Shown here one piece after another: positions 1 to 64,000 of a stretch of DNA of 64,000 nt. Both the position numbers and the translations under genes were made by a program. Every line of letters starts with the position of its first letter. Positions within the stretch are counted from its first letter, which is position 1. Under the pieces are notes generated by a model. The model saw only the letters and a program-made list of their open reading frames with translations. It did not search any database and was not told where the DNA came from. Source of the DNA: Hymenobacter sp. 15J16-1T3B (GTDB lineage Bacteria > Bacteroidota > Bacteroidia > Cytophagales > Hymenobacteraceae); assembly GCF_020711235.1 (NCBI RefSeq), contig NZ_JAJFAV010000011.1:62001-126000 (forward strand). The letters are read 5' to 3'.

Positions 1-1
1 T

Positions 2-661
2 GGCATTCCGGTCCTGATTGGCAGCGTGCTACGCGAAGTGCCCTACACCATTGTGGCCAGCGCCAACCGCAACCCGAGCCTGAGCATGAGTCGTGGCGGC
101 ACCACCCTGCCCCTCGGCCAGCCGCTGGCGGTAGCGCCGGGCCAGAACGTGACACTCACCTTCACCGGCTCGGACCCGGACGCCGGCCAGGCGCTACGCC
201 TGAGCAGCGACGTGGCCACGCTGCTACCCGGCGCCACGTTTCAGCCCAACTTGGTTTCGCCCACGGCTCAGTTTAGCTGGCAGGTGCCGGCCACGGCGCC
301 CAACGGCACCTACGCCTTTGCCGTGCGCGTGACCGACAACGCCTGCCCCCTCAACGGCACCGAAGTGCGCACCGTCATGCTGCGCGTCGACAACCGCCTG
401 ACCGCCGCCAGCACGCCCGCGCGCCTCGCCATGCCCCTGCCGGCCTTCCCCGTGCCCTTCACCGACCACGTCACATTCCGGCTGCCCGCGGCGCAAGAGC
501 AGGCGGTGCTCATCACCGACGGGCTAGGCCGCGCCGTGGCCCGCCTGCGCAGCCGCCCCGATGGCAGCGTGACCTGGCAGCCCGGACCGGTGGCGGCCGG
601 GGTGTATTTTGCCCGCACCGCCGACGGCCAGCAGGTGGCCCGTCTGGTCAAGGCGGACTAA
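2..661 (+). CDS. C-terminal part of a secreted protein with a T9SS type A sorting domain (5' end outside window)
   Basis: The reading frame is already open at the first bases of the window, so the start lies upstream and only the last 219 residues are visible. The middle part looks like an extracellular Ig/cadherin-like beta domain (DPDAGQAL..., followed by a TAPNGTYAFAVRVTD stretch). The last ~75 residues have the form of the Bacteroidota type IX secretion sorting domain: a Pro-rich lead (PLPAFPVPF), a beta strand with LITDGLGRAV, then GVYFARTADGQQVARLVKAD. The protein is probably exported by the type IX system and anchored at or released from the cell surface. Its N-terminal function cannot be told from here. 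Confidence 0.85.
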   Translation, partial: GIPVLIGSVLREVPYTIVASANRNPSLSMSRGGTTLPLGQPLAVAPGQNVTLTFTGSDPDAGQALRLSSDVATLLPGATFQPNLVSPTAQFSWQVPATAPNGTYAFAVRVTDNACPLNGTEVRTVMLRVDNRLTAASTPARLAMPLPAFPVPFTDHVTFRLPAAQEQAVLITDGLGRAVARLRSRPDGSVTWQPGPVAAGVYFARTADGQQVARLVKAD

Positions 662-685
662 ACACTGGACGCAAGCCTGGCAGTC

Positions 686-727
686 AACGCCGGTGAGCCC
701 GCTCCAGTGCGGTGCTTGCCGGCGTTT
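686..727. terminator. Possible terminator between convergent genes
   Basis: An 8 bp inverted repeat (AACGCCGG at 686-693, CCGGCGTT at 719-726) is followed by a short T run. It lies between the end of the T9SS protein and the end of the convergent glycosyltransferase operon. The loop is long, so this is tentative. Confidence 0.35.
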
Positions 728-768
728 CTCTATTGCCTTTTGCGCGGCAGCCTGCTTCTCGGCGCTGA

Positions 769-2061
769 TCAGTCGCCAGCCGCAGCGTGGCCCGCACCAG
801 CCGTCAGCGCGCGAGCGGGCCGGCGGTACTCGGAGTACAGGCAGCGAAACCCCGTCAGCAGGGCCAACGCGAACAAGCCGGCCACCAGTTGCGGGTGCTG
901 CACCAGCCAGGTGGGCTGGTGGTGGTAGTGCCGAAACATGGTTTGCAGGTTCAGCCAGTAGGCCAGCGACGTCAGCGCGTAGGGCCACCAGCGGCGGGTG
1001 AGCAGGGCGTAGCTGCCCAAAAACAGCACCGCCGGGTGCCAGTACCGCTCGTGCATCTCGGTGTTGAAAAAGCAGAACACCAACGGTAAGAGTCCGCCGA
1101 CTAGCAGCACCAGCGGCGCCTCGGCGGCGGTAAACGTGGCGGCCCGCCGGAGTTTTTGCCAGGCCAGCCACGCCACCGGCGCCAGCGCCAGGGCCGAACC
1201 GCCGAGCCAAGCCAGCAGCCCCCATTGCCGGTAGCTCAGGCCGAATTTGCGCAGGGTGTCGGGCACCCAAAACAGCGCGTCGGGCATGAGCAGCGTCCAC
1301 ACGTTGAAGGCGTTGACGGTGGTGTAGGGGTACAGGCTAACGGCCGTGAAATTGATGGCCAGAATGCGCGGCAGGTAGTTGTGCTCGCCGCCCCAGATAA
1401 ACGGCGCCAGCAGCAGCGCCTGCACCGCGGCAGCGGCCCCCACGCCCGTCAGCACCTGCCGCGGCCGGTGGCGCCCGAGCGGCAGCCACAGCAGCCCGAG
1501 CAGGGGCAGAAACACAATGGCCTGCAGCTTGGCGTTGAGCGCCAGCACGTAAAGCACCAAGCTGAGCGCCAGCCGCCCGCGCAGGGCCAGCACCACGGCG
1601 GCAAAGCTGAGGGCGGTAAAAATGGCGTCGACCTGCTGCCAGACGAGGGTATTGTAGAGGTAGCCCACGTTGAGCAGCAGCCACAGCGCGCCCACGAAGC
1701 GCTGCCAGTGGCCGCGCAGCCACGAGGCCGCCAGCAGCGCCCCGGCGAAGTCGAAGAGCAGGGTAAACGCCTTCAGCCCGTGCGAGTACGCCTGAATAGC
1801 CCCCTCGCTGCCCGCCAGCCGGCCGAACAACCAGAGGATGTAGTGGTAAAGCGGGTTGTAGTCGAGCGAGGGCAACGCGTACGCATTGCCGAGGCCGTGG
1901 CGGAAAATGTGCACGGCCCAGGCCTGCCAGGCAGCCCGGTCGCCCTCGTGGGCGGTGGGGCCGGCCAGGGCCAGCAGCAGGCCGAACAGCAGCGCGTACA
2001 GGCCCGCGTGGGCCCCTTTCGGCCACCATTGCGCGCTTCGGCTCGACCACACCCTTTTCAT
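769..2061 (-). CDS. GT-C type membrane glycosyltransferase (mannosyltransferase-like), copy 1
   Basis: The product is a 430-residue polytopic membrane protein with about ten hydrophobic segments. Its layout fits the GT-C glycosyltransferases that use polyprenyl-phosphate sugars (Gpi18/PIG-V-like, COG5542 style). Motifs shared with the next gene upstream are a YNPLYHY segment before a LWLFG helix, a QVDAI loop, an N-A-K-L-Q helix, and HERYWHPAVLFLG near the C-terminus. It is the last gene of a minus-strand set and starts 10 nt after the stop of its paralogue. I chose the ATG at 2061 because the longer form would need a TTG at 2079 inside the upstream stop region. The acceptor and sugar are unknown. 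Confidence 0.8.
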   Translation of the reverse strand: MKRVWSSRSAQWWPKGAHAGLYALLFGLLLALAGPTAHEGDRAAWQAWAVHIFRHGLGNAYALPSLDYNPLYHYILWLFGRLAGSEGAIQAYSHGLKAFTLLFDFAGALLAASWLRGHWQRFVGALWLLLNVGYLYNTLVWQQVDAIFTALSFAAVVLALRGRLALSLVLYVLALNAKLQAIVFLPLLGLLWLPLGRHRPRQVLTGVGAAAAVQALLLAPFIWGGEHNYLPRILAINFTAVSLYPYTTVNAFNVWTLLMPDALFWVPDTLRKFGLSYRQWGLLAWLGGSALALAPVAWLAWQKLRRAATFTAAEAPLVLLVGGLLPLVFCFFNTEMHERYWHPAVLFLGSYALLTRRWWPYALTSLAYWLNLQTMFRHYHHQPTWLVQHPQLVAGLFALALLTGFRCLYSEYRRPARALTAGAGHAAAGD

Positions 2062-2071
2062 GCCCTCAAAA

Positions 2072-3373
2072 CTACGCAAGCCGCGCGGTGGCGCGCTGCC
2101 GGCCCAACGCCCGCAGGCCGGTGCCGAGCGGGGCTAGCCGGTACAATTCGGTCAGCCCAACCCCAATGGCGGCGGCAAAGAGCAGGGCCACCACTTTTGG
2201 GTGCAGCAGGCCGGGCGACCAGGCCCGTAGCGGCAGGTAGCCCAGCACGGCGTCCAGGTTAAGCAAATAGGCCAGGCTCACCAGCACTAGCAGCGCGTAA
2301 CGGCGGCTCACGCCGGCGTAGGCACCCAGAAACAGCACCGCCGGGTGCCAGTACCGCTCGTGCATCTGGGTGTTGAAAAAGCAGAACACCAGCGGCACCA
2401 GCGCGAAGCTGAGCAGCGCCAGGGGCCGGTCGGGGGGCCGGGGCTGGCGCAGCCGGCTGAGCGCGTGCAGCAGCAGGGGCAGCAGCACGGCCGTGGCGGC
2501 CACCCCGAACAGCAGCAGGCCCCAGCGCTGGTAGCTCAGCCCGTGCCAAAGGTCGGAGTCGAGGCGGGTGAGCAGGGGGCCGTCGGCCGTCAGTTGCCAC
2601 CAGTTGAAGGCGTTCATCGACAAAAACGGGTAGTAGCCCACCGCCTGCCGGTTGATGCGCCAAATGTCGGCCAGGTAGCTCCGTTCTCCGCCCACCGCGA
2701 AGGGCAGCAGCACCAAGGCCAGCGTACCCGCACCGGCCAGCAGGGCAGCGGCCAGCCGGCGCGGGGCCTGCCACCACCGCGGTGCCCAGAGCAGCAGCAG
2801 CGGGGGCAGGAAAATCAGCGCCTGCAGCTTGGCCGCCAGCGCCAGGGCAAAGCAGGCCGCGCTCCAGGCGCCGCGGCCGCGCAGGGCCAGCACCACGGCC
2901 GCCAAGCTTAGGCAGGAATAGATGGCGTCGACCTGGCCCCAGACGAGCGAATTGTAGAGGTAGCCGAGGTTGAGCAGCAGCCCGAGCGAACTGAGGAAGC
3001 GCCTCCGTCCGCCGCCCGCTAGCGAGGCGGCCAGCAGTGCCCCGGCCACGTCGAAGGGCAGGGTGAGCAGTTTCAGGGAATAGCGCTGCGTCTCGATGGC
3101 CGCGCTGCTGCCCGCCAGCTGCCCAAACAGCCAGAGCATGTAGTGGTAGAGCGGGTTGTAGTTGTTGCCGGGCACCGCGTACACGTTGCCCAGGCCGTGG
3201 GCCCGGCTGTACTGGGCCCAGCGCACCCACAACCAGAAGTCGTTTTTGAAGCCCGTGGCGGGCAACAAAACCACCAGCAGGGTCAGTAAGAGCGCGTACC
3301 AGCCGGCGTACGGGCCCAAAGGCCAGCGGAGCCACCAGGCCGGGCGGGCGGCGGAGCGGGCAGACTCGTTCAC
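2072..3373 (-). CDS. GT-C type membrane glycosyltransferase (mannosyltransferase-like), copy 2
   Basis: This 433-residue polytopic membrane protein is a clear paralogue of the downstream gene. It shares NYNPLYHYMLWLFGQLAGS, a GQVDAIYS loop, a LALAAKLQALIFLPP helix and the HERYWHPAVLFLGAY motif in the same order and at similar spacing. The family transfers sugars from polyprenyl phosphate to lipid, protein or glycan acceptors at the outer face of the inner membrane. The start is GTG, 5 nt after the SIMPL gene stop, so the three genes are probably one transcript. The pair looks like a tandem duplication whose members have since diverged. Substrates cannot be deduced. Confidence 0.8.
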   Translation of the reverse strand: MNESARSAARPAWWLRWPLGPYAGWYALLLTLLVVLLPATGFKNDFWLWVRWAQYSRAHGLGNVYAVPGNNYNPLYHYMLWLFGQLAGSSAAIETQRYSLKLLTLPFDVAGALLAASLAGGGRRRFLSSLGLLLNLGYLYNSLVWGQVDAIYSCLSLAAVVLALRGRGAWSAACFALALAAKLQALIFLPPLLLLWAPRWWQAPRRLAAALLAGAGTLALVLLPFAVGGERSYLADIWRINRQAVGYYPFLSMNAFNWWQLTADGPLLTRLDSDLWHGLSYQRWGLLLFGVAATAVLLPLLLHALSRLRQPRPPDRPLALLSFALVPLVFCFFNTQMHERYWHPAVLFLGAYAGVSRRYALLVLVSLAYLLNLDAVLGYLPLRAWSPGLLHPKVVALLFAAAIGVGLTELYRLAPLGTGLRALGRQRATARLA

Positions 3374-3378
3374 GCGGC

Positions 3379-4092
3379 TTACTTCAGCTCAAATTCGGCG
3401 TCCACGGTGCTGCTGACCGGGATGGTGCGCAGGTTGGGCGGCGGGGCCTGATCAGTGCCGCTTTCCTCTAGGCGTTCTTTGTAGTAGTACGCCTGCTGCA
3501 CCCGAATGCCGGTAAACGGCGTCACTTCGCTTACCGACACGGCCGGGCCCAGCTGCTGCCCGAGCTGTCGGGCCAGCACGCCCGCTTTCTGCCGGGCGTT
3601 ATCCACCGCTTTGGCCAGCACCTCTTGCTTGCGCGCCTCCAGTTGCGTGCTCTCCAGCCGGGCCACCTTTACGTTGTCGGCCCCGGTCTGCACCAGGCGC
3701 GGAATCAGGTCGTTGAGCACCGCCGGTTTGTCGAGCATGAGGCGGTACACCCGCGTCAGTGACACGTTGGAGTTGTAGGTTTTCGAGAGGCCGTAGCCGT
3801 AGGCCGAGAGGTTGTCGAGCACCAGCTTGTCGCGCGGCACGCCAAAGCCCTGCACCGCCGCCAGCAAGGCCTGTTCCTGGGCTTTGGCCTTCTCGTTGTC
3901 CTTCACGTTATCCGACACGCGGTAGGTAATCAGCAGCTCCACCCGTTCGGGTTCCACCTCGGCCGTGGCGTTGCCGCGCACGGCCACGGTGCGGGGCTTG
4001 GGCGGGGCCGGCAGTTGGGCCGCGGCCACCAGGGGAGCCGCCAGCAAGAGGGCGGCCAACAGGCAATGGTACAGGCGCATCATTGAACTCAT
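3379..4092 (-). CDS. SIMPL domain (DUF541) periplasmic protein
   Basis: This 237-residue protein has a signal peptide (LLAALLLAAPLVAAAQ) followed by the SIMPL/DUF541 domain, recognisable from RTVAVRGNATAEVEPERVEL, the A-K-A-Q-EQALLAAVQ helix and the later DNARQKAGVLARQLGQQLG stretch. The family forms periplasmic or outer-membrane oligomers of poorly known role; E. coli YggE is linked to oxidative stress. The gene is the first of three on the minus strand and sits 5 nt before the glycosyltransferase pair. Whether it works with them is not shown by the sequence. Confidence 0.9.
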   Translation of the reverse strand: MSSMMRLYHCLLAALLLAAPLVAAAQLPAPPKPRTVAVRGNATAEVEPERVELLITYRVSDNVKDNEKAKAQEQALLAAVQGFGVPRDKLVLDNLSAYGYGLSKTYNSNVSLTRVYRLMLDKPAVLNDLIPRLVQTGADNVKVARLESTQLEARKQEVLAKAVDNARQKAGVLARQLGQQLGPAVSVSEVTPFTGIRVQQAYYYKERLEESGTDQAPPPNLRTIPVSSTVDAEFELK

Positions 4093-4109
4093 AAAGGCGA
4101 AACGAATAC

Positions 4110-4152
4110 AAAAAAGCCGTCATTTCCCGCCTAAACGCGAAATGACGGCCTT
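4110..4152 (-). terminator. Rho-independent terminator of the trans-sulfuration gene
   Basis: On the minus strand an 11 bp stem (arms 4139-4149 and 4116-4126, GCCGTCATTTC and its complement) is followed by a run of six T. It lies just after the stop at 4168 and before the SIMPL gene, so it separates the two transcription units. Confidence 0.8.
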
Positions 4153-4167
4153 GCTGTATGGCGGGGC

Positions 4168-5307
4168 TTAGCCCAGGGCCTGCGCCAGGTCCTCGATGAG
4201 GTCTTCGGCGTCTTCGATGCCCACCGAGAGGCGAATCAGCGAATCGGAGAGGCCGGCTTTGCGACGCTCCTCGGCCGGGATGCTGGCGTGCGTCATGGTG
4301 GCGGGGTGGCCCGAGAGGCTTTCCACGCCGCCCAGGCTTTCGGCCAGCGAGAACAGCTGGAACTTCTCCAGCACGGCCACTGCGTCCTCTACCTTGTCGC
4401 CCTTGAGCACGAAAGACATCATGCCGCCGAAGTCGCGCATCTGCTGGCGCGCCACTTGGTGGTTGGGGTGCGACTCAAAGCCGGGCCAGTACACCTTGTC
4501 CACGCGCGGGTGCTGGCGCAGGTACTCGGCCACGGCGCGGCCGTTTTCGGAGTGGCGCTGCATGCGGATGTGCAAGGTCTTGAGGCCGCGCAGCACCAGG
4601 AAGCAGTCCTGGGGCCCGGGCGTGCCGCCGCAGGCGTTCTGGATGAAGGCGAGGCGCTGGTGCAGCTCGTCGTCCTGCACGATGAGGGCGCCCATCACCA
4701 CGTCGGAGTGGCCGCCCATGTACTTGGTCAGGGAGTGCATCACCACATCGGCCCCGAGGTCCAGCGGCGTCTGCAGGTAGGGCGTGGCGAAGGTGTTGTC
4801 GACCACCAGCAGGGCACCGCCGGCGTGGGCCACTTCGGCAATGGCGCGGATGTCGACCACGTGCAGCAGCGGGTTGGTGGGCGTTTCGGCCCACACCAGC
4901 TTGGTGCGCTCAGTCATGGCCGCGCGCACGGCCTCCGCGTCGTGCATGGGCACGAAGGTGAACTTGATGCCATACTTGGCGAAGACCTTGGTGAAGATGC
5001 GGTAGGAGCCGCCGTACAGGTCGTTGGTGGCCACCACTTCGTCGCCGGGCTCCAGCAACTTGATGATGCAGTCGATGGCGGCCATGCCCGAGGCGAAGCA
5101 CAGGCCGTGCTTGCCGTTTTCGAGGGCGGCCAGCGCGTCCTGCAGCTGGGTGCGCGTGGGGTTGTGGGTGCGCGAGTACTCGTAGCCTTTATGGTCGCCC
5201 GGCGAGCGTTGCACGTAGGTCGAGGTCTGGTAGATGGGCGTCATGATGGCGCCGGTGGTCGGGTCCGGGTGCACGCCGGCGTGAATGGCTTTGGTGCCGA
5301 ATTTCAT
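4168..5307 (-). CDS. Trans-sulfuration PLP enzyme (cystathionine gamma-synthase/lyase family)
   Basis: This 379-residue enzyme belongs to the Cys/Met metabolism PLP family. MKFGTKAIHAG at the N-terminus, YEYSRTHNPTR, the cofactor-contacting FASGMAA segment and VVMHSLTKYMGGHSDV with the Schiff-base lysine (about residue 195) are all present. The length is normal. Members make cystathionine from an activated homoserine ester or cleave it to cysteine and 2-oxobutanoate; the close similarity of MetB and CTH/MetC-like enzymes prevents a firm choice. The start is the ATG at 5307, since the open frame upstream (to 5430) is low-complexity and lacks family residues. The gene is alone between its terminator and a divergent VTT gene. 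Confidence 0.9.
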   Translation of the reverse strand: MKFGTKAIHAGVHPDPTTGAIMTPIYQTSTYVQRSPGDHKGYEYSRTHNPTRTQLQDALAALENGKHGLCFASGMAAIDCIIKLLEPGDEVVATNDLYGGSYRIFTKVFAKYGIKFTFVPMHDAEAVRAAMTERTKLVWAETPTNPLLHVVDIRAIAEVAHAGGALLVVDNTFATPYLQTPLDLGADVVMHSLTKYMGGHSDVVMGALIVQDDELHQRLAFIQNACGGTPGPQDCFLVLRGLKTLHIRMQRHSENGRAVAEYLRQHPRVDKVYWPGFESHPNHQVARQQMRDFGGMMSFVLKGDKVEDAVAVLEKFQLFSLAESLGGVESLSGHPATMTHASIPAEERRKAGLSDSLIRLSVGIEDAEDLIEDLAQALG

Positions 5308-5534
5308 AGCGAGTCGGGAAACGGGGGCTGGGAATGGTAAGCCCGGGAAAGATAAAGGCCCCAAAGGTAGCAAGCCGCTTTTCTTCTGGCGCCCTGCTTG
5401 ATTGGCCGCGCCGCCTCGGTTGCGGCCCAAGAATCCCCGCCGCCCGGCGTAGCTTCGGCGCCCGATTCTACGTTTGAGGCGAACGAGCGGCCCGGTCGCC
5501 CGACCATCCCGCTCGTCGTCCTTTGCCGCCCGCC

Positions 5535-6233
5535 ATGCGCTTTCTCCGCGAATTACTCCAACAAAACGCTTCCACCCTGCTCTCCCTCGTGGTGCTGGCC
5601 GGCCTGCCGCTCGTCGGCGACAGTGTGCTGACTTGGGTGCTGCACACCAACAGCCACTGGCTGCAGCACCCCGGGGCCGTGCACATGCTGGTGTACTTTG
5701 CGGTGGTGGCCGTGGCCATGGCGCTGTCGCTCACTCACACCACGCTCGTCACGCTCATCACCGGCTTCTACTTCGGTTGGCCGGGTTTCGGCGGCCTCGT
5801 GCTCAGCTACATCCTGGCGGCCATGGTCGGCTACCTCATTGCCTCCTCCCTCGACCACGGCAAAATGCTCAGCTTTCTGCACCGCTTCCCCAAGGCCGAA
5901 GCAGTAATGGAAGAGCTACGCAAGCAAAGCTGGCAACTGGTGCTGCTCACGCGCATCTCCCCGGTGCTGCCCTTCGCCATGATTACCTTTATTCTGGCTG
6001 TGGTAAAGGTGCCGCGGCAGCAGTTTCTGGCCGCCTCGGTGCTAGGCATGCTCCCGCGGACGCTGTTTTTCTACTGGCTGGGCACCAAAGCCAACGACGT
6101 GTTTGCCCTACTCAGCGACCCCGACACCGGCACCGCCGGCAAGCTGCTGGTGATTGGACTGCTAGCTGGCTCGGCCCTGGGGCTGTACTGGCTTTTCAAC
6201 CGGGCGCTGCAGCGGGCCTTGAAAAAAAGCTAA
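5535..6233 (+). CDS. TVP38/TMEM64 (VTT domain) membrane protein
   Basis: The product has 232 residues and about six hydrophobic segments. The central part carries the VTT/SNARE-associated domain: a TLVTLITGFYFGWPGFGGL segment, an SYILAAMVGY helix, and the typical LLTRISPVLPFAMITFILAV block that ends in a reentrant proline motif. The family includes DedA-like proteins linked to lipid scrambling or flipping across the inner membrane; the exact role here is unknown. I chose the ATG at 5535 over the TTG at 5523 four codons earlier. The gene is divergent from the trans-sulfuration gene and followed by tRNA-Arg. Confidence 0.85.
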   Translation: MRFLRELLQQNASTLLSLVVLAGLPLVGDSVLTWVLHTNSHWLQHPGAVHMLVYFAVVAVAMALSLTHTTLVTLITGFYFGWPGFGGLVLSYILAAMVGYLIASSLDHGKMLSFLHRFPKAEAVMEELRKQSWQLVLLTRISPVLPFAMITFILAVVKVPRQQFLAASVLGMLPRTLFFYWLGTKANDVFALLSDPDTGTAGKLLVIGLLAGSALGLYWLFNRALQRALKKS

Positions 6234-6304
6234 AAAAATTCCGCTTGGCTTTCAGCCGGTTGCCGTTTCAGCCGCGGTATTTCCGCAGAAATGTTAAGCC
6301 AGTG

Positions 6305-6337
6305 TTTGCACAGCCCGAAAAAGAGCTCTTATCTTTG
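6305..6337 (+). promoter_or_regulatory. Bacteroidota-type promoter of tRNA-Arg
   Basis: TTTG at 6305-6308 and TATCTTTG at 6330-6337 match the Bacteroidota -33 (TTTG) and -7 (TAnnTTTG) elements with a 21 nt spacer. The mature tRNA begins 20 nt downstream, leaving a short 5' leader for RNase P. Confidence 0.8.
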
Positions 6338-6357
6338 CACCACCAAAACGGAAAAAC

Positions 6358-6431
6358 GGTCACGTAGCTCAACTGGATAGAGCACCTGGCTACGAACCAG
6401 GAGGTTTGGGGTTCGACTCCCTACGTGACCA
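6358..6431 (+). tRNA. tRNA-Arg(ACG)
   Basis: A complete cloverleaf can be folded. The acceptor arms GGTCACG (6358-6364) and CGTGACC (6424-6430) pair fully and are followed by discriminator A. The D arm is AGCTC..GAGC, the anticodon stem CCTGG/CCAGG encloses the loop CTACGAA with anticodon ACG, and the T arm contains GGTTCGACTCC. CCA is not encoded. ACG reads CGU and, after A-to-I editing, CGC/CGA arginine codons. Confidence 0.97.
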
Positions 6432-6438
6432 CTGAAAA

Positions 6439-6468
6439 CGCCCTCAGCACTGCGCTGAGGGCGTTTTT
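6439..6468 (+). terminator. Rho-independent terminator after tRNA-Arg
   Basis: A perfect 10 bp stem (CGCCCTCAGC at 6439-6448, GCTGAGGGCG at 6454-6463) with a 5 nt loop is followed by five T and a further T-rich stretch. It begins 8 nt after the tRNA. Confidence 0.92.
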
Positions 6469-6475
6469 GCTTTTA

Positions 6476-6837
6476 TCTTATTTGCCTTTATCCTAGCCCT
6501 CCTGGTTGCATTAACGCAGTTAGAACCAGCCTTCTTTTTACCAGTAAACAGCACTGCCGCAGCATTTTAGCGGCGTTGCAGGCCGAAGGCGTGAATCATT
6601 ACCTTGAAGGTGCGCCCTGTAATCGGCGACGGAGCCTCGCTGGAATAGGAGGCACAAGCTGCAGCGGCACGTCGGCAGTTCAGACCGCATTATTCATTGA
6701 CCAAACGCCCCTTTCGCGTTTCCTGGCGCCACGGCAGCTCCAACATGTTCAGGCGTCTATGTTGTCCTTGTGTTGACGGGTCATCCTTCTGCTGCCTCAG
6801 TATTTTTGGCCCCACAACGGGTAACAGCCTTTCTCCG
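6476..6837. other. Gene-free stretch between tRNA terminator and cupin gene
   Basis: The short open frames here have no protein-like character, and I see no strong hairpin or repeat. It probably holds the cupin promoter, but no clear TAnnTTTG box was found close to the start codon. Confidence 0.4.
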
Positions 6838-7212
6838 ATGCACACTGATTCTACTTCTTCCGCGCAGCTGCGTTCCATTGACTCGGCCGAGCACTACCGC
6901 TGGGGTGAGCAGTGCGACGGGTGGCACTTGGTAAATACGCCCGAGTTGAGCGTGATTCAGGAGCGGATGCCGCCGGGCACGGCCGAGCAGTACCATTACC
7001 ACGAGCGGGCTCAGCAGTTTTTTTACGTGCTGCAGGGCACAGCCACCTTCGACGTGGCAGGCCGGCGCCTGACGGTGACGCCCGGTACCGGCCTGCATGT
7101 GCCGCCCGGTGCTGCGCACCGCATTCTGAACCTCGGCGCCGATGACCTGCATTTCACTGTCAGCTCACAGCCGCACGCGCACGGCGACCGGGTCGTGCTG
7201 CCCGCGCCGTAG
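6838..7212 (+). CDS. Small cupin-domain protein
   Basis: This 124-residue protein is a single cupin_2 domain. The first cupin motif is visible as EQYHYHERAQQFFYVLQGTA with the metal-ligand histidines and glutamine/glutamate. The second is GLHVPPGAAHRILN. Such small cupins are often sugar- or metabolite-binding or isomerase-like, so no specific reaction can be named. I chose the ATG at 6838 (MHTDSTSS), because the upstream extension of the frame is not protein-like. It ends 8 nt before the convergent end of a small hypothetical gene. Confidence 0.88.
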   Translation: MHTDSTSSAQLRSIDSAEHYRWGEQCDGWHLVNTPELSVIQERMPPGTAEQYHYHERAQQFFYVLQGTATFDVAGRRLTVTPGTGLHVPPGAAHRILNLGADDLHFTVSSQPHAHGDRVVLPAP

Positions 7213-7220
7213 GCTAGTCG

Positions 7221-7517
7221 CTACAGGCTAGCCAGCCACGCGATGCGGAAAAAGCGACGGTGCACCTCCAGCGCCCGCCGCAACGCCTGGCACACGGTTT
7301 CGGCCCCGATCAGGCGCGACAGGTCCTGGTCGTGCTGGTGAAACTGATCGGTCAGCCAGCGGGCAGTGCGCTCGGTGCCCCAAGCGGCCCACAGCAAGTA
7401 AGGCAGGTCCCAGCGCCAGGGAACTACGAGGTCGGGCGCTAGCTGCACCACGACGCGGATTTCGGCCACGGACTTACTGGTTTCGACCAAGGCCCGAACG
7501 CGGGGAGTTGCCATCAT
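7221..7517 (-). CDS. Small hypothetical protein
   Basis: This frame encodes 98 residues with a credible protein composition: a Trp/Leu-rich centre (PWRWDLPYLLWAAWGTE) and an amphipathic C-terminal half. It has no signal peptide and no motif I recognise. It starts with two consecutive ATG codons at 7517 and 7514 and converges on the cupin gene. It could be a lineage-specific gene; a chance frame cannot be excluded in such GC-rich DNA. Confidence 0.5.
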   Translation of the reverse strand: MMATPRVRALVETSKSVAEIRVVVQLAPDLVVPWRWDLPYLLWAAWGTERTARWLTDQFHQHDQDLSRLIGAETVCQALRRALEVHRRFFRIAWLASL

Positions 7518-7759
7518 ACCTAGCGGAGAGTCGTTGGGGGAAGCATCCTGCCCGGCGCGGGCAATGCGGGTAATACGCAGGCACGGACCTCAGGGCTACG
7601 CACTTGTTGTAAAATGCCAGTAAATACGGATTATGCGGAGAAGCGGGCCGCGCCCAGACAACCAATCATAAAACGCTGTATTATAAAATTATAAATACCA
7701 ATTCACCACCCACACAGCTCCCGAGGGCAGTGGCGGCGGCAAAGCTCGCCGGGCTTGGT

Positions 7760-7767
7760 TAGCTTTG
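7760..7767 (+). promoter_or_regulatory. Putative -7 element of the hybrid sensor gene
   Basis: TAGCTTTG matches TAnnTTTG 25 nt before the start codon at 7793. No good TTTG box lies 19-21 nt upstream. An AT-rich near-palindrome (about 7677-7697, GTATTATAA/TTATAAATAC) lies 65 nt further upstream. Confidence 0.45.
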
Positions 7768-7792
7768 GAACATTACCCATTGCTTCCCCTGC

Positions 7793-10594
7793 ATGTCCGC
7801 CTCCTTCTTTGCCCGGCCGCTACCGCCGCGGCGGCCGTACCTGGGCCGCTGGCTGGCCGTGGCCTGGCTACTGCTGAGCGGGCTGGCGGGATGCACGCCC
7901 GCAGCGCCGGTGCCGCGCTACCGCATCGGCTTTTCGCAGTGCACCAACGGCGACGCGTGGCGGCAGGCTATGCTGGCGGGAATGAACAAGGAGCTCAGCT
8001 TCTACCCCGAGGTGAGCTTCCGCATCAAGGATGCCCAGTACAGCAGCGCCCGCCAGGAACAGCAGATCAAGGAGCTGCTGCGCGAAGGCATTGACTTGCT
8101 CATCGTGTCGGCCAACGAGGCCGAGCCAGTGACGCCCATCGTGGAGGAAGTGTACAACCGCGGCATTCCGGTGGTCATCCTCGACCGGCGCACCACCTCC
8201 AAGCTCTACACGGCCTACGTGGGCGGCAACAACGTGGAAGTGGGCCAGCAAGCCGGCCACTACGCGGCCGGGCTGCTGCGCCAGCGCGGGCAGGTACTGG
8301 AAGTGCGCGGCGCCCCCGGCTCCTCCCCCGCCGTCGACCGGCACCGGGGCTTTGCGCAGGCGCTGGCGGCGTACCCGGGCCTGCAGCTGGTGGCCGAGGT
8401 CAACAGCGACTGGGAGCGGCCGTCGGTGCTGGAGCGCCTGCCGCAGGTGCTGCGCCAGCACCCCGACGTGGATCTGATTTTCGCCCACAACGACCGCGTG
8501 GCCCTGGGCGCCTACCAAGTGTGCAAGCAGCTCGGGCTGGAGCGGCGCATCCGCATCATCGGGGTGGACGGGCTGCCGGGCGTGCGCGGCGGCATTCAGT
8601 TGGTGCAAGACGGCGTCATCACGGCCACCCTGCTGTACTCGCCGGGCGGCGAAGAGGCCATCCGAACGGCCATGAAGATTTTGCGCCGCCAGCCCTATGC
8701 CAAGGAAAACATCCTCAGCACCATGGTCATCGATTCGACCAACGCGCTGACGATGAAGCTGCAAACCGAGCAACTCAGCGCCCAGCAGCGCGACATTCGG
8801 CGGCAGCAGGAGCTGCTGCGGGCGCAACGGGCCACCTATTCCAGCCAGCAAAATGTGCTCTACGTGCTGGCGGCAGCCCTGCTCGGGGCGGCGCTGCTCG
8901 GAGCAGTGGCCTGGCGGGCTTTCCGCGTGAACCGGCGCATCAACCGGCAGCTGGAGGGGCAGAACCAGGAAATCCTGGCCCAGCGCAACCAGATCATGGA
9001 CATGGCCGAGCAAGCCCGCGTGGCCACCGAGGCCAAGCTGCGCTTCTTCACCAACTTCTCCCACGAGCTGCGCACCCCGCTCACGCTCATCCTGGGGCCG
9101 GTGGAAGAGCTGCTCACCAGCGGGCAGGACTTCTCGGCCGCCCAGCGCCACGACCTGACCCTGGTGCGCCGCAACACCCACCGCCTGCTGCAGCTGGTCA
9201 ACCAGCTCATGGATTTCCGCAAAATCGACGTGGGCAAGATGCCGGTGCGGGCCGCGCAGGGCAATCTGGTGGCCTTCGTGCGCGACATCATGGACGTATT
9301 TGAGCGCCCGGCCCGGCAGCGCGGCATTGCCCTGCGCTTTTTGCCGGCCGAGCCCAGCATCAGCGTGTGGTTCGACGCCAACATCGTCGACAAAGTGTTT
9401 TTCAACCTGCTCAGCAACGCCTTCAAGTTCACGCCCGACCGCGGGCAAATTACGGTGAGCATTCAGCGCGTCCCGGCCGACAAAACGGTGCGGGTGAGCG
9501 TGGAAGACACCGGCTGCGGCATTTCGGAGCAGGACCAGGCGCACATGTTCGAGTGGTTTTACCAGGGCCACCAGTCGGCCCGGGGCTCGGGCATGGGCCT
9601 GGCGCTGGCCCAGGGCCTGACGCGTCTGCACCAGGGCCAGCTGAGCTTCAGCAGCCAGCCGGGCCAGGGCAGCATTTTCACCGTGACCTTGCCGGAGGAG
9701 CTCCCCGAGGCCCTGCGCAGCCGCGGCCCGGCCAGCGCGGCGCCCGCCGCTTTTGCGCTGGACGAGGACGTGAGCCTGCCGCCGCCCCCCATGCTGTCCG
9801 ACGAGCCCGCGCCGGCTGTCACCAGCAGCGAGTCGCTAGTGCTGGTAATTGAGGACAACCCGGACGTCAGCGCCTTTCTGCAGCAGAAGCTACGGCCGCA
9901 CTTTCAGGTCAATGCCGCCGCCGACGGCGAAAACGGCCTGCGCCTGGCGGCCGAGGCCATTCCCGACCTCATCGTGTGCGACGTGATGCTGCCCGGCATC
10001 AGCGGACTGGAGGTGGTGCGGCAGCTCAAGCAAGACTGGCGCACTTCGCACATTCCGGTGGTGATGCTCACGGCCCGCAACGCGCCCGAGCAGCAGGTAG
10101 AAGGCGTGCAGCAGGGCGCCGACCTCTACCTCACCAAGCCCTTCAACCCCACCTTCCTGCTCGAAAGCCTGCGCACCCTGTTGGCCAACCGTGACCGGCA
10201 GCGCGAGCATTTCCGCCGCGAGCTGTCGGTGGATACCGCCACGGTGGCCCCGCAGCGGGTGGACCAGAAGTTCCTGGCCGATCTGACGGCCATTGTAGAA
10301 GCCAACCTGTCGCGCGCCGAGCTGTCGGTGGAAGACGTGGCGCGCAGCCTGGGCATTTCGCGGGTGCAGCTCTACCGCAAGGTCAAGGCCGTGCTCGGCA
10401 CCGGCGTAACGGACTTCATCCAGGGCATCCGCCTGACCAAGGCCCGGCAGCTCTTGCTCGACGAGGAGCTGACCATTGCCGAAGTGGCGTATCAGCTGGG
10501 CTTCTCTTCGCCCTCCTACTTCTCCACCAGCTTCAAGGCACGCTACCAAGTGTCGCCCTCGGAGTTCCGGGCCCTGCACACCACGGCGGGCTAA
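7793..10594 (+). CDS. Hybrid two-component system protein with periplasmic sugar-binding sensor (fructose-sensing type)
   Basis: In order, the 933 residues hold: an N-terminal signal ending in a lipobox-like LAGC (Cys34); a periplasmic binding protein domain of the ribose/LacI type (about 42-320, YRIGFSQCTNGDAWRQ, PVVILDRR, LIFAHNDRVALGAY, IIGVDG); a membrane helix (about 355-376); a HisKA domain with SHELRTP (His424); a HATPase domain (NLLSNAFKF, GSGMGLAL); a receiver domain with Asp730 (CDVMLPG); and an AraC-type HTH (850-930). This is the architecture of the B. thetaiotaomicron fructose sensor BT1754. It stands 0.8 kb upstream of the susC/susD/fructokinase/GH32 genes it probably activates. 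The sugar is inferred from context. Confidence 0.93.
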   Translation: MSASFFARPLPPRRPYLGRWLAVAWLLLSGLAGCTPAAPVPRYRIGFSQCTNGDAWRQAMLAGMNKELSFYPEVSFRIKDAQYSSARQEQQIKELLREGIDLLIVSANEAEPVTPIVEEVYNRGIPVVILDRRTTSKLYTAYVGGNNVEVGQQAGHYAAGLLRQRGQVLEVRGAPGSSPAVDRHRGFAQALAAYPGLQLVAEVNSDWERPSVLERLPQVLRQHPDVDLIFAHNDRVALGAYQVCKQLGLERRIRIIGVDGLPGVRGGIQLVQDGVITATLLYSPGGEEAIRTAMKILRRQPYAKENILSTMVIDSTNALTMKLQTEQLSAQQRDIRRQQELLRAQRATYSSQQNVLYVLAAALLGAALLGAVAWRAFRVNRRINRQLEGQNQEILAQRNQIMDMAEQARVATEAKLRFFTNFSHELRTPLTLILGPVEELLTSGQDFSAAQRHDLTLVRRNTHRLLQLVNQLMDFRKIDVGKMPVRAAQGNLVAFVRDIMDVFERPARQRGIALRFLPAEPSISVWFDANIVDKVFFNLLSNAFKFTPDRGQITVSIQRVPADKTVRVSVEDTGCGISEQDQAHMFEWFYQGHQSARGSGMGLALAQGLTRLHQGQLSFSSQPGQGSIFTVTLPEELPEALRSRGPASAAPAAFALDEDVSLPPPPMLSDEPAPAVTSSESLVLVIEDNPDVSAFLQQKLRPHFQVNAAADGENGLRLAAEAIPDLIVCDVMLPGISGLEVVRQLKQDWRTSHIPVVMLTARNAPEQQVEGVQQGADLYLTKPFNPTFLLESLRTLLANRDRQREHFRRELSVDTATVAPQRVDQKFLADLTAIVEANLSRAELSVEDVARSLGISRVQLYRKVKAVLGTGVTDFIQGIRLTKARQLLLDEELTIAEVAYQLGFSSPSYFSTSFKARYQVSPSEFRALHTTAG

Positions 10595-11387
10595 GGCATT
10601 CAGCCGCCGGCCCTCCCTGGCCCGCCGGGCCGGCGGCGCAGGTGAAACCAGACAGCCCAGCAGGGCGCAGAGCAGCAGCAGCGCCAGCCGGACCACCCGC
10701 TGGGGCCGGGTCCACCCGTGCCTGGGCCCCAAGCGCGCCCGGTTCGATTGTACAAGCCAAGCCGCGAACAAGCCGCCGGGGACGACAGCCCCGAGCCACC
10801 GCAGCGCGAAGATTTTCGGCAGGCCCGGGGCCTGCCTCATCCGCGCCATGGTCTCCTTGGAGCCCAGAAAAACACGGCCGCCCGGCAGCCGGTGCGCACG
10901 CCGCTGAGCAAGGGCTGCAGTAGCAAAAAGGGTGTGGCCGCAGGAGCCGGCACTGAATCATGACGGGTAGTAGCCGAGCGAGCCGCTCCATTGCGGCAAC
11001 CCGCTTGCCGGTCACCTGGCCCGCTGGAGCTGATGGCCCGAGCCGGGGCAGCGCTGCCGGGGCTGAGGCGGGTAACATTTCTGCAAATCGGGTATCAAAA
11101 TTAAAACTAAGGCTTTAAAATCCGTACCAACACTCATATCCAAACAACTGATTTACTGGTCGTTAATAATAATTTTCATTCTGAATCAAAAGTACAAGAC
11201 TTTGAACGATTAGAGGAAGCTGCTGCAAACGTTTGCGCCGCAATTTTGACTTGAAGCCCGGCGACAATTGCTGCTCGCCACCGGGGCCCACGGCCGGTAC
11301 CGCGGGCCGGCTTCAGCGGCAAGCGGCAGCCGGTAACTGCTGGTTTGCCGCCCGCAACCTCCCCTCCTGTTCTCACCAGCCATTCCC
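10595..11387. other. Long non-coding upstream region of the susC gene
   Basis: The first ~490 bp are GC-rich with no credible gene; a minus-strand open frame here has some hydrophobic stretches but runs antisense through the sensor gene. From about 11087 to 11215 the DNA turns sharply AT-rich (TTAATAATAATTTTC), typical of a regulated promoter. A palindrome follows at 11225-11236. This is where the hybrid regulator's AraC domain would be expected to bind, but I see no clear direct repeat. Confidence 0.55.
11225..11236. promoter_or_regulatory. Perfect 12 bp palindrome, operator-like
   Basis: GCAAACGTTTGC is perfectly self-complementary with a central CG, the usual shape of a LacI-family operator. 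It is 152 nt upstream of the susC start, at the downstream edge of the AT-rich promoter region. Which protein binds it is unknown. Confidence 0.4.
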
Positions 11388-14300
11388 ATGAAACACCCTG
11401 TACCCCACCTGCGCCGGGCCGTGGCCGCGACGCTACTCACGGCCCTGCCGCTGACCGCCGCGCTGGCCGGCGGCCCCACCCCCACCGGTGCCGAGCCAAC
11501 CGGCGACATGCTGGCCGATATCAAAGTCAGCGGCCGCGTAACCGACGACAAGGGCCAGGGCCTGCCCGGCGTGACCGTGGTGGTGAAGGGCACTACCAAC
11601 GGCACCCAGACCGACGCTGACGGCCGCTTTGCCCTGACCGTAGCCGACAACGCGACGCTGCTGCTCTCCTTTGTGGGCTACGCCCCGCAGGAGGTACCAG
11701 TGAGCGGCCGCGCCGAGCTGAACGTGCAGCTGACGCCCGACACCAAGGCCCTCGACGAGGTGGTGGTAACCGGCTACCAGGTGCAGAAAAAAGCCGACCT
11801 GACCGGGGCTGTGGCCGTGGTGAAGGTGGACGAAGTGAAAGACTTGCCCTCGGGCAACGTGATGCGCAACCTGCAGGGCCGGGTGCCGGGCGTGAGCATC
11901 AACACCGACGGGGCGCCCGACGGCTCGGTGTCGGTGCGCATCCGCGGGCTGGGCACGCTGGGCAACAACGACCCGCTGTACGTCGTCGACGGCATCCCGA
12001 CCAAGGACGGCATCAACCAGCTCAACCAGAACGACATCGAGTCGATTCAGGTGCTCAAGGACGCCTCGGCGGCCAGCATCTACGGCTCGCGGGCCGGCAA
12101 CGGCGTCATTATCATCACCACCAAGAAGGCCAAGAAAGGCTACAACCGGGTCGAGTTCAGCACCTTCGCCACGGTGCAGCAGCCGCGGCGCATCACCTCC
12201 ATGCTCAACACCCAGGAGTACGGGCGGGTGTACTGGCAGGCGGCCGTCAACTCGGGCAACTCCGCGCCAACCTCGCCGCTCTACACTTACCGGCAGCACC
12301 TGGAAAACGGGCAGCCGGTGCTCGACGAGGTGGCGACGCCGGAGTTTATCGACGCGGATAAAACCCAGCGGGCGGCCGACACCGACTGGTTCCGGGAAAT
12401 TCAGCAGACTTCGCTGATTCAGAGCTACAACCTGAGCCTGGCCAACGGCGGGGAGCGGGGCAACGCGCTGTTCTCGCTGAACTACTACGACAACGACGGG
12501 GTGGTGAAGTACTCGAACTACAAGCGCATGACGGCGCGGCTGAACTCGGACTACTCCTTCTTCGACAGCAAACTAAAAATCGGGGAGAACCTGCTGCTCT
12601 CCCGCAACCGCCAGCGCTTCGGGGCCGACCGCGACGCCATCAACTACGCCACGGTGCTCCCGACCATCGTGCCGGTGCACACGGCGGACGGCGTGGGCTG
12701 GGGCGGGCCGGTCAACGGCATTTCGGACCGGCAGAACCCGGTGCGCCTGCTCGAAGACAACAAGCAGAACTTCGGGGTGACCAGCCGGGCCTTCGGCAAC
12801 GTGTTTGCCGACTTGGAAGTCCTAAAGGGCCTGCACCTGCGCTCCTCCTTCGGCATCGACTACAGCCTGTTCGACCAGAAAAGCCTGCAGAAGAAGTACA
12901 AGTCGGGCTACCTGTCGGACAACGTGAACCGGTTGCTGGTGGTGAACCGCAACTTCGGCAACTGGGTGTGGCAGAACACTTTGAACTACCACCTCGGCGC
13001 GGGCAAAAACCAAGCAGACCTGCTGCTCGGGGCCGAGCGCATCAGCTACAACTTCAACGAGGTGGTGGCCACCCGCTCGGGCTTTGCCAGCGAGGACATC
13101 AACTACGTAGTGCTCGACGCGGGCGCGGGGCAGCAGGGCAACACCGGCTTCTCCTCGGCCTACCGGCTGGCCTCGTACTTCGCGAAGGTCAACTACGCCT
13201 TCGACGAGCGGTACCTGGCCTCGGTGACGGTGCGCCGCGACGGCAGCTCGCGCTTCGGCAAGGAAAACCAGTTTGGCTGGTTTCCGGCCGCGTCGGTGGG
13301 CTGGCGCCTGAGCGAGGAGGGCTTCCTGAAAAACAGCGCGGCGCTGATTTCGGACCTGAAGCTGCGCGCCGGCTGGGGCCAGACCGGCAACCAGGACATT
13401 GCCAACGACGCGGCCTACTCGCTCTACCGCCCGCTCTACGGCGCGGACCCGACCTGGGACCCGGACCCGGGCACGGCCTACGACATTGCCGGAATCAAAA
13501 CGGGGGCGCTGCCCTCGGGCTACCGCCGCTTTCAACAGGGCAACGACCAACTGCGGTGGGAAACCACCACCCAAACCAACCTGGGCGCGGACATCGGCCT
13601 GCTGCAAAACAAGCTCACCGGCTCGGTGGACTACTTCGTGAAGAACACCAAGGACATCTTGGTGCTGCCGCCCTACATGGCGGCGGTGGGCGAGGGCGGG
13701 GCGCGCTGGGTCAACGGCGCTTCCATCGAAAACAAGGGCTGGGAAGTGCTGCTGAGCTACCAGGACGAAGTGCAGGGCTCGGATTTCGCCTACAACGTGA
13801 CGGCCAACGTGAGCCGCTACCGCAACGAGGTGACCAAGCTGCCGCGCGAGGTGATTAACGCCTACGGCGGCAACGGGCAGGACGTGACCATCATCGGGCA
13901 GGCCTTCGGCTCGCGCTACGGCTACGTGGCCGACGGGCTATTTCAGAGCCAGGGCGAGGTGGACGCGCACGCCACCCAGACCGGGGCCGCGCCCGGCCGC
14001 ATCCGCTACCAGGACTTGAACGGGGACGGCAAAATCGACAACCTGGACCAGACCTGGATTACCAACAACACCCCGGACTTCACCTACGGCCTGACCCTGG
14101 GCGGCTCGTGGAAGGGCTTCGACCTGCAGCTGTTCTGGCAGGGCGTACAGGGCCTGAAGGTGTTCAACGACACCAAGTTCCGCACCGACTTCACCTTCGC
14201 CAACCAGGAAAACTGGGGCACCCGCGTGCTCGACGCCTGGACGCCCACCAACACTTCCTCGACCATTCCGGCGGTGTCCTTGCTGAACCAGAACAACGAG

Positions 14301-14558
14301 TGGCGGGCCTCCACCTACTTCGTGGAAAACGGCTCCTACCTGAAGCTGCGCAACGCCCAGCTCGGCTACAGCTTCCCGAAGCCGCTGACCGAAAAGCTGC
14401 GCCTGCAGCAGCTGCGCCTCTACGTACAGGGCACCAACCTCGTCACCTTCAAGGACCGCAAGGGCGCCAACGCCTACACCAGCCCCGACCCGGAAGTGCA
14501 GCTGCTGGGCTTCCCCATTGCGCCGGCCTTTTCGACGGGCCTGAACGTGACGTTCTAG
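11388..14558 (+). CDS. susC: SusC/RagA-type TonB-dependent outer-membrane transporter
   Basis: The 1056-residue protein has a signal peptide, then a CarboxypepD_reg-like domain (about 45-110: VSGRVTDDKGQGLPGVTVVV), the SusC signature and plug (LDEVVVTGYQVQKKADLTGA, PLYVVDGIP, IESIQVLKDASAASIYGSR, VIIITTKK) and a long beta-barrel ending in aromatic NVTF. The length is usual for SusC. It imports an oligosaccharide across the outer membrane with its SusD lipoprotein lid, powered by TonB. The neighbouring GH32, fructokinase and fructose-type sensor point to fructo-oligosaccharides or levan/inulin. SusD follows after a 269 bp gap holding a repeat element. Confidence 0.95.
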   Translation: MKHPVPHLRRAVAATLLTALPLTAALAGGPTPTGAEPTGDMLADIKVSGRVTDDKGQGLPGVTVVVKGTTNGTQTDADGRFALTVADNATLLLSFVGYAPQEVPVSGRAELNVQLTPDTKALDEVVVTGYQVQKKADLTGAVAVVKVDEVKDLPSGNVMRNLQGRVPGVSINTDGAPDGSVSVRIRGLGTLGNNDPLYVVDGIPTKDGINQLNQNDIESIQVLKDASAASIYGSRAGNGVIIITTKKAKKGYNRVEFSTFATVQQPRRITSMLNTQEYGRVYWQAAVNSGNSAPTSPLYTYRQHLENGQPVLDEVATPEFIDADKTQRAADTDWFREIQQTSLIQSYNLSLANGGERGNALFSLNYYDNDGVVKYSNYKRMTARLNSDYSFFDSKLKIGENLLLSRNRQRFGADRDAINYATVLPTIVPVHTADGVGWGGPVNGISDRQNPVRLLEDNKQNFGVTSRAFGNVFADLEVLKGLHLRSSFGIDYSLFDQKSLQKKYKSGYLSDNVNRLLVVNRNFGNWVWQNTLNYHLGAGKNQADLLLGAERISYNFNEVVATRSGFASEDINYVVLDAGAGQQGNTGFSSAYRLASYFAKVNYAFDERYLASVTVRRDGSSRFGKENQFGWFPAASVGWRLSEEGFLKNSAALISDLKLRAGWGQTGNQDIANDAAYSLYRPLYGADPTWDPDPGTAYDIAGIKTGALPSGYRRFQQGNDQLRWETTTQTNLGADIGLLQNKLTGSVDYFVKNTKDILVLPPYMAAVGEGGARWVNGASIENKGWEVLLSYQDEVQGSDFAYNVTANVSRYRNEVTKLPREVINAYGGNGQDVTIIGQAFGSRYGYVADGLFQSQGEVDAHATQTGAAPGRIRYQDLNGDGKIDNLDQTWITNNTPDFTYGLTLGGSWKGFDLQLFWQGVQGLKVFNDTKFRTDFTFANQENWGTRVLDAWTPTNTSSTIPAVSLLNQNNEWRASTYFVENGSYLKLRNAQLGYSFPKPLTEKLRLQQLRLYVQGTNLVTFKDRKGANAYTSPDPEVQLLGFPIAPAFSTGLNVTF

Positions 14559-14602
14559 CACGACCAGACCAGAACGCCCAGTCAAGAACGGCCACCCTAG
14601 CA

Positions 14603-14760
14603 CGTCATGCTGAGCGAAGTCGAAGCATCTCTACCGCTTCGCCAGATAGTGAAATTACTCTTTGGAGTCAGCCCGCGAGATGTCTCGATTTCGCTCGACA
14701 TGACGACCCAAACCGAGCCAGACGAAGCGGTAGAGATGCTTCGACAAGCTCAGCATGACG
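14603..14760. repeat. Composite palindromic intergenic element between susC and susD
   Basis: The outer arms form a ~38 bp near-perfect inverted repeat (14603-14641 starting CGTCATGCTGAGC, 14722-14760 ending GCTCAGCATGACG). Nested inside (about 14674-14705) is the right end of the other element family (CGAGATGTCTCG...CTCGACATGACG). So it looks like one element inserted into, or recombined with, another. In RNA it would fold into a strong hairpin between susC and susD. Confidence 0.85.
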
Positions 14761-14827
14761 GCCTGATAGGCGCTGACGGCCTGCTGGCGTCACCCCCCAC
14801 TTCCCTACTCCCAACCAGCTTCCCACG

Positions 14828-16552
14828 ATGAAATCCATACACGTACTCACCCTGGCCGCGGCCCTGCTGGCCCTTGGCACCGCCGGCTGCAGCGACAAAG
14901 ACTTTCTGGACGTGCCGCCGCGCGGCTCGCTCAGCGACGACCAGCTCAACACGCCCGAAAACGCCGATAAGCAGGTAATTGCCGCCTACTCGGCCCTGGC
15001 CAACGACGGCTTCACGGTGCCGTACACCTCGCTGTGGCCCTACGGCAACCTGCGCTCCGGCGACGCCTACAAGGGCGGCGGCGGCATCGGCGACATCGAA
15101 GGTTTTCACTTCTACGAGACCTTCACCTACAACCGCACCGACGTGGGCAACACCGACGAGGTGTGGTTCCGCCTCTACGTGGGCATCGGGCGGGCCAACG
15201 ACGCGCTGCGCCGCCTCAACGCGGTGACCGACGCGCAGATGCCCACCCGGCAGGTGCGCATCGCCGAGGCGCGCTTCCTGCGCGGGCACTTCTACTTCAT
15301 TCTCAAGGAGCTGTTCGACCGCGTGCCCTACATCGACGAGACGGTGCCGGTGGACCAGTACGACCAAGTGTCGAACGTGGCACTGACCAGCCAGCAGCTC
15401 TGGGACAAGATTGCCGACGACTTTCAGGCCGGCGCGACGAGCCTGCCGGCCACGCAGCCCGAGGTGGGCCGGGCCAGCCAAGTGGCGGCCAAGGCCTACC
15501 TGGCCAAGGTCCGGCTGTTTCAGGCCTACGTGCAGAACGAGCAGCACCAGGTGACGAGCATCGACCAGGGCAAGCTGCAGGAGGTGCTGCGGCTCACCAC
15601 CGAGGTCATAGCCTCGGGCAAGCACAGCCTGTACCCCGACTTCGGCAACAACTTCATGTCGGCCTTCGATAACGGCGCGGAATCGGTGTTTGCCATCCAG
15701 TTTTCGAAGGACGACGGCACCCCGCGCGGGCGCATCAACCAGGGCAGCAAGCTGAACTACCCGATGAACGCGGAATTCGGCTGCTGCAGCTTCCACCAGC
15801 CCAGCCAGAACCTGGTCAACGCCTTCAAGACCGACGCGCAGGGCCTGCCGCAGTTTGCGACCTTCAACACCGGCAGCCTCACGGACTCGGCCGATTTTCA
15901 GACTCACGGCGTGGACCCGCGCCTGGACCACACCGTGGCCATTCCGACGCACCCCTGGAAGTACGACCCCACGTTCGTGTTTCGGCGCAGCTGGGTGCGC
16001 GTGCCCGATGTGTACGGGCAGTTTATGTCGCAAAAGGAGCTGGTGGGGCCCGGTGACCCGGCCTTTCAGAAGCTGCCGCCCTTCATGAGCAGCACCAAGA
16101 ACTGGGCCGTCATCCGCTACGCCGACGTGCTGCTGATGCAGGCCGAGGCGCTCATCGAGCTGAACCGCCCGGCCGAGGCCCTGCCCCTCATCAATCAGGT
16201 CCGGCAACGCGCCCAGCGCAGCACCGCCCTGCTCAAGCAGCGCAACGGGCAGCCCACCTCCAACTACCGCATCGGCCTCTACCCGGGCGCCGGCTGGAGC
16301 CAGGGCTACGCCCGCGAAGCCCTGCGCTGGGAGCGGCGCCTGGAGTTTGCCATGGAAGGCTCGCGCTTCTTCGACCTGGTGCGCTGGGGCATTGCCGCCG
16401 ACTACCTCAACGACTACTTCCAGGTGGAAAAAACCCGCCGCAGCTACCTGCAGAACGCCCGCTTCACCCGCGGCCGCGACGAGTACCTGCCCATTCCGCT
16501 CAATCAAATCAACTTCAGCAAGGGGCTCTACCAACAGAACCCGGGCTGGTAG
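14828..16552 (+). CDS. susD: SusD/RagB-family glycan-binding outer-membrane lipoprotein
   Basis: This 574-residue lipoprotein has a signal peptide with lipobox (LGTAGC), DKDFLDVPPRGSLSDDQL as in the SusD N-terminal domain, TPR-like helices (IGRANDALRRLNAV, RIAEARFLRGHFYFILKELF) and a C-terminal SusD region with the usual WAVIRYADVLLMQAEALIEL and LRWERRLEFAMEGSRFFDLV. The length is normal. SusD proteins cap the SusC barrel and bind the glycan at the cell surface. It is encoded just after susC and before the sugar porter, so it is part of the fructan uptake machine. Confidence 0.95.
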   Translation: MKSIHVLTLAAALLALGTAGCSDKDFLDVPPRGSLSDDQLNTPENADKQVIAAYSALANDGFTVPYTSLWPYGNLRSGDAYKGGGGIGDIEGFHFYETFTYNRTDVGNTDEVWFRLYVGIGRANDALRRLNAVTDAQMPTRQVRIAEARFLRGHFYFILKELFDRVPYIDETVPVDQYDQVSNVALTSQQLWDKIADDFQAGATSLPATQPEVGRASQVAAKAYLAKVRLFQAYVQNEQHQVTSIDQGKLQEVLRLTTEVIASGKHSLYPDFGNNFMSAFDNGAESVFAIQFSKDDGTPRGRINQGSKLNYPMNAEFGCCSFHQPSQNLVNAFKTDAQGLPQFATFNTGSLTDSADFQTHGVDPRLDHTVAIPTHPWKYDPTFVFRRSWVRVPDVYGQFMSQKELVGPGDPAFQKLPPFMSSTKNWAVIRYADVLLMQAEALIELNRPAEALPLINQVRQRAQRSTALLKQRNGQPTSNYRIGLYPGAGWSQGYAREALRWERRLEFAMEGSRFFDLVRWGIAADYLNDYFQVEKTRRSYLQNARFTRGRDEYLPIPLNQINFSKGLYQQNPGW

Positions 16553-16859
16553 CAGTGCATGAGTGACTTGGTGAATGGGTGAAGCAGCAAGCCGAATCAC
16601 TCATTCACCATCTCACCATTTGAAATAGCCGTGCCGGGCGCGCCGGGCTGTGGGAAGGGCGCAAGCCAGCTGCCGACGGCCGCCCCTGGGGATAGGGGCA
16701 GCCCGCTGAGTGAACGGGCTGCAACCGGCGGCCGCGGCGGCCCCGGCGGCGCCTGGCACGGCACTTTTCTCTACCGCTAATTACCTCGTATACAGCCTAC
16801 AACCACCCACCTGGAAGCTACCCTGCTCCCCGCCGGGCACTTCTACAACCTCTTCCGTC
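16553..16859. other. Intergenic region with two hairpins between susD and the MFS gene
   Basis: At 16570-16582 and 16597-16609 are the arms of a 13 bp inverted repeat (GGTGAATGGGTGA / TCACTCATTCACC, one wobble), of the same type as the repeat at 53726-53793. A second hairpin (GCAGCCCG 16698-16705, CGGGCTGC 16715-16722) lies further on. The plus-strand frame is open from 16710, but 16710-16859 is Ala/Pro-rich and unlike the MFS family. Confidence 0.55.
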
Positions 16860-18191
16860 GTGAAAAACAGCGTTTTCTTCTGGTCCTTGGTGGTTGCACT
16901 CGGGGGCTTTTTGTTCGGCTTCGATACGGCCGTTATTTCCGGGGCCGAAAAGGCCATTCAGCAGCTTTGGCAGCTCGATTCGGTGGCCCACGGCTTCACC
17001 ATTGCCGTGGCGCTGATCGGCACGGTGTTCGGGGCCATTTTCGGCGGCATTCCCTCCGACCGGCTGGGGCGGCGGCAGACGCTGGTCTGGATTGCGGTGC
17101 TCTACCTCGTGTCGGCCCTGGGCGCGGCGCTGACCGCCAACTGGTACGCCTTCCTGCTGTTCCGCTTCCTGGGCGGGCTGGGCGTGGGCGCTTCGTCGGT
17201 CACGGCGCCGCTCTACATTTCGGAAGTGGCCCCGGCCGCCAAGCGCGGGCAAATGGTGGCCATGTTCCAGTTCAACATCGTGTTCGGCATTCTGGCCGCC
17301 TACCTGTCGAACTACCTGCTCACCGGCCTGGGCGACAACGACTGGCGCTGGATGCTGGGCGTGCAGGCCGCGCCGGCGCTGGCGTTTTTGGGCTTGCTGT
17401 TTCTGGTGCCCGAAAGCCCGCGCTGGCTGATCGGCCAGGGCCGCGTGGACGAGGGCCGCGCGGTGCTGCGCCGCATCGACCCGGCCACGGCCGAGCAGCT
17501 GACCACCGACATCCTGACCACCAACGCCGCCGACCGGGCCGAGGGCGGCAGCTCCCTGCTGGCCCGGCAGTACCGCACGCCGGTGATGCTGGCCGTGCTC
17601 TTTGCGCTGTTCAACCAGGTATCGGGCATCAACGCCATCATCTACTACGCCCCGCGCATCTTCGAAATGACCGGCCTGGGCAAAAGCTCGGCCCTGCTTT
17701 CCTCGGCCGGGCTGGGACTGGTGAACTTCATCTTCACCCTGCTGGCCCGCCAGGTTATCGACCGGTTTGGGCGCCGCAAGCTCATGCTCATCGGCTCGTT
17801 CGGCCTCATTGCCACGCTCGGCCTGGTGGCCTGGGCCTTTTACTCCGAAAACTTCACCGCCTTCGGGGGCATGCTGGTGCCGGGGCTGCTGTTCGTCTAC
17901 ATTGCCTTTTTCGCCTTCTCGCAGGGCGCCGTCATTTGGGTGTTTATTTCCGAAATCTTCCCCAACACGGTGCGCGCCCAGGGGCAGGCCCTGGGCTCGA
18001 GCACGCACTGGGTCATGGCCGCCCTCATTGCCTTTGCCTTCCCGCCCCTGGCCGAGTGGCTCGGCGGCGGCAACACCTTCGCCTTTTTCTGCGCCATGAT
18101 GGTGCTGCAGCTGCTCTTCGTGTGGCGCCTGATGCCCGAAACCAAGGGCACCTCGCTGGAACAGCTGGACAAGACGCTGGTCCTGCACTAG
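16860..18191 (+). CDS. MFS sugar porter (monosaccharide importer, probably fructose)
   Basis: The product has 443 residues and 12 membrane helices with sugar porter family signatures: GFLFGFDTAVISGAE in helix 1, DRLGRRQ between helices 2 and 3, PESPRWL before the central loop, NQVSGINAIIYYAPRIFE in helix 7, DRFGRRKLML, and PETKG at the end. It imports a monosaccharide across the inner membrane, usually with protons. In the B. thetaiotaomicron fructan locus the equivalent gene is BT1758. The start is inferred as the GTG at 16860 (MKNSVFFWSLVV), because the region before it does not look like this family. Confidence 0.92.
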   Translation: MKNSVFFWSLVVALGGFLFGFDTAVISGAEKAIQQLWQLDSVAHGFTIAVALIGTVFGAIFGGIPSDRLGRRQTLVWIAVLYLVSALGAALTANWYAFLLFRFLGGLGVGASSVTAPLYISEVAPAAKRGQMVAMFQFNIVFGILAAYLSNYLLTGLGDNDWRWMLGVQAAPALAFLGLLFLVPESPRWLIGQGRVDEGRAVLRRIDPATAEQLTTDILTTNAADRAEGGSSLLARQYRTPVMLAVLFALFNQVSGINAIIYYAPRIFEMTGLGKSSALLSSAGLGLVNFIFTLLARQVIDRFGRRKLMLIGSFGLIATLGLVAWAFYSENFTAFGGMLVPGLLFVYIAFFAFSQGAVIWVFISEIFPNTVRAQGQALGSSTHWVMAALIAFAFPPLAEWLGGGNTFAFFCAMMVLQLLFVWRLMPETKGTSLEQLDKTLVLH

Positions 18192-18212
18192 CTCAGGCTG
18201 TACACAATCCGC

Positions 18213-18312
18213 CGTCATGTCGAGCTTGCCGAGACATCCCGTCGGATAGTAATTTCTTGTCGAGGTTACTGTCAAGAGTCAGCACGCGGGATGTTTTTCG
18301 CTCGACATGACG
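18213..18312. repeat. Palindromic intergenic element (family A) between MFS and fructokinase genes
   Basis: This 100 bp element starts CGTCATGTCGAGC and ends GCTCGACATGACG, with inner arms GAGACATCCCG / CGGGATGT. It is an imperfect inverted repeat of the same family as those at 19262, 28916, 39425 and 41108. Confidence 0.85.
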
Positions 18313-18330
18313 CTCTAAACCCACCATCAC

Positions 18331-19254
18331 ATGACTACTCCCACCCAAGTTGTCTGCTTCGGCGAAATTCTCTGGGACGTGCTGCCCTCGGGCAAGCAGC
18401 CCGGCGGGGCGCCCTTCAACGTGGCCGTGCACCTGCACCAGCTCGGCGTGCCCACCCAGCTCATCAGCCGCGTCGGCGACGACGATTTGGGCGTGGAGCT
18501 GCTCGATTTTGTAGCCTCGAAAGGGCTGAGCACCGACTACGTGCAGCGCGGCCGCACCCACCTGACCGGCGTGGTGAAGGCCAACGTGGACGACGCCAAC
18601 GAGGTGACCTACAAAATCGTGCAGCCCGTGGCCTGGGACTACATTCAGCACGAGCCGGCGCTGGACGCGCTGGTGGAGCAGGCCGACATGCTCGTGTTCG
18701 GCAGCCTCTCGGCCCGCAGCCCCGCCACCCGCGAGACGCTGTACCGCCTCATCGAGCACGCCAAGTTCAGCGTGTTCGACGTGAACATGCGCCCGCCGCA
18801 CTACACCAAGGAGGTGGTGAAATACCTGCTGCAGAAGGCCGATTTGGTGAAGATGAATCACCACGAGCTGGCCGAAATCATGGGCTGGTTTGGGCAGGAA
18901 TACACCGCCGGCCCCGAGCGGCCCGCCGCCATGCAGTGGCTGGCCGCGCGCTTCGGCCTGCAGGCCGTGTGCGTCACCTGCGGGGCCGACGGGGCCCTGC
19001 TCTGGGCGCAGAACCAGCTTTACCAGGCCCCCGGCGTGCGCGTGCAGGTCAAGGACACCATCGGCAGCGGCGACTCGTTTCTGGCCGCGCTGCTGAAGGG
19101 CTGGCTGGCCGGGCAGGAGCCCGGCGCGTGCCTGCGCTTCGCCTGCGCCACCGGCGCGCTGGTGGCCACGCATTACGGCGCCACGCCCGCCTTCAGCGAA
19201 GCCGAAGTGCGCGAGCTGCTGGCCTCGCAGACGGAGCAGCCCGCCCCGCATTAA
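18331..19254 (+). CDS. PfkB-family carbohydrate kinase, probably fructokinase
   Basis: This 307-residue protein has the PfkB fold signatures: an N-terminal strand with GEILWDVLPSG, GGAPFNVAVHLHQLG for substrate contact, ISRVGDDDLG, and the C-terminal DTIGSGDSFLAALLKGWL with the anion hole and catalytic base (Asp248). It would phosphorylate cytoplasmic fructose to fructose 6-phosphate. The placement between a sugar porter and a GH32 enzyme supports fructose as the substrate and matches BT1757 of the known fructan locus. Palindromic elements flank it on both sides. Confidence 0.92.
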   Translation: MTTPTQVVCFGEILWDVLPSGKQPGGAPFNVAVHLHQLGVPTQLISRVGDDDLGVELLDFVASKGLSTDYVQRGRTHLTGVVKANVDDANEVTYKIVQPVAWDYIQHEPALDALVEQADMLVFGSLSARSPATRETLYRLIEHAKFSVFDVNMRPPHYTKEVVKYLLQKADLVKMNHHELAEIMGWFGQEYTAGPERPAAMQWLAARFGLQAVCVTCGADGALLWAQNQLYQAPGVRVQVKDTIGSGDSFLAALLKGWLAGQEPGACLRFACATGALVATHYGATPAFSEAEVRELLASQTEQPAPH

Positions 19255-19261
19255 AAAAGAA

Positions 19262-19366
19262 CGTCATGTCGAGCCCCGCGAGACATCTCGCTGGCTGATG
19301 GCAGATAGTACCCTGCTGATTGAAATTTCTATCCGACGAGATGTTTCGGCTGCGCTCGACATGACG
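19262..19366. repeat. Palindromic intergenic element (family A) between fructokinase and GH32 genes
   Basis: It starts CGTCATGTCGAGC and ends GCTCGACATGACG, with inner arms GAGACATCTCG and CGAGATGTTTCG and the family's internal GATAGTA / TATCCG segments. It begins 7 nt after the fructokinase stop. Confidence 0.85.
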
Positions 19367-19400
19367 GCCTAATTTGTCCTCCTTTCCGACCTCCCACCGC

Positions 19401-20933
19401 ATGAAACGACTTCTGCTGGCCCTGTCCCTGCTGACGGCCGCCGCTACCAGCCACGCCCAGACCCCGGCCGCCAATATCCCGCCCGCCACCCCGCAATACC
19501 GCCCGGCCTACCACTTCTCGCCGGCCCAAATGTGGATGAACGACCCCAACGGCATGGTGTACGTGGACGGCACCTACCACCTATTTTTCCAACACTACCC
19601 CGAGGCCATGGTGTGGGGCCCCATGCACTGGGGCCACGCCACCAGCACCGACCTGGTGCACTGGCAGCAGCAGCCCATTGCCCTGTTTCCGGATAAGCTC
19701 GGCTGGATTTTCTCCGGCTCGGCCGTGGTGGACAAGGACAACACCGCCGGCTTCGGCAAAAACGCCCTGGTGGCCATCTTCACCCACCACAACGACCCGG
19801 AGGAAAAGAGAAAAACCAACAAGCACCAGTACCAGAGCCTGGCGTACAGCACGGATGGCGGCCAGACCTGGACCAAGTACGCCGGCAACCCCGTGCTGCC
19901 CAACCCCGGCATTCCGGACTTCCGCGACCCGAAAGTGAGCTGGAACCCGCAGGTGAAAAAGTGGATCATGACCCTGGCCACCAAGGACCGCATCACCTTC
20001 TACTCCTCGCCCAACCTGAAGACCTGGGCCAAGGAGAGCGAGTTTGGGGCCAAGCTCGGCGCCCACGGCGGGGTCTGGGAGTGCCCCGACCTGTTTCCGC
20101 TGACCGTGGACGGCCAAACCAAGTGGGTATTGTTGGTGAGCATCAACCCCGGCGGGCCCAACGGCGGCTCGGCCACGCAGTACTTCCTCGGGCAGTTCGA
20201 CGGCCACACGTTCCGGCCCGACCAGGCCGCGCCGCCGGTGCGCTGGGTGGACTACGGCAAGGACAACTACGCCGGCGTGACCTGGAACAACGCCCCCGGC
20301 GGCCGGCGCCTCTTTCTGGGCTGGATGAGCAACTGGCAGTACGCCAACCAAGTGCCCACCTCGCCCTGGCGCAACGCCATGACCGTGCCGCGCGAGCTAG
20401 CCCTGAAGCGCGTCGGCAAAGAAGTGTATCTGACTTCGCGGCCGGCGCGGGAAGTGGCCCAGCTGATGCAGCCCGGCGCCGTGCACCTGACGGGCCTGCC
20501 GGTGAAGACCGAGCTGGACCTGACCACGCGCCTGCCCCAGCCGCTCAGCGACAAAATGCGCATCGAGCTGAGCACTGCCCAGCTCGCCGACTTCGCCCTG
20601 GTGCTCGGCAACCAGCGCGGCGAGGAGCTGCTCATCGGCTACGACCAAAAGGCCAACCAGTACTTTGTGGACCGCTCGAAAGCCGGCCCGAGCGGCTTCA
20701 GCAAGGACTTTGCGGGCCGCCACCCAGCGCCGCGCCGCACCACTGCCCCCGCGGCCGACCTCACGCTCCTCTTCGACGCGTCTTCCGTGGAGGTGTTTGC
20801 CGATGGCGGCCTGACCACCCTGACCGAGCTGTTTTTCCCCTCCGAGCCCTACACCACCCTCAAGCTCCGTTCCTCGGCCGGCCTCGTCATTAGCGAGTTC
20901 GACTACGCCAAGCTGGCCCCCGACGCGAACTAG
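19401..20933 (+). CDS. GH32 fructanase (levanase/inulinase/invertase type)
   Basis: This 510-residue secreted enzyme has a signal peptide ending SHAQ and the GH32 motifs: WMNDPNG with the nucleophile (Asp48), FRDPK with the transition-state stabiliser and WECPDLF with the acid/base glutamate. The five-blade propeller is followed by a C-terminal beta-sandwich (ADLTLLFDASSVEVFADGG). It releases fructose from beta-fructans or sucrose. It has no lipobox, so it is probably periplasmic, finishing oligosaccharides imported by SusCD. The ATG at 19401 is chosen because the signal peptide starts there; the frame is open from 19374. It is the last gene of the fructan locus. Confidence 0.95.
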   Translation: MKRLLLALSLLTAAATSHAQTPAANIPPATPQYRPAYHFSPAQMWMNDPNGMVYVDGTYHLFFQHYPEAMVWGPMHWGHATSTDLVHWQQQPIALFPDKLGWIFSGSAVVDKDNTAGFGKNALVAIFTHHNDPEEKRKTNKHQYQSLAYSTDGGQTWTKYAGNPVLPNPGIPDFRDPKVSWNPQVKKWIMTLATKDRITFYSSPNLKTWAKESEFGAKLGAHGGVWECPDLFPLTVDGQTKWVLLVSINPGGPNGGSATQYFLGQFDGHTFRPDQAAPPVRWVDYGKDNYAGVTWNNAPGGRRLFLGWMSNWQYANQVPTSPWRNAMTVPRELALKRVGKEVYLTSRPAREVAQLMQPGAVHLTGLPVKTELDLTTRLPQPLSDKMRIELSTAQLADFALVLGNQRGEELLIGYDQKANQYFVDRSKAGPSGFSKDFAGRHPAPRRTTAPAADLTLLFDASSVEVFADGGLTTLTELFFPSEPYTTLKLRSSAGLVISEFDYAKLAPDAN

Positions 20934-21010
20934 CGCACCAATTCGGTAGAAACAGCGCGCAAAGAAGGCGCCTTGGGGCTAGCCGCCGACGCCCCTGCGC
21001 TACATCACCT

Positions 21011-21060
21011 AAAGCCCCACCGCCGCGCTTCCCGAGCTGGAAGCGCGGCGGTGGGGCTTT
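21011..21060. terminator. Strong terminator at the end of the fructan locus
   Basis: A perfect 22 bp stem (21011-21032 and 21039-21060) with a 6 nt loop has AAA on the left and TTT on the right side, so it could act in both directions. It lies 78 nt after the GH32 stop. Confidence 0.8.
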
Positions 21061-21081
21061 GCCAGTTCCAACTACTTCCCG

Positions 21082-21204
21082 ATGAACCGTTTGCACCCCG
21101 CGCTGCCGCTGATTGGCCGCGTCGCGGCGGTTCTGTGCTTGGCCGGCTGCCGGAAAGACGCCGTACCACGGCCCCGGGCACAACCGGCGGCGGCAACGCG
21201 CTGA
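21082..21204 (+). pseudogene. Short lipoprotein-like frame, possibly a broken gene
   Basis: The ATG at 21082 opens a 40-codon frame encoding MNRLHPALPLIG then VAAVLCLAGCRKD, a good lipoprotein signal with lipobox LAGC, ending at TGA 21202-21204. A second frame over the same region stays open further, to 21269 (reading ...GTTGGGNALTG...). One frameshift would give a longer lipoprotein of about 60 residues. It may be the remnant of a decayed gene or a genuine tiny lipoprotein. No homologue is recognised. Confidence 0.3.
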
Positions 21205-21341
21205 CCGGCACGCCCCGCGCCGCAAGCACCGACTATTGCTTTTACGCCTGGTTCTGGTGGGCGACGTAGTGTCCTGTTCCACAAAAACTCACCACACCCC
21301 GGCCCTGAGGCGGCAACGAAACCAGGGCGCAAAGCTCATCA

Positions 21342-21374
21342 CGCCCGGGCGCCGCACCGCGCGGCGCCCGGGCG
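21342..21374. repeat. GC-rich inverted repeat
   Basis: The arms CGCCCGGGCGCCGC (21342-21355) and GCGGCGCCCGGGCG (21361-21374) are perfect complements with a 5 nt loop. There is no T run, so it is a stable hairpin rather than a classic terminator. It lies just after the stop of the convergent thioredoxin-like gene. Confidence 0.55.
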
Positions 21375-21396
21375 GCTACATGATGGGGTGTCGGGA

Positions 21397-21738
21397 CTAG
21401 TCGCTGACACCGGCGGGGGCGGCCAGCTTGCCGAGCAGTTCGGCAGCGGCACCGTCGTCGTCGGGTAGGCCGGGCTGGCGCCACAGCTCCACGCCCTGAC
21501 GCACCAGCACGCAGGCCGGGAGCTGCTGGGCGTGAAAGCTGCGCACCACCGTGGGGTGACTGGCCTCGTCGATGCGCAGCACGCGAATGCTCGGCCCGAG
21601 GCGGCGCTGCAGCTGCTCCAGCGCGGCCGGGGTAAAGCGCGGCGCCCCGCCGTCGGCGTGGCTGGCCACGGGCAGCAGCACCAGCAACACGGCGGCGTCG
21701 GCGGCAGGCAGCAACGAAGTGGAAGACAGGACGCTCAT
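21397..21738 (-). CDS. Thioredoxin-fold protein lacking the CxxC active site
   Basis: The 113 residues have a thioredoxin-like C-terminal half: IRVLRIDEASHPTVVRSF, then LPACVLVRQGVELWRQPG, which fits the strand with the cis-proline and the following helix. The N-terminal part (SLLPAADAAVLLVLLPV) holds no CxxC, and only one cysteine is present overall. It is therefore unlikely to be a normal dithiol reductase. The start is the ATG at 21738. It is divergent from the PAS kinase gene with a TGAY-N4-RTCA site between them, so it may be co-regulated with or modulate that system. This role is inference. Confidence 0.7.
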   Translation of the reverse strand: MSVLSSTSLLPAADAAVLLVLLPVASHADGGAPRFTPAALEQLQRRLGPSIRVLRIDEASHPTVVRSFHAQQLPACVLVRQGVELWRQPGLPDDDGAAAELLGKLAAPAGVSD

Positions 21739-21794
21739 GCGGGTGCGGGGTTGAATTGCAGGGTAAAATTGGGCCTTGGCGCCGCCGGATTCTA

Positions 21795-21806
21795 TGATAT
21801 TCGTCA
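21795..21806. promoter_or_regulatory. CRP/FNR-type site in the divergent kinase / thioredoxin-like promoter region
   Basis: TGATATTCGTCA fits TGAY-N4-RTCA, the half-site spacing of FNR-like regulators, and resembles the sites before ccoNO (32496) and ccoI (36127). It is 95 nt before the kinase start and 57 nt before the thioredoxin-like start. Unlike at those two genes, no GAnnTTTG box sits at the same distance. Confidence 0.5.
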
Positions 21807-21900
21807 TCTTGGGGGCTTAACATCTATCATTCCCGCCCGATTATGCCCAACTTGGGCCGCCGGGCGTTGCCGTAGCCCTGCCCGGCGCTTCTTCCCGCTC

Positions 21901-23494
21901 ATGCCTTCCACCTACGCCCACGCCCTCGCTTCGCTGCTCTTCACGCAAGCCCAGGAATTCATCGGCGTGTACGACGAGCCCGCCCGCCGCTTCATTCGCG
22001 TCAACCCCATGGGCGCGCAGCTGCTGGGCTATCCTTCCGAAGCCGCCTTTCTGCAAGCCCAGGTGGCCGACGACGCGCTGCCGGTGCAGCCTGCCCCCGG
22101 CCACAACTGGGAAGCCGCCCTGCTGACGGCTCACCAGACTGGCCACGCACTGCTGGAAGCCGTGGTGACCCGCGCCGGCGGCGACACCACCCGCGTCCGC
22201 ATCGAACTCACGCCCTTCGACCACGAAGGCCGCCCCCTGCACCTGGTGCGCCTGAGCGGCCCCGACCGCCTGCTGCTGGCCGAGCGGGAGCTGGCCCAGA
22301 GCGTGAGCCGCTTCGAGGCGGTAGTGGCCAACGCCACCATCGGCATCATCATGTGCGACCGGCACGGGCAGATCGTGTCGGCCAACCACCTCTCCGAGCA
22401 GCTGTTTGGCTACCGGCCGGGCGAGCTGCTAGGCCAGCGCATCGAGGTGCTGGTGCCGCGCACGGTAAGCCACCACCACGAGCAACTGCGCGAGTCGTTC
22501 AACGCCGCGCCCTCGGTGCGGGCCATGGGCGCCCACCGCGGCGACCTGCAGGGCCAGCGCCAGGACGGCTCGGTGTTTCCGGTGGAGGTCAGCCTGAGCT
22601 ACTTTCACCTCGACGAGGAGCTGTACGTGGTATCTTACATCCTCGACATCACCTATAAGAGAGAAGCCGAGCGGGAACTGATTGCCGAACGCCAGCGCGT
22701 GGAAAAGCTCAACGCCGAGCTGGAGCAGAAGGTGGCCGACCGCACCCACGCCCTGCTCAGCACCCTGGCCCAGCTGGAGCAGCGCTCCGAGGAGCTGGCC
22801 AAGGCCCTGGCCGCCGAGCAGGAGCTGGGCGAGCTGAAGTCGCGCTTCGTGAGCATGGCCTCGCACGAGTTTCGCACCCCGCTCACGGCGGTGATGAACT
22901 CGGCCACCCTCATCGAAAAATACCCCGACACGGAGCAGCAGGACAAGCGCGTGAAGCACCTGCAGCGCATCCGCAACTCCGTCAAGCACCTCAACGACAT
23001 CTTGGAGGAGTTTCTCTCCGTGGGCCGCATCGAGGAGGGCAAGGTGCAGGCCCGGCCGGTGGAGCTGGAGCTGCCCGCCCTGCTCAGCGACGTGGTGGCC
23101 GACGTGCAGCCCCTGCTCAAGGCCGGGCAGCGCATCCGCCAGCAGGTGGGCTGCCCCGCCCCGGTGGTGCTCGACCCCTCCCTGCTGCGTAAAATCCTCG
23201 TCAACCTGCTCAGCAACGCCGTCAAGTACTCCGCCGAGGGCTCCGAAGTACTCCTGCACGCCGCCTGCCAAGGTGGGCAGCTCACGCTGGCCGTGCAGGA
23301 CCAGGGCGTGGGCATTTCGGCCGACGACCAGGAGCACCTGTTCGAGCGGTTTTTCCGCGCCCGCAACGTCACCAACATTCCCGGCACGGGCCTGGGGCTT
23401 TACATTGTGGGGCGCTACCTCGAACTGATGGGCGGGCAGATCAGCCTGCACAGCCAGCTGGGGCAGGGCACCACCGTCACCGTCACCATTCCCT

Positions 23495-23517
<23 letters not shown>
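21901..23517 (+). CDS. PAS-domain sensor histidine kinase, partner of the REC-CRP regulator
   Basis: This is a 538-residue soluble kinase with no membrane helix: a degenerate PAS domain (about 12-120), a second clear PAS domain (131-252, VVANATIGIIMCDRHGQIVSANH to GQRQDGSVFPVEV), a coiled coil (252-312), HisKA with SMASHEFRTP (His322) and a HATPase domain (NLLSNAVKY, GTGLGLYIV). The second PAS domain resembles FixL-like and general PAS domains. It has three histidines in a row (SHHHEQ) near where FixL holds its haem ligand, but haem binding is not shown. The stop overlaps the response regulator start by 23 nt. Next to the cbb3 genes, an oxygen or redox signal is the obvious guess. Start: ATG 21901. 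Confidence 0.9.
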
Positions 23518-24544
<1,027 letters not shown>

Positions 24545-24624
24545 GGCCGCGGCTCGTTGCCGGCTTCCGCACGCAAGGCGCAACGCCGTCGTCGAACGAC
24601 GCTTCGTGCGACACTAACCACACG

Positions 24625-24664
24625 CAAGCGGCGGCTCCTACGGCAGGGGCCGCCGCTTGTGTTT
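24625..24664. terminator. Terminator between convergent regulator and stress-protein genes
   Basis: The 11 bp arms CAAGCGGCGGC (24625-24635) and GCCGCCGCTTG (24649-24659) are followed by TGTTT. It lies between the stops at 24544 (plus) and 24675 (minus). Confidence 0.6.
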
Positions 24665-24674
24665 ATGAGGAGCC

Positions 24675-25574
24675 CTACGCGCCGAGGGCTACGGACAAGG
24701 CTTTTTTCACCTCGCCGGCCGGCCGCAGTTGGGCGCAATGCTCGCAGCACACGCCCTCGGCGGAACGGGTGGGCTGAGGCAGCACCAGCAGCGGAATGCG
24801 GGTGTGATAGGCCTGCGTTTTGGTGTAGCACACGTCGAAAAACCGGTCGAGCAGGGCGGCGCCGGTGGGCGCGAAGACGAGCAACTGCGCCTGCGTGGCT
24901 TCGCAGAACTCGCCGATGCCCTCCAGCGGGTCGTCGTCGAGCACGAGGCGGGTGCGCAGCGGGATGCCCGGCAACTCGCGCTGCATCAGCTGCATGCCGC
25001 GCTTGACGCGCAGCAGCTCCGGCAAATCGAGCTGCTGGTAGAAATGCACCAGCTGCAGCTGCGGCTTGAGCTGCTCCAACAGCGGTATCAGCGGCGCCAG
25101 CGCCGCGGCATCGAGGTGGCCGAAATCGGCCAGAAAGGCGGCGCGCTGGGGCAGGGTGCGGGCACCGGGCGGCACCACCAGCACCGGGCAGCGGGCCAAG
25201 CCGGCAATGCGGGCGGCGTGGTTGCCGCCAATGGCCGCCTCGCCGCAGTCGACGTGCTCCAGGCCCATGACCAGCAGCTCGGCCCCGCACTCATCGATGA
25301 CGTCCTGCACGTGGTCGTGCAAACAGCCGGTGCGCACGGCGAAGCGGTAGCGGATGCGGCGGCCGTCCTGGCGCACGAGCTGCACGTAACGCAGGCGCTC
25401 GGCCAGCGTGTGCAGGCGCTGCTGGTAGTCGGCGGCGTCGGCGGGGCTGAGGGCGCCGTGGTGGCAGTACAGCAGCACGACTTCGGCCCCGAGGCGTACG
25501 GCCAGCTTATTGGCGTAGACCACGGTGGGCTCGGCGGCGGCCGTTAGGTCGAGGGGAACGAGGATGGTCTTCAT
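24675..25574 (-). CDS. Universal stress protein with two USP domains
   Basis: This 299-residue tandem USP has a first domain starting MKTILVPLDLTAAAEPTVVYA, with the closing segment ELLVMGLEHVD...GNHAARIAGLARCPVLVVP. The second starts AAFLADFGHLDAA and ends QAYHTRIPLLVLP. The C-terminal tail holds a Cys/His cluster (GVCCEHC), which might bind metal. USP genes often travel with cbb3/FixGHI clusters and low-oxygen regulons, which fits the neighbours here. It is on the same strand as the SafE-like gene, separated by a hairpin. Confidence 0.88.
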   Translation of the reverse strand: MKTILVPLDLTAAAEPTVVYANKLAVRLGAEVVLLYCHHGALSPADAADYQQRLHTLAERLRYVQLVRQDGRRIRYRFAVRTGCLHDHVQDVIDECGAELLVMGLEHVDCGEAAIGGNHAARIAGLARCPVLVVPPGARTLPQRAAFLADFGHLDAAALAPLIPLLEQLKPQLQLVHFYQQLDLPELLRVKRGMQLMQRELPGIPLRTRLVLDDDPLEGIGEFCEATQAQLLVFAPTGAALLDRFFDVCYTKTQAYHTRIPLLVLPQPTRSAEGVCCEHCAQLRPAGEVKKALSVALGA

Positions 25575-25588
25575 GGGGCCCTACCCCG

Positions 25589-25618
25589 CGGCTGCTTTTG
25601 CGGGAAGAAAAGCAGCCG
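25589..25618. terminator. Hairpin between the SafE-like and stress-protein genes
   Basis: The 11 bp arms CGGCTGCTTTT (25589-25599) and AAAAGCAGCCG (25608-25618) close an 8 nt loop. A/T-rich stem ends but no free T run make it a weak terminator or an mRNA-stabilising hairpin. Confidence 0.45.
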
Positions 25619-25675
25619 GCCGAGGGTGTTTGATTAGAAGTGAGAGATGAAAGCAACTCCGCCGGGCGGCGGGCA

Positions 25676-26401
25676 CTAGTGGCACATGGTAATGGCGGCG
25701 GGGCGCTGGGAGTGGGCCGCCGGCACGGCCTTGCTCAGCTGCGGGCTCAGGTACGGAATGCCCAGCCCCAGCCCGCGCACAATGAAGAGCACGGCCAGCG
25801 CCGTGGCCGCCACCGGCACGGCCTGCCGCAGCCGGGTGCGCCAGTGCAGCGGCACCAGCTGCCCCGTGAGCGACAGGGCCAGCATCAGCGGCAGGGTACC
25901 CAGCCCAAACAGCGCCATGTACGCCGCCGACCCACCCAGGCCACCCGGCGCACTCAACGCGCCCGCCAAGGCCAGGTACACCAGCCCGCAGGGCAGCAGG
26001 CCGTTTAGCACCCCGCTCAGGTACAAGGCTCCGAGCCCGTGCCGCTGAAACCAGTACGCCAAGGCCTGCTTCAGCCGGGCCAGCACGCGGTCGAGGCCCA
26101 GCCAGGCGGCGGCGCGGCCGGTGTGCCGCTCGGGCACCACCACCAGCAGCAGAATCAGCACGCCCGACGCCACCGACAGGCCCTGCTGCAACCCGGCCAG
26201 CCGCAGCGACTGGCCCAGCAGCCCGGCCCCGGCGCCCAGAGCGGTGTAAGTGCTGATGCGGCCGAGGTTGTAGAGCGTGCGGCCCGCCACGAAGCCCCAG
26301 CCGCGCGCGCCTGCGCCCGGCAAGGCCAATGCAATAGCACCGCACATGCCCACGCAGTGGAAGCTACCCAGCAGCCCGAAAAGAAACCCGGCCCAGAGCA
26401 T
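25676..26401 (-). CDS. SafE/TauE-like (DsbD_2) membrane protein of the cbb3 cluster
   Basis: The product has 241 residues and about six membrane helices. MLWAGFLFGLLGSFHCVGMCGAI at the N-terminus, with its two cysteines in a helix, and SGVLNGLLPCGLVYLAL are the hallmarks of the COG2836 proteins found beside fixGHIS/ccoGHIS genes. These are thought to help copper or haem handling during oxidase maturation. I chose the ATG at 26401, where the first helix begins; the open frame starts at 26449. It is downstream of ccoH across a 112 nt gap that holds a hairpin and a TGAC-N4-ATCA site. Confidence 0.85.
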   Translation of the reverse strand: MLWAGFLFGLLGSFHCVGMCGAIALALPGAGARGWGFVAGRTLYNLGRISTYTALGAGAGLLGQSLRLAGLQQGLSVASGVLILLLVVVPERHTGRAAAWLGLDRVLARLKQALAYWFQRHGLGALYLSGVLNGLLPCGLVYLALAGALSAPGGLGGSAAYMALFGLGTLPLMLALSLTGQLVPLHWRTRLRQAVPVAATALAVLFIVRGLGLGIPYLSPQLSKAVPAAHSQRPAAITMCH

Positions 26402-26455
26402 CGGTGGAAGTGTGAAGTGGTGAATTGGTTGTTCTGGCGGTCTGCCCAAACGCCG

Positions 26456-26494
26456 CGGCGGCGCTGACGAAGGGCAAGTTCGTCAGCGCCGCCG
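26456..26494. repeat. Perfect 16 bp hairpin upstream of the SafE-like gene
   Basis: CGGCGGCGCTGACGAA (26456-26471) and its exact complement (26479-26494) surround a 7 nt loop. There is no T run on the minus strand. The arms contain TGACGAA and TTCGTCA, the same half-sites as the CRP/FNR-type palindromes upstream of ccoNO and ccoI, but spaced wider. Confidence 0.55.
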
Positions 26495-26504
26495 CCGTAT
26501 ACCA

Positions 26505-26516
26505 TGACGAAAATCA
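26505..26516 (-). promoter_or_regulatory. CRP/FNR-type site overlapping the end of ccoH
   Basis: TGACGAAAATCA (TGAC-N4-ATCA) lies 104 nt upstream of the SafE-like start and includes the ccoH stop codon. It matches the first seven bases of the strong sites at ccoNO and ccoI. The weaker right half makes this tentative. Confidence 0.35.
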
Positions 26517-27005
26517 GTTGCCGACCACGATGCTCTGCTCCACGAAATACGGCTGTCCACCGGCCTCAAAATCGAGGCGCACGCGCCAGTAGCCGGGCTT
26601 GAGCCGGGCCGTGCTCAGCTGCTGCCGGCCGGCGGCGTCGGGCTGCAGCGGCACGGTGAAGTCCAGGGTTTGGTCGGCCGGGCGGAAGAACTGCACCTGC
26701 CCGCTCGGGTCCTGCCCGGCCAGCGCGGCGGGCAGTTGTACGGTGAGGCGGCGCTCGGCCAGCTGGTAGGTTACCTGCACACCCTGGGCCAGGGCGGCGG
26801 TGCGGGCCACGGCGTTCATGCGCTGCTGGTGGCGCAGCTCCTGCTCGTAGTAGTCCTTGCTCACCAGGTCGACGCTGCTGCGCATGGCCTGGCGCACCAT
26901 GTAGCCGATAAAGCCGGCGAAGAGCACGAAGGCGGCAATGATGGCGTAAGGCCAGAGGCTGCGCGGCTGGGCCGGGGCGGGTTTATTCACGGTGAGGGTA
27001 GTCAT
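26514..27005 (-). CDS. ccoH: FixH/CcoH-like oxidase assembly protein
   Basis: This 163-residue protein has one N-terminal membrane helix (WPYAIIAAFVLFAGFIGYMV), then the FixH-type periplasmic domain: VDLVSKDYYEQELRHQQRM, where the S-KDYYE motif is diagnostic, and a beta-rich C-terminal part. CcoH stabilises CcoP and the assembling cbb3 oxidase. The start is the ATG at 27005, because the frame upstream of it encodes part of a repeat element. It lies between ccoG and the SafE-like gene, as in other Bacteroidota. Confidence 0.9.
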   Translation of the reverse strand: MTTLTVNKPAPAQPRSLWPYAIIAAFVLFAGFIGYMVRQAMRSSVDLVSKDYYEQELRHQQRMNAVARTAALAQGVQVTYQLAERRLTVQLPAALAGQDPSGQVQFFRPADQTLDFTVPLQPDAAGRQQLSTARLKPGYWRVRLDFEAGGQPYFVEQSIVVGN

Positions 27006-27020
27006 GGGGTGGGTTGGTGA

Positions 27021-27188
27021 TGTCATCCTGAGCATGTCGCGCATCAAGCGCGGACGAAGAAACTTGCGCACGCCCGGCACCAGAGGGTAGGTCCTGGTTT
27101 CGACGTTCTGACAAAAGAGCGTTGGTGGCTGCGCCTTTCGGTTGGTACTGGACTTGAAGGAGGTCCTTCGCCTTTGGCTCAGATGACG
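27021..27188. repeat. Dispersed intergenic element (family B) between ccoG and ccoH
   Basis: The left end is TGTCATCCTGAGC and the right end GGCTCAGATGACG. Its right 70 bp (27119-27188) closely match 32696-32766 (GCGTTGGTGGCTGCGC, then GTTGGT, GGTCCTTCGCCT and GGCTCAG in the same order). It is a second copy of the same element in the same gene cluster. Confidence 0.8.
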
Positions 27189-27230
27189 TTCTTATTTGCT
27201 ATTCGGTCACTGTTTGGTTTAGCGCCTTGC

Positions 27231-28649
27231 CTACTGCGGCGGGGCCAGGAATTTGGTGTTGGCTTCCGTAATCAGCTGGCCGCCGCTGTACACGCCCACC
27301 CGAATCTTGTTACTGGTCTTGCGCAGGGCCGTGCGGGGCAGCTCGGCGAAAAACACGCCCTCCACGATGCCCTGGGCGGGCAGCTTCAGGCCAGGCTGGC
27401 CCACCAGCTGCACCGTGCCGCCAGCCGGCTCCAGCACGCGCAGCTCCAGGGGCATGGCGCGGTTGGTTTTGTTGATGACCGACACGTTGTAGAGGTTGGT
27501 GACGGTGCCGCGCTCAGTTTTCTGGTAAAGCTGCCCGGGGGTGCGCAGCACGGTGGCTTCCACGTTGGCCCGCGTCACGAGCAGGGCCACCATCACGCCC
27601 AGCAGCAGCACAAGCACGGCCGAGTAGGCCTTGATACGGCCGGTAACCTTGAACTTGGTGCCGGCTTCGATGTGCGCCTCCGAGTCGTAGCGGATCAGGC
27701 CCTGGGGTTTGTTGATCAGGTCCATGATGGAGTTGCACACGTCGATGCAAGCAGTGCAGTTGATGCACTCCATCTGCTGGGCGCCGTTGCGAATGTCGAT
27801 GCCGGTGGGGCACACCTGCACGCACTGCCGGCAGTCGATACAGTCGCCGGCCGTGCGCTCCTGGTTTTTGCGCAGCTTCTCGCGCGGCTCCCCGCGGCCG
27901 TAATCGTAGGCCACGGTGATGGTGTTCTTGTCGAGCATCACGCCCTGCAGGCGGCCGTAAGGGCAGGCAATGGTGCACACCTGCTCGCGGAAACGGGCAA
28001 ACACGGCGTAGAACACGCCCGTGAACAGCACCATGGAGCTGAGCCCGCCCAGGTGCTCCAGGGGCGAGTCGGTGACGATGCGCGTCAGCGCGTCGGAACC
28101 GATGATGTAGGCCAGAAAAGTGTTGGCAATCAGAAACGAGATGAGCAGGAACACCGCGTGCTTGCCCGTCTTGCGCCCGATTTTGTTCCAGGTCCAGTCG
28201 GCCTTATCGAGGGCTTTCTGCTGCGGGGCGTCGCCTTCGAAGAAGTACTCGACGCGGCGGAAGACCATTTCCAGGAAGATGGTCTGCGGGCACACCCAGC
28301 CGCAGAAAATCCGGCCGTACACCACCGTGAAGAGGATAATAAAGAGCACGAAGGCCAGCATGCCCAGCAGCAGGATGAAGAAGTCCTGGGGCCAGAAGAT
28401 CTGTCCGAAGATGATGAACTTCCGCTCCACCACGTTGAGCATGAGCACCGGCAGCTCGTGAATGCGCAGCCAGGGACCGGCGAAGAGCAGCGTGAGCAGG
28501 CCGTAGCTGACCCACTTGCGGGCGTTGTACAGCGGGCCTTTGGGCTTTTTGGGGTATAGCCACACGCGCTTGCCCTTGCTGTCTATCGTGGCGATAGAGT
28601 CGCGGAAGGACTGGTCGGCGGGGGCGGGTTGATTAACGACGGTACTCAT
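27231..28649 (-). CDS. ccoG: CcoG/FixG/RdxA cytochrome oxidase accessory iron-sulfur protein
   Basis: This 472-residue membrane protein has about five helices: a Phe/Leu-rich region ending in YGRIFCGWVCPQTIFLEMVFRRVE, the conserved CGWVCP motif, then two [4Fe-4S] ferredoxin motifs (CIDCRQCVQVCP and CINCTACIDVC) and a C-terminal Ig-like domain. CcoG is proposed to reduce Cu(II) for delivery to the oxidase and is always tied to cbb3 assembly. The start is the ATG at 28649. It is downstream of ccoP across a 382 bp gap and upstream of ccoH. Confidence 0.95.
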   Translation of the reverse strand: MSTVVNQPAPADQSFRDSIATIDSKGKRVWLYPKKPKGPLYNARKWVSYGLLTLLFAGPWLRIHELPVLMLNVVERKFIIFGQIFWPQDFFILLLGMLAFVLFIILFTVVYGRIFCGWVCPQTIFLEMVFRRVEYFFEGDAPQQKALDKADWTWNKIGRKTGKHAVFLLISFLIANTFLAYIIGSDALTRIVTDSPLEHLGGLSSMVLFTGVFYAVFARFREQVCTIACPYGRLQGVMLDKNTITVAYDYGRGEPREKLRKNQERTAGDCIDCRQCVQVCPTGIDIRNGAQQMECINCTACIDVCNSIMDLINKPQGLIRYDSEAHIEAGTKFKVTGRIKAYSAVLVLLLGVMVALLVTRANVEATVLRTPGQLYQKTERGTVTNLYNVSVINKTNRAMPLELRVLEPAGGTVQLVGQPGLKLPAQGIVEGVFFAELPRTALRKTSNKIRVGVYSGGQLITEANTKFLAPPQ

Positions 28650-28915
28650 CGGGGGCGGCCCGGGCCCGGCCGCGGCTCCGGTGGAGCGCGCAGCCGCGGC
28701 GGGCGTTAACTATGGTCTACTGCACTATGCCGTCGGGCCGCTTGCGGGCCTGGCGTGGCGGCGCGGGGCCACCGAAAAGGCCCCAGAAGCCCGCCGCTGG
28801 CAGGTGGGCCAGCGGCTCGCCCGAACCTGGGCTGTGCTGAAAGCAGCGTTCGGACGCGCGGCGGGGAGGAAGGAGGAAGCCCCGCCGCGGGCTGTTTGGT
28901 GTTGATTTACTAGGT
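28650..28915. other. Non-coding upstream region of ccoG
   Basis: No gene is supported. A 10 bp inverted repeat (CGCGGCGGGG 28857-28866, CCCCGCCGCG 28880-28889) may be the end signal of the ccoP transcript, although no T run follows. No TGACG-type palindrome was seen here, so ccoG may be read from the upstream promoter. Confidence 0.4.
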
Positions 28916-29021
28916 CGTCATGCCGAGCGCAGCCGCGGCATCTCGCCGGATAGTAATATGCTCGTTGCGTTTACTATCCGGCATCAGCACGCGAGATGCC
29001 GCGGCTGCGCTCGGCATGACG
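28916..29021. repeat. Palindromic element (family A) with perfect 31 bp arms downstream of ccoP
   Basis: The arms at 28916-28946 and 28991-29021 are exact reverse complements (outer CGTCATGCCGAGC). Inside them the CCGGATAGTAA (28946-28956) and TTACTATCCGG (28971-28981) segments also pair, so nearly the whole element folds. It is the cleanest copy in the window. Confidence 0.92.
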
Positions 29022-29031
29022 TTCGGAAGGC

Positions 29032-29940
29032 TTACAGCTTGGCCACGGGCTTGCCGGCGGCTTCCTTCTCGCCCTGCGGCGCCTTGGCGTTGGCCGGGTT
29101 CGAGCCCTGCAGGGTGAGGATGTAGGAGGCTACTTGCAGCATCTGCTTCGAGGAAAGCTTGCCTTTCCAGGCCACCATGCCCTTGCCCTGCACGCCGTAC
29201 TTCACCGTGTGGTACACCTTGTTTACTTCGCCGCCGTGCAGCCAGTACTCGTCGGTCAGGTTCGGGCCCACTTTGCCCTCGGCGCTCTGGCCGTGGCAGG
29301 CGGCGCAGTTCTGGGCGAAGATGGTTTTGCCCGCGTCCACGTCGGCGGCGGCGGTCAGGGGCTTGTAATCGGTGGGCTTGTTGGGGTCGTCGTTGGCGCC
29401 CATTTTGGCGGCCATCAGCGCGGCTTCGGCCATTTCGTGCTGGTACTCGGCCTCGCTCAGCTGGCCATCCTGCGTCACGTGGAAGTGGATGAAGTAGGCC
29501 ACTCCGAACACGATGGTGAGGTAGAAGCCGTACTTCCACCACGGCGGCAGGTCGTTGTCGTACTCGGTGATGCCGTCGTAGTCGTGGCCGGCCATCACGT
29601 CGACCTTGTACTTGCCGGTCAGCCCCACCGTGTCGCCCAGGAACAGGCCCAGGGCCCGGCCGTACCACGACTCGCGGATGGTTTCGATGGCGTAGACCTC
29701 GCGCAGCAGCGGGCGCATCTGCCAGAGCAGGGCGAAGAGCATCAGCAGCACGAAGATGATGAGCACCGTGAGCCCGCCCATGAGCCAGAGCATGGCCGTC
29801 AGGTCGGAGCCGGCTTCGGCGGCTTTCTGGGCCGCGTCGGCGGCCGGCGCGGCGGCGGGGGCCGCGTCTTGGGCCAGGGCCGCGGCCCCGCTCAGCAGGG
29901 CGCTCAGCGTCAGCAAGGCGCCGAGGGGTAGCTTACGCAT
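29032..29940 (-). CDS. ccoP: cbb3 oxidase subunit CcoP with a single haem c motif
   Basis: This 302-residue protein has a signal-like first helix (LLTLSALLSGAAALAQ), a second helix (AMLWLMGGLTVLIIFVLLML) and a third before HFHVTQDGQLSEAEYQ. The ITEYDNDLPPWWKYGFYLTI block is diagnostic of CcoP. A class I cytochrome c domain follows with one CxxCH (QNCAACHGQ) and a distal Met region (GKGMVAWKGKLSSKQM). Proteobacterial CcoP has two haem motifs; only one is seen here. The ATG shares one base with the ccoQ stop (TAATG), which suggests translational coupling. Confidence 0.93.
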   Translation of the reverse strand: MRKLPLGALLTLSALLSGAAALAQDAAPAAAPAADAAQKAAEAGSDLTAMLWLMGGLTVLIIFVLLMLFALLWQMRPLLREVYAIETIRESWYGRALGLFLGDTVGLTGKYKVDVMAGHDYDGITEYDNDLPPWWKYGFYLTIVFGVAYFIHFHVTQDGQLSEAEYQHEMAEAALMAAKMGANDDPNKPTDYKPLTAAADVDAGKTIFAQNCAACHGQSAEGKVGPNLTDEYWLHGGEVNKVYHTVKYGVQGKGMVAWKGKLSSKQMLQVASYILTLQGSNPANAKAPQGEKEAAGKPVAKL

Positions 29941-30146
29941 TAGCACAACGCACCTCCTTCCGTTTGGGCCTGCAGGGCGGCGTGGTCGTCGTCGAGCAGC
30001 GGCATTTGCTTCATGGCTTGCACGTGCGAGCGGCTAACCACGGCCACGTACACCAGCAGCGAGAGGAAGAAGAGAAAGAAAATGGCGAAGGAGATGAGCG
30101 GGTAGATTTCGATGCCCGTGATGTTCTCCAGAACGTTCTTGTACAT
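29940..30146 (-). CDS. ccoQ: CcoQ-like small subunit of cbb3 oxidase
   Basis: This 68-residue protein has one membrane helix (LISFAIFFLFFLSLLVYVAVV) and a polar C-terminal tail (SRSHVQAMKQMPLLDDD). Size, position between ccoNO and ccoP, and the N-terminal MYKNVLENITGIEIYPLISF typical of Bacteroidota CcoQ identify it. It probably stabilises the oxidase core. I chose the ATG at 30146, because the open frame before it is not conserved-looking. The stop overlaps ccoP. Confidence 0.88.
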   Translation of the reverse strand: MYKNVLENITGIEIYPLISFAIFFLFFLSLLVYVAVVSRSHVQAMKQMPLLDDDHAALQAQTEGGALC

Positions 30147-30242
30147 GACAGCTCGGTCTTGCTGGCCGGTTGAGGGCGGGGCGCCGGAAGCAGGTGTTTC
30201 CAGCACGCAGGGGGTTCGGCGCCCCGCCCGGGGCCATGTGGG

Positions 30243-32435
30243 TTATTCGGCGGCTACGGCGGCGGCCTGTTCGTCCTTCACTTTGATGTCGGTGCCGAGG
30301 CGCTGCAGGTAGGCAATCAGCGCCACGATTTCCTTGTCCGACTTCACCTGAATGTCCTCTTTCGCGAGGTCGGCCACGATGCCGGCGGCCTGCTTTTGGG
30401 CCGCGGCTACGGCTTCCGTTTCGAAACCGGCCGGGTAGGGCGTGCCAAGCTTGCGCAGGGCGCTGATTTTGGCCGGGGTGCTGGAGTAGTCGATGCTATT
30501 CTCGAACAGCCAGGGGTAGGGCGGCATGATGGAGCCGGGCGACATGCTGGTGGGGTCCATCATGTGGTTGTAGTGCCAGGAGTGCGGGTACTTCTGGCCC
30601 ACGCGGTGCAAATCGGGCCCGGTGCGCTTCGAGCCCCAGAGGAAGGGCCGGTCGTACACGAATTCGCCGGCCTTGGAGTACTCGCCGTAGCGCTCGGTTT
30701 CGGAGCGGAAGGGACGCACCATCTGGGTGTGGCAGTTCACGCAGCCCTCGCGGATGTACAGGTCGCGGCCTTCCAGCTCCAGCGAGGTGTAGGGCTTCAC
30801 CGAGGCAATGGTGGGCACGTTGGACTTGATCATGAACGTCGGAATCATCTCCACCGCGCCGCCGATGAGGATGGCAATGGTGGCGCCGATGCTCAGCTGC
30901 ACGGGGCGGCGCTCAATCCAGCGGTGCCAGTGCCCGCCCTCGTGGCTGTGCTCGTGGTCGATGACGGCCGGGGCGTGGAACTTCTCGTTGGCCAGCAGGG
31001 TGCCGGCTTTGGCGGTCTGGTAGAGGTTGTACACCATCAGGAACACGCCGCTCAGGTAGAGCACCCCGCCGATGCCGCGCAGGTAGTACATCGGCACAAT
31101 CTGCATCACCGTCTCGAGGAAGTTGGCGTACTGCAGCATGCCTTCCTCGTTGAACTGCTTCCACATCAGGCCCTGCGTGAAGCCGGCCCAGTACATGGGC
31201 AGGGCGTAGAACAGGATGCCCAGGGTGCCCAGCCAGAAGTGCACGTTCATCAGCTTGCGCGAGTGAATCGGGGTCTGGTAGAGGCGCGGCCACAGCCAGT
31301 AGAGCACGGCGAAGGTCAAAAAGCCGTTCCAGCCCAGGGCGCCGACGTGCACGTGGGCCACAATCCAGTCGGTGAAGTGGGCAATGGCGTTGACGTTTTT
31401 CAGGCTCAGCATCGGGCCTTCGAAGGTGGCCATGCCGTAGGCCGTAATGGCCACCACCATGAACTTCAGGATGGGCTCCTGCCGCACCTTATCCCAGGCG
31501 CCGCGCAGCGTGAGCAGGCCGTTGATCATGCCGCCCCAGCTCGGAGCAATCAGCATCACGGAGAAGACCACGCCCAGCGACTGTGCCCAATCGGGCAGGG
31601 CGGTGTAGAGCAAGTGGTGCGGGCCGGCCCAGATGTAGATGAAAATCAGGGACCAGAAGTGAATGATGGAGAGGCGGTACGAGTACACGGGGCGCTCCGC
31701 CGCCTTGGGCAGAAAGTAGTACATCAAACCCAGGTAGGGCGTGGTGAGGAAGAAGGCTACCGCGTTGTGACCGTACCACCACTGCACCAGCGCGTCCTGC
31801 ACCCCGGCGTAGAGCGAGTAGCTCTTCATAAACGACACCGGAATTTCCATCGAGTTGACGATGTGCAGCACCGCTACCGTCAGGAAGGTGGCAATGTAGA
31901 ACCAGATGCCGACGTACAGGTGCTTTTCCTTGCGGCGGGCAATGGTGCCGAACATGTTCCAGCCGAACACCACCCAGATCAGCGTAATGGCAATGTCGAT
32001 GGGCCACTCCAGCTCGGCGTATTCCTTAGAGGTGGTGAAGCCCAGCGGCAAGGTGGCCACGGCCGAAACGATGATGAGCTGCCAGCCCCAGAAGTGGATT
32101 TTGCTCAGCAAATCCGAGTACATCCGGGTCTTGCACAGGCGCTGCAGGGAGTAGTACACGCCGGTGAAGATGCCGTTGCCGACGAAGGCGAAGATGACGG
32201 CGTTGGTGTGCAGCGGGCGGATGCGGCCGAAGGTGGTGTAGGGCGTGCCCATGTTCAGCTCGGGCCGCGCCAGCTGAAAGGCCGCAATGACGCCGATGAG
32301 CATGCCGGCAATGCCCCAGAACACGGTGGCAACGCCGAAGTCTCGGACGATTTTGTTGTCGTAAAACGAGGCGAGAACGGCCTTGGACAGAGGTTTTTCC
32401 TCTCCCGGCAGTTTCGCTGGAGCCAGCACAGCCAT
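30243..32435 (-). CDS. ccoNO: Fused cbb3 oxidase subunits I and II (CcoN-CcoO)
   Basis: This 730-residue fusion has CcoN at residues 1-480: 12 helices with haem and CuB histidines at His76 (RPLHTNA), His223 (YGHNAV), His273-274 (GPHHLLY) and His361/363 (HVHVG). A His-rich linker (HEHSHEGGHWH, about 494-504) follows. The CcoO part has one helix (IGATIAILIGGAVEMIP), a haem c site CVNCH (565-569) and the usual RTGPDLHRVG and MPPYPWL motifs. It is the catalytic core of a high-affinity terminal oxidase that reduces oxygen to water and pumps protons. The fusion is typical of Bacteroidota. A conserved CRP/FNR-type promoter precedes it. Confidence 0.97.
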   Translation of the reverse strand: MAVLAPAKLPGEEKPLSKAVLASFYDNKIVRDFGVATVFWGIAGMLIGVIAAFQLARPELNMGTPYTTFGRIRPLHTNAVIFAFVGNGIFTGVYYSLQRLCKTRMYSDLLSKIHFWGWQLIIVSAVATLPLGFTTSKEYAELEWPIDIAITLIWVVFGWNMFGTIARRKEKHLYVGIWFYIATFLTVAVLHIVNSMEIPVSFMKSYSLYAGVQDALVQWWYGHNAVAFFLTTPYLGLMYYFLPKAAERPVYSYRLSIIHFWSLIFIYIWAGPHHLLYTALPDWAQSLGVVFSVMLIAPSWGGMINGLLTLRGAWDKVRQEPILKFMVVAITAYGMATFEGPMLSLKNVNAIAHFTDWIVAHVHVGALGWNGFLTFAVLYWLWPRLYQTPIHSRKLMNVHFWLGTLGILFYALPMYWAGFTQGLMWKQFNEEGMLQYANFLETVMQIVPMYYLRGIGGVLYLSGVFLMVYNLYQTAKAGTLLANEKFHAPAVIDHEHSHEGGHWHRWIERRPVQLSIGATIAILIGGAVEMIPTFMIKSNVPTIASVKPYTSLELEGRDLYIREGCVNCHTQMVRPFRSETERYGEYSKAGEFVYDRPFLWGSKRTGPDLHRVGQKYPHSWHYNHMMDPTSMSPGSIMPPYPWLFENSIDYSSTPAKISALRKLGTPYPAGFETEAVAAAQKQAAGIVADLAKEDIQVKSDKEIVALIAYLQRLGTDIKVKDEQAAAVAAE

Positions 32436-32464
32436 AGCGCGAAACGGGTTGTTTTGAAGTAGGA

Positions 32465-32507
32465 CAAAACTCCGAATCGGGCCGCCGGCAAAAGATGACG
32501 AACGTCA
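32465..32507 (-). promoter_or_regulatory. CRP/FNR-type promoter of ccoNO
   Basis: Reading the minus strand, the palindrome TGACGTTCGTCA (32507-32496) is followed by TTTTG (32493-32489), a 16 nt spacer and GAGTTTTG (32472-32465, one mismatch to TAnnTTTG). The palindrome centre is 36.5 nt from the last G of the -7 box, placing it near -41 from an expected start site, the usual place for an FNR-type activator. The same order and spacing recur before ccoI. Confidence 0.7.
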
Positions 32508-32571
32508 GCCACGCCGGCTGATTGATGTCAGGCGAACCTGGCAGAACGGTCAACCAGCGTCGAAAAAAGCC

Positions 32572-32766
32572 CGTCATCCTCATCTGGCGTACGCGCAGCG
32601 AAGGACCCTCCTCCCACCCCGCCCCGCCGCTGCCTACGAAGCGCCGACGCTTTTTAGAAATGCCGAAGCGCAGCCCCCACGGCCCGGACGATTGGGCGTT
32701 GGTGGCTGCGCTTTACAGTTGGTGCAAGGTGCGCGGAAGGTCCTTCGCCTGCGGCTCAGGATGACG
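32572..32766. repeat. Dispersed intergenic element (family B) between the DoxX-like and ccoNO genes
   Basis: It starts CGTCATCCT and ends AGGATGACG, with inner arms GCGCAGCGAAGGACC and GGTCCTTCGCCTGC. The right 71 bp match the copy at 27119-27188. Together with the ccoNO promoter it fills the 347 bp gap between the two genes. Confidence 0.82.
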
Positions 32767-32782
32767 TGCTTTTTTGCGCTAC

Positions 32783-33217
32783 TCAGCCTTCCCGCTGCTT
32801 GCGGCTTTGCCACAGCGCCTTGAGCGCGCCGGTGCTCCACAGGGCCCAGGCCACCAGCACGGGCTGGAAGAACAGCCGCGCCAGCCGCTTCTGGTCGGTG
32901 TCGAGGCCGAAGGCGCTCAGGTGGTGGGTGTACTGGTGCACGTTGCCGGGGAAAACGGCCACGTAGAACGCGCCCAGCGCCAGGCCCAGCGCCGCCCGTT
33001 CGCGCTTCCAGAACAGCAGCGAGAGGCCCAGCCCGATTTCGACCACGCCCGAGAGCAGCACGGTGGTGTCTTTGGCGAGGGGCACGAAGTCGGGCACCTG
33101 GGCCTGAAACTCGCGCCGCTGAAAGGTGAGGTGGCCGGTGCCGGCCGCTACCATAAAAGTGCCGAGGATGCTGCGGGCGGCATCCTGCAACGTAGTCGTC
33201 TTGGTGTGGTGTCGCAT
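32783..33217 (-). CDS. DoxX-family membrane protein
   Basis: This 144-residue protein has about four hydrophobic segments: RSILGTFMVAAGTGHLTF, VLLSGVVEIGLGLSLLFW, LGLALGAFYVAVFPGNVHQY and FFQPVLVAWALW. The pattern, including the NVHQY-type loop, fits DoxX/DoxD-like proteins. Their function is not settled; some are linked to quinone or thiosulfate oxidation and oxidative stress. I chose the ATG at 33217 over the longer frame from 33262. Its place inside the cbb3 cluster, between ccoS and ccoNO, hints at a membrane redox role. Confidence 0.75.
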   Translation of the reverse strand: MRHHTKTTTLQDAARSILGTFMVAAGTGHLTFQRREFQAQVPDFVPLAKDTTVLLSGVVEIGLGLSLLFWKRERAALGLALGAFYVAVFPGNVHQYTHHLSAFGLDTDQKRLARLFFQPVLVAWALWSTGALKALWQSRKQREG

Positions 33218-33345
33218 GGTGGTCGGCGCGGGGAGTTGGCCCCGCTGCCCATGCGTACGCACCGGCTGGTCAATAGGGTGGCACCCGGCGCCTATTCTGC
33301 GAAGCAGCCAAGGTGTTGAACGGACGCGGCGCTAGGCGCCGTTAC

Positions 33346-33355
33346 GACGAACGTC
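33346..33355. promoter_or_regulatory. Weak partial match to the CRP/FNR-type palindrome upstream of the DoxX-like gene
   Basis: GACGAACGTC equals the core of the ccoNO/ccoI palindrome but lacks the outer T and A. It is 129 nt upstream of the DoxX-like start. It may be a degenerate site or chance. Confidence 0.2.
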
Positions 33356-33369
33356 CTGCTTTCTGCTTG

Positions 33370-33534
33370 CTACTGCTCAGCGCGCTGCTGCGTTTCGTCG
33401 TCTTCGAAGAGCATGCGCACGGCGGGCGTGTAGGTGTCGTCGTATTGCTGCGTGCGCACGGCCCACACGAAGGCCAGTAGAAAGAGCACGGCCACGCAGA
33501 GCGAAATGGTGATGAGGCCGAAGATGATTTCCAT
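33370..33534 (-). CDS. ccoS: CcoS, cbb3 oxidase maturation protein
   Basis: This 54-residue protein starts at the ATG at 33534. One membrane helix (TISLCVAVLFLLAFVWAV) is followed by the FixS/CcoS-type tail RTQQYDDTYTPAVRMLFEDD, in which the D-D-x-x-TPA-x-R-x-L-F/DD pattern is characteristic. CcoS is needed for insertion of haem b and CuB into CcoN. The start is 14 nt after the ccoI stop, in one transcript. The gene is easily missed because of its length. Confidence 0.93.
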   Translation of the reverse strand: MEIIFGLITISLCVAVLFLLAFVWAVRTQQYDDTYTPAVRMLFEDDETQQRAEQ

Positions 33535-33548
33535 AAGTCAGAGTGGGG

Positions 33549-36056
33549 TTAGAGGTGGCGCCGGTGGGCGGCGTAGCGCACCAGCAGGGTGGCAAACACC
33601 ATCACGCTCAGGGAGCTGATGGGCATCAGAATGGCAGACACGATGGGCGTGAACTTGCCTTGCACCGCGAGGCCCAGGCCGAGGCCGTTGTAGACGAAGG
33701 AGAGGACGAAGGTGGCCAGCACCACCTGCAGGCAGTCGCGGGTGAAGGCCAGGAAGGTGCTCAGCCGCCCGAAGCTGCCGGCGTCGAGGATGGCGTCGCA
33801 GGCGGGCGAGAAGTTGGTGAGCGTGTCGGTGAGGGCCACGCCGGCGTCGGCCTGTTGCAGGGCGCCGGCGTCGTTGAGCCCGTCGCCGACCATGATGACC
33901 GTTTCGCCGCGCTGCTTCAGTTCGGCCACGTAGTCGAGCTTCTGCTGGGGCGTCTGGCGGAAGCGCAACTCGGCCGCGGGGCCGAACAGCTGGCGCAGGC
34001 GGTCCTGTTCGGTGTCGTTGTCGCCCGAGAGTACGGCCAGGCGGTAGCGGCGGCCGAGGTCGGCCAGCACCGGGCCCAACTGCTGACGGTACACGTTGCG
34101 GAACACGAAGCAGCCCTGCAGGTCGTCGGCCAGGCTCACGTACACGCGCGACTGCAGCTTGTCGGTCGTGGCGGACGCGGCCAGCGTGGCCTCGGGCGCC
34201 CCGGCCGATTGCGCGAGGTTTACCCCTTGGGCCGGTGCGAGGCTGGGGTCAGCACCCGCGGCCGAGGGCTCGGCCGTGTCTATGCCCACAAATGCGGCCG
34301 AGCCCACTTTCACCGTCACCCCGCCGACCACGCCGCGCAGGCCCTGGCCGGGCACTTCCACGAAATTGGCCACGGGCAGCGCAGCGCTGGGCAGCTGCTG
34401 GGCCAGGCGCTGGCTGAGCGGGTGGGTGCTCTGGGCCACCACGGCCGCCACGGCTTGCTGCTCCCGCTCGGTCAGCACGGGGCCGCAGTACTCCACGGCC
34501 GAGCGCTGCACGTCGGTGAGCGTGCCGGTTTTGTCGAACACAATGGTGGTGGCGCGGCCCAGCGTTTCGGCCACGCCCGAGTTTTTCAGGAAAAACTTGT
34601 GCCGGCCAAACACCGCCAGGGCGCTGCCCAGGGCAAAGGGCGTGGCCAGCGAGAGGGCGCAGGGGCAGGCAATGACGAGCACCGAGGTGAAGGCCCGCCA
34701 CATCATCTGCTCATCGCGCGGGTACCAGTACAGGATGGCGCCGGCCGCAATCAGCAGGGTAGCAGCCACGAAGTAGCGGCCCACGCGGTTGGCGTAGGTT
34801 TCCAGGGTTTGGGCGTCGGCTTTCTGAAACGCGGGGTTGTTCCAGAGCTGGGTGAGGTAGCCCTGCGACACCTCGCGCACCACCTCCAGCTCCACCGCCT
34901 CGCCCACCTGCCGGCCGCCGGCGTACACCACTTCGCCCGCCACCTTGGCCACCGGCACGCTCTCGCCCGTCACAAAGGAGTAGTCGATCTGCCCGGCGCC
35001 GCGCATGAGCATGGCGTCGGCCGGAATGACTTCCTGGTTGCGCACGCGGATGCGCTGGCCCACCTGCAGGTCTTTTACCGACACCGACTTCTCCCCTTCC
35101 GCCGTGAGCAAGGTCACGGCCACCGGGAAGTAAGAGGTGAAGTCGCGGTCGAAGCGCAGCGCGTCGTAGGTGCGCTGCTGCACCCACTTGCCGATGAGCA
35201 TGAAAAACACCAGGCCCGTAAACGAGTCGAAGTAGCCCGCGCCGCTGTGGCTGAGCACCTCGTAGGTGCTCACGCTAAAGAGCGACGTCAGCCCCAGGCT
35301 GATGGGGAAGTCGAGGTTGATGGTGCGCTGGCGCAGCCCGGCCCAGGCCGAGCGGTAGAATCCCTGGGCGCCGTAAAGCAGCACCGGCAGGGCCAGCAGC
35401 AAGCTCAGGTAGCCGAAAAAGTGGCCGAACTTGGCGGCCAGCTCGTCGGTGAAGGAAAGGTAATCGGGGAAGGCCAGCAGCATCACGTTGCCAAAGCAGA
35501 AGCCGGCCAGGCCCAGTTGGTAGTAGATGCGGCGGTTGCCGTGGTTGGGCTGCGCGCCCAGCTCGGCCAGCGTAATCTGCGGCTCGTAGCCCAGCGCAGC
35601 CAGCAGCTTCACCACCTCCTTGAGCGAGGTGTCGGCGGGCCGGTAGCTCAGGCTGATTTCCTTGCGCAGGAAGTTGACCCGCGAGTCCGTCACGCCGGGG
35701 TTGAGCTGGTAGAGGCGCTCCAGCAAATAGATGCAGGAAGCGCAGTGCATCTGCGGCAGGTGCAGGGTGAGGCGGGCCAGCTCGGCGGAGCGGAAGCTCA
35801 GCAGCTGGGCCTGCACCGAGTCGGCGTCGAGGTAATCGAAGCGGCCGGGCAGCTCCACGGGCTGAATTTTCTGGCCGGGGTGCTCGTCCAGGGCGTAGTA
35901 CTGGCACAGGTTGCTGGCGTCGAGCAGCTCGTACACGGCCTTGCACCCCTGGCAGCAGAAGGCCTTGCCGCGGAGCCGGATGGGCTCGGCGGGGCAGTCG
36001 TCGCCGCAGTGGGCGCAGGCCGTGGCGGTATGGATTGGTTCGGCGGTGAGGTTCAC
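33549..36056 (-). CDS. ccoI: CcoI/FixI copper-exporting P1B-type ATPase
   Basis: This 835-residue ATPase has an N-terminal metal-binding region with CAHCGDDC and FCCQGCKAVYEL, a heavy-metal-associated domain with MHCASC, eight expected helices, the CPC motif in VIACPCALSLATP, phosphorylation motif DKTGTLT and MVGDGLNDAGAL. FixI-type pumps supply copper to the cbb3 centre. An Ala/Pro-rich insert (about ADPSLAPAQGVNLAQSAGAP, near 34190-34260) interrupts the nucleotide-binding region and is not typical. I prefer the GTG at 36056; the upstream frame begins with TTG and covers promoter elements. It is the first gene of the minus-strand cluster. Confidence 0.95.
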   Translation of the reverse strand: MNLTAEPIHTATACAHCGDDCPAEPIRLRGKAFCCQGCKAVYELLDASNLCQYYALDEHPGQKIQPVELPGRFDYLDADSVQAQLLSFRSAELARLTLHLPQMHCASCIYLLERLYQLNPGVTDSRVNFLRKEISLSYRPADTSLKEVVKLLAALGYEPQITLAELGAQPNHGNRRIYYQLGLAGFCFGNVMLLAFPDYLSFTDELAAKFGHFFGYLSLLLALPVLLYGAQGFYRSAWAGLRQRTINLDFPISLGLTSLFSVSTYEVLSHSGAGYFDSFTGLVFFMLIGKWVQQRTYDALRFDRDFTSYFPVAVTLLTAEGEKSVSVKDLQVGQRIRVRNQEVIPADAMLMRGAGQIDYSFVTGESVPVAKVAGEVVYAGGRQVGEAVELEVVREVSQGYLTQLWNNPAFQKADAQTLETYANRVGRYFVAATLLIAAGAILYWYPRDEQMMWRAFTSVLVIACPCALSLATPFALGSALAVFGRHKFFLKNSGVAETLGRATTIVFDKTGTLTDVQRSAVEYCGPVLTEREQQAVAAVVAQSTHPLSQRLAQQLPSAALPVANFVEVPGQGLRGVVGGVTVKVGSAAFVGIDTAEPSAAGADPSLAPAQGVNLAQSAGAPEATLAASATTDKLQSRVYVSLADDLQGCFVFRNVYRQQLGPVLADLGRRYRLAVLSGDNDTEQDRLRQLFGPAAELRFRQTPQQKLDYVAELKQRGETVIMVGDGLNDAGALQQADAGVALTDTLTNFSPACDAILDAGSFGRLSTFLAFTRDCLQVVLATFVLSFVYNGLGLGLAVQGKFTPIVSAILMPISSLSVMVFATLLVRYAAHRRHL

Positions 36057-36095
36057 GCGGGAAGGGCGCCCGACACGGGGCTTCTGGTGGCTGGG

Positions 36096-36138
36096 CAAAT
36101 TTCCCCCGCCCCCGCCCGCCAAAAGCTGACGAACGTCA
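36096..36138 (-). promoter_or_regulatory. CRP/FNR-type promoter of ccoI
   Basis: On the minus strand, TGACGTTCGTCA (36138-36127), then TTTTG (36124-36120), a 16 nt spacer and GAAATTTG (36103-36096) repeat the exact layout of the ccoNO promoter. The palindrome and flanks (36120-36141) match 32489-32510 at 21 of 22 bases. The predicted start codon lies about 40 nt further down. Confidence 0.7.
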
Positions 36139-36149
36139 GCCCGCCGAAC

Positions 36150-36161
36150 TGATCCTCGTCA
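36150..36161. promoter_or_regulatory. Second CRP/FNR-type site upstream of ccoI
   Basis: TGATCCTCGTCA (TGAT-N4-GTCA) lies 23 bp, about two helical turns, from the centre of the main ccoI palindrome. It lies toward the divergent membrane protein/haemoglobin operon, so it might serve either side. The rest of this 307 bp gap (36057-36363) holds no gene. Confidence 0.45.
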
Positions 36162-36363
36162 GCGCCCGCGCCCGCCCCTCGCCGGACTTTTGGGGTGTTG
36201 TTCCGGGGTTCGGTCGGCGCTGATGCCGGCCGTTTCTTTTCCCCTGTAGCCGCCCTTCGGCTTTAACCGGCGGATTGGAGCCGCTTCACGGCTCTCGCTT
36301 TCGTTGTTTTACAAGTGACACGACGGCTTTTGAAGTGCGCGTGCCACCTTGCCTTCCTTGCGT

Positions 36364-36861
36364 ATGCGTCCCCTGTCCCCTACCCTTGCCCTGCTGCTGG
36401 TGCTGGCCCTATTTCTGTGGGCGGGCATGATCTGCGGCATTTCTTTTCTGGAAGCGCCCCTGAAGTTTACCGCCCCGGGCATCACCGTGACCTTGGGCGT
36501 GGGCATCGGCCGCATTGTATTCCACGCGCTCAACAAGGTGGAGCTGGCCCTGAGCGTGGTGGCCCTGCTCTGCGCCGCCCGCCTGGGCGTGGCTTCGCGC
36601 ATCTGGACGACCCTGCTCGTCGCCGTGCTGATTCTGGCCGCCCAGACGCTATGGCTGCTGCCCGCGCTAGACGTGCGGGCCGTAGCTTTGCAGGCGGGCT
36701 CGCCCAACCCTCCCAACTCCCAGCATGTGACTTACGTGGTGCTGGAAGCCGGCAAGCTGCTTTGCCTGCTGACCACCGGCATGCTGGCCTTCCGCTGGAC
36801 GCTGCGCCAGACCCGCCGGCAAGAGTCGCACCGCTATGCCCGGCGGCACCAAGCGGCCTGA
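36364..36861 (+). CDS. Four-helix membrane protein of unknown function (DUF4149-like)
   Basis: The product has 165 residues with four hydrophobic segments: LALLLVLALFLWAGMICGIS, a central KVELALSVVALLCAARLG, TLLVAVLILAAQTLWLLP and VVLEAGKLLCLLTTGML. The first is followed by FLEAPLKFTAPGI, the repeated pattern of small membrane proteins sometimes labelled DUF4149. No catalytic motif is visible. It is divergent from ccoI and 46 nt upstream of a truncated haemoglobin, so a link to oxygen or haem biology is reasonable but unproven. The frame is open from 36349; the ATG at 36364 starts just before the first helix. Confidence 0.7.
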   Translation: MRPLSPTLALLLVLALFLWAGMICGISFLEAPLKFTAPGITVTLGVGIGRIVFHALNKVELALSVVALLCAARLGVASRIWTTLLVAVLILAAQTLWLLPALDVRAVALQAGSPNPPNSQHVTYVVLEAGKLLCLLTTGMLAFRWTLRQTRRQESHRYARRHQAA

Positions 36862-36907
36862 GCCGTTGTTGTCCCGCCGTATTCCCGCCCGCTCACTTTT
36901 CGCTGCC

Positions 36908-37306
36908 ATGTCCGCTGCCCCCGCTTCCCTGCCCGATATTCAAACCGAAGCCGACATACAGGCTCTCGTCGACTGGTTTTACGACAAGGTCAATCAGGAC
37001 GAACTGCTCGGTCCGGTTTTCAACGACGTGGCCGCCGTGCACTGGCCAGCACACCTGCCCACCATGTACGACTTCTGGAGCAGCATTCTATTGGGCACCG
37101 CCCGCTACAAGGGCCGTCCGTTCCCCAAGCACTTGGCCCTGCCGATTGAAAAACCGCATTTTCAGCGCTGGCTGCAGCTGTTTTACCAGACCGTAGCCGA
37201 AAACTTTGCGGGCCCTAAGGCCGAGGAAGCCAAGGTCAAGGCCCTGAACATTGCCACCATGTTTGAGTACCGCATGCGGCCCAAGTCGTCCTTGTCGCTG
37301 CTCTAA
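36908..37306 (+). CDS. Group III truncated haemoglobin
   Basis: This 132-residue globin has the features of the group III (TrHbP) family: DIQTEADIQALVDWFYDKV, DELLGPVFNDV, WPAHLPTMYDFWSSILLG and PIEKPHFQRWLQLFYQTV, in which the His of KPHF is the likely proximal ligand. It ends with YRMRPKSS. These small globins bind oxygen, nitric oxide or other ligands and are common beside micro-aerobic respiratory genes. I chose the ATG at 36908; the longer frame overlaps the preceding gene. A strong terminator follows. Confidence 0.9.
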   Translation: MSAAPASLPDIQTEADIQALVDWFYDKVNQDELLGPVFNDVAAVHWPAHLPTMYDFWSSILLGTARYKGRPFPKHLALPIEKPHFQRWLQLFYQTVAENFAGPKAEEAKVKALNIATMFEYRMRPKSSLSLL

Positions 37307-37327
37307 AAGGTCACCGCCGACCGGCCG

Positions 37328-37384
37328 TAAGCCGCCGGGTCCGGGCCAGCCGCTGCGCTGACCGGGCCCGGCGGCTTATCTTTT
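37328..37384 (+). terminator. Rho-independent terminator after the haemoglobin gene
   Basis: TAAGCCGCCGGG (37328-37339) pairs with CCCGGCGGCTTA (37367-37378), with further pairing inside, and is followed by TCTTTT. It starts 21 nt after the stop codon. Confidence 0.85.
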
Positions 37385-37517
37385 GCCCCGCGTTGCCACC
37401 CCGTCTCTCCCGCCGCTTCCTGGACTGAACCCGTACCTCCAGCCAACAGGCCTGACAAACGCGCTGTCCTTCCGTTAGAACTTTCGCCCTCTACAATCCT
37501 AAGCCTTTTGCCAACTT

Positions 37518-37534
37518 CCGGAAACGATACCGGT
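37518..37534. promoter_or_regulatory. Upstream LacI-family operator-like site (xyl operon)
   Basis: CCGGAAACGATACCGGT is an imperfect palindrome around a central CG. Its 14-base core (37519-37532) is the exact reverse complement of 37629-37642. The centres are 110 bp apart. Confidence 0.6.
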
Positions 37535-37626
37535 ATTATTTTCTACCTAACCGCGCAACACCAAAAACCGCATAATGACGCATAAAACGCACAAATCAGA
37601 CACAAAGCCCCATACCTACTCGCATT

Positions 37627-37644
37627 TTCGGTATCGTTTCCGAA
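37627..37644. promoter_or_regulatory. Promoter-proximal LacI-family operator-like site (xyl operon)
   Basis: TTCGGTATCGTTTCCGAA is an imperfect palindrome (7 of 9 positions symmetric) around a central CG. It lies 24 nt upstream of a TACCTTTC -7-like box (37669-37676), so a bound repressor would cover the -33 region of the GH43 promoter. Confidence 0.65.
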
Positions 37645-37668
37645 TAGCACTAATTCCAAATTTCCTCT

Positions 37669-37676
37669 TACCTTTC
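37669..37676 (+). promoter_or_regulatory. Putative -7 element of the xyl operon
   Basis: TACCTTTC differs from TAnnTTTG by the last base and lies 42 nt before the GH43 start codon. The surrounding 37480-37680 DNA is AT-rich compared with its neighbours. The rest of the 37385-37718 gap holds no gene besides the operator sites. Confidence 0.4.
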
Positions 37677-37718
37677 CGAGGCTTCGCTGCTGAGTACCTG
37701 CCCGCCCTTTCCCACCCA

Positions 37719-39407
37719 ATGCGCTTCGTTCCCCGGCTTCGTGCATTCGTTCTGGCCTCTGCCTGGCTGCCCCAGGCCGTCTGGCTGGTGCTACTGCTGA
37801 CGGCAGTTGGCGGCGGGCTGCCTAGAGCCGCGCAAGCCCAAAGCACCTTGTCGAAGGTGTGGGTGCCCGACCTGGGCAACGGCAGCTACAAAAACCCGAT
37901 ACTCTACGCCGACTACTCCGACCCCGACGCCATTCGCGTGGGCGAGGATTTTTACCTGACCTCGTCGAGCTTCAACGCGGTGCCGGGCCTGCAAATCCTG
38001 CACTCAAAGGACCTGGTCAACTGGTCGCTAATCGGGGCCGTGTTCAACGAGCAGCCGCCGCTGGCGCGCTACGCGGTGCCCCAGCACGGCAACGGCGTGT
38101 GGGCCCCGGCCCTGCGCTACCACAACAAGGAGTTCTACATCTACTACCCCGACCCGGACCTGGGCATTTTTGTCACCAAGGCCAAGAACCCCGCCGGGCC
38201 GTGGTCGGCGCCGGTGTGCCTGAAGCAGGCCAGCGGCTGGATTGACCCCTGCCCGCTTTGGGACGCGGACGGCAAGGCCTACCTCGTGCACGGCTTCGCC
38301 GGCTCGCGGGCGGGCATCAAAACCATTCTGGCCGTGTCGCCGATGAGCGCCGACGGCCTGAGCCTGACCGGCCCCGACGCGCTGGTATTCGACGGGCACC
38401 AAGGCCACCCCACGCTGGAAGGGCCGAAGTTTTATAAGCGCAACGGCTACTACTACATCTTCGCGCCGGCCGGCGGCGTGCCCACGGGCTGGCAACTGGT
38501 GCTGCGCGCCACGAACGTGTACGGCCCCTACGAGGAGCGTATCGTGATGGACCAGGGCAAGACCCCGATCAACGGCCCGCACCAGGGCGCCTGGGTGGAT
38601 ACCAACGCCGGCGAAGACTGGTTTCTGCACTTCCAGGACCAGGGCCCCTACGGCCGCGTAGTGCACCTGCAGCCCATGGTCTGGAAAAACGGCTGGCCCG
38701 TCATCGGCGAAGACCCCGACGGGGACGGCAAAGGCCAGCCGGTGCTGACCTACCGCAAGCCCAAAATCAAGGGCAAAGCCCAGCCGCTGGCCACCCCGCC
38801 GACGTCGGATGAATTCAGCTCGAACCAGCTGGGCCTGCAATGGCAGTGGCACGCCAACCCGCAGGACTACTGGGCTTTCTTGAACGGCCCGCAGGGCTAC
38901 TTGCGCCTCTATGCCATGCCGCTGGCCGAAGGCTACAAGAACCTCTGGCAGCAGCCCAACCTGCTGCTGCAGAAGCTGCCCGCTGACGTGTTTACCGCCA
39001 CTGCCAAGTTACGTTTCGACTCCCGCCTGGAAGGTGAAAAGCTGGGTCTGGTAATCATGGGCCTGGATTACGCCTACCTCAGTCTGACCAACCAAGGCGG
39101 CAAGTTGCAGCTCAGCCAGAGCGTGTGCAAGGACGCCGACAAGGGCTCGGCGGAAGCCACCACGGCCGCCGTGCCGCTCTCCGCCGACCAAGCCAAACAG
39201 CCCGTGTACCTGCGCGTGGCGGTGAAGCCCGGCGCCAAGTGTCAGTTCAGCTACAGCTTCGACGGGCAGGCCTTCCAACCGCTCGGGGCGGAGTTTCAGG
39301 CCCGGGAAGGCAAGTGGATCGGCGCCAAAGTGGGCCTGTTCTGCACCCGCCCCGGCAAGTTCAACGACAGCGGCAACGCCGACATCGACTGGTTTAGAAT
39401 CGAGTAA
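37719..39407 (+). CDS. GH43 glycoside hydrolase (beta-xylosidase / arabinofuranosidase type)
   Basis: This 562-residue secreted enzyme has a signal peptide (WLVLLLTAVGGGLPRAAQAQ), then a GH43 five-blade propeller. The catalytic base lies in YADYSDPDAIR, the pKa modulator in SGWIDPCPLWDADGKAYLVHG and the general acid in TLEGPKFYKRNGYYY. The C-terminal ~200 residues form a beta-sandwich (DEFSSNQLGLQWQWHANP onward) as in XynB-like enzymes. It cleaves beta-1,4-xylosides and/or alpha-L-arabinofuranosides; the xylose genes downstream favour xylosides. I chose the ATG at 37719 because the signal peptide starts there and the upstream frame covers operator and promoter sites. Confidence 0.93.
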   Translation: MRFVPRLRAFVLASAWLPQAVWLVLLLTAVGGGLPRAAQAQSTLSKVWVPDLGNGSYKNPILYADYSDPDAIRVGEDFYLTSSSFNAVPGLQILHSKDLVNWSLIGAVFNEQPPLARYAVPQHGNGVWAPALRYHNKEFYIYYPDPDLGIFVTKAKNPAGPWSAPVCLKQASGWIDPCPLWDADGKAYLVHGFAGSRAGIKTILAVSPMSADGLSLTGPDALVFDGHQGHPTLEGPKFYKRNGYYYIFAPAGGVPTGWQLVLRATNVYGPYEERIVMDQGKTPINGPHQGAWVDTNAGEDWFLHFQDQGPYGRVVHLQPMVWKNGWPVIGEDPDGDGKGQPVLTYRKPKIKGKAQPLATPPTSDEFSSNQLGLQWQWHANPQDYWAFLNGPQGYLRLYAMPLAEGYKNLWQQPNLLLQKLPADVFTATAKLRFDSRLEGEKLGLVIMGLDYAYLSLTNQGGKLQLSQSVCKDADKGSAEATTAAVPLSADQAKQPVYLRVAVKPGAKCQFSYSFDGQAFQPLGAEFQAREGKWIGAKVGLFCTRPGKFNDSGNADIDWFRIE

Positions 39408-39424
39408 TCAGCATACCCAAAGAA

Positions 39425-39554
39425 CGCCATGCCCAGCTTGTCGAGACATCTCGCCGGATACTAATTATTTCTCCGAGGATGAAAACGCTATCCAGCATCA
39501 ACCGGCGAGATTCTTCGATCCTCGCTTGATGCCTCGAACTCGCTCGGAATGACG
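39425..39554. repeat. Degenerate palindromic element (family A) between GH43 and xylB
   Basis: It starts CGCCATGCCCAGCTTGTCGAGACATCTCG (split: outer CGCCATGCCCAGC, inner GAGACATCTCG) and ends CTCGGAATGACG, with CCGGCGAGATTCTTCGA inside. It has several mismatches and an extra insertion compared with the other copies. Confidence 0.7.
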
Positions 39555-39577
39555 TTCTGCGCAAACTTCAAACGCCC

Positions 39578-41086
39578 ATGCTTCTCCTAGGAATTGACCT
39601 TGGCACCTCGTCGGTAAAGGTTTCGGTGGTCGACGCGGCCACGCAGCGCTGCTTGGCGTCGGTGAGCTACCCCGAGACGGAGCGCGAAATCCTCGCGCGC
39701 CAGCCGGGCTGGGCCGAGCAGCAGCCCCTGCAGTGGTGGCAGGATGCCAAGCAGGCCATCCTGCTGGCCCACGCCACCCAGCAGTACAACCCGCAGGACA
39801 TAGGCGCCATCGGCATTGCCTACCAGATGCACGGCTTGGTGCTGGTGGACGAGCACCACCACGTGCTGCGCGACGCCATCATCTGGTGCGACTCGCGGGC
39901 CGTGCCCTACGGCGAGGCGGCCTTTCAGGCCATCGGCCCGGAGCAGTGCCTGACGCACCTGCTGAACTCGCCCGGCAACTTCACCGCCGCCAAGCTGGCT
40001 TGGGTGAAGGAGCACGAGCCCGAAGTGTACCAGCGCATCCGCCAGGTGATGCTGCCCGGCGACTTCCTGGCCTTGCAGCTCACCGGTGAGGCTACTACCA
40101 GCGTGTCGGCTCTGTCGGAAGGCATATTCTGGGACTTCGCCCGGCACCAGCTCTCCGAGGACGTATTCCGCTTCTTCGGTTTCGACGAAGAGTTGATTCC
40201 GCCGGTGCAGCCGGTGTTTGCCGAGCACGGCCGCTTGCGCGCGTCGGTGGCCGAAGAGCTGGATTTGCCGGTGGGCATTCCCGTCACCTACAAAGCCGGC
40301 GACCAGCCCAACAACGCCCTGTCGCTGAACGTGCTGCGCCCTGGCGAAGTGGCGGCCACGGCGGGCACCTCCGGCGTGATTTACGCCGTGACCGACCAGC
40401 TCTTCGTCGACCACCTCTCGCGCGTCAACCCCTTCGCCCACGTCAACCACGCGGCCGAGCAGATGCGCCTGGGCGTGCTGCTGTGCATCAACGGGGCGGG
40501 CAGCATGAACCGCTGGGCGAAGCAGGCGGTGGGCCGCGAATTGAGCTACCCCGAACTCAACCAGCGCGCCGCCCAGGTGCCGGCCGGCGCCGAGGGCCTG
40601 CTGTGCCTGCCCTTCGGCAACGGCGTGGAGCGCATGCTGGCCAACGAGCCCGTGGGCGCCCACTTCCTGCACCTCGACTTGAACGTGCACACCAGCAGCC
40701 ACCTGCTGCGGGCGGCCCAGGAAGGCGTGGCCTTTGCTTTCCGCTACGGCTTGGATTTGATGCGCGAAAACGGCCTGCACCCCACGGTCGTCAAGGCCGG
40801 CAAGACCAATATGTTCCTCAGCGAGGTCTTCGCCCAGGCTTTCGTCAACGCCACCGGCCTCGCGGTGGAGCTGTACCAGACCGACGGCTCGGTGGGCGCG
40901 GCCCTGGGCGCGGGCATCGGGGCCGGCACCTTCGCTACGCCCGATGACGCGTTCCGCAACGTGCAGCGTCTGCAGCTCATTGAGCCGAACGCGGAGGCCC
41001 CGGTGTACGAGCAGACTTACCAGCGCTGGAAAGCCGAGCTGCTGGCCCGCCTCCCGCAGCCGGAAGCCGCCCTAGCCAAAAGCTAA
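39578..41086 (+). CDS. xylB: Xylulokinase
   Basis: This 502-residue FGGY-family kinase has LLGIDLGTSSVKVSVVDA (phosphate-binding), IAYQMHGLVLVD (the MHG substrate motif), IIWCDSRA, AGDQPNNAL with the catalytic Asp242, AATAGTSGVIYAV, and the C-terminal VGAALGAGIGAG. It phosphorylates D-xylulose to xylulose 5-phosphate for the pentose phosphate pathway. It sits between GH43 and xylose isomerase, which fixes the pathway. The length is normal and the ATG at 39578 begins directly at the first strand. Confidence 0.95.
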   Translation: MLLLGIDLGTSSVKVSVVDAATQRCLASVSYPETEREILARQPGWAEQQPLQWWQDAKQAILLAHATQQYNPQDIGAIGIAYQMHGLVLVDEHHHVLRDAIIWCDSRAVPYGEAAFQAIGPEQCLTHLLNSPGNFTAAKLAWVKEHEPEVYQRIRQVMLPGDFLALQLTGEATTSVSALSEGIFWDFARHQLSEDVFRFFGFDEELIPPVQPVFAEHGRLRASVAEELDLPVGIPVTYKAGDQPNNALSLNVLRPGEVAATAGTSGVIYAVTDQLFVDHLSRVNPFAHVNHAAEQMRLGVLLCINGAGSMNRWAKQAVGRELSYPELNQRAAQVPAGAEGLLCLPFGNGVERMLANEPVGAHFLHLDLNVHTSSHLLRAAQEGVAFAFRYGLDLMRENGLHPTVVKAGKTNMFLSEVFAQAFVNATGLAVELYQTDGSVGAALGAGIGAGTFATPDDAFRNVQRLQLIEPNAEAPVYEQTYQRWKAELLARLPQPEAALAKS

Positions 41087-41107
41087 GTCCTGTCGGGCCA
41101 CCCAACC

Positions 41108-41217
41108 CGTCCTGTCGAGCTTGTCGAGACATCTCGCGTGCTGACGTCCAAGAGTAAACAGCCAGCCAACAGGAAATTACTATCCGGCGAGATGTCTCGA
41201 CTTCGCTCGACATGACG
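41108..41217. repeat. Palindromic element (family A) between xylB and xylA
   Basis: It starts CGTCCTGTCGAGC and ends GCTCGACATGACG, with inner arms GAGACATCTCG and CGAGATGTCTCG and the family's ATTACTATCCGG segment. It starts 22 nt after the xylB stop. Confidence 0.87.
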
Positions 41218-41276
41218 GCCTGGTGACCTCAGTGCCTCTTCTTCCCCACGAACACAACACCCCAATCATACTTCCC

Positions 41277-42605
41277 ATGAGCACCGTTCTCGACCAAAAG
41301 ACGCTCTTTAGCGCCATTCCCACCATCAAGTTTGAAGGCCTGGAGTCCGACAACCCCATGGCCTTCCGCTGGTACGACGAAAACCGCGTGGTGGCCGGCA
41401 AACCCATGAAGGAGTGGCTGCGCTTCGCCGGCGCCTACTGGCACTCCTTCAACGGCTCCGGCGCCGACCCCTTCGGCGAACCGACCCACCTGTTTCCCTG
41501 GGACTCGGAAGGCGACGCCATCACGCGCGCCAAGGCCAAGATGGACGCCGCGTTTGAGTTTCTGACTAAGCTGGGCCTGCCCTACTACTGCTTCCACGAC
41601 GTGGACGTGGTGGACTACACCAACGACGTGGCCGACAACGAGCGTCGCCTGCAGACCATGGTGGAGTACGCCAAGCAAAAGCAGCAGGAAACCGGCCTGA
41701 AGCTGCTCTGGGGCACGGCCAACCTCTTCTCGCACCGCCGCTACATGAACGGCGCCGCCACCAACCCCGACTTCCACGTGCTGGCCCACGGCGCGGCCCA
41801 GGTGAAAGCCGCCATCGACGCGACCATCGAGCTGGGCGGCGAAAACTACGTGTTCTGGGGCGGCCGCGAAGGCTACATGACCCTGCTGAACACCAACATG
41901 CAGCGCGAGCAGGAGAACTTCGCCCGCTTCCTGCACACCTGCAAGGACTACGCCCGCCGCAACGGCTTCCGGGGTACGTTCTTCATCGAGCCCAAGCCGA
42001 TGGAGCCCACCAAGCACCAGTACGACTACGACGCGGCCACCGTCATCGGCTTCCTGCGCCAGTACGATTTGCTCGGGGACTTCAAGCTGAACCTGGAAGT
42101 AAACCACGCCACGCTGGCCGGCCACACTTTCCAGCACGAACTACAGGTGGCCGCCGACGCGGGCCTGCTCGGCAGCATCGACGCCAACCGCGGCGACTAC
42201 CAGAACGGCTGGGACACCGACCAGTTCCCCAACGACATCTACGAGCTGACCGAGGCCATGCTGGTGATTCTGGAAGCCGGCGGGCTGCAGGGCGGCGGCA
42301 TCAACTTCGACGCCAAAATCCGCCGCAACTCCACCGACGTGCAGGATTTGTTCCACGCCCACATCGGCGGCATGGACATCTTCGCCCGCGCCCTCATCAC
42401 GGCCGACAACATCCTGCAGAAGTCGGATTACAAGCAGATCCGCCAGCAGCGCTACGCCTCGTTTGACGCGGGCGCCGGCGCCGCTTTCCGCCGGGGCGAG
42501 CTAACGCTGGAGCAGCTGCGCGACTACGCCGCCGAGCACGGCGAGCCGCAAATCATCAGCGGCCGGCAGGAGTACCTGGAGAACCTGATCAACCGCTACA
42601 TCTAA
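41277..42605 (+). CDS. xylA: Xylose isomerase
   Basis: This 442-residue enzyme is of the longer class II type. Diagnostic segments are [25 protein letters not shown] (catalytic His107), [29 protein letters not shown] (metal-ligand Glu and the Lys/His pair), [18 protein letters not shown] and [20 protein letters not shown]. It converts D-xylose to D-xylulose with divalent metal. The start is the ATG at 41277; the open frame reaches back to 41223 into a repeat. It is between xylulokinase and the symporter, in one operon. Confidence 0.97.
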
Positions 42606-42620
42606 GCGAAGAAATACGCG

Positions 42621-42679
42621 CTGCCGCCGAGAATTCCTGAGCCTACAGGATGCTACTCTCGGCGGCAGTGCGCATTTTT
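42621..42679 (+). terminator. Hairpin with T run just before the symporter start (attenuator-like)
   Basis: CTGCCGCCGAGA (42621-42632) pairs perfectly with TCTCGGCGGCAG (42657-42668). TGCGCA and five T follow, ending 31 nt before the GTG and 7 nt before the alternative TTG of the symporter. It may reduce read-through from xylA or shield the symporter translation start. Confidence 0.65.
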
Positions 42680-42710
42680 ACCGCCATTGCCTACCACCAA
42701 TCTTCTGCCA

Positions 42711-44408
42711 GTGCACCAACTTTCCACCCTCGACTACGTCGTCTTTTTCATCTACTTCCTGATTGTCGCCGGCTACGGCATCTGGGTGTACCGCCGCAAG
42801 ACCGGCCACGACGGCACCGCCGAAGGCGACTCCAAGGATTACTTTCTGGCAGAAGGCTCGCTCACGTGGTGGGCCATCGGCTCCTCGCTGATTGCCTCCA
42901 ACATTTCGGCCGAGCAGTTCGTGGGCATGTCGGGCTCGGGCTTCGGCATCGGCCTGGCCATTTCCACCTACGAGTGGATGGCGGCGCTGACGCTAGTCAT
43001 CGTGGCTACGTTCTTCATCCCGGTGTACCTGAAGAACCACATCTTCACGATGCCGCAGTTTCTGAGCCAGCGCTACAACGGCACGGTGGCCATGATCATG
43101 GCCATTTTCTGGCTGGCCCTGTACGTGGTGGTGAACCTGACCTCGATTCTCTACCTCGGCGCCATTGCCGTGAGCAGCATCTCGGGCCTGAGTCTGACGT
43201 TCTGCATGATTACGCTGGCCGTCTTCGCCGTCATCATCACCCTGGGCGGCATGAAGGTTATTGGCTTCACCGACGTAATTCAGGTGTTCTTCCTGATTCT
43301 GGGCGGCCTGGCTACCACCTACCTGGCCCTGAACCTGGTGGCCGAGCACTACGGGCAGTCGGGCGTGCTGGCGGGCTTCTCGCAGATGACCAAGCTGGCC
43401 AACGACCACTTCCACATGATCCTGAAGCGCGACGACGCGCACTACCTCGACTTGCCCGGCCTCACGGTGCTGCTCGGCGGCATGTGGATTGTGAACCTGA
43501 ACTACTGGGGCTGCAACCAGTACATCACGCAACGGGCGCTGGGAGCTGACCTGCCCACGGCCCGCAACGGCATCCTGTTCGCCGCGTTCCTGAAGCTGCT
43601 CATGCCCGTCATCGTCGTTCTGCCCGGCATTGCGGCCTACGTGCTCTACAAGGAAAACGTGTTCGGCCCGGCCGAATTCATGCAGGACGGCGAGCTGAAC
43701 CCCGACCGCGCCTACCCGGTGCTGCTCAACATTCTGCCGGTGGGTCTGAAAGGCCTGAGCTTCGCCGCCCTGACCGCGGCCGTGGTAGCCTCGCTGGCCG
43801 GCAAGGCCAACTCCATTGCCACCATCTTCACCCTCGACATCTACAAGAAGGTCATCAACACGGAAGCCTCGGAGAAAAAGCTCGTATCGGTGGGCAAAAT
43901 TGCGGTGGTGGTGGCCATGGTGCTGGGCGTGCTCATCGCCCCGTTCCTGGGCATCGATAAGAAGGGCGGGTTCCAGTTCATTCAGGAGTACACCGGCTTC
44001 GTGTCGCCGGGCATCTTCGCTATGTTCATTCTGGGCTTCTTCTGGAAGAAAACGACTTCCTCGGCGGCTCTGTTTGCTACCATCGGCGGCTTCGCCGGCT
44101 CGGTGTTCCTCAAGTTCCTGCCCCGCTTCGTCGACCTGGCCTTCCTGGCGCCCATCGGCTTTGCGGCCCCCAGCACCGACCCCAAGGAACACGGCATGTA
44201 CGTGATTCCCTTCCTCGACCGCATGGGCATCGTGTTCGTGTTCTGCGTGGTGGCCATGGTCATCATCAGCCTCCTCGAAACCAGCCGCGGCGTCAAGCCC
44301 AAGGGCCTGGAAGTCGACGCCTCGATGTTCCGCCCGCACCGCAGCTTCGCCATCGGCTCGGTCGTGGTCATTGCCCTGCTCACGGCGCTTTACACCATCT
44401 ACTGGTAG
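42711..44408 (+). CDS. SSS-family sodium/sugar symporter (probably xylose)
   Basis: This 565-residue transporter has about 13-14 helices of the solute:sodium symporter family. Visible hallmarks are DYVVFFIYFLIVAGYGIWVY in helix 1, FLAEGSLTWWAIGSSLIASNIS with the sodium-site residues, GGMKVIGFTDVIQVFF, NYWGCNQYITQRALGA and AALTAAVVASLAGKANSIATIF. It resembles vSGLT-type sugar carriers. In a xylose operon lacking another permease, xylose import is the likely role. No ATG is available at the N-terminus: I chose GTG 42711 (MHQLSTLDYVVF); TTG 42687 would add eight residues. Confidence 0.9.
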   Translation: MHQLSTLDYVVFFIYFLIVAGYGIWVYRRKTGHDGTAEGDSKDYFLAEGSLTWWAIGSSLIASNISAEQFVGMSGSGFGIGLAISTYEWMAALTLVIVATFFIPVYLKNHIFTMPQFLSQRYNGTVAMIMAIFWLALYVVVNLTSILYLGAIAVSSISGLSLTFCMITLAVFAVIITLGGMKVIGFTDVIQVFFLILGGLATTYLALNLVAEHYGQSGVLAGFSQMTKLANDHFHMILKRDDAHYLDLPGLTVLLGGMWIVNLNYWGCNQYITQRALGADLPTARNGILFAAFLKLLMPVIVVLPGIAAYVLYKENVFGPAEFMQDGELNPDRAYPVLLNILPVGLKGLSFAALTAAVVASLAGKANSIATIFTLDIYKKVINTEASEKKLVSVGKIAVVVAMVLGVLIAPFLGIDKKGGFQFIQEYTGFVSPGIFAMFILGFFWKKTTSSAALFATIGGFAGSVFLKFLPRFVDLAFLAPIGFAAPSTDPKEHGMYVIPFLDRMGIVFVFCVVAMVIISLLETSRGVKPKGLEVDASMFRPHRSFAIGSVVVIALLTALYTIYW

Positions 44409-44438
44409 ACCACCGGCCCGCGTACGCGCTATTGATTA

Positions 44439-44483
44439 CGGCGCCGGCTCGCTCCCAAGCGGAGTGAGCCGGCGCCGTTTTTT
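44439..44483 (+). terminator. Rho-independent terminator of the xyl operon
   Basis: A 17 bp stem (44439-44455 and 44461-44477, one G-T wobble) with a 5 nt loop is followed by six T. It lies 30 nt after the symporter stop. Confidence 0.93.
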
Positions 44484-44577
44484 CAACCGAAAAAGGTATT
44501 TCTGGCGAAAATCGTCTGGCACCTCCTCTCCTTTTCGGCGGGGGAGGCGTACCGTCAGAACGACGAGGGGAATCGGG

Positions 44578-45606
44578 TTAGCGCACCGACGAATCCCGCA
44601 CGATGAGCTGGGGCTTGAGCACGATGCGCTGAGCGGTGAAATACTCCGTGCGCTTATGAATCTGCAGAAACAGCTGCACGGCGGCCCGGCCCATCAGCTC
44701 CCCGCGCTGGTCGACGGAAGTTAGCCGGGGCTTCACCATGGTGGTAAAAGGTTCGTTGCTGAAGCCGGCCAGCGCCACGTCCTGGGGCACGCGCAGGCCG
44801 CGCTCCTCCAGCAGCTGCAGGGCCCCGCCGGCCGGAAAGTCGTAGGCCGAAAACACCGCGTCGGGCCGCACGGGGCCGTCGAGCAGGGCCTGCATGGCCT
44901 CGGCGCCGGCTTCGGTCGAGGAGTTGCGCAGGCGCACCACCAGCCGCTCGTCGTAGCGCAGGCCGTGGGCCTGCAGGGCGTCGCGGTAGGCGCGGTGGCG
45001 GTCGGCAGTGGTGTTGATGGTGGCCGGACCGGCGAAGTGGGCAATGCGCTCAAAGCCCTGCCGGATCAGGTGCTCCATGAGCTGGTAGGCCCCGCGGTAA
45101 TCGTCGACCACCACCCCGCAGGCGTTGGGCAAGTCAGTGGGCATGCGGTCGAAAAACACCAGCGGCGTGGCCTGGTTGCGCACTTTCTCGAAGTGGGCGA
45201 AGCTGCGCGTGGTGTTCGACATGGACACCAGCACCCCGTCGACCTGGGCCGTGAGCAGGGCCTCCACGTGCTTGCGCTCCTGCGCCTCGTCCTCGTTCGA
45301 CTGGCAGATGAGCACGTTGAAGCCGGCTTGGCTGGCTACTTCCTCGATGCCGTGCACCACGGCCGGAAAAAACGCCCCGTTGATGTGCGGCACGATGACG
45401 CCGAGCATGTTGCTGCGGCCCCGGCGCAGGGCCGCAGCGAGGCTGTTGGGGCGGTAGCCGAGCTTGTCGGCCAGGGCCCACACCTGCGCCTTGGTGGCCT
45501 CGCTCACGTCGGGGGCGTTGTTGAAGGCCCGCGAAACGGTCGAAATCGACAGCCCCAGCTCGGCGGCCAGGTCGGCAATGGAAAGGCGTTTGTTGGCTTT
45601 GGCCAT
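44578..45606 (-). CDS. LacI-family transcriptional regulator, probable xylose repressor
   Basis: This 342-residue regulator has an N-terminal LacI HTH (about 8-55: LSIADLAAELGLSISTVSRAFNN, hinge LGYRPNSLAAALRRGRS) and a periplasmic-binding-like effector domain (MLGVIVPHINGAFFPAVVHG, ... DAVFSAYDFPAGGALQLLEE, VALAGFSNEPFTTMV). It is convergent with the xyl operon across its terminator. Two operator-like sites with central CG precede GH43, and these fit a LacI-family dimer. The effector is presumably xylose or a xyloside; this is inferred from position. Confidence 0.92.
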   Translation of the reverse strand: MAKANKRLSIADLAAELGLSISTVSRAFNNAPDVSEATKAQVWALADKLGYRPNSLAAALRRGRSNMLGVIVPHINGAFFPAVVHGIEEVASQAGFNVLICQSNEDEAQERKHVEALLTAQVDGVLVSMSNTTRSFAHFEKVRNQATPLVFFDRMPTDLPNACGVVVDDYRGAYQLMEHLIRQGFERIAHFAGPATINTTADRHRAYRDALQAHGLRYDERLVVRLRNSSTEAGAEAMQALLDGPVRPDAVFSAYDFPAGGALQLLEERGLRVPQDVALAGFSNEPFTTMVKPRLTSVDQRGELMGRAAVQLFLQIHKRTEYFTAQRIVLKPQLIVRDSSVR

Positions 45607-45819
45607 GCCAGAAGAGCGGGGTAGCGGGGCGGCGAAATGGAAGTTGCGGCGCGGCAGCGGCGCCGGCGGGAGCCGCCGTCGGGGCGACGCGGGCAGATCA
45701 GTGCAGGTCCGGGTTCGGCGCGCGGGCGCCCTTGCCGCAAGCTACTCAACTTTGCCCCGCGAGCCTAGCTCCAAAGGCGGTTTTCACCCCGCTCAGGCCA
45801 CTTTCCCGCCCGGTGCTAG
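45607..45819. other. Divergent intergenic region between the LacI regulator and GNAT genes
   Basis: It is GC-rich with no gene. No copy of the xyl operator-like sites is seen here, so auto-repression by this motif is not supported. The GNAT promoter lies at the right edge. Confidence 0.4.
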
Positions 45820-45827
45820 TATGTTTG
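45820..45827 (+). promoter_or_regulatory. -7 element almost touching the GNAT start codon
   Basis: TATGTTTG matches TAnnTTTG exactly, and its last base is only 4 nt before the ATG at 45832. A transcript starting from it would have little or no 5' leader. Confidence 0.5.
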
Positions 45828-45831
45828 CGGC

Positions 45832-46368
45832 ATGAACGCCGACCTGCCCATCCGCCCCGCCACCGCCGCCGACCTGCCCGCCGTGGTGGCGCTGATCAAC
45901 CAGGCCTACCGGGGCGAGGGCGGCCCGGTGGGCTGGACGGCCGAGGGCCACTTGCTCGGCGGCCCGCGCACCAACGTGGCCGAGCTCACCGACCTGCTCA
46001 GCCGCCACGCCGCCGCCCACGCCGCCGTTTTGCTCGCCCACGACGAGACCGGCCACCTCGTCGGCAGCGTGTTCGTGCATCCGCAGCCCGACGCGCTCTA
46101 CCTCGGCCTGCTCGGCGTGGCGCCCGCCCAGCAGGGCCGCCACGTCGGCCGCCAGCTGCTGCAGGCGGCCGAGGCCTACGGTCGGCAGCACCGGCGCCCG
46201 GTGGTGCGCATGACGGTGCTCGACGCCCGCCCCGAGCTGCTGGCCTGGTACCTGCGCCGCGGCTACCAGCTCACCGGCCGCACCGAGCAGCTGCCCCTCG
46301 ACGGCGCGCACGGCCAGGCTCAGGACCCCTTGGTGCTGCAGGTGCTCGAAAAATCCTTGGCCGAGTAG
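45832..46368 (+). CDS. GNAT-family N-acetyltransferase
   Basis: The 178 residues form one GNAT domain: IRPATAADLPAVVALINQAYRGE at the N-terminus, strand beta4 LYLGLLGVAPAQQGRHVGRQLLQAAEAYG with the Q/R-x-x-G-x-G/R acetyl-CoA loop, and the LLAWYLRRGYQLTGRTEQLPL end typical of the family. The acceptor substrate is unknown. It is followed by the sce7726-family gene on the same strand. Confidence 0.9.
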   Translation: MNADLPIRPATAADLPAVVALINQAYRGEGGPVGWTAEGHLLGGPRTNVAELTDLLSRHAAAHAAVLLAHDETGHLVGSVFVHPQPDALYLGLLGVAPAQQGRHVGRQLLQAAEAYGRQHRRPVVRMTVLDARPELLAWYLRRGYQLTGRTEQLPLDGAHGQAQDPLVLQVLEKSLAE

Positions 46369-46438
46369 CCGCCTGGGCGCACGATTCGGGCCGCCGGGTG
46401 GTGCGGCAATGCGCGGGCGTGAGTATCTTCGGGATTCC

Positions 46439-47122
46439 ATGAACGACCCGGAAATCCGCGCTTTGCTCTACCCGCTGCTTCAGGGCGGCGTGTACGTCGA
46501 TGAGCTGCCCACCGGCACCACCCGCGCCGACGTGGTGCACATCACCGCGCAGTTTATGCACGGCTACGAGCTGAAAAGCGACGGCGACACCCTGCAACGG
46601 GTGAAAGACCAGCTGCCCTGCTACGCTCGCGCCTACGACTTCGTGACCTTCGTGGTCACCGAAAAGCACCTCGCCAAGCTGCTCGACGCGGTGCCGGAGT
46701 GGGTAGGCGTGCTGGTGGCCTCAGCCGACGGGCTGCGGGAGCACCGCCCCGCCCGCTACAACGCTACCGTGGAGCGCGGCGCGGTGGCCGGCCTGCTGCG
46801 CCTATCCGAAGTGAAGCAGTACCTGATGGACCACGGCCTGCACCACGTGAGCCTGCTGCGCCGCCGCGACGTTAGCAAGCTGCTCAACGGCACCCAAGTC
46901 ATCCCGCTCTCCCACCTCTGCCAGTTTGTGCGCGACCGGCTCATTGCCCGCATGCCCCAGCGCCTCGAAAACCGCGAAGTGCGCAAGGCCGAGCGGGCCA
47001 CGAAAAAACGCCTGAAAGCCCGCGGCCGCAAACCCACGGGTGGGGCCAAGGGCAAGCCGGTGCACACGCCCACGTCCAAGGCCAAAGCGTCGCCGACCAC
47101 CCGAAAATCAGCTGCCCGCTAA
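46439..47122 (+). CDS. sce7726-family protein (PD-(D/E)xK nuclease-like fold)
   Basis: This 227-residue protein begins MNDPEIRALLYPLL and has VYVDELPTG...ADVVHITAQFMHGYELKSDGDTLQRV: the D...E-x-K pattern of PD-(D/E)xK nuclease-like folds, matching the sce7726 family. VTFVVTEKHLAKLLDAVPEWVGV follows. The last ~50 residues are Lys/Arg/Ala-rich and probably bind nucleic acid or are disordered. Family function is unknown, though members occur in accessory regions. A TATCTTCG box (46424-46431) lies 7 nt before the ATG at 46439, so this gene also may have a very short leader. Confidence 0.8.
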   Translation: MNDPEIRALLYPLLQGGVYVDELPTGTTRADVVHITAQFMHGYELKSDGDTLQRVKDQLPCYARAYDFVTFVVTEKHLAKLLDAVPEWVGVLVASADGLREHRPARYNATVERGAVAGLLRLSEVKQYLMDHGLHHVSLLRRRDVSKLLNGTQVIPLSHLCQFVRDRLIARMPQRLENREVRKAERATKKRLKARGRKPTGGAKGKPVHTPTSKAKASPTTRKSAAR

Positions 47123-47128
47123 AGTCAC

Positions 47129-47160
47129 CGGGCCCCGGCCGTTCTCACGTCCGGGGCCCG
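47129..47160. terminator. Hairpin between convergent genes
   Basis: The 10 bp arms CGGGCCCCGG (47129-47138) and CCGGGGCCCG (47151-47160) are perfect complements. They lie between the sce7726 stop (47122) and the convergent T9SS protein stop (47186). No T run follows. Confidence 0.55.
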
Positions 47161-47185
47161 ATGCGTTAGGAACAGCCCGTTGGCA

Positions 47186-48604
47186 TCAGCGGCGCACCAC
47201 CGACTTGGTGGCCACGCCTTCGACCGTTTGCAGGCGCACCGAGTAGAGGCCCGCGGGCAACGCGCTTAGGTCCAACTGGTGCTCGGTCAGCCCCGGGCCC
47301 ACCCGCAGGCGCCGGCGCTGCACCACCTGCCCGAGGGCGTTGAGCACCTCCGCTTGGGCCTCGCCGGCTTGGCGCAGGCCGTCCAGGCGCAGCATCACGC
47401 TGCCGGCGCTGGGGTTCGGGTATAGCTCGACGGCCGCCAGCAGCCGGGCGGCGCCGCGCGCGGCCGTCACGAAGTTGCTGTACCGCTCCATGCTGGCGTT
47501 GACGAAGGTGCCGGTCGCGCTGCTGGCCGTCTGCACCACGCGCCGGTCCACCACGTTGTCGACGTTGTAGCGCAGCAGGTAGCGCTGCCCCGACGACGGT
47601 ACCCAGGCGTTGTTGGTCCAGTTCTCCACGTAGAGCCCGGTGGAGCTGCCGTTGGCGTCGTAGGTGTCCGATACGCGGTAGCTGGTCGTCCAGCTGTTGC
47701 CCGAGCGCGCCTCCGCAAGGGTCACGTAGCCCGGGCCGGAGGCGGCGTACGTGAGGGTGTAGCGGCCGGTAAGCTGCCACGCGCCCGCGTTCCAGGTTTC
47801 AGTTTCGTAGTACGTCTGCCGGCCTTGCGCGTCGTACTGCACATTACCGACGCGCGTGGTGTTGACAAACGTGCCCGCCGAGTTAAGCTGCACCACGTAG
47901 CTGGTGTATTGCTGCGGGTTGGCGCCGTAGGTGTATATCTCCTTGGTCCCGGGCGAAAAGCCGCCGGTCGGAATTATCCACCCCGAGGTCGTCAGCTCCA
48001 GCACGCTGCCACTGGCCGAGTAGCGGTACGTACGCTGGGTGCCGGAGCGCGTCAGCCAGGCGCCGTTGGTCCAGGTGGCGCCGGTACGCTCCGTTTCGTT
48101 GCCGTTGGCGTCCCAGCTGATGAGGATGCGGAAGTTGTTTTCCCAGGCGCCGTTCTGCCACATCTGCGCCAGCGAGTGAATCACGCGGTTTTGCGCGTCG
48201 TAGGTGTAGGTACTGAGCTTGACGGGCACGAGGCTGCCGCTGTTCCATTCTTCCAGCAGCGTGCTGCTCACCCGGCCGGCGGGGGTGTAGGTGTAGGTAG
48301 TGCGCTGGCTCGGCACCTGCGTGGCCGAATCAGCCAACTGGTCCACCAGCAGGCGCGCGTTGGCGTCGTAGGTACTGGTGCGCAGCACCGGCGTCGTCCA
48401 GGCCCGCGCGCCGCTGCTCCAGGTGTAGCTGACGATGCGGCCCGGCACCTTCACGTCGGCGGTGGTGCGGTACGCGGGCCCGGAGGCCAGGAGCGAATCC
48501 GGCCGGGCGACGCCGCGCAGCCACGGGGTGGCCGATGCCGATTGGGCCTGCGAGGCAACACTGCTGAGTAACCCCAGGGCGAGCAAGGGTAAAGAAAAGC
48601 GCAT
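47186..48604 (-). CDS. Secreted repeat protein with T9SS type A sorting domain
   Basis: The 472 residues start with a signal peptide (PLLALGLLSSVASQAQ). The body is made of ~40-residue units built on Y-x-Y-x-A-x-G/N-R and W-x-N-G-A-W (for example YTYDAQNRVI...MWQNGAWENN, ISWDANGNE...TWTNGAWL, VQYDAQGRQ...TWNAGAWQL), similar to YD/RHS-like beta repeats. The C-terminus (LAAVELYPNPSAGSVMLRL to GLYSVRLQTVEG) is a clear type IX sorting domain. It is probably a surface or released protein of unknown target. I chose the ATG at 48604, where the signal peptide starts. Confidence 0.87.
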   Translation of the reverse strand: MRFSLPLLALGLLSSVASQAQSASATPWLRGVARPDSLLASGPAYRTTADVKVPGRIVSYTWSSGARAWTTPVLRTSTYDANARLLVDQLADSATQVPSQRTTYTYTPAGRVSSTLLEEWNSGSLVPVKLSTYTYDAQNRVIHSLAQMWQNGAWENNFRILISWDANGNETERTGATWTNGAWLTRSGTQRTYRYSASGSVLELTTSGWIIPTGGFSPGTKEIYTYGANPQQYTSYVVQLNSAGTFVNTTRVGNVQYDAQGRQTYYETETWNAGAWQLTGRYTLTYAASGPGYVTLAEARSGNSWTTSYRVSDTYDANGSSTGLYVENWTNNAWVPSSGQRYLLRYNVDNVVDRRVVQTASSATGTFVNASMERYSNFVTAARGAARLLAAVELYPNPSAGSVMLRLDGLRQAGEAQAEVLNALGQVVQRRRLRVGPGLTEHQLDLSALPAGLYSVRLQTVEGVATKSVVRR

Positions 48605-48664
48605 AGGCGTGGGTAGCGGCAAAGGGCTGGGTGAAACGACGGCGTAAACTAGCGGCCGCCGGCC

Positions 48665-48672
48665 CAAAGGTA
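48665..48672 (-). promoter_or_regulatory. -7 element of the secreted repeat protein gene
   Basis: TACCTTTG on the minus strand matches TAnnTTTG and lies 60 nt upstream of the start codon. It falls in the gap before dinB, so the two genes are likely separate units. Confidence 0.5.
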
Positions 48673-48733
48673 CGTACCGCGGCCCACGCTTGCGGCCCAC
48701 TTTCCACTTCTGGGCACTGCCAGATTGCTTTTT

Positions 48734-49816
48734 TCAGAACCCGAACGAGAGCTGCCGCCCCGCCACCTCCCCCACCGGCTCCAGGTTGGAGAGCGAAATG
48801 CCGAGCAGCCGCACGCCCTTGGGCAGGGGCAGCAGCCCGCGCAGCAGCTCGGCGCTGACCACGCCGAGCATGGCCTCGGTGGCCACCGGCGTGAGAAACG
48901 TGCGGCTGCGCGAAATCAGCTGGAAGTCGGCGTACTTGACCTTGAGCGTGACGGTGCGCCCCAGGGTTTCGGCCCGCTGGCAGTACTCCCACACTTCGTC
49001 CAGGCAGGGCTGCAGGCCTTCGGTCAGCTCCTCGATGGTGGTCAGATCCTGCTGAAACGTGGTTTCGGAACCCACCGACTTGCGCACCCGGTCGGGCACC
49101 ACCGGGCGGTGGTCTTGGGCCCGCGCAATGGCGTAGTAGTAACCGCCGGCTTTGCCGAAGTGCTGGCGCAAAAACGCCTCTTCCTGGTTGCGCAAGTCCA
49201 GCCCGGTGAAGATGCCCAGGTCGTTGAGCCGCCGCGCCGTGGCCGGCCCGATGCCGTGAAACTGCCCCACCTCTAGCCCGGCCACGAAATCCAGCCCCTG
49301 CTCGGGCCGGATGACGAACTGCCCGTTGGGCTTGCGGTAATCGGAGGCCAGCTTCGCCAGAAACTTGTTGTAGCTGATGCCCGCCGAGGCCGTCAGCTGG
49401 GTTTGCGCCCAGATGCGCGCCCGAATGTCGCGCGCTATTTGGGTAGCGGAGGCAATGCCCGGCAGGTTCTCGGTCACGTCCAGGTATGCCTCGTCCAACG
49501 ACAGCGGCTCGATCAGCGGGGTATACTCGGCAAAAATGGCCCGAATTTGCCGCGAAACGGCCTTGTACACCTCGAAGCGCGGCTTCACAAATACCAGCTC
49601 GGGACAGAGGCGCTGGGCCGTGACGGAGGGCATGGCCGAGCGCACCCCGAACTGCCGGGCCTCGTAGGACGCCGCAGCCACCACCCCGCGCTGCCGCGCC
49701 CCGCCCACGGCCACCGGCCGCCCGCGCAGCTCCGGCTGGTCGCGCTGCTCCACCGACGCGTAAAACGCGTCCATATCGAGGTGAATGATCTTGCGCTGCG
49801 GCACTTGCGGCTCCAC
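48734..49816 (-). CDS. dinB: DNA polymerase IV (DinB, Y family)
   Basis: This 360-residue translesion polymerase has IIHLDMDAFYASVEQRD with the first catalytic Asp residues, GGARQRGVVAAASYEARQFGVRSAM, SLDEAYLDVT with the catalytic Asp-Glu pair, ASAGISYNKFLAKLASDYRKPNG, an HhH region (GIGPATARRLNDLGI) and the little-finger domain (VGSETTFQQDLTT). The length is normal. No beta-clamp motif is obvious at the end (GRQLSFGF could serve). The start is uncertain: GTG 49816 (MEPQVPQRK) or TTG 49822. A TATCTTTG box is 29 nt upstream of the GTG. Confidence 0.95.
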   Translation of the reverse strand: MEPQVPQRKIIHLDMDAFYASVEQRDQPELRGRPVAVGGARQRGVVAAASYEARQFGVRSAMPSVTAQRLCPELVFVKPRFEVYKAVSRQIRAIFAEYTPLIEPLSLDEAYLDVTENLPGIASATQIARDIRARIWAQTQLTASAGISYNKFLAKLASDYRKPNGQFVIRPEQGLDFVAGLEVGQFHGIGPATARRLNDLGIFTGLDLRNQEEAFLRQHFGKAGGYYYAIARAQDHRPVVPDRVRKSVGSETTFQQDLTTIEELTEGLQPCLDEVWEYCQRAETLGRTVTLKVKYADFQLISRSRTFLTPVATEAMLGVVSAELLRGLLPLPKGVRLLGISLSNLEPVGEVAGRQLSFGF

Positions 49817-49844
49817 GTCCAACTCAGCTTGCTAATGACGTTGG

Positions 49845-49852
49845 CAAAGATA
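49845..49852 (-). promoter_or_regulatory. -7 element of dinB
   Basis: TATCTTTG on the minus strand is an exact TAnnTTTG match placed 29 nt before the GTG start. The remaining gap to the response regulator (49853-50116) has an AT-rich right half (50025-50095) that probably holds that gene's promoter. Confidence 0.6.
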
Positions 49853-50116
49853 CGGCACAACGCCCAGCTCGCTAATCCGCTGCCGAGGTCTTGCGCAGCT
49901 CCCCGCCGTGCGCCTGCTCAGCCGCACTGGCTCACTAAGCAGCTCACGCCGCCGGTGCGCACCTTGCCGCCCGATAACCGGCTCTACTTCGGGCACATGG
50001 AGCCTAGCCTGGGTGCCGAAGCATATAAAAATAGGCCGATAACCAGATTTTGTTTTGTTCGGCGCAGGCTAATGTAGTTTATTAGTATAGCCAATGCTTC
50101 CTCTCCTCCGCCGCCC

Positions 50117-50800
50117 ATGACTCCAGCCGACGACCTACCTTCTTCCGCCGACCATATCTCGGTGCTGCTCGTCGACGACCACCAGCTCGTGCTCGAAGGC
50201 GTGCGGGTGCTGTTGCAAAACGAACCCGACCTGCGCATCGCCGCCACCGCCTACTCCGGGCCCGAAGCGCTGCAGCAACTTGCCCTGCACCCGGAGGTGC
50301 ACGTGGCCATCGTGGACCTGAACATGCCGCAGATGTCGGGCGTGCAGCTTACGCAGGCCATCCGGGCGGCCCACCCGGGCGTGCGCATCATCGTGCTGAG
50401 CATGTTTCACGACCACGCTTCGGTGCAGGAAGTACTGGACGCGGGCGGGGCCGGCTACCTGCTCAAAAACACCACCGCTCACGAGCTGACCACCGCCGTG
50501 CGCCGGGTGGCCGCCGGGCGCACCTACTTCAACGCCGAAGTGGGCGCCACGCTGCTGGAGCACCTCGACGTGCCCGCCGCCCGCGACCCGGCCGAGCAAG
50601 CCGCCCCGCTGACGGCCCGCGAACGGGAAATCCTGCAGCTCATTGCGGGAGAATACTCCAACGCCGCCATTGCCGAAAAGCTCTTCATCAGCGAGCGGAC
50701 CGTGGAAACGCACCGCCGCAACATCTTCACCAAAACCAAGAGCAAGTCCATCATCGGCCTGATTCAGTACGCGCTCAAGCACAAACTTATTCGGCTCTAA
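50117..50800 (+). CDS. NarL/FixJ-type response regulator (orphan)
   Basis: This 227-residue regulator has a receiver domain (ISVLLVDDHQLVLEGVRVLL, phospho-acceptor Asp67 in AIVDLNMPQMSG, VLSMFHDHAS, AGYLLKNTTAHEL) and a LuxR-type HTH (LTAREREILQLIAGEYSNAAIAEKLFISERTVETHRRNIFTK; quoted in parts this is LTAREREILQLIA and ISERTVETHRRNI). No histidine kinase gene is adjacent, so the partner must lie elsewhere. A bidirectional terminator follows. Target genes are unknown. Confidence 0.93.
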   Translation: MTPADDLPSSADHISVLLVDDHQLVLEGVRVLLQNEPDLRIAATAYSGPEALQQLALHPEVHVAIVDLNMPQMSGVQLTQAIRAAHPGVRIIVLSMFHDHASVQEVLDAGGAGYLLKNTTAHELTTAVRRVAAGRTYFNAEVGATLLEHLDVPAARDPAEQAAPLTAREREILQLIAGEYSNAAIAEKLFISERTVETHRRNIFTKTKSKSIIGLIQYALKHKLIRL

Positions 50801-50836
50801 GCCGAGCCTACCTGCTCTGCAGGGCTACAGGCATAA

Positions 50837-50867
50837 AAAAGGCCTTTCGAGCTTCGAAAGGCCTTTT
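50837..50867. terminator. Bidirectional terminator
   Basis: AAAAGGCCTTTCGA (50837-50850) and TCGAAAGGCCTTTT (50854-50867) are perfect complements with a 3 nt loop and A/T tracts on both sides. It lies between the regulator stop and the convergent VbhA-like gene stop. Confidence 0.92.
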
Positions 50868-50890
50868 AGTATGTGCGCTGGGTCAGCCGC

Positions 50891-51163
50891 TCAGGCAGCC
50901 CGGCTTAGTCGTTCGCGCTGCACCACGGCTTCGAAGGCCTTGGTTTCGGGCCGGGGCGGGTGGCCCAGGCCGGCCAGTTCTTCGATGGTTAGCTCGCCGT
51001 CGATGTAGCGCTGCAGTTCGGTGAGGATGGCGGCACTTGGAATGGTGCCGCCCAGGGCAGCCACGGCAATACCCCACTCGGCGTGGTGTTGCCGTTTGTG
51101 CCGGGCGGCCTGCTCCGCTTCGGGCAGGTCCGCAGGAATGTCTTTGAAATATTTGCTTGACAT
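50891..51163 (-). CDS. VbhA-like antitoxin-fold small protein without a Fic partner
   Basis: The 90 residues contain a segment (WGIAVAALGGTIPSAAIL then ELQRYIDGELTIEELAGL) that follows the pattern of the VbhA antitoxin domain, where a short helix with S-x-x-x-E-G is followed by a Y/V-x-x-GE-x-x-x-x-E-x helix. The Ser and inhibitory Glu of that motif appear as Val and Gly (VAALGG). No Fic toxin gene is near. It may be a solitary relative with another role. Family assignment rests on this one segment. The start is the ATG at 51163; the frame continues back to 51262 without support. Confidence 0.6.
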   Translation of the reverse strand: MSSKYFKDIPADLPEAEQAARHKRQHHAEWGIAVAALGGTIPSAAILTELQRYIDGELTIEELAGLGHPPRPETKAFEAVVQRERLSRAA

Positions 51164-51330
51164 TGACTGTGAATCAGTTGGCGGACAATACCTGTATACG
51201 CAATACTGCTGAGGCAGAGTTATGGTGACATTCCGCGGCCGGATAGGATACCCAGCCGCCACAGCTCAACCATAACCTTTCGAAAAATGCGCTAGTAAAT
51301 AGTTGCCCAAACCAAAACACATTCCCATCC

Positions 51331-52338
51331 ATGGCAACTTACAACCAGCACCGCGACGAGGACCGCGACGACTACCGCGGCCGCAACCAGCAGAATTCGA
51401 GCAACCGCTCGGGCGACCAAGACCGCTCCGGCCGGGGCTCCTCGCAGTACGGCGCACAAGACCGAGGCTCCCGCTCGGGCATGTCGTCGTCGTACGACGA
51501 TTACACGGACCGCGACTATTCATCCGGCCGCGGCATGGGCTCGGGCATGTCCGGCATGGGCATGTCGGGCATGAATTCCGGCATGGACCGTGACGACTAC
51601 CGCTCGGGCCGCGGTATGCAAAACAGCGGCATGCAGAACATGGGCCGCTCCGGCCGCGGCAGCATGGACACGGACCGCGCCGGCAGCTACTCCACCGACT
51701 ACGGCTACGGCTCGTCGGGCCGCAGCTCGAAGTCGGGCATGGACCGTGACGACTACCGCGGCAGCTCGTCGCGCGGCATGAGCGGGGGCATGGGCCGCGG
51801 CTCGTCGTCCGACATGGATTACGATGGCTACGGCAGCACGAACTACTCTTCGTCGCGCGGAAGCATGGGCGGCGGTTACGGTTCGAGCGACTACTCCGGC
51901 CGCGACGACCGGTCGTCCTCCTACGGCCGCTCGAATTCCTCCTACGGCTCGTCGAACTCCTACGGGCGCAACAGCTACGACAACACCGACGACTACCAAG
52001 GCCGCAGCATGGGCATGAACCGCCGCGGCCGCAACGACGACATGGATATGGACATGAACCGCGGCAGCCGCGGCATGAACTCGGGCATGTCCGGCGGCAT
52101 GGGTATGTCGGGCATGAACTCGGGCATGTCGGGCCGCGACAACTCCTCGTACGGCTCGGCCTACGGTTCCTACGACTCGTCGATGTACGGCAACTTCAAC
52201 GACTACGACCAGGACATGGACCGCGGCTACGGCAACCGCACCAACTCCGACCGCAACAGCCAGTACGGCCGCGGCTACAACGACGAAGACGACCGCAACG
52301 ACCGGGGCCGCGACAACGACCGCCGCGGCCGCTACTAG
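51331..52338 (+). CDS. Gly/Ser/Met/Asp/Arg-rich low-complexity protein, predicted disordered
   Basis: The 335 residues are almost entirely Gly, Ser, Arg, Asp, Tyr, Met and Asn. There is no signal peptide, hydrophobic helix or cysteine. Repeated units include GMSGMGMSGMNSGMDRDDYR (about 70-90) and a second GMSGGMGMSGMNSGMSGRD block (about 255-275), plus DRDDYRG/S motifs and SSYGRSNSSYGSSNSYG in the middle. The Tyr/Arg/Gly pattern resembles condensate-forming disordered proteins. Codon use and the single long frame with start and terminator argue for a real gene. Function is unknown. The divergent neighbour is the VbhA-like gene. Confidence 0.8.
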   Translation: MATYNQHRDEDRDDYRGRNQQNSSNRSGDQDRSGRGSSQYGAQDRGSRSGMSSSYDDYTDRDYSSGRGMGSGMSGMGMSGMNSGMDRDDYRSGRGMQNSGMQNMGRSGRGSMDTDRAGSYSTDYGYGSSGRSSKSGMDRDDYRGSSSRGMSGGMGRGSSSDMDYDGYGSTNYSSSRGSMGGGYGSSDYSGRDDRSSSYGRSNSSYGSSNSYGRNSYDNTDDYQGRSMGMNRRGRNDDMDMDMNRGSRGMNSGMSGGMGMSGMNSGMSGRDNSSYGSAYGSYDSSMYGNFNDYDQDMDRGYGNRTNSDRNSQYGRGYNDEDDRNDRGRDNDRRGRY

Positions 52339-52360
52339 CCGCCACTTCTTCGGTTAAGTG

Positions 52361-52398
52361 AAAAGCCGGCGCGGGAAATTTCCCGCGCCGGCTTTTTT
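52361..52398 (+). terminator. Rho-independent terminator of the low-complexity protein gene
   Basis: A perfect palindrome (52361-52396, arms AAAAGCCGGCGCGGGAAA and complement) with TTTTTT at the end. It lies 22 nt after the stop codon. Confidence 0.93.
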
Positions 52399-52460
52399 GT
52401 GCTTTGGTTTTCTGACTGATACTGCTTTATCGACCGGTAGTAAACCTGATTACTTGACTA

Positions 52461-52480
52461 TTTGTAAACTAATTTACAAA
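52461..52480. promoter_or_regulatory. Perfect inverted repeat, operator-like, upstream of the ferredoxin reductase
   Basis: TTTGTAAACTAATTTACAAA has two perfect 8 bp arms around CTAA. It sits in an AT-rich patch in the 368 bp gap between the low-complexity gene's terminator and the reductase, about 107 nt upstream of the -7 box. The binding protein is unknown. Confidence 0.5.
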
Positions 52481-52586
52481 CCCGAAAGCTGTTGTTAGTT
52501 CGCAATATAGAAGGCTTTGGCTGCTTGCGCGGAAGCAGGTGCTGCTTTCGCACGGGACCGGCCGTGCGCGTTTGGGCCGGCCGGCG

Positions 52587-52594
52587 TACCTTTG
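52587..52594 (+). promoter_or_regulatory. -7 element of the ferredoxin reductase operon
   Basis: TACCTTTG matches TAnnTTTG, but no TTTG lies 19-21 nt upstream (one is 12 nt away). The leader to the start codon at 52707 would be about 105 nt. Confidence 0.45.
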
Positions 52595-52706
52595 CGCAAC
52601 GTTTGCAGGCTGTCGGCAACCTCTTGCCTGCGGCAGTGGTTATCAGCCTGATTCCAACGGCGCCGCCTTCCCGCAGCCGCGCACCGCTGACCGTTTTACC
52701 CCCGTA

Positions 52707-53723
52707 ATGCACCCTACCATTTCCACTGACATCTGCATCATCGGCGCCGGCCCCGTGGGGCTGTTTGCCGTGTTCGAAGCCGGCCTGCTCAAGCTCCGCT
52801 GCCACGTCGTCGACGCGCTGCCCCAGGTGGGCGGCCAGCTTTCCGAAATCTACCCGAAGAAGCCCATCTACGACATCCCGGGCTACCCCGAGGTGCTAGC
52901 CGGCGACTTGATTCAGAACCTGATGCGCCAGATCGAGCCCTTCCACCCCACCTTCACGCTGGGCGAACGGGTGGAGCGCTTCGAGAAGCTGGAGGACGGC
53001 ACTTTCCACTTGATTACGGCCGATGGGACCGTGATTCACTGCAAGACCATCTGCATTGCCGGCGGCCTGGGCTCATTTGAGCCGCGCAAGCCCGCCATCG
53101 AGAACCTGGAAAACTACGAGGCCGGCAAGGGCGTGTACTACATGGTGCGCGACCCGGAAACCTTCCGCGACCAGCGCATCGTCATTGCCGGCGGCGGCGA
53201 CTCGGCCCTAGACTGGACCATCTTCCTGGCCAACGTGGCCAAGGAAGTGACGCTGGTGCACCGCGGCACCACCTTCCGCGGCGCCGTCGACTCGGCCGAG
53301 AAGGTGAAAGCCTTGCACGACGCGGGCAAGGTCAACCTGGTGCTCAGCTCCAACGTGACGCACGTGCACGGCGAGGACGCGCTGGAAGCCGTGACCATCA
53401 CGGCCAACGACAGCACCGCCCGCACCTTGGCCGTGGAGTCGTTTATTCCGCTATTCGGCCTCACGCCCAAGCTCGGGCCCATCGGTGAGTGGGGCTTGGA
53501 ACTCGAAGACGACGCGGTGAAGGTGAACACCTTGGATTACTCGACCTCGGTGCCGGGCGTGTACGCCATCGGCGACATCAACACCTACCCCGGCAAGCTC
53601 AAGCTCATCCTCTGCGGCTTCCACGAGGCCGCGCTGATGGCCCAAGGCGCCTACAAGCACATCTTCCCCGACAAAAAATACGTGCTGAAGTACACCACCG
53701 TCAACGGGGTACCGACGCTGTAA
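52707..53723 (+). CDS. Ferredoxin-NADP+ reductase of the thioredoxin-reductase-like type
   Basis: This 338-residue flavoprotein has ICIIGAGPVGLFAVFEAGLL (FAD ADP-binding), GGQLSEIYPKKPIYDIPGYP, a second dinucleotide site (RIVIAGGGDSALDWTIFLAN) and the C-terminal VPGVYAIGDINTYPGKLKLI. The redox CxxC of thioredoxin reductases is absent before the NADPH domain, which marks the YumC/Chlorobium-type ferredoxin-NAD(P)+ reductases. A [2Fe-2S] ferredoxin is encoded next, its probable partner. The ATG at 52707 starts directly before the FAD motif; the frame upstream covers promoter DNA. Confidence 0.92.
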   Translation: MHPTISTDICIIGAGPVGLFAVFEAGLLKLRCHVVDALPQVGGQLSEIYPKKPIYDIPGYPEVLAGDLIQNLMRQIEPFHPTFTLGERVERFEKLEDGTFHLITADGTVIHCKTICIAGGLGSFEPRKPAIENLENYEAGKGVYYMVRDPETFRDQRIVIAGGGDSALDWTIFLANVAKEVTLVHRGTTFRGAVDSAEKVKALHDAGKVNLVLSSNVTHVHGEDALEAVTITANDSTARTLAVESFIPLFGLTPKLGPIGEWGLELEDDAVKVNTLDYSTSVPGVYAIGDINTYPGKLKLILCGFHEAALMAQGAYKHIFPDKKYVLKYTTVNGVPTL

Positions 53724-53725
53724 CC

Positions 53726-53793
53726 GGTGAATGAGTGAGTGAGTTGGTCGTTCTACTTCGCTCCTTCACTCAACCACTCAACCACTCATTGAA
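53726..53793. repeat. Imperfect inverted repeat built on TGAGTGAGT / ACTCAACCACTCA
   Basis: GGTGAATGAGTGAGTGAG on the left and a CACTCAACCACTCAACCACTCA run on the right (given here as alternating ACTCA/ACC units) form a loose hairpin between reductase and ferredoxin. It resembles the repeat at 16558-16622 after susD. Confidence 0.6.
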
Positions 53794-53796
53794 GTT

Positions 53797-54123
53797 ATGA
53801 CCGACGAAGTACGCGTGTACGTGGAGGACGCGCCGGGCCAGCGCACGGAGCTGGTGGCGCCCACCGATATGGGCCTGAGCCTGATGGAAGTAATGAAGGC
53901 CTCGGGCTACGACATCCAGGCCACCTGCGGGGGCATGGCCCTGTGCGGGACCTGCCACGTGGAGGTGCTGGCCGGCCCCGAGCTGCCCGAGCCCTCGGAC
54001 GACGAAATGGCCATGCTGGAATCCTTGCCCATCATGTCGCAGGGCAGCCGCCTTTCGTGCCAGATTCGCATCACCGAGCGCCTCGACGGGCTGGTGGTGC
54101 GCCTGATGCCGCAGAACGCGTAG
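53797..54123 (+). CDS. [2Fe-2S] ferredoxin (adrenodoxin-like)
   Basis: This 108-residue ferredoxin has cluster cysteines C44, C50, C53 (ATCGGMALCGTCHVEV) and C88 (RLSCQIRI): the CX5CX2C...C arrangement of adrenodoxin/plant-like ferredoxins. The start ATG at 53797 follows 73 nt after the reductase stop, across a repeat. It probably shuttles electrons from the reductase encoded upstream to a biosynthetic or Fe-S assembly enzyme not in this window. Confidence 0.95.
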   Translation: MTDEVRVYVEDAPGQRTELVAPTDMGLSLMEVMKASGYDIQATCGGMALCGTCHVEVLAGPELPEPSDDEMAMLESLPIMSQGSRLSCQIRITERLDGLVVRLMPQNA

Positions 54124-54162
54124 CGCCTGCGCCCGCCGGTTTTACCTGGCTTTAGTTGAAGC

Positions 54163-54199
54163 AAAAAAGCGCCGCTCCGCTAGGGGCAGCGCTTTTTTT
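54163..54199 (+). terminator. Terminator of the ferredoxin operon
   Basis: AAAAAAGCGC (54163-54172) pairs with GCGCTTTTTT, with a partly paired loop, and seven T follow. It starts 40 nt after the ferredoxin stop. Confidence 0.8.
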
Positions 54200-54232
54200 G
54201 TGGGGGCCGGATACGAGCCTTTGCGCGGCCGC

Positions 54233-54265
54233 AAAAAAAGCGGCGCCCCGTCTCCGGGACGCCGC
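54233..54265 (-). terminator. Terminator of the basic-tail secreted protein gene
   Basis: On the minus strand GCGGCGTCCCG (54265-54255), a 4 nt loop and CGGGGCGCCGC (54250-54240) form a stem (one mismatch), followed by seven T (54239-54233). It lies 24 nt after the stop at 54290. Confidence 0.85.
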
Positions 54266-54289
54266 TGCGTTGGGCGGCTTGCGGCGGGC

Positions 54290-54763
54290 TTAGCGCCGAC
54301 GACGCGACGAGCTTTTCTTTTTCGAGCCCGAGGTTTTCTTCTTGCTTACCGTCTTTTTGCGGCTGCTGCGGTGCGACGCGGCAGTACGGTGGCGCCGCGC
54401 CGACGAGCGGTGCGTGGTGGTAGTCGGTTTGGCAGTTTCGGCTTTGGCGGCTTCTTCGGCGGCGGCCTCCTCGGCCGTGGGCGGGCCGATGGCTACGGCC
54501 GTGCTGCTGGTGGCATCGGCGTGCGAAGCGGGGGGCTGCACCGAAGGCATCTTTTTGCGCGGCGGCATCAGGAACGTGCGCTCGGCGCGCTCCTGGGCGC
54601 TCAGCTTTTCTTCGCCGGCCAGCACCGGGCCTACGGGAATGGTGGCTTTGCCGGCGGTGTCCACGGCTTTGCCAGCTTGGACGGTGGGTTTAGGCCCCTT
54701 CTGGGCCTGAGCAGTCAGCGCAATTACGGCCAGCGCGGCCGTGCACAGGGCGGTTCGTAGCAT
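54290..54763 (-). CDS. Secreted protein with highly basic Lys/Arg/Ser C-terminal tail
   Basis: The 157 residues begin with a clear signal peptide (LCTAALAVIALTAQAQ). A low-complexity middle part follows (LSAQERAERTFLMPPRKK, then Ala/Glu-rich), and a ~45-residue tail of Arg, Lys, Ser and Thr (SSARRHRTAAS, SRKKTVSKKKTSGSKKKSS, ending RRRR). The tail resembles histone H1-like or surface-polyanion-binding segments. With a signal peptide, binding of lipopolysaccharide, peptidoglycan or extracellular DNA is more likely than a nucleoid role. No family is recognised. Confidence 0.7.
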   Translation of the reverse strand: MLRTALCTAALAVIALTAQAQKGPKPTVQAGKAVDTAGKATIPVGPVLAGEEKLSAQERAERTFLMPPRKKMPSVQPPASHADATSSTAVAIGPPTAEEAAAEEAAKAETAKPTTTTHRSSARRHRTAASHRSSRKKTVSKKKTSGSKKKSSSRRRR

Positions 54764-54897
54764 CAGCAATCCTCCAGAAAAAATCAACCGGACTGCGAAA
54801 GTACTACGCAACTCAGCAGCGCGCAAACCCGCTACGGATCAGCTAGGTATAAGCCAATTTTTCCTCCCAGCGGTACCGCATCATCCCCTGGCAGCCC

Positions 54898-55557
54898 TCA
54901 GCGGGCGCGGATGCGCAGGTTAGCAAAGTCGCCATCGGAGTTGTCGCCCACGAACAGCCCGAGCTGCGCGCCTGCCGCGGTGCGCAGCGGCGCCACCTGC
55001 AAGCTGGGCACGGCCTCGTCGTTGACAAACACCTGCACCTGCGCGCCGCCGATCAGCACGCGCACGTGAAACCACTCCGTGGGCGCGGGCGGGGCAGTCA
55101 GCGCAACCTCGTAGCGGCCCGGGAACTCCCGGCGCAGGCGGTTCCACGGAAACTCGGGCTCAGCCACGTACTGCACGGCGTGGGCGCGCCGCTCGGCCTC
55201 GGCGTGGCGGAAGTTGAAGGGCCGGAAGTACACGGCCTCGAAGGTGGAGTCGTTCAGGCCGTGAAAGGCCAGCCCGACAAAGCTGCGCTGCAGCACGTCT
55301 TTGCCGCGCACGTCGAATTCGACGCTTCCCTCGCGCAGCGCCACGCCGGGCAGCCAGGCCAGCCCGTTGAGCGGCCGCGAATCGAAGCGCAGCCCGCGAC
55401 GGCCGGCTTCCCGCAGCGGCGTCACGGCCCGGTTCACGACGCGGAGTTGTCCGGCCCCGGCCAGGCGGGCCAGGTCGGGCTGGGCTACCTGCTGCGGGTG
55501 GGCGGACGCGCAGCCGAGGAGCAAGGGTAAGCAGAAAAGCAGCAGGAATTGAAGCAT
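54898..55557 (-). CDS. Lipoprotein with a concanavalin/LamG-like (DUF1080-type) domain
   Basis: The 219 residues start with a lipoprotein signal (FLLLFCLPLLLGCASAHPQQ, lipobox LLGC). The rest forms one beta-sandwich domain: GLRFDSRPLNGLAWLPGVAL, GSVEFDVRGKDVLQRSFVGLAF, FEAVYFRPFNF, EWFHVRVLIGGAQVQVFVND and GAQLGLFVGDNSDGDFANL. This strand order is that of DUF1080/LamG domains, usually carbohydrate-binding or glycoside-hydrolase-16-like. Active-site acids cannot be assigned. It may be a surface glycan-binding lipoprotein. It is downstream of the large alpha-2-macroglobulin gene on the same strand. Confidence 0.8.
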   Translation of the reverse strand: MLQFLLLFCLPLLLGCASAHPQQVAQPDLARLAGAGQLRVVNRAVTPLREAGRRGLRFDSRPLNGLAWLPGVALREGSVEFDVRGKDVLQRSFVGLAFHGLNDSTFEAVYFRPFNFRHAEAERRAHAVQYVAEPEFPWNRLRREFPGRYEVALTAPPAPTEWFHVRVLIGGAQVQVFVNDEAVPSLQVAPLRTAAGAQLGLFVGDNSDGDFANLRIRAR

Positions 55558-55708
55558 GAGGCGGCGCTAGTTGCCGGGATAGTCGCGCGGGCCGGGCGGC
55601 TGTTGCACGGCGCGGCTCACATATGCATGTCACAAACGCCGCCCCGGTGGCCGGTTGCCCGCTTGGGGGCCGGCCACCGGGGCGGGCAATTCGCCGCGGC
55701 CTACGCCG

Positions 55709-58700
55709 CTACTGCCCGCCGATGCGCAGGCGTTGGCCGGCGGAGTGGCTGCTGAACTCCGGCGCGTACATGCATTGTACCTCGCTGATGCCGGAGCTGA
55801 AGTCGCCGGCCTGGGCAGCACGCAAGCGGTACTCGAATACGTGGCTGCCGCGCGGCAGGAAGTCGAGGAAGAAGTTGGTGGCCGCGTCGCGGGGGCTTTC
55901 GTAGTAGCCCAGGCCCTGCTGGTAGCGGTAGCCCGAAGTCTGGCTGATGAGCTCCAGCCCGGCGGCGCGGGTGTCCTTCAGGTGCACGTACTCCAGCTCC
56001 CGGTCGGTTTTCAGCGTCAGGCGCACCACCAGCACCTCCCCCACCCGCAGCGGGGCGCCGGCAGTCAGGGGCGTGAGCACGGGGCCGCTGGCGCCAGTGG
56101 TTTCGCGGAAGAGCTGCCGGCCCAAGGTCAGCGGGGCGTTGGCGGCGCCGGTAATCTTGTCGAGCTGCTCGAAGTACTGCCAGTAAAGCCCGCCCCAGGC
56201 CACGCCGGCGTCGGCTTTTTGCACCGTCACCTTGCCCAGGTCGGCGCGCACCTCGGCGGCGGGGAAGCTGCGCTTCACGTAGCCGGTGCCGGCCTCGGCG
56301 CCCGCGGTGGTGTTGATGGGGGTGGCACCGAGCGTGACTTGCAGGGGCTGCACCGGCGCCAGCCAGTCGCGGCCGCCTTGCAGCAGCAGGGCGTAGCAGG
56401 CGTCGGCGGTGGCGCGGGTACTTTCCCAGTTGTGGGTGCGCTTGTGGCTCAGCAGCCACAGCTGCATGTCGGCCACCGACTTATCGTCACCGACGACCTC
56501 ATGGAAGGCTTCGATGAGCAGGCTCTGGGTTTCGACGGGCGCCTGCTGCCAGTGGTAGCCGGCCTGCACGTCTTTCCAGTACATGCCCAACTGCTCGGAC
56601 TGCACCGCGTTCTGGCGCAGGGCCTCGATGATGAGCACCGGCACGTTTTTGTCGGACTGCTCGCCGCTGGCGCGGTGCAAGGTCAGCGCGGCCATGCCCT
56701 GCAGGTAGCGGCTGCGCTTGGGCCAGTACTGCGCGGCCTGCCCGCGGTAGTAGTTGTAGGCCACTTGAGCGGCTTTGTCCACGGCCGGATCGGCGGGCTG
56801 GCGCCAGAACGAGCGGGCGTAGAGGGCGTGCAGGTCGTCGTCGCCGAGGTGGTCGTCGGTGAGCTTGACGTTTTTCTGCTGGCGCAGCCGCGCGTAGTCC
56901 TGCTGCAGCTCCCGGTCGAGGTAGGCCGTGGCGCGGCGCAGCAGGTCGGCGGTGCGCTCGTCCTGCATGGCGTCGAAGGCCCCGAGCTGGCGCAGCTTGC
57001 CGAAGCCGGCCACGATGAGCTGGGTGATGTAGCGGTTGTCGGGCATCTGCTTAAACCACGGGAAGGCGCCGCTGGGGCTCTGCATTTCCACGAGCTTTTG
57101 CACGGCGCGCTGGGTTTCGGCCTGCAAGCGGGCTTCGTCGAACAGCTCGGCGAGGCGGCGCATGCGCTCCGTGTCGGTCTGGCCCTCGCGCACCCAGGGC
57201 GTTTCCTGCAGCAGCAGGTTTTTCAGCTCCTGGTTTTGCTCCAGCTTCGAGCGGAACGCGGTTTTGTCGCCCGAGGCCGCGGCTTTTTTCCACTCCTCAA
57301 GCACCGGGCGGATGCGCGGGTTCTGCTGCAGGATGCGGGCGGCCAGCAGGTTGGCGTAGAGGCGGGAGAAGGTCTGCTCGGAGCACTCGTAGGGGTACTC
57401 CATTAGGTAGGGCAGGCTCTGCACGGCGTACCAGGCGGGGTTGCTGGTCAGCTCCAGCGTCAGGCTCTGGTTGCGGCGCGTGGCGGAGGAGGTGCTGGTG
57501 AGCTTGGTCAGCTCGAAGGTGCGCGTACCGGCCCCGCGCAGCGTCAGCGGCAGCGTTTCGGTGACGAGCAGGCGGTTGGGCAGCACCGGCAGGGTGTTTT
57601 CCTCGCCGTCGGAGAAGGTACCGGTCTGTTCGTTCTTGGTTTTCCGTTTTTCTTCCTTGCCTTTCTTGGCCTTTTTCTGCGCGGCTTTGCCGGCCGGCTG
57701 GGCTTGGCCCTGCGCCACCACCCGGTAGGTTACGGCCTCCAGCGGCACGGCTTGGTCGGCCGGAATGGCCAGCTCCCAGCCCACGGTGGTGCTCTGGTTG
57801 GCTTCCACGCTGAACGTTACCTGCGCGGGGCTTTTGAGCAGCTGCGCGTCGAGGGGCTGGTTGGTGCGGGCGTCGAGCAGCTGCAGCTGAGCGGTGCCGC
57901 TCAGGGCCGTGGCGGCCAGGGAACTGATTTTGGCGGTGAGGCGCAGCTGGTCGCCTTCGCGGAAAAAGCGCGGGGCGTTGGGCGTCACCATCAGTTGCTT
58001 TTGGGTGACGAGCTGCCGGGCCAGCAGGCTGGTTTGCAGGTCGGGGGTGTGGGCCAAGGCCAGCAGCTGCCAGCGCGTGACGGCCTCGGGCATCTGGAAT
58101 TCCAGCACCACTTCGCCCTTGTCGTTGGTGCGCAGGGCAGGCTGCCACAGGGCCGTTTCGCGGAAGTCGGCCCGCACGGGCACGGCGCTAAGGTCGGCGC
58201 TGAGCTTGGGCGCGCCGTAGCCGATGCGTACTTCCTCGGCCACCGCGGCATCAGCCGCGCCCAACCCTTGCAAGTCTACTGGCGCTTTAGAATTCGCCAC
58301 TTTGGCCATCATCGGGGCGGGTGCGGCGGCCATTTCCATCTGCACGCCGGCCGCGCGGCCGCGCAGCACCACGCTCGTGCGGCCGAACCCGGGCTTCGCT
58401 TCTGCGTCGCGCTTGATGACGGGCGGCGTGAAGTGCACGGCCTGCTTTTCCAGCTCCCGCCATTCCCAATACGAAGTCCGCAGCTCCGGATAGGCGTAGA
58501 ACGTCTGGCCGGTGGGTTTGCCCGGGAAGCTGGCAAACAAGGTTTCCCACTGCTTCGCCTCGAACTGCGCCGACCAGTTGAACTGCGGCCCCACGTAGGG
58601 CGGCGGCAGCTCGGGCCGGCGGAAGCTGTGCGGGCGGAAGGCGTCCAGCGACTGGTCGTAGAGCGTGGCCAGCAGCTCGGCTTCGGCCGGCTTGTTTTCA

Positions 58701-61700
58701 CTGTTGCGAATGGTCACGCGCCAGGTTTCCTTCTCGCCGGGCTGCAGCTTGTCGCGGAAGGTGCTGATGTCCAGGGCCAGCGGGCGGGGCGGCTCGGCTA
58801 CCTCAATAGTGACCTGCCGCTGGTAGAAGCGGCCGTCGTGCACCAGCATCAGGCGTACGTAGAGCGGGCCGGTCTGGCCGGCCGGGGTGAGCAGGCTCAG
58901 CAGGCGCTGCTCCCGGCGCAGCGTAAACCACTCGGCGCGCAGCAGCTGGCCGCGGCTTTCCACCTCCAGCCGCAGCGGCGTGGCCTCGTCGAAGCCGGTG
59001 CCGAAGAGCACCTGGGCGGGCTCCCCGGGCGCCACTGTGTCGCGGGCGGCGGCCAGCCAGGCGGGCAAGGGCAGCGGCGGCTGGGCCGCGGCGGCGTTGA
59101 ACAGGGTGAAGCCGAGGCGGGCGCGGGCGGTATCGGCGCCGGCCAGGCTCTGGGCTTCGAGCAGGTAGGCCCCGGGCAGCTGGCCGGCTAGGGCCTGGGC
59201 GACGCCGGGCAGGGCGCCGGTTTGCTTGGTGTCGAAGGGCCACTCGCCCACCAGGCGCTTGGGCCAGGTGGCGGGGTCGTCTTCGCGCAGCCAAGGCTCG
59301 TGCGCAAACAGCTTCAGATGCTCCTCGCGGCTGAGGCCGGGCTGGTCGGGGCGCGGGCCGAAGCGCGGGTGCAGCACCCGGGCGGGCGGGGTGAGCTGGT
59401 AGAGGCGCACGGTGCCGGCGGCGGGCACGGTCTCGCCGGTGGCGTTTTGGCTGCGCACCGCGAAGCCCTGCAGCGCCTGCTGGTTGACTTCCGCGGGGCC
59501 GCTGAGCGTGAGGTTGAGCGGGGCGCCGCCTAGGTTCACGCCCCGCTGGGCCGAATGGGTTTCGCCGTTGGGGTCGGTCACGTCGGCCGTCACCTCGAAC
59601 ACGTACGTGGGGCGGCCGGGGCGCGGGCCGTAGTCGTCTTCGTCGCCGGGCCGCTCGTTCTGGTTGGCCGCGTCGTCGGGCGGGCTGGCGGTGAAGCTGA
59701 CGCGGTAGTGGCCCTGCGCGTCGGTTTTGGCCGTGCCGCTGGCAATCTGCTGCTCGCCGCCGCGGCCGGGGAAGTAGGGCTTGTAGCCGCCCCCGCCCCT
59801 TTCGCCGCCGAAGCCGAAGTCCAGCGCCTGCCAGCCAAACAGGGGCCACACCGTGCGGCGCACCACGCGGTACTGCACCGTGGCCCCGTCGACGGCCGGG
59901 CCGGCGTAGGCCGTGGCCGTGCCGCGCACCGAAAGCGTGTCGCCGAGCTTGGGCGTGCCCGTCACCGGGTCGAGGGCGACGAAGAAGGTGGGCCGCTTGT
60001 AGTCTTCCACCGCAAAGCCCTGTATCCCCAGGCTGCCGTCCCAGGGCCCGCTGCCGGCCGGCGTCGCGGCATCAACTACCACAAGCTGCATCTCGCCGTT
60101 GAGCAAGCTGGTGGGCAGGGTCAGCTCGCCGTGGAAGGAACCGTACTCGGAAGTGGTGAAGGGCAGCTCCAGCACCTGCTGCTGGTTGACGTCGAGCAGG
60201 CGCAGGCGCACGGCCTGGTTTTTCAGCACGGCGCTGCGGCCCCCGCCCTGCCCCGCCACCACAATGCCCTTGAAGTACAAAGTCTGGCCCGGGCGGTAAA
60301 TGGCGCGGTCGGTGTACACAAAGGCTTGGCGCTGCTGGCGCGGCTCCGGCTCCACGGCTTGGCGGTAGCCGTTCAGGCCTTCGGCCACCACCAGCGAGTC
60401 GCGGCCCTGGCTGAGCACAAAGGCGCGCATGTAGCGGCGCTGGCCGGCGGCGTCGGCCGGCACGAGCAGGTGGCCATCGGCAGCGGTGGACTGGGCAGGG
60501 CCGGCCGTATACTGCCACTTGCCGCCGTCGTACTGCTGGTACCAGGGCTGCACCGTCACGCCGCCGGTGGCCTGGCCCGTGCGGCGGTTCAGCGTCCAGA
60601 GGTCGGTGCCGGCGCCGGGCGCGGGGCGGTGCACGGCCGCCAGCTCGCTCACCGTTACGAAGGCGTAGCTGGTCGTCACGTTGTCGCGCACCTTGGCGGG
60701 CTGGCTGCCGGCCGTGCTCAGGGCCACGAGGTAGTGGCCGGCGGGCAGGGCGGGGCCGGCCAGTTCGGCGCGGTGGCTTCGGTAGTCGGCCGGACCGGGC
60801 AGCGCGAGGCGCCACTCGGCCACCGGCTTCTCGGCCAGGCGCTTGGCGTAGGCTTTGGTCAGCTCCCCGGTGCGGCGGCCCAGCACTTCGTCGAGCGCGG
60901 CGCGGCCGGTAATTTTCCAGGCGAAGCCGTGGGCTTGGGTGAGGTTGCGGTAGTGCACGTTCAGCAGCACGGCTTGGCCGGGCAGCTGCGTGGCCAGGGT
61001 TTGCACGCTCAGCTCGGGCTGTTGCAGCTCATTGAGCAGCTCCTGGGCCCGCGCCGTCCCTACCGAGCGGGGAAACCGCTCAACGGCGGCTTGGGCCAGC
61101 GCGGCGGCCTGGGTCAAATGGTTTTGCTGCCGGGCCAGCGCGGCCAGCTCCGCCTGAAAATCAGCCCAGGCGGGCAGGGCGCTGTACTGCTGCTGGGCGC
61201 GGCGCAGGGCGGCCTCGTAAGCGGCGAGCTTACCTGGAAAAGCCGCGTGCTGGTACGCAAAAGCCAGCCGCAGCCGCTCTACGTCGGCCCGCACGGCCGG
61301 GGCATCGGCCTGGTGGAAGCGCGTGAGCTGCTGCCAAAGGCGCAGCGCGTGCCAAGGGCCGTTGAGCGAGTCAGCGGCCGGCGCGGTGAGCGGCAGGGCC
61401 AGAAACTCCGCGTCGGGGCCGAGCAGCTTGGGGTCGGTGAAGCGAAACTGCTCGGCGGGCCGGGTCAGGTACAGTTCGTCGTCGTTCAGCCCTTCGATGG
61501 CGCGGTGGGCCAGCAGGTCGTAGAGCGTAGGGCGCAGCGCGGCGCCCTGGGCATCGGCGGGCGCGGCTAGGCGGCCCAGCGCCGCCAGCCGGGTCTGCTG
61601 CTGGCGGGCGGCGTCGGTTTCCACCGACGCGCGGTAGTGGCGCACTACCTGGCTGGCCAGGCGGGCGGCGTCCCAGGTGGCCAGCTCCGCGGCGTCGGCG

Positions 61701-62113
61701 GCTGGGGCCAGGGTGGTGCGCTGGTAGAGGCGGTAGCGGTTTTGCCGCAGGTATTGGTGGTACTGCTCGGCCAGCAGGCTGTGCAGCAGCGGCCGGGCCG
61801 GGAAAGTCGCCGCGGCTAGGTCAGTTTCGAGCAGGCCGATGCCTTTTTCGTCGGCGTCCTCCTCGCGCTCTTCCAGAATGTGCAGGCGGTACGTCAGGGC
61901 CCGCACGTAGTCGGCGGTGTGCTGCCCGGCGCGGGCCCGCTGGTAGATGTCGAGCACCAGCTTTTGGGCGGTTTCGGTCTGGTCCTTGGCCAGCAGCGCA
62001 TCGATTTTCTTCCACTGGGCGTCGTAGGGGCCGCCGGCGGGCGGGGCCGAGGCGTTGGAGGGCAGCACCATCAGTACAAACCAGAAGGGTATCAGCAGGT
62101 GGAAAAAACGCAT
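55709..62113 (-). CDS. Alpha-2-macroglobulin family protein with thioester motif
   Basis: At 2134 residues this is the largest gene of the window. After a signal peptide come a ~450-residue Bacteroidota-specific helical region, the MG domains (KDQTETAQKL early; FVYTDRAIYRPGQTLYFKGIV is the typical MG2 start), an A2M family strand (LWQPALRTNDKGEVVLEFQMPEAVTRW; key piece PEAVTRW), then the thioester site PYECSEQTFSR with Cys1577 and Gln1580, and an alpha-alpha barrel (MQSPSGAFPWF). A Lys-rich insert (AAQKKAKKGKEEKRKTKNEQ) interrupts a late MG domain. It probably traps foreign proteases at the cell envelope. No PBP1C partner is adjacent. ATG 62113 chosen. Confidence 0.93.
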   Translation of the reverse strand: MRFFHLLIPFWFVLMVLPSNASAPPAGGPYDAQWKKIDALLAKDQTETAQKLVLDIYQRARAGQHTADYVRALTYRLHILEEREEDADEKGIGLLETDLAAATFPARPLLHSLLAEQYHQYLRQNRYRLYQRTTLAPAADAAELATWDAARLASQVVRHYRASVETDAARQQQTRLAALGRLAAPADAQGAALRPTLYDLLAHRAIEGLNDDELYLTRPAEQFRFTDPKLLGPDAEFLALPLTAPAADSLNGPWHALRLWQQLTRFHQADAPAVRADVERLRLAFAYQHAAFPGKLAAYEAALRRAQQQYSALPAWADFQAELAALARQQNHLTQAAALAQAAVERFPRSVGTARAQELLNELQQPELSVQTLATQLPGQAVLLNVHYRNLTQAHGFAWKITGRAALDEVLGRRTGELTKAYAKRLAEKPVAEWRLALPGPADYRSHRAELAGPALPAGHYLVALSTAGSQPAKVRDNVTTSYAFVTVSELAAVHRPAPGAGTDLWTLNRRTGQATGGVTVQPWYQQYDGGKWQYTAGPAQSTAADGHLLVPADAAGQRRYMRAFVLSQGRDSLVVAEGLNGYRQAVEPEPRQQRQAFVYTDRAIYRPGQTLYFKGIVVAGQGGGRSAVLKNQAVRLRLLDVNQQQVLELPFTTSEYGSFHGELTLPTSLLNGEMQLVVVDAATPAGSGPWDGSLGIQGFAVEDYKRPTFFVALDPVTGTPKLGDTLSVRGTATAYAGPAVDGATVQYRVVRRTVWPLFGWQALDFGFGGERGGGGYKPYFPGRGGEQQIASGTAKTDAQGHYRVSFTASPPDDAANQNERPGDEDDYGPRPGRPTYVFEVTADVTDPNGETHSAQRGVNLGGAPLNLTLSGPAEVNQQALQGFAVRSQNATGETVPAAGTVRLYQLTPPARVLHPRFGPRPDQPGLSREEHLKLFAHEPWLREDDPATWPKRLVGEWPFDTKQTGALPGVAQALAGQLPGAYLLEAQSLAGADTARARLGFTLFNAAAAQPPLPLPAWLAAARDTVAPGEPAQVLFGTGFDEATPLRLEVESRGQLLRAEWFTLRREQRLLSLLTPAGQTGPLYVRLMLVHDGRFYQRQVTIEVAEPPRPLALDISTFRDKLQPGEKETWRVTIRNSENKPAEAELLATLYDQSLDAFRPHSFRRPELPPPYVGPQFNWSAQFEAKQWETLFASFPGKPTGQTFYAYPELRTSYWEWRELEKQAVHFTPPVIKRDAEAKPGFGRTSVVLRGRAAGVQMEMAAAPAPMMAKVANSKAPVDLQGLGAADAAVAEEVRIGYGAPKLSADLSAVPVRADFRETALWQPALRTNDKGEVVLEFQMPEAVTRWQLLALAHTPDLQTSLLARQLVTQKQLMVTPNAPRFFREGDQLRLTAKISSLAATALSGTAQLQLLDARTNQPLDAQLLKSPAQVTFSVEANQSTTVGWELAIPADQAVPLEAVTYRVVAQGQAQPAGKAAQKKAKKGKEEKRKTKNEQTGTFSDGEENTLPVLPNRLLVTETLPLTLRGAGTRTFELTKLTSTSSATRRNQSLTLELTSNPAWYAVQSLPYLMEYPYECSEQTFSRLYANLLAARILQQNPRIRPVLEEWKKAAASGDKTAFRSKLEQNQELKNLLLQETPWVREGQTDTERMRRLAELFDEARLQAETQRAVQKLVEMQSPSGAFPWFKQMPDNRYITQLIVAGFGKLRQLGAFDAMQDERTADLLRRATAYLDRELQQDYARLRQQKNVKLTDDHLGDDDLHALYARSFWRQPADPAVDKAAQVAYNYYRGQAAQYWPKRSRYLQGMAALTLHRASGEQSDKNVPVLIIEALRQNAVQSEQLGMYWKDVQAGYHWQQAPVETQSLLIEAFHEVVGDDKSVADMQLWLLSHKRTHNWESTRATADACYALLLQGGRDWLAPVQPLQVTLGATPINTTAGAEAGTGYVKRSFPAAEVRADLGKVTVQKADAGVAWGGLYWQYFEQLDKITGAANAPLTLGRQLFRETTGASGPVLTPLTAGAPLRVGEVLVVRLTLKTDRELEYVHLKDTRAAGLELISQTSGYRYQQGLGYYESPRDAATNFFLDFLPRGSHVFEYRLRAAQAGDFSSGISEVQCMYAPEFSSHSAGQRLRIGGQ

Positions 62114-62255
62114 GGGCAAAGCAAGGTATTTACGGCTAAGGGATGCGCGCTTGGGGCTGATTTCACACGCTGCGGGCCGGTTTTTATTGTCGGGCTAGCT
62201 GCCGCCGGGGCATCCACCGCCCCTGCCGGGGCCGGCCGAGTTGCGCGGCCGGCTA

Positions 62256-62287
62256 TTGGCCGAATGCCCCGGCAGGCCCTACTTTTG
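62256..62287 (+). promoter_or_regulatory. Promoter of the first beta-barrel gene
   Basis: TTG at 62256-62258, a 21 nt spacer and TACTTTTG at 62280-62287 fit the Bacteroidota consensus. The start codon is 53 nt downstream. Confidence 0.65.
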
Positions 62288-62339
62288 CCGGAATGGTGAA
62301 GAATTCACCGCTTGCTTCTATCCCTTTTTCAACTGTTTT

Positions 62340-63059
62340 ATGCAACACAAGTATTTCGCGGTGCTGGCGGGTTTGCTGCTGACGGCTTCGGCCGCCCAGG
62401 CCCAGGTCACGTTCGGTCCGCGCGTCGGCCTGAACCTGAGCAACGTCGCCATCGACACCGACGACGCCAACGTCGACACCGACACCCAGGCCCGCCCCGG
62501 CGCGCAGCTGGGCGTGGCGGTAAACGTGCCGATGGGCAAGTTTGCGCTGCAGCCGGCCCTGGTGTTCAGCCAGAAAGGCTTCGCGGCGAAGGAAAAAAGT
62601 TCGGGCGGCTACATAAGCACCGTCGAGTCGAAAGTCCGCACAAACTACCTCGAAGTGCCGCTGAACCTGGTGTATACCTCCGGCGGCGACAAGGGCTTTC
62701 AGGTACTGGCCGGGCCGTACGTGGGCTTCGGGCTGAGCGGCAAGGTGTCGGCCAAAGGAACCTGGAGCTACCGCGACGCCTTCATCAACGACAGCGGCGT
62801 GGTCGACGAAACGCACGACGTGAAGTTTGTCAACAAGTACCCGACCCGCAACCCCGGCGACCACGCCTTCTTCCGCTCGCTCGACGCGGGCCTGAACGTG
62901 GGCGTGGGCGGCAAAATCAACGCCTTCCAGGTGCAACTGGTGTACGGCATGGGGCTGGCCAACATCATTCCCGACGAGCCCGTCGGCCAGGATTCCGACG
63001 ACAAAGTGCGCAACCGGGGCTTTCAGCTCACGGCCGGATACTTCTTCAGCGGCAACTAG
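62340..63059 (+). CDS. Outer-membrane beta-barrel (porin-family) protein, copy 1
   Basis: This 239-residue protein has a signal peptide (FAVLAGLLLTASAAQAQ), then the outer_membrane_beta-barrel_2 pattern: VTFGPRVGLNLSNV, GAQLGVAVNVPMGKFALQPALVFSQKGF, NYLEVPLNLVY, GFQVLAGPYVGFGLSGK, and final strand GFQLTAGYFF. These small barrels are abundant in Bacteroidota and mostly of unknown cargo. The frame is open from 62241, but the ATG at 62340 starts the signal peptide. The next gene is a paralogue. Confidence 0.9.
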   Translation: MQHKYFAVLAGLLLTASAAQAQVTFGPRVGLNLSNVAIDTDDANVDTDTQARPGAQLGVAVNVPMGKFALQPALVFSQKGFAAKEKSSGGYISTVESKVRTNYLEVPLNLVYTSGGDKGFQVLAGPYVGFGLSGKVSAKGTWSYRDAFINDSGVVDETHDVKFVNKYPTRNPGDHAFFRSLDAGLNVGVGGKINAFQVQLVYGMGLANIIPDEPVGQDSDDKVRNRGFQLTAGYFFSGN

Positions 63060-63070
63060 TCCGGCCAGCG

Positions 63071-63116
63071 GCTTTTCCGCGGCCTTGGCTGGCACCAGCC
63101 AAGGCCGCGGAAAAGC
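63071..63116. terminator. Large hairpin after the first beta-barrel gene
   Basis: 22 bp perfect arms (63071-63092 and 63095-63116, ends GCTTTTCCGCGG and complement) close a 2 nt loop, 11 nt after the stop codon. No T run follows outside the stem, so it may act mainly as an mRNA end-protecting structure. Confidence 0.65.
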
Positions 63117-63174
63117 AACGGGCGCTTACTCCAACTAGAGTACTTGGGAGTGAACCAACTGCCGGACCAGCGCC

Positions 63175-63182
63175 TATTTTTG
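63175..63182 (+). promoter_or_regulatory. -7 element of the second beta-barrel gene
   Basis: TATTTTTG matches TAnnTTTG and lies 48 nt before the ATG at 63231, mirroring the distance in the paralogue upstream. No TTTG at the expected spacing was found. Confidence 0.5.
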
Positions 63183-63230
63183 CCGGGCTGCGCCGTTGCT
63201 GTCAGCCGGTTATATTTTCCCTACTGCTTT

Positions 63231-64000
63231 ATGTTCACCAAGTATTCTGTTGCCCTGCTGGGTTTGCTGCTCACGGCCTCGGCCGCCCAAGCCCAGGTGT
63301 ATCTGAGCGCCGGCCCCACGCTGGGCGTTTCTTCCAGCACCGTGTCGGGGGATATGTTTCTCGGCTATTACGGCTCGGCCTACGAGAAAAGCCGACTTAC
63401 GGCCCCGCAGGCCGGCGTCACGTTCAGTGCCCGGCTCGGGCACTTCGCCCTGCAACCCGCGCTGCTCTACACCGAAAAAGGCCTGCTGACGTCCCGCGAC
63501 GCGGAAGGGCAGTACAGCTACCAGTCGCAGCGCTACCACTCGCACACGAAGTACAATTTCTCCGCCCGTTACCTGGAACTGCCCGTCAACGTGGTGGGCA
63601 CGCTGGGCCGCGACGGCCGCGGCCTGCAGCTGCTGGCCGGCCCTTATGTGGCCCTGACCCTGAGCGGTACCCGGCACTTCGAAGAATACTACGACGAGCA
63701 GATTGTGGTGGCGCCCGGCAGTGAGCATCCCTCGTTCGACCGCCACGCCTACGACCAAGACTACCGCATCGGCAAGTCGGGCGACCCTCGCTCCGGCGAC
63801 CTGCCGCTGCACCGCTTCGACTGGGGTGCCAACCTGGGCGCGGGCTACGCTCTGGGCCACTGGCAGGTGCAGGCCATCTACAGCGTAAGCCTGGCCGGCA
63901 GCCCGCCGACGACCCCAACCTACAACACCTCGACCTCGGCCCACTTCTACACCCCTTACCGCGTGTGGCAGGCCCGTCTCAGCTACCTTATCGGCGGCCA
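63231..64000 (+). CDS. Outer-membrane beta-barrel (porin-family) protein, copy 2 (3' end outside window)
   Basis: The frame is open from the ATG at 63231 to the last base, giving at least 256 residues. The signal peptide (VALLGLLLTASAAQAQ) is almost identical to that of the preceding gene. The barrel strands align too: VYLSAGPTLGVSS, HFALQPALLYTEKGLL, RYLELPVNVVGTLG, GLQLLAGPYVALTLSG and WQVQAIYSVSL. It is a tandem paralogue that has diverged in the loops. The stop lies beyond the window, probably soon after YRVWQARLSYLIGG, which looks like a last strand. Confidence 0.9.
   Translation, partial: MFTKYSVALLGLLLTASAAQAQVYLSAGPTLGVSSSTVSGDMFLGYYGSAYEKSRLTAPQAGVTFSARLGHFALQPALLYTEKGLLTSRDAEGQYSYQSQRYHSHTKYNFSARYLELPVNVVGTLGRDGRGLQLLAGPYVALTLSGTRHFEEYYDEQIVVAPGSEHPSFDRHAYDQDYRIGKSGDPRSGDLPLHRFDWGANLGAGYALGHWQVQAIYSVSLAGSPPTTPTYNTSTSAHFYTPYRVWQARLSYLIGG

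Follow-up and report, generated by a model that had tools for sequence, protein, structure and literature searches.

The 64,000-nucleotide stretch of Hymenobacter sp. 15J16-1T3B DNA analysed here (the window) carries ccoNO and ccoI 3.6 kb apart with a 12-mer in common upstream of both, raising the question of whether the two genes are served by promoters of one plan and which regulator acts on them. In Proteobacteria, the control of the cbb3 oxidase by oxygen is understood in detail; our literature search, with subscription journals mostly outside its coverage, found no Bacteroidota regulator or operator of this kind. The shared-site observation holds and is larger than first noted, extending to a second site at ccoNO and to a divergent promoter opposite ccoI. 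Judging from sequence comparison, we consider it likely that these are class II-like, activator-dependent promoters of a low-oxygen regulon, driven by a FixL-like kinase and a response regulator joining a receiver to a CRP-type protein (REC-CRP).

Promoters of ccoNO and ccoI

Features of the two promoter regions (window positions):
30243-32435, minus strand: ccoNO, fused cbb3 oxidase subunits (COX1 + FixO; Pfam)
32465-32472, minus strand: -7 box GAGTTTTG of ccoNO, predicted transcription start about 32460
32496-32507, minus strand: TGACGTTCGTCA, predicted proximal activator site for ccoNO (centre predicted at -41.5)
32519-32530, minus strand: distal site of ccoNO, TGACATCAATCA, 23 bp upstream; tandem pair in 8 of 8 genus genomes
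33549-36056, minus strand: ccoI, copper P-type ATPase for cbb3 assembly (Pfam; start re-set to GTG 36056)
36096-36103, minus strand: GAAATTTG, -7 box for ccoI, with transcription predicted to start at about 36091
36127-36138, unstranded: site TGACGAACGTCA, proximal for ccoI (minus strand) and distal for the divergent plus-strand promoter
36150-36161, unstranded: site TGATCCTCGTCA, the distal one for ccoI; for the divergent plus-strand promoter it is proximal, at 31 nt; also in congeners

Both promoters have two TGA-N6-TCA sites 23 bp apart, and the end of the proximal site is exactly 31 nt from the end of the -7 box (GAnnTTTG) in each. The 12-mer TGACGAACGTCA is present at 32496-32507 and 36127-36138 as the original prediction had it, but it is not the perfect palindrome described, since two 5-bp arms flank AA; likewise, the 21 of 22 identical bases given for its flanks are those of a 22-nt block in which the palindrome itself is counted (GGC + 12 + 7), rather than of the flanks by themselves. 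In the direction of each gene, the predicted succession of site, 2 nt, TTTTG, 16 nt and GAnnTTTG is found at both promoters, for a total of 31 nt. The shared promoter plan stands, whereas the single-site view does not: the sites are tandem at both promoters and bidirectional at ccoI. The second ccoNO site, missed earlier, is TGATTGATGTCA at 32519-32530, with the same 23 bp spacing as at ccoI.

The predicted starts and the -41.5 centre borrow the box position from another genus, using the F. psychrophilum TAnnTTTG box, placed at -12 to -5 in the available part of PMC9723704. GTG 36056 is more likely to be the ccoI start than TTG 36122, which is disfavored because the promoter would be overlapped; in a comparison of starts, that of the G084 ccoI is the closest match to GTG 36056. 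The anaerobox TTGAT-N4-ATCAA was rejected as a description of these sites: both proximal sites are TGACG-N2-CGTCA and have TGA-N6-TCA alone in common with it, and their flanking bases are C and T (ccoNO) or C and G (ccoI), versus T and A in the anaerobox.

Divergent promoter opposite ccoI

The ccoI site pair also faces, at 31 nt, a divergent promoter towards a small gene and a globin:
36185-36192, plus strand: GACTTTTG, -7 box for this promoter, with transcription predicted to start at about 36197
36364-36861, plus strand: small membrane-protein-like gene (named by eye; no Pfam match), first of the divergent unit
36836-37306, plus strand: bacterial-like globin (Pfam PF01152), second gene of the unit

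The site TGATCCTCGTCA at 36150-36161, described before as a second site preceding ccoI, is present and also lies 31 nt from the oppositely facing GACTTTTG box. This box is found at 31 nt in genomes G079, G082, G083, G084 and G085 also, and G080 and G081 have CACCTTTG at 32 nt.

Distribution of the pattern

Within the window, TGACGAACGTCA has just two exact matches, and 15 with up to two mismatches compared to 2.7 expected. In the whole genome (6.33 Mb), TGACGNNCGTCA alone occurs at 21 places (the surroundings of 15 were read) versus 8 for a backwards control; the 12-mer alone is therefore weakly informative, and as sole criterion it was dropped in favor of site spacing. The site-plus-box pattern is present at 10 places versus 1 backwards, and the tandem pattern at 6 versus 0. 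Single-site matches precede an NrfD/ActC-like gene, where the site sits within an upstream frame, a glycoside-hydrolase-like gene, and one gene of unknown kind; these three may be chance, because the genus as a whole gives 59 matches against 8 for controls.

A motif scan of this and related genomes shows the pattern recurring with fixed spacing and not randomly scattered, and both properties support the proposal of a CRP/FNR-type, activator-dependent promoter pair. Tandem sites with a box are present in 47 of 80 ccoN(O) upstream regions and 20 of 61 ccoI regions (loci whose plus-strand ccoI match starts no later than query residue 60 and for which there is sufficient sequence) and in none of 141 reversed regions; the other 33 ccoN and 41 ccoI regions are not scored as tandem. 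In the 80 ccoN regions the exact site-pair spacing is 22 bp (31 cases), 23 bp (4) or 24–37 bp (6), and the site-to-box distances are 31 nt (26), 32 nt (1), 53 nt (31) and 54 nt (5), the latter two mainly from distal sites, with four others at 12, 20 or 43 nt and none in reversed sequence. Order-wide (98 genomes), there are 88 matches in 39 genomes versus 1 reversed.

The window boxes are one base off the Bacteroidota sigma-A -7 box TAnnTTTG. This GA deviation, pointed out in the original prediction, is real and normal here: among 47 distinct tandem promoters, with A and TTT[GA] imposed by the search and the first base free, 23 boxes begin with G, 19 with T and 5 with C. Both window promoters have the TTTTG '-33' motif, but it is only partly conserved among the 47, with T in 21 to 27 at four positions and G in 15. 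The recurrent neighbors of the pattern are ccoNO, ccoI, and UspA, thioredoxin-like and cupin genes, which look like a low-oxygen regulon; single sites were found before pta, desaturase and globin genes.

The candidate activator and its partner kinase

A kinase and a response regulator are encoded elsewhere in the window, with further sites beside them:
21397-21738, minus strand: thioredoxin-like gene (named by eye)
21795-21806, minus strand: proximal site TGACGAATATCA, 31 nt to box CAATTTTA (21764-21771), towards the thioredoxin-like gene divergent from the kinase
21818-21829, minus strand: TGATAGATGTTA, distal site at a spacing of 23 bp, degenerate (5 of the 6 core bases kept)
21901-23517, plus strand: PAS sensor histidine kinase, predicted FixL-like haem PAS (Pfam; start ATG 21901 set by eye)
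23495-24544, plus strand: REC-CRP response regulator (receiver + cNMP_binding + HTH_Crp_2; Pfam), proposed activator

The REC-CRP protein (PF00072, E 6.4e-28; PF00027, E 6.3e-25; PF13545, E 2.2e-17) is the best candidate for the activator of these promoters. The receiver phospho-acceptor Asp (Asp 52), acidic pair, Thr and Lys (Lys 104) are each present in 37 of 37 aligned rows, as are the recognition-helix Glu 314 and Arg 318; in CRP/FNR regulators the recognition-helix Glu and Arg read TGA/TCA. At the likely position of Arg-Ser-Ala, the cyclic-nucleotide-binding motif, REC-CRP proteins have Asp/Glu (33 of 37), Ser/Thr (30 of 37) and Ala (34 of 37), in an alignment that contains no CRP sequence. 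The kinase PAS domain has FixL (1d06, E 6.2e-12) as its best PDB sequence match and is followed by HisKA and HATPase_c (Pfam), and 37 of 40 rows keep the His that aligns with that of FixL. The GIGR/GKGR motif of FixL, in its exact form, is absent from the Hymenobacter kinase and present in Pedobacter, Mucilaginibacter and Pontibacter relatives. The site towards the thioredoxin-like gene has a tandem version in G082, G083 and G085. The 21795-21829 sites have a box at 31 nt on the thioredoxin side and none was seen on the kinase side, so autoregulation of the kinase is unproven.

The pattern is present in 31 of 46 genomes with REC-CRP and 8 of 52 without (Fisher 1.4e-7, kinship ignored), and an exact match is absent from 15 of the 46. 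Of 74 sites in REC-CRP genomes, 31 are within 15 kb of a REC-CRP gene, by a list that included G166 fragments and a 266-aa frame in G141. In the congeners G079 and G082 (99% complete) no full-length HTH_Crp_2 match other than REC-CRP is present, and the tandem ccoNO and ccoI sites are kept; G079 has one extra partial HTH match at the cut-off (27 bits, positions 27–69, frame 155 aa). The same holds in H. translucens (G002/L017, of unstated completeness), where the ccoI distal site has 5 of 6 core bases.

From what is seen, namely the sites, their spacings, conservation and neighbors, and their persistence with REC-CRP as the only full-length CRP-family HTH protein, we infer binding, activation, oxygen sensing and starts as follows. 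At low oxygen the predicted FixL-like haem-PAS kinase would phosphorylate REC-CRP, and dimers of its CRP part would occupy both TGA-N6-TCA sites, whose centres, near -41.5 and -64.5, are separated by roughly two turns of the helix. The dimer on the proximal site would touch RNA polymerase at a promoter composed of the GAnnTTTG -7 box and a weak -33 element, and ccoNO and ccoI would thereby be switched on together. The ccoI pair would also drive the divergent globin unit, with the proximal site of either direction acting as the distal site of the other.

Other candidate regulators

The genome also encodes an FNR-like protein (G000:C22:340649-341356) with an N-terminal Cys cluster, a VVC Cys and the helix TETASR, a pattern that we take to be FNR-type by comparison with E. 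coli FNR. A tandem pair is directly beside its gene, as in several relatives, the tandem site with its 31-nt box beginning 150 bp behind it, and the protein probably uses the same boxes in this genome. A shared operator, used by REC-CRP when oxygen is mildly limiting and by FNR close to anoxia, is compatible with REC-CRP activation, and we give it close to an even chance: the argument is from co-occurrence, both protein types being found with the TGA-N6-TCA box and 31-nt spacing. There is precedent in R. leguminosarum, where a kinase pathway (hFixL-FxkR-FixK) and an FNR-type sensor (FnrN) share one box, the common anaerobox (PMC7888657, in the part available).

That the FNR-like protein is instead the main activator here, with REC-CRP acting elsewhere or just modulating, seems improbable. 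It would fit the FNR-type Cys pattern and helix, the site behind its gene, the FNR-like gene immediately upstream of ccoI in L022, L023 and L071, the sites at 31 nt in some FNR-only genomes, and the 8 sites, of the 88 across the order, that have a standalone CRP/FNR gene within 2 kb (47 of 55 such rows were entered and our own second REC-CRP row left out; the eight omitted have no contig in common with any site). Against it, G079 and G082 keep the sites with no FNR match and no full-length CRP-family HTH beyond REC-CRP, and in G005, G006, G022-G024, G030 and G038 the one FNR-query match each is of REC-CRP length. Summing ccoN and ccoI, tandem and single sites number 46 and 1 in REC-only genomes versus 6 and 5 in FNR-only genomes (Fisher 5.5e-4, kinship ignored), and 13 and 5 where both types are present; the classes were assigned from open-frame length and query coverage, not from a tree or receiver-domain reading, with L038 and L039 (of 80 loci) left unclassed and five genomes at ccoN in neither class. 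Tandem sites are not exclusive to REC-CRP, because 8 of 52 genomes without it, and 4 of 12 FNR-only genomes at ccoN, show the pattern. A rule equating tandem sites with REC-CRP and single sites with FNR was rejected on the six FNR-only tandem cases, all from MAG records, which may be missing genes; the contrast is suggestive.

A second REC-CRP protein (G000:C11:529001-529582) has, by eye, its domains in the same order and matches the HTH in full, and G081 has a tandem site near a gene of this type, but the kinase on that G081 stretch lacks the conserved His, and a protein of this length was not found in G079, G082, G083, G084 or G085, where the promoters are kept; it is very unlikely to be the regulator. 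Equally hard to credit are repressor sites, or chance or repeat similarity of GC-rich DNA, for which the count of TGACGNNCGTCA alone could speak: the 22/23-bp and 31-nt spacings stay constant across many families, the reversed controls give hardly any matches, and the site distance is the usual activating position in class II promoters.

Comparison with known systems

The proposed REC-CRP system resembles the rhizobial FixL-FixJ-FixK pathway (fixNOQP) in having a predicted haem-PAS kinase, a receiver, a CRP-type final activator, a dyad site upstream of the promoter and, as probable targets, the genes for the cbb3 oxidase and its assembly, and it may work like that cascade. It differs in that receiver and CRP activator are one protein with no FixJ-to-fixK transcription step, in its tandem operators, in a -7 box close to the Bacteroidota type, and in its core (TGAC-N4-GTCA versus TTGAT-N4-ATCAA). 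A true FixLJ-FixK cascade, with a separate LuxR-type-HTH FixJ and a separate fixK, is ruled out by the fusion of the receiver to the CRP HTH. FNR/CRP class II promoters have a TGA-N6-TCA dyad centred near -41.5 and a poor -35-like element, as predicted here; in the present case the dimer sites are adjacent and in tandem, and the promoter resembles the sigma-A TAnnTTTG/GAnnTTTG type.

In the available part of PMC7888657, R. leguminosarum fnrN has two boxes of opposite action, the distal at -34 activating and the proximal at -2 repressing, whereas both sites here are upstream in a fixed 22/23-bp register. F. psychrophilum has a similar sigma-A box, TAnnTTTG, and its cbb3 oxidase is strongly up under oxygen limitation, a response predicted here as well (PMC9723704, available part); crp and fnr are absent as words from the main text so available, and no such regulator is named there. 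The passages available from PMC4999443 do not mention a CRP protein with a fused receiver.

Implications

The rule of two TGA-N6-TCA sites 22/23 bp apart, followed by a [T/G]AnnTTTG box whose end is 31 nt away, allows regulon prediction from sequence; it singles out a probable sensor and its activator and hints that the textbook cascade has a version condensed into one polypeptide. As a tentative extension, phosphorylated receivers might bridge two neighboring CRP dimers on the two-turn tandem operator, giving a compressed FixL-FixJ-FixK pathway in Bacteroidota, a cooperative oxygen switch that fires two opposite promoters and is also read by an FNR-type protein. Most likely, the pattern is kept in relatives so that a FixL-like sensor and its partner can switch the oxidase genes on at low oxygen.

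Promoter architecture at ccoNO and ccoI

The ccoNO (30243-32435, - strand) and ccoI (33549-36056, - strand) promoters share a tandem architecture of two TGA-N6-TCA sites. Reading toward each gene, the proximal site (32496-32507 at ccoNO and 36127-36138 at ccoI) is followed by 2 nt, TTTTG, 16 nt, and GAnnTTTG, exactly as in the original prediction, whose two sites are present in the sequence and whose observation is confirmed and extended here; the end of the proximal site lies 31 nt from the end of the GAnnTTTG box. The 12-mer described as a perfect palindrome is indeed common to both promoters, but consists of 5-bp arms flanking a central AA, and the identity of 21 of 22 bases ascribed to its flanks holds for a block including the palindrome and not for the flanking bases alone. 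A second site had been reported only at ccoI, but ccoNO is also tandem, with a second site that had gone unnoticed.

Features of the ccoNO-ccoI region
32519-32530, - strand, ccoNO distal site, TGACATCAATCA, 23 bp from the proximal site
36150-36161, - strand, ccoI distal site, TGACGAGGATCA, 23 bp from the proximal site
36185-36192, + strand, box of a divergent promoter, GACTTTTG, 31 nt from the 36150-36161 site

Because the ccoI distal site is 31 nt from a + strand box as well, one operator pair faces two promoters; downstream of the divergent box, a small gene for a membrane-protein-like product is followed by a Bac_globin gene. Six of the eight genus genomes (the window's own genome, G000, and G079, G082, G083, G084 and G085) have this box at 31 nt; in the other two, G080 and G081, the distance is 32 nt. 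A short ccoS-like frame, recognized by eye, is located at 33370-33534 between ccoI and gene 32783-33262, which has a MauE match below the Pfam cut-off. Elsewhere in the window (37575-45606), a xylose-use cluster was also recognized by eye, with glycoside hydrolase, xylulokinase, xylose isomerase, sugar symporter, and LacI-type regulator genes.

Distribution of the spaced pattern

In this and related genomes, the spaced patterns occur well above reversed or backwards controls. In the 6.33-Mb own genome, TGA-N6-TCA-N10/11-TGA-N6-TCA occurs at six places (versus none for the backwards pattern) and TGA-N6-TCA-N24-AnnTTTG at ten (versus one); across the eight genus genomes the tandem pattern is found three to six times per genome, with no control matches in any, and the single-site pattern 59 times versus eight for the control. 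With one core mismatch tolerated per site, tandem sites plus a 31-nt box are present in 47 of 80 ccoN upstream regions of named relatives and 20 of 61 ccoI upstream regions, and in 0 of 141 reversed ccoN and ccoI sequences. When spacing is left free, exact site pairs upstream of ccoN are separated by 22 bp (31), 23 bp (4), or 24–37 bp (6), and site-to-box distances are 31 nt (26), 32 nt (1), 53–54 nt (36, mainly distal sites), or 12, 20 or 43 nt (4); reversed ccoN sequences gave neither exact pairs nor site-to-box distances. An order-wide scan of 98 genomes found the full pattern 88 times, in 39 of them, versus once for the reversed control.

Genes behind the sites

Tandem sites precede ccoNO and ccoI in all eight genus genomes, UspA in six, a cupin gene in three and, also in three, a thioredoxin-like gene that diverges from the kinase gene; the window adds a degenerate version of the thioredoxin-like gene's site at 21795-21829. 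Single sites at the 31-nt spacing precede phosphate acetyltransferase (read in G000 and G081), fatty-acid desaturase (G000 and G079), and a truncated-globin-like gene (loci L203 in G082 and L206 in G085). At tandem and single sites alike, genes beyond the window were named by eye. We infer one coherent low-oxygen theme of respiration, fermentation, oxygen-dependent desaturation, stress proteins, and globin. DNA similar to the truncated-globin stretch is present at G083:C6:816254, and the window globin is placed otherwise, downstream of the divergent ccoI promoter. Variants of TGATATTTATCAAGCG with a 31-nt box recur in three genomes (G000:C22:372178, G080:C21:332121, G081:C21:283982, and G081:C24:31285) and may be a family of their own or a repeat.

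Candidate regulators

The reading of these as CRP/FNR-type activator promoters is supported, with the qualifications that the operators are tandem and that an FNR-like protein is a second candidate. Three proteins of the own genome pass the Pfam cut-off for a CRP-family HTH: the window receiver-CRP fusion (REC-CRP, 23495-24544), a second REC-CRP (G000:C11:529001-529582), and the FNR-like protein (G000:C22:340649-341356), which has an N-terminal Cys cluster. G079 and G082 (99% complete) have no full-length match besides the REC-CRP orthologue, the others being partial and at most 27 bits, with one in G079 just at the cut-off; both genomes retain the ccoNO and ccoI tandem promoters. H. translucens is a third genome of this type, with a ccoI distal site matching at 5/6. 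REC-CRP is thus a sufficient candidate regulator. Its receiver phosphorylation residues and its HTH Glu and Arg are kept in 37 of 37 aligned rows.

Across the order, the pattern is found in 31 of 46 REC-CRP genomes versus 8 of 52 others; the REC-CRP genomes contain 74 sites, of which 31 are within 15 kb of a REC-CRP gene, both counts ignoring kinship. Eight of the 88 sites lie less than 2 kb from a standalone CRP/FNR gene, and some genomes without REC-CRP have tandem promoters, which together speak against REC-CRP exclusivity. An FNR-like gene, a tandem site with a 31-nt box, and a roadblock-like gene follow one another at G000:C22:340649-341570 (loci L098 and L112) and in G084 (L196); the site is likewise behind the FNR-like gene in G080, G081, and G083, the roadblock-like gene being read only in G000 and G084. 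Where present, FNR probably shares the predicted box, for which R. leguminosarum, where FixK and FnrN use a common box, offers a precedent (PMC7888657). In G081, locus L185 (G081:C8:27300-30300) has a thioredoxin-like gene with its own tandem site near a second REC-CRP-like gene, and a kinase without the conserved PAS histidine.

Sensor kinase and proposed mechanism

The kinase upstream of REC-CRP (21901-23517) has PAS, HisKA, and HATPase_c domains (Pfam). Among solved structures its PAS domain best matches FixL (1d06, E 6.2e-12), followed by DosP and another haem PAS protein. In 37 of 40 aligned rows, including that of the window, His occupies the position aligned to a FixL histidine (HEHDGY in 1d06), which we take to be the haem ligand; kinases of Pedobacter, Mucilaginibacter, and Pontibacter have a fuller FixL motif.

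Class II activators are positioned at -41.5. A start-site mapping study in F. psychrophilum places TAnnTTTG at -12 to -5 (PMC9723704); applying this placement from another genus, the proximal site centre is predicted at -41.5 and the distal at -64.5, or -63.5 in relatives with 22-bp spacing. Low oxygen would activate the kinase, which would phosphorylate REC-CRP; two dimers would then load on the same helix face, the proximal one contacting polymerase.

The anaerobox, given in two papers as a consensus with TTGAT arms (PMC7888657) and as TTGA-N6-TCAA (PMC5582078), differs from the window box, in which the TTGAT arms are absent. A literature search lying mostly outside subscription journals found no paper that treats, in Bacteroidota, either a REC-CRP protein or the tandem operator. 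In function, the Hymenobacter pathway would parallel the rhizobial FixL-FixJ-FixK route while lacking its defining two-protein FixJ/FixK step, because receiver and CRP activator are fused in REC-CRP.
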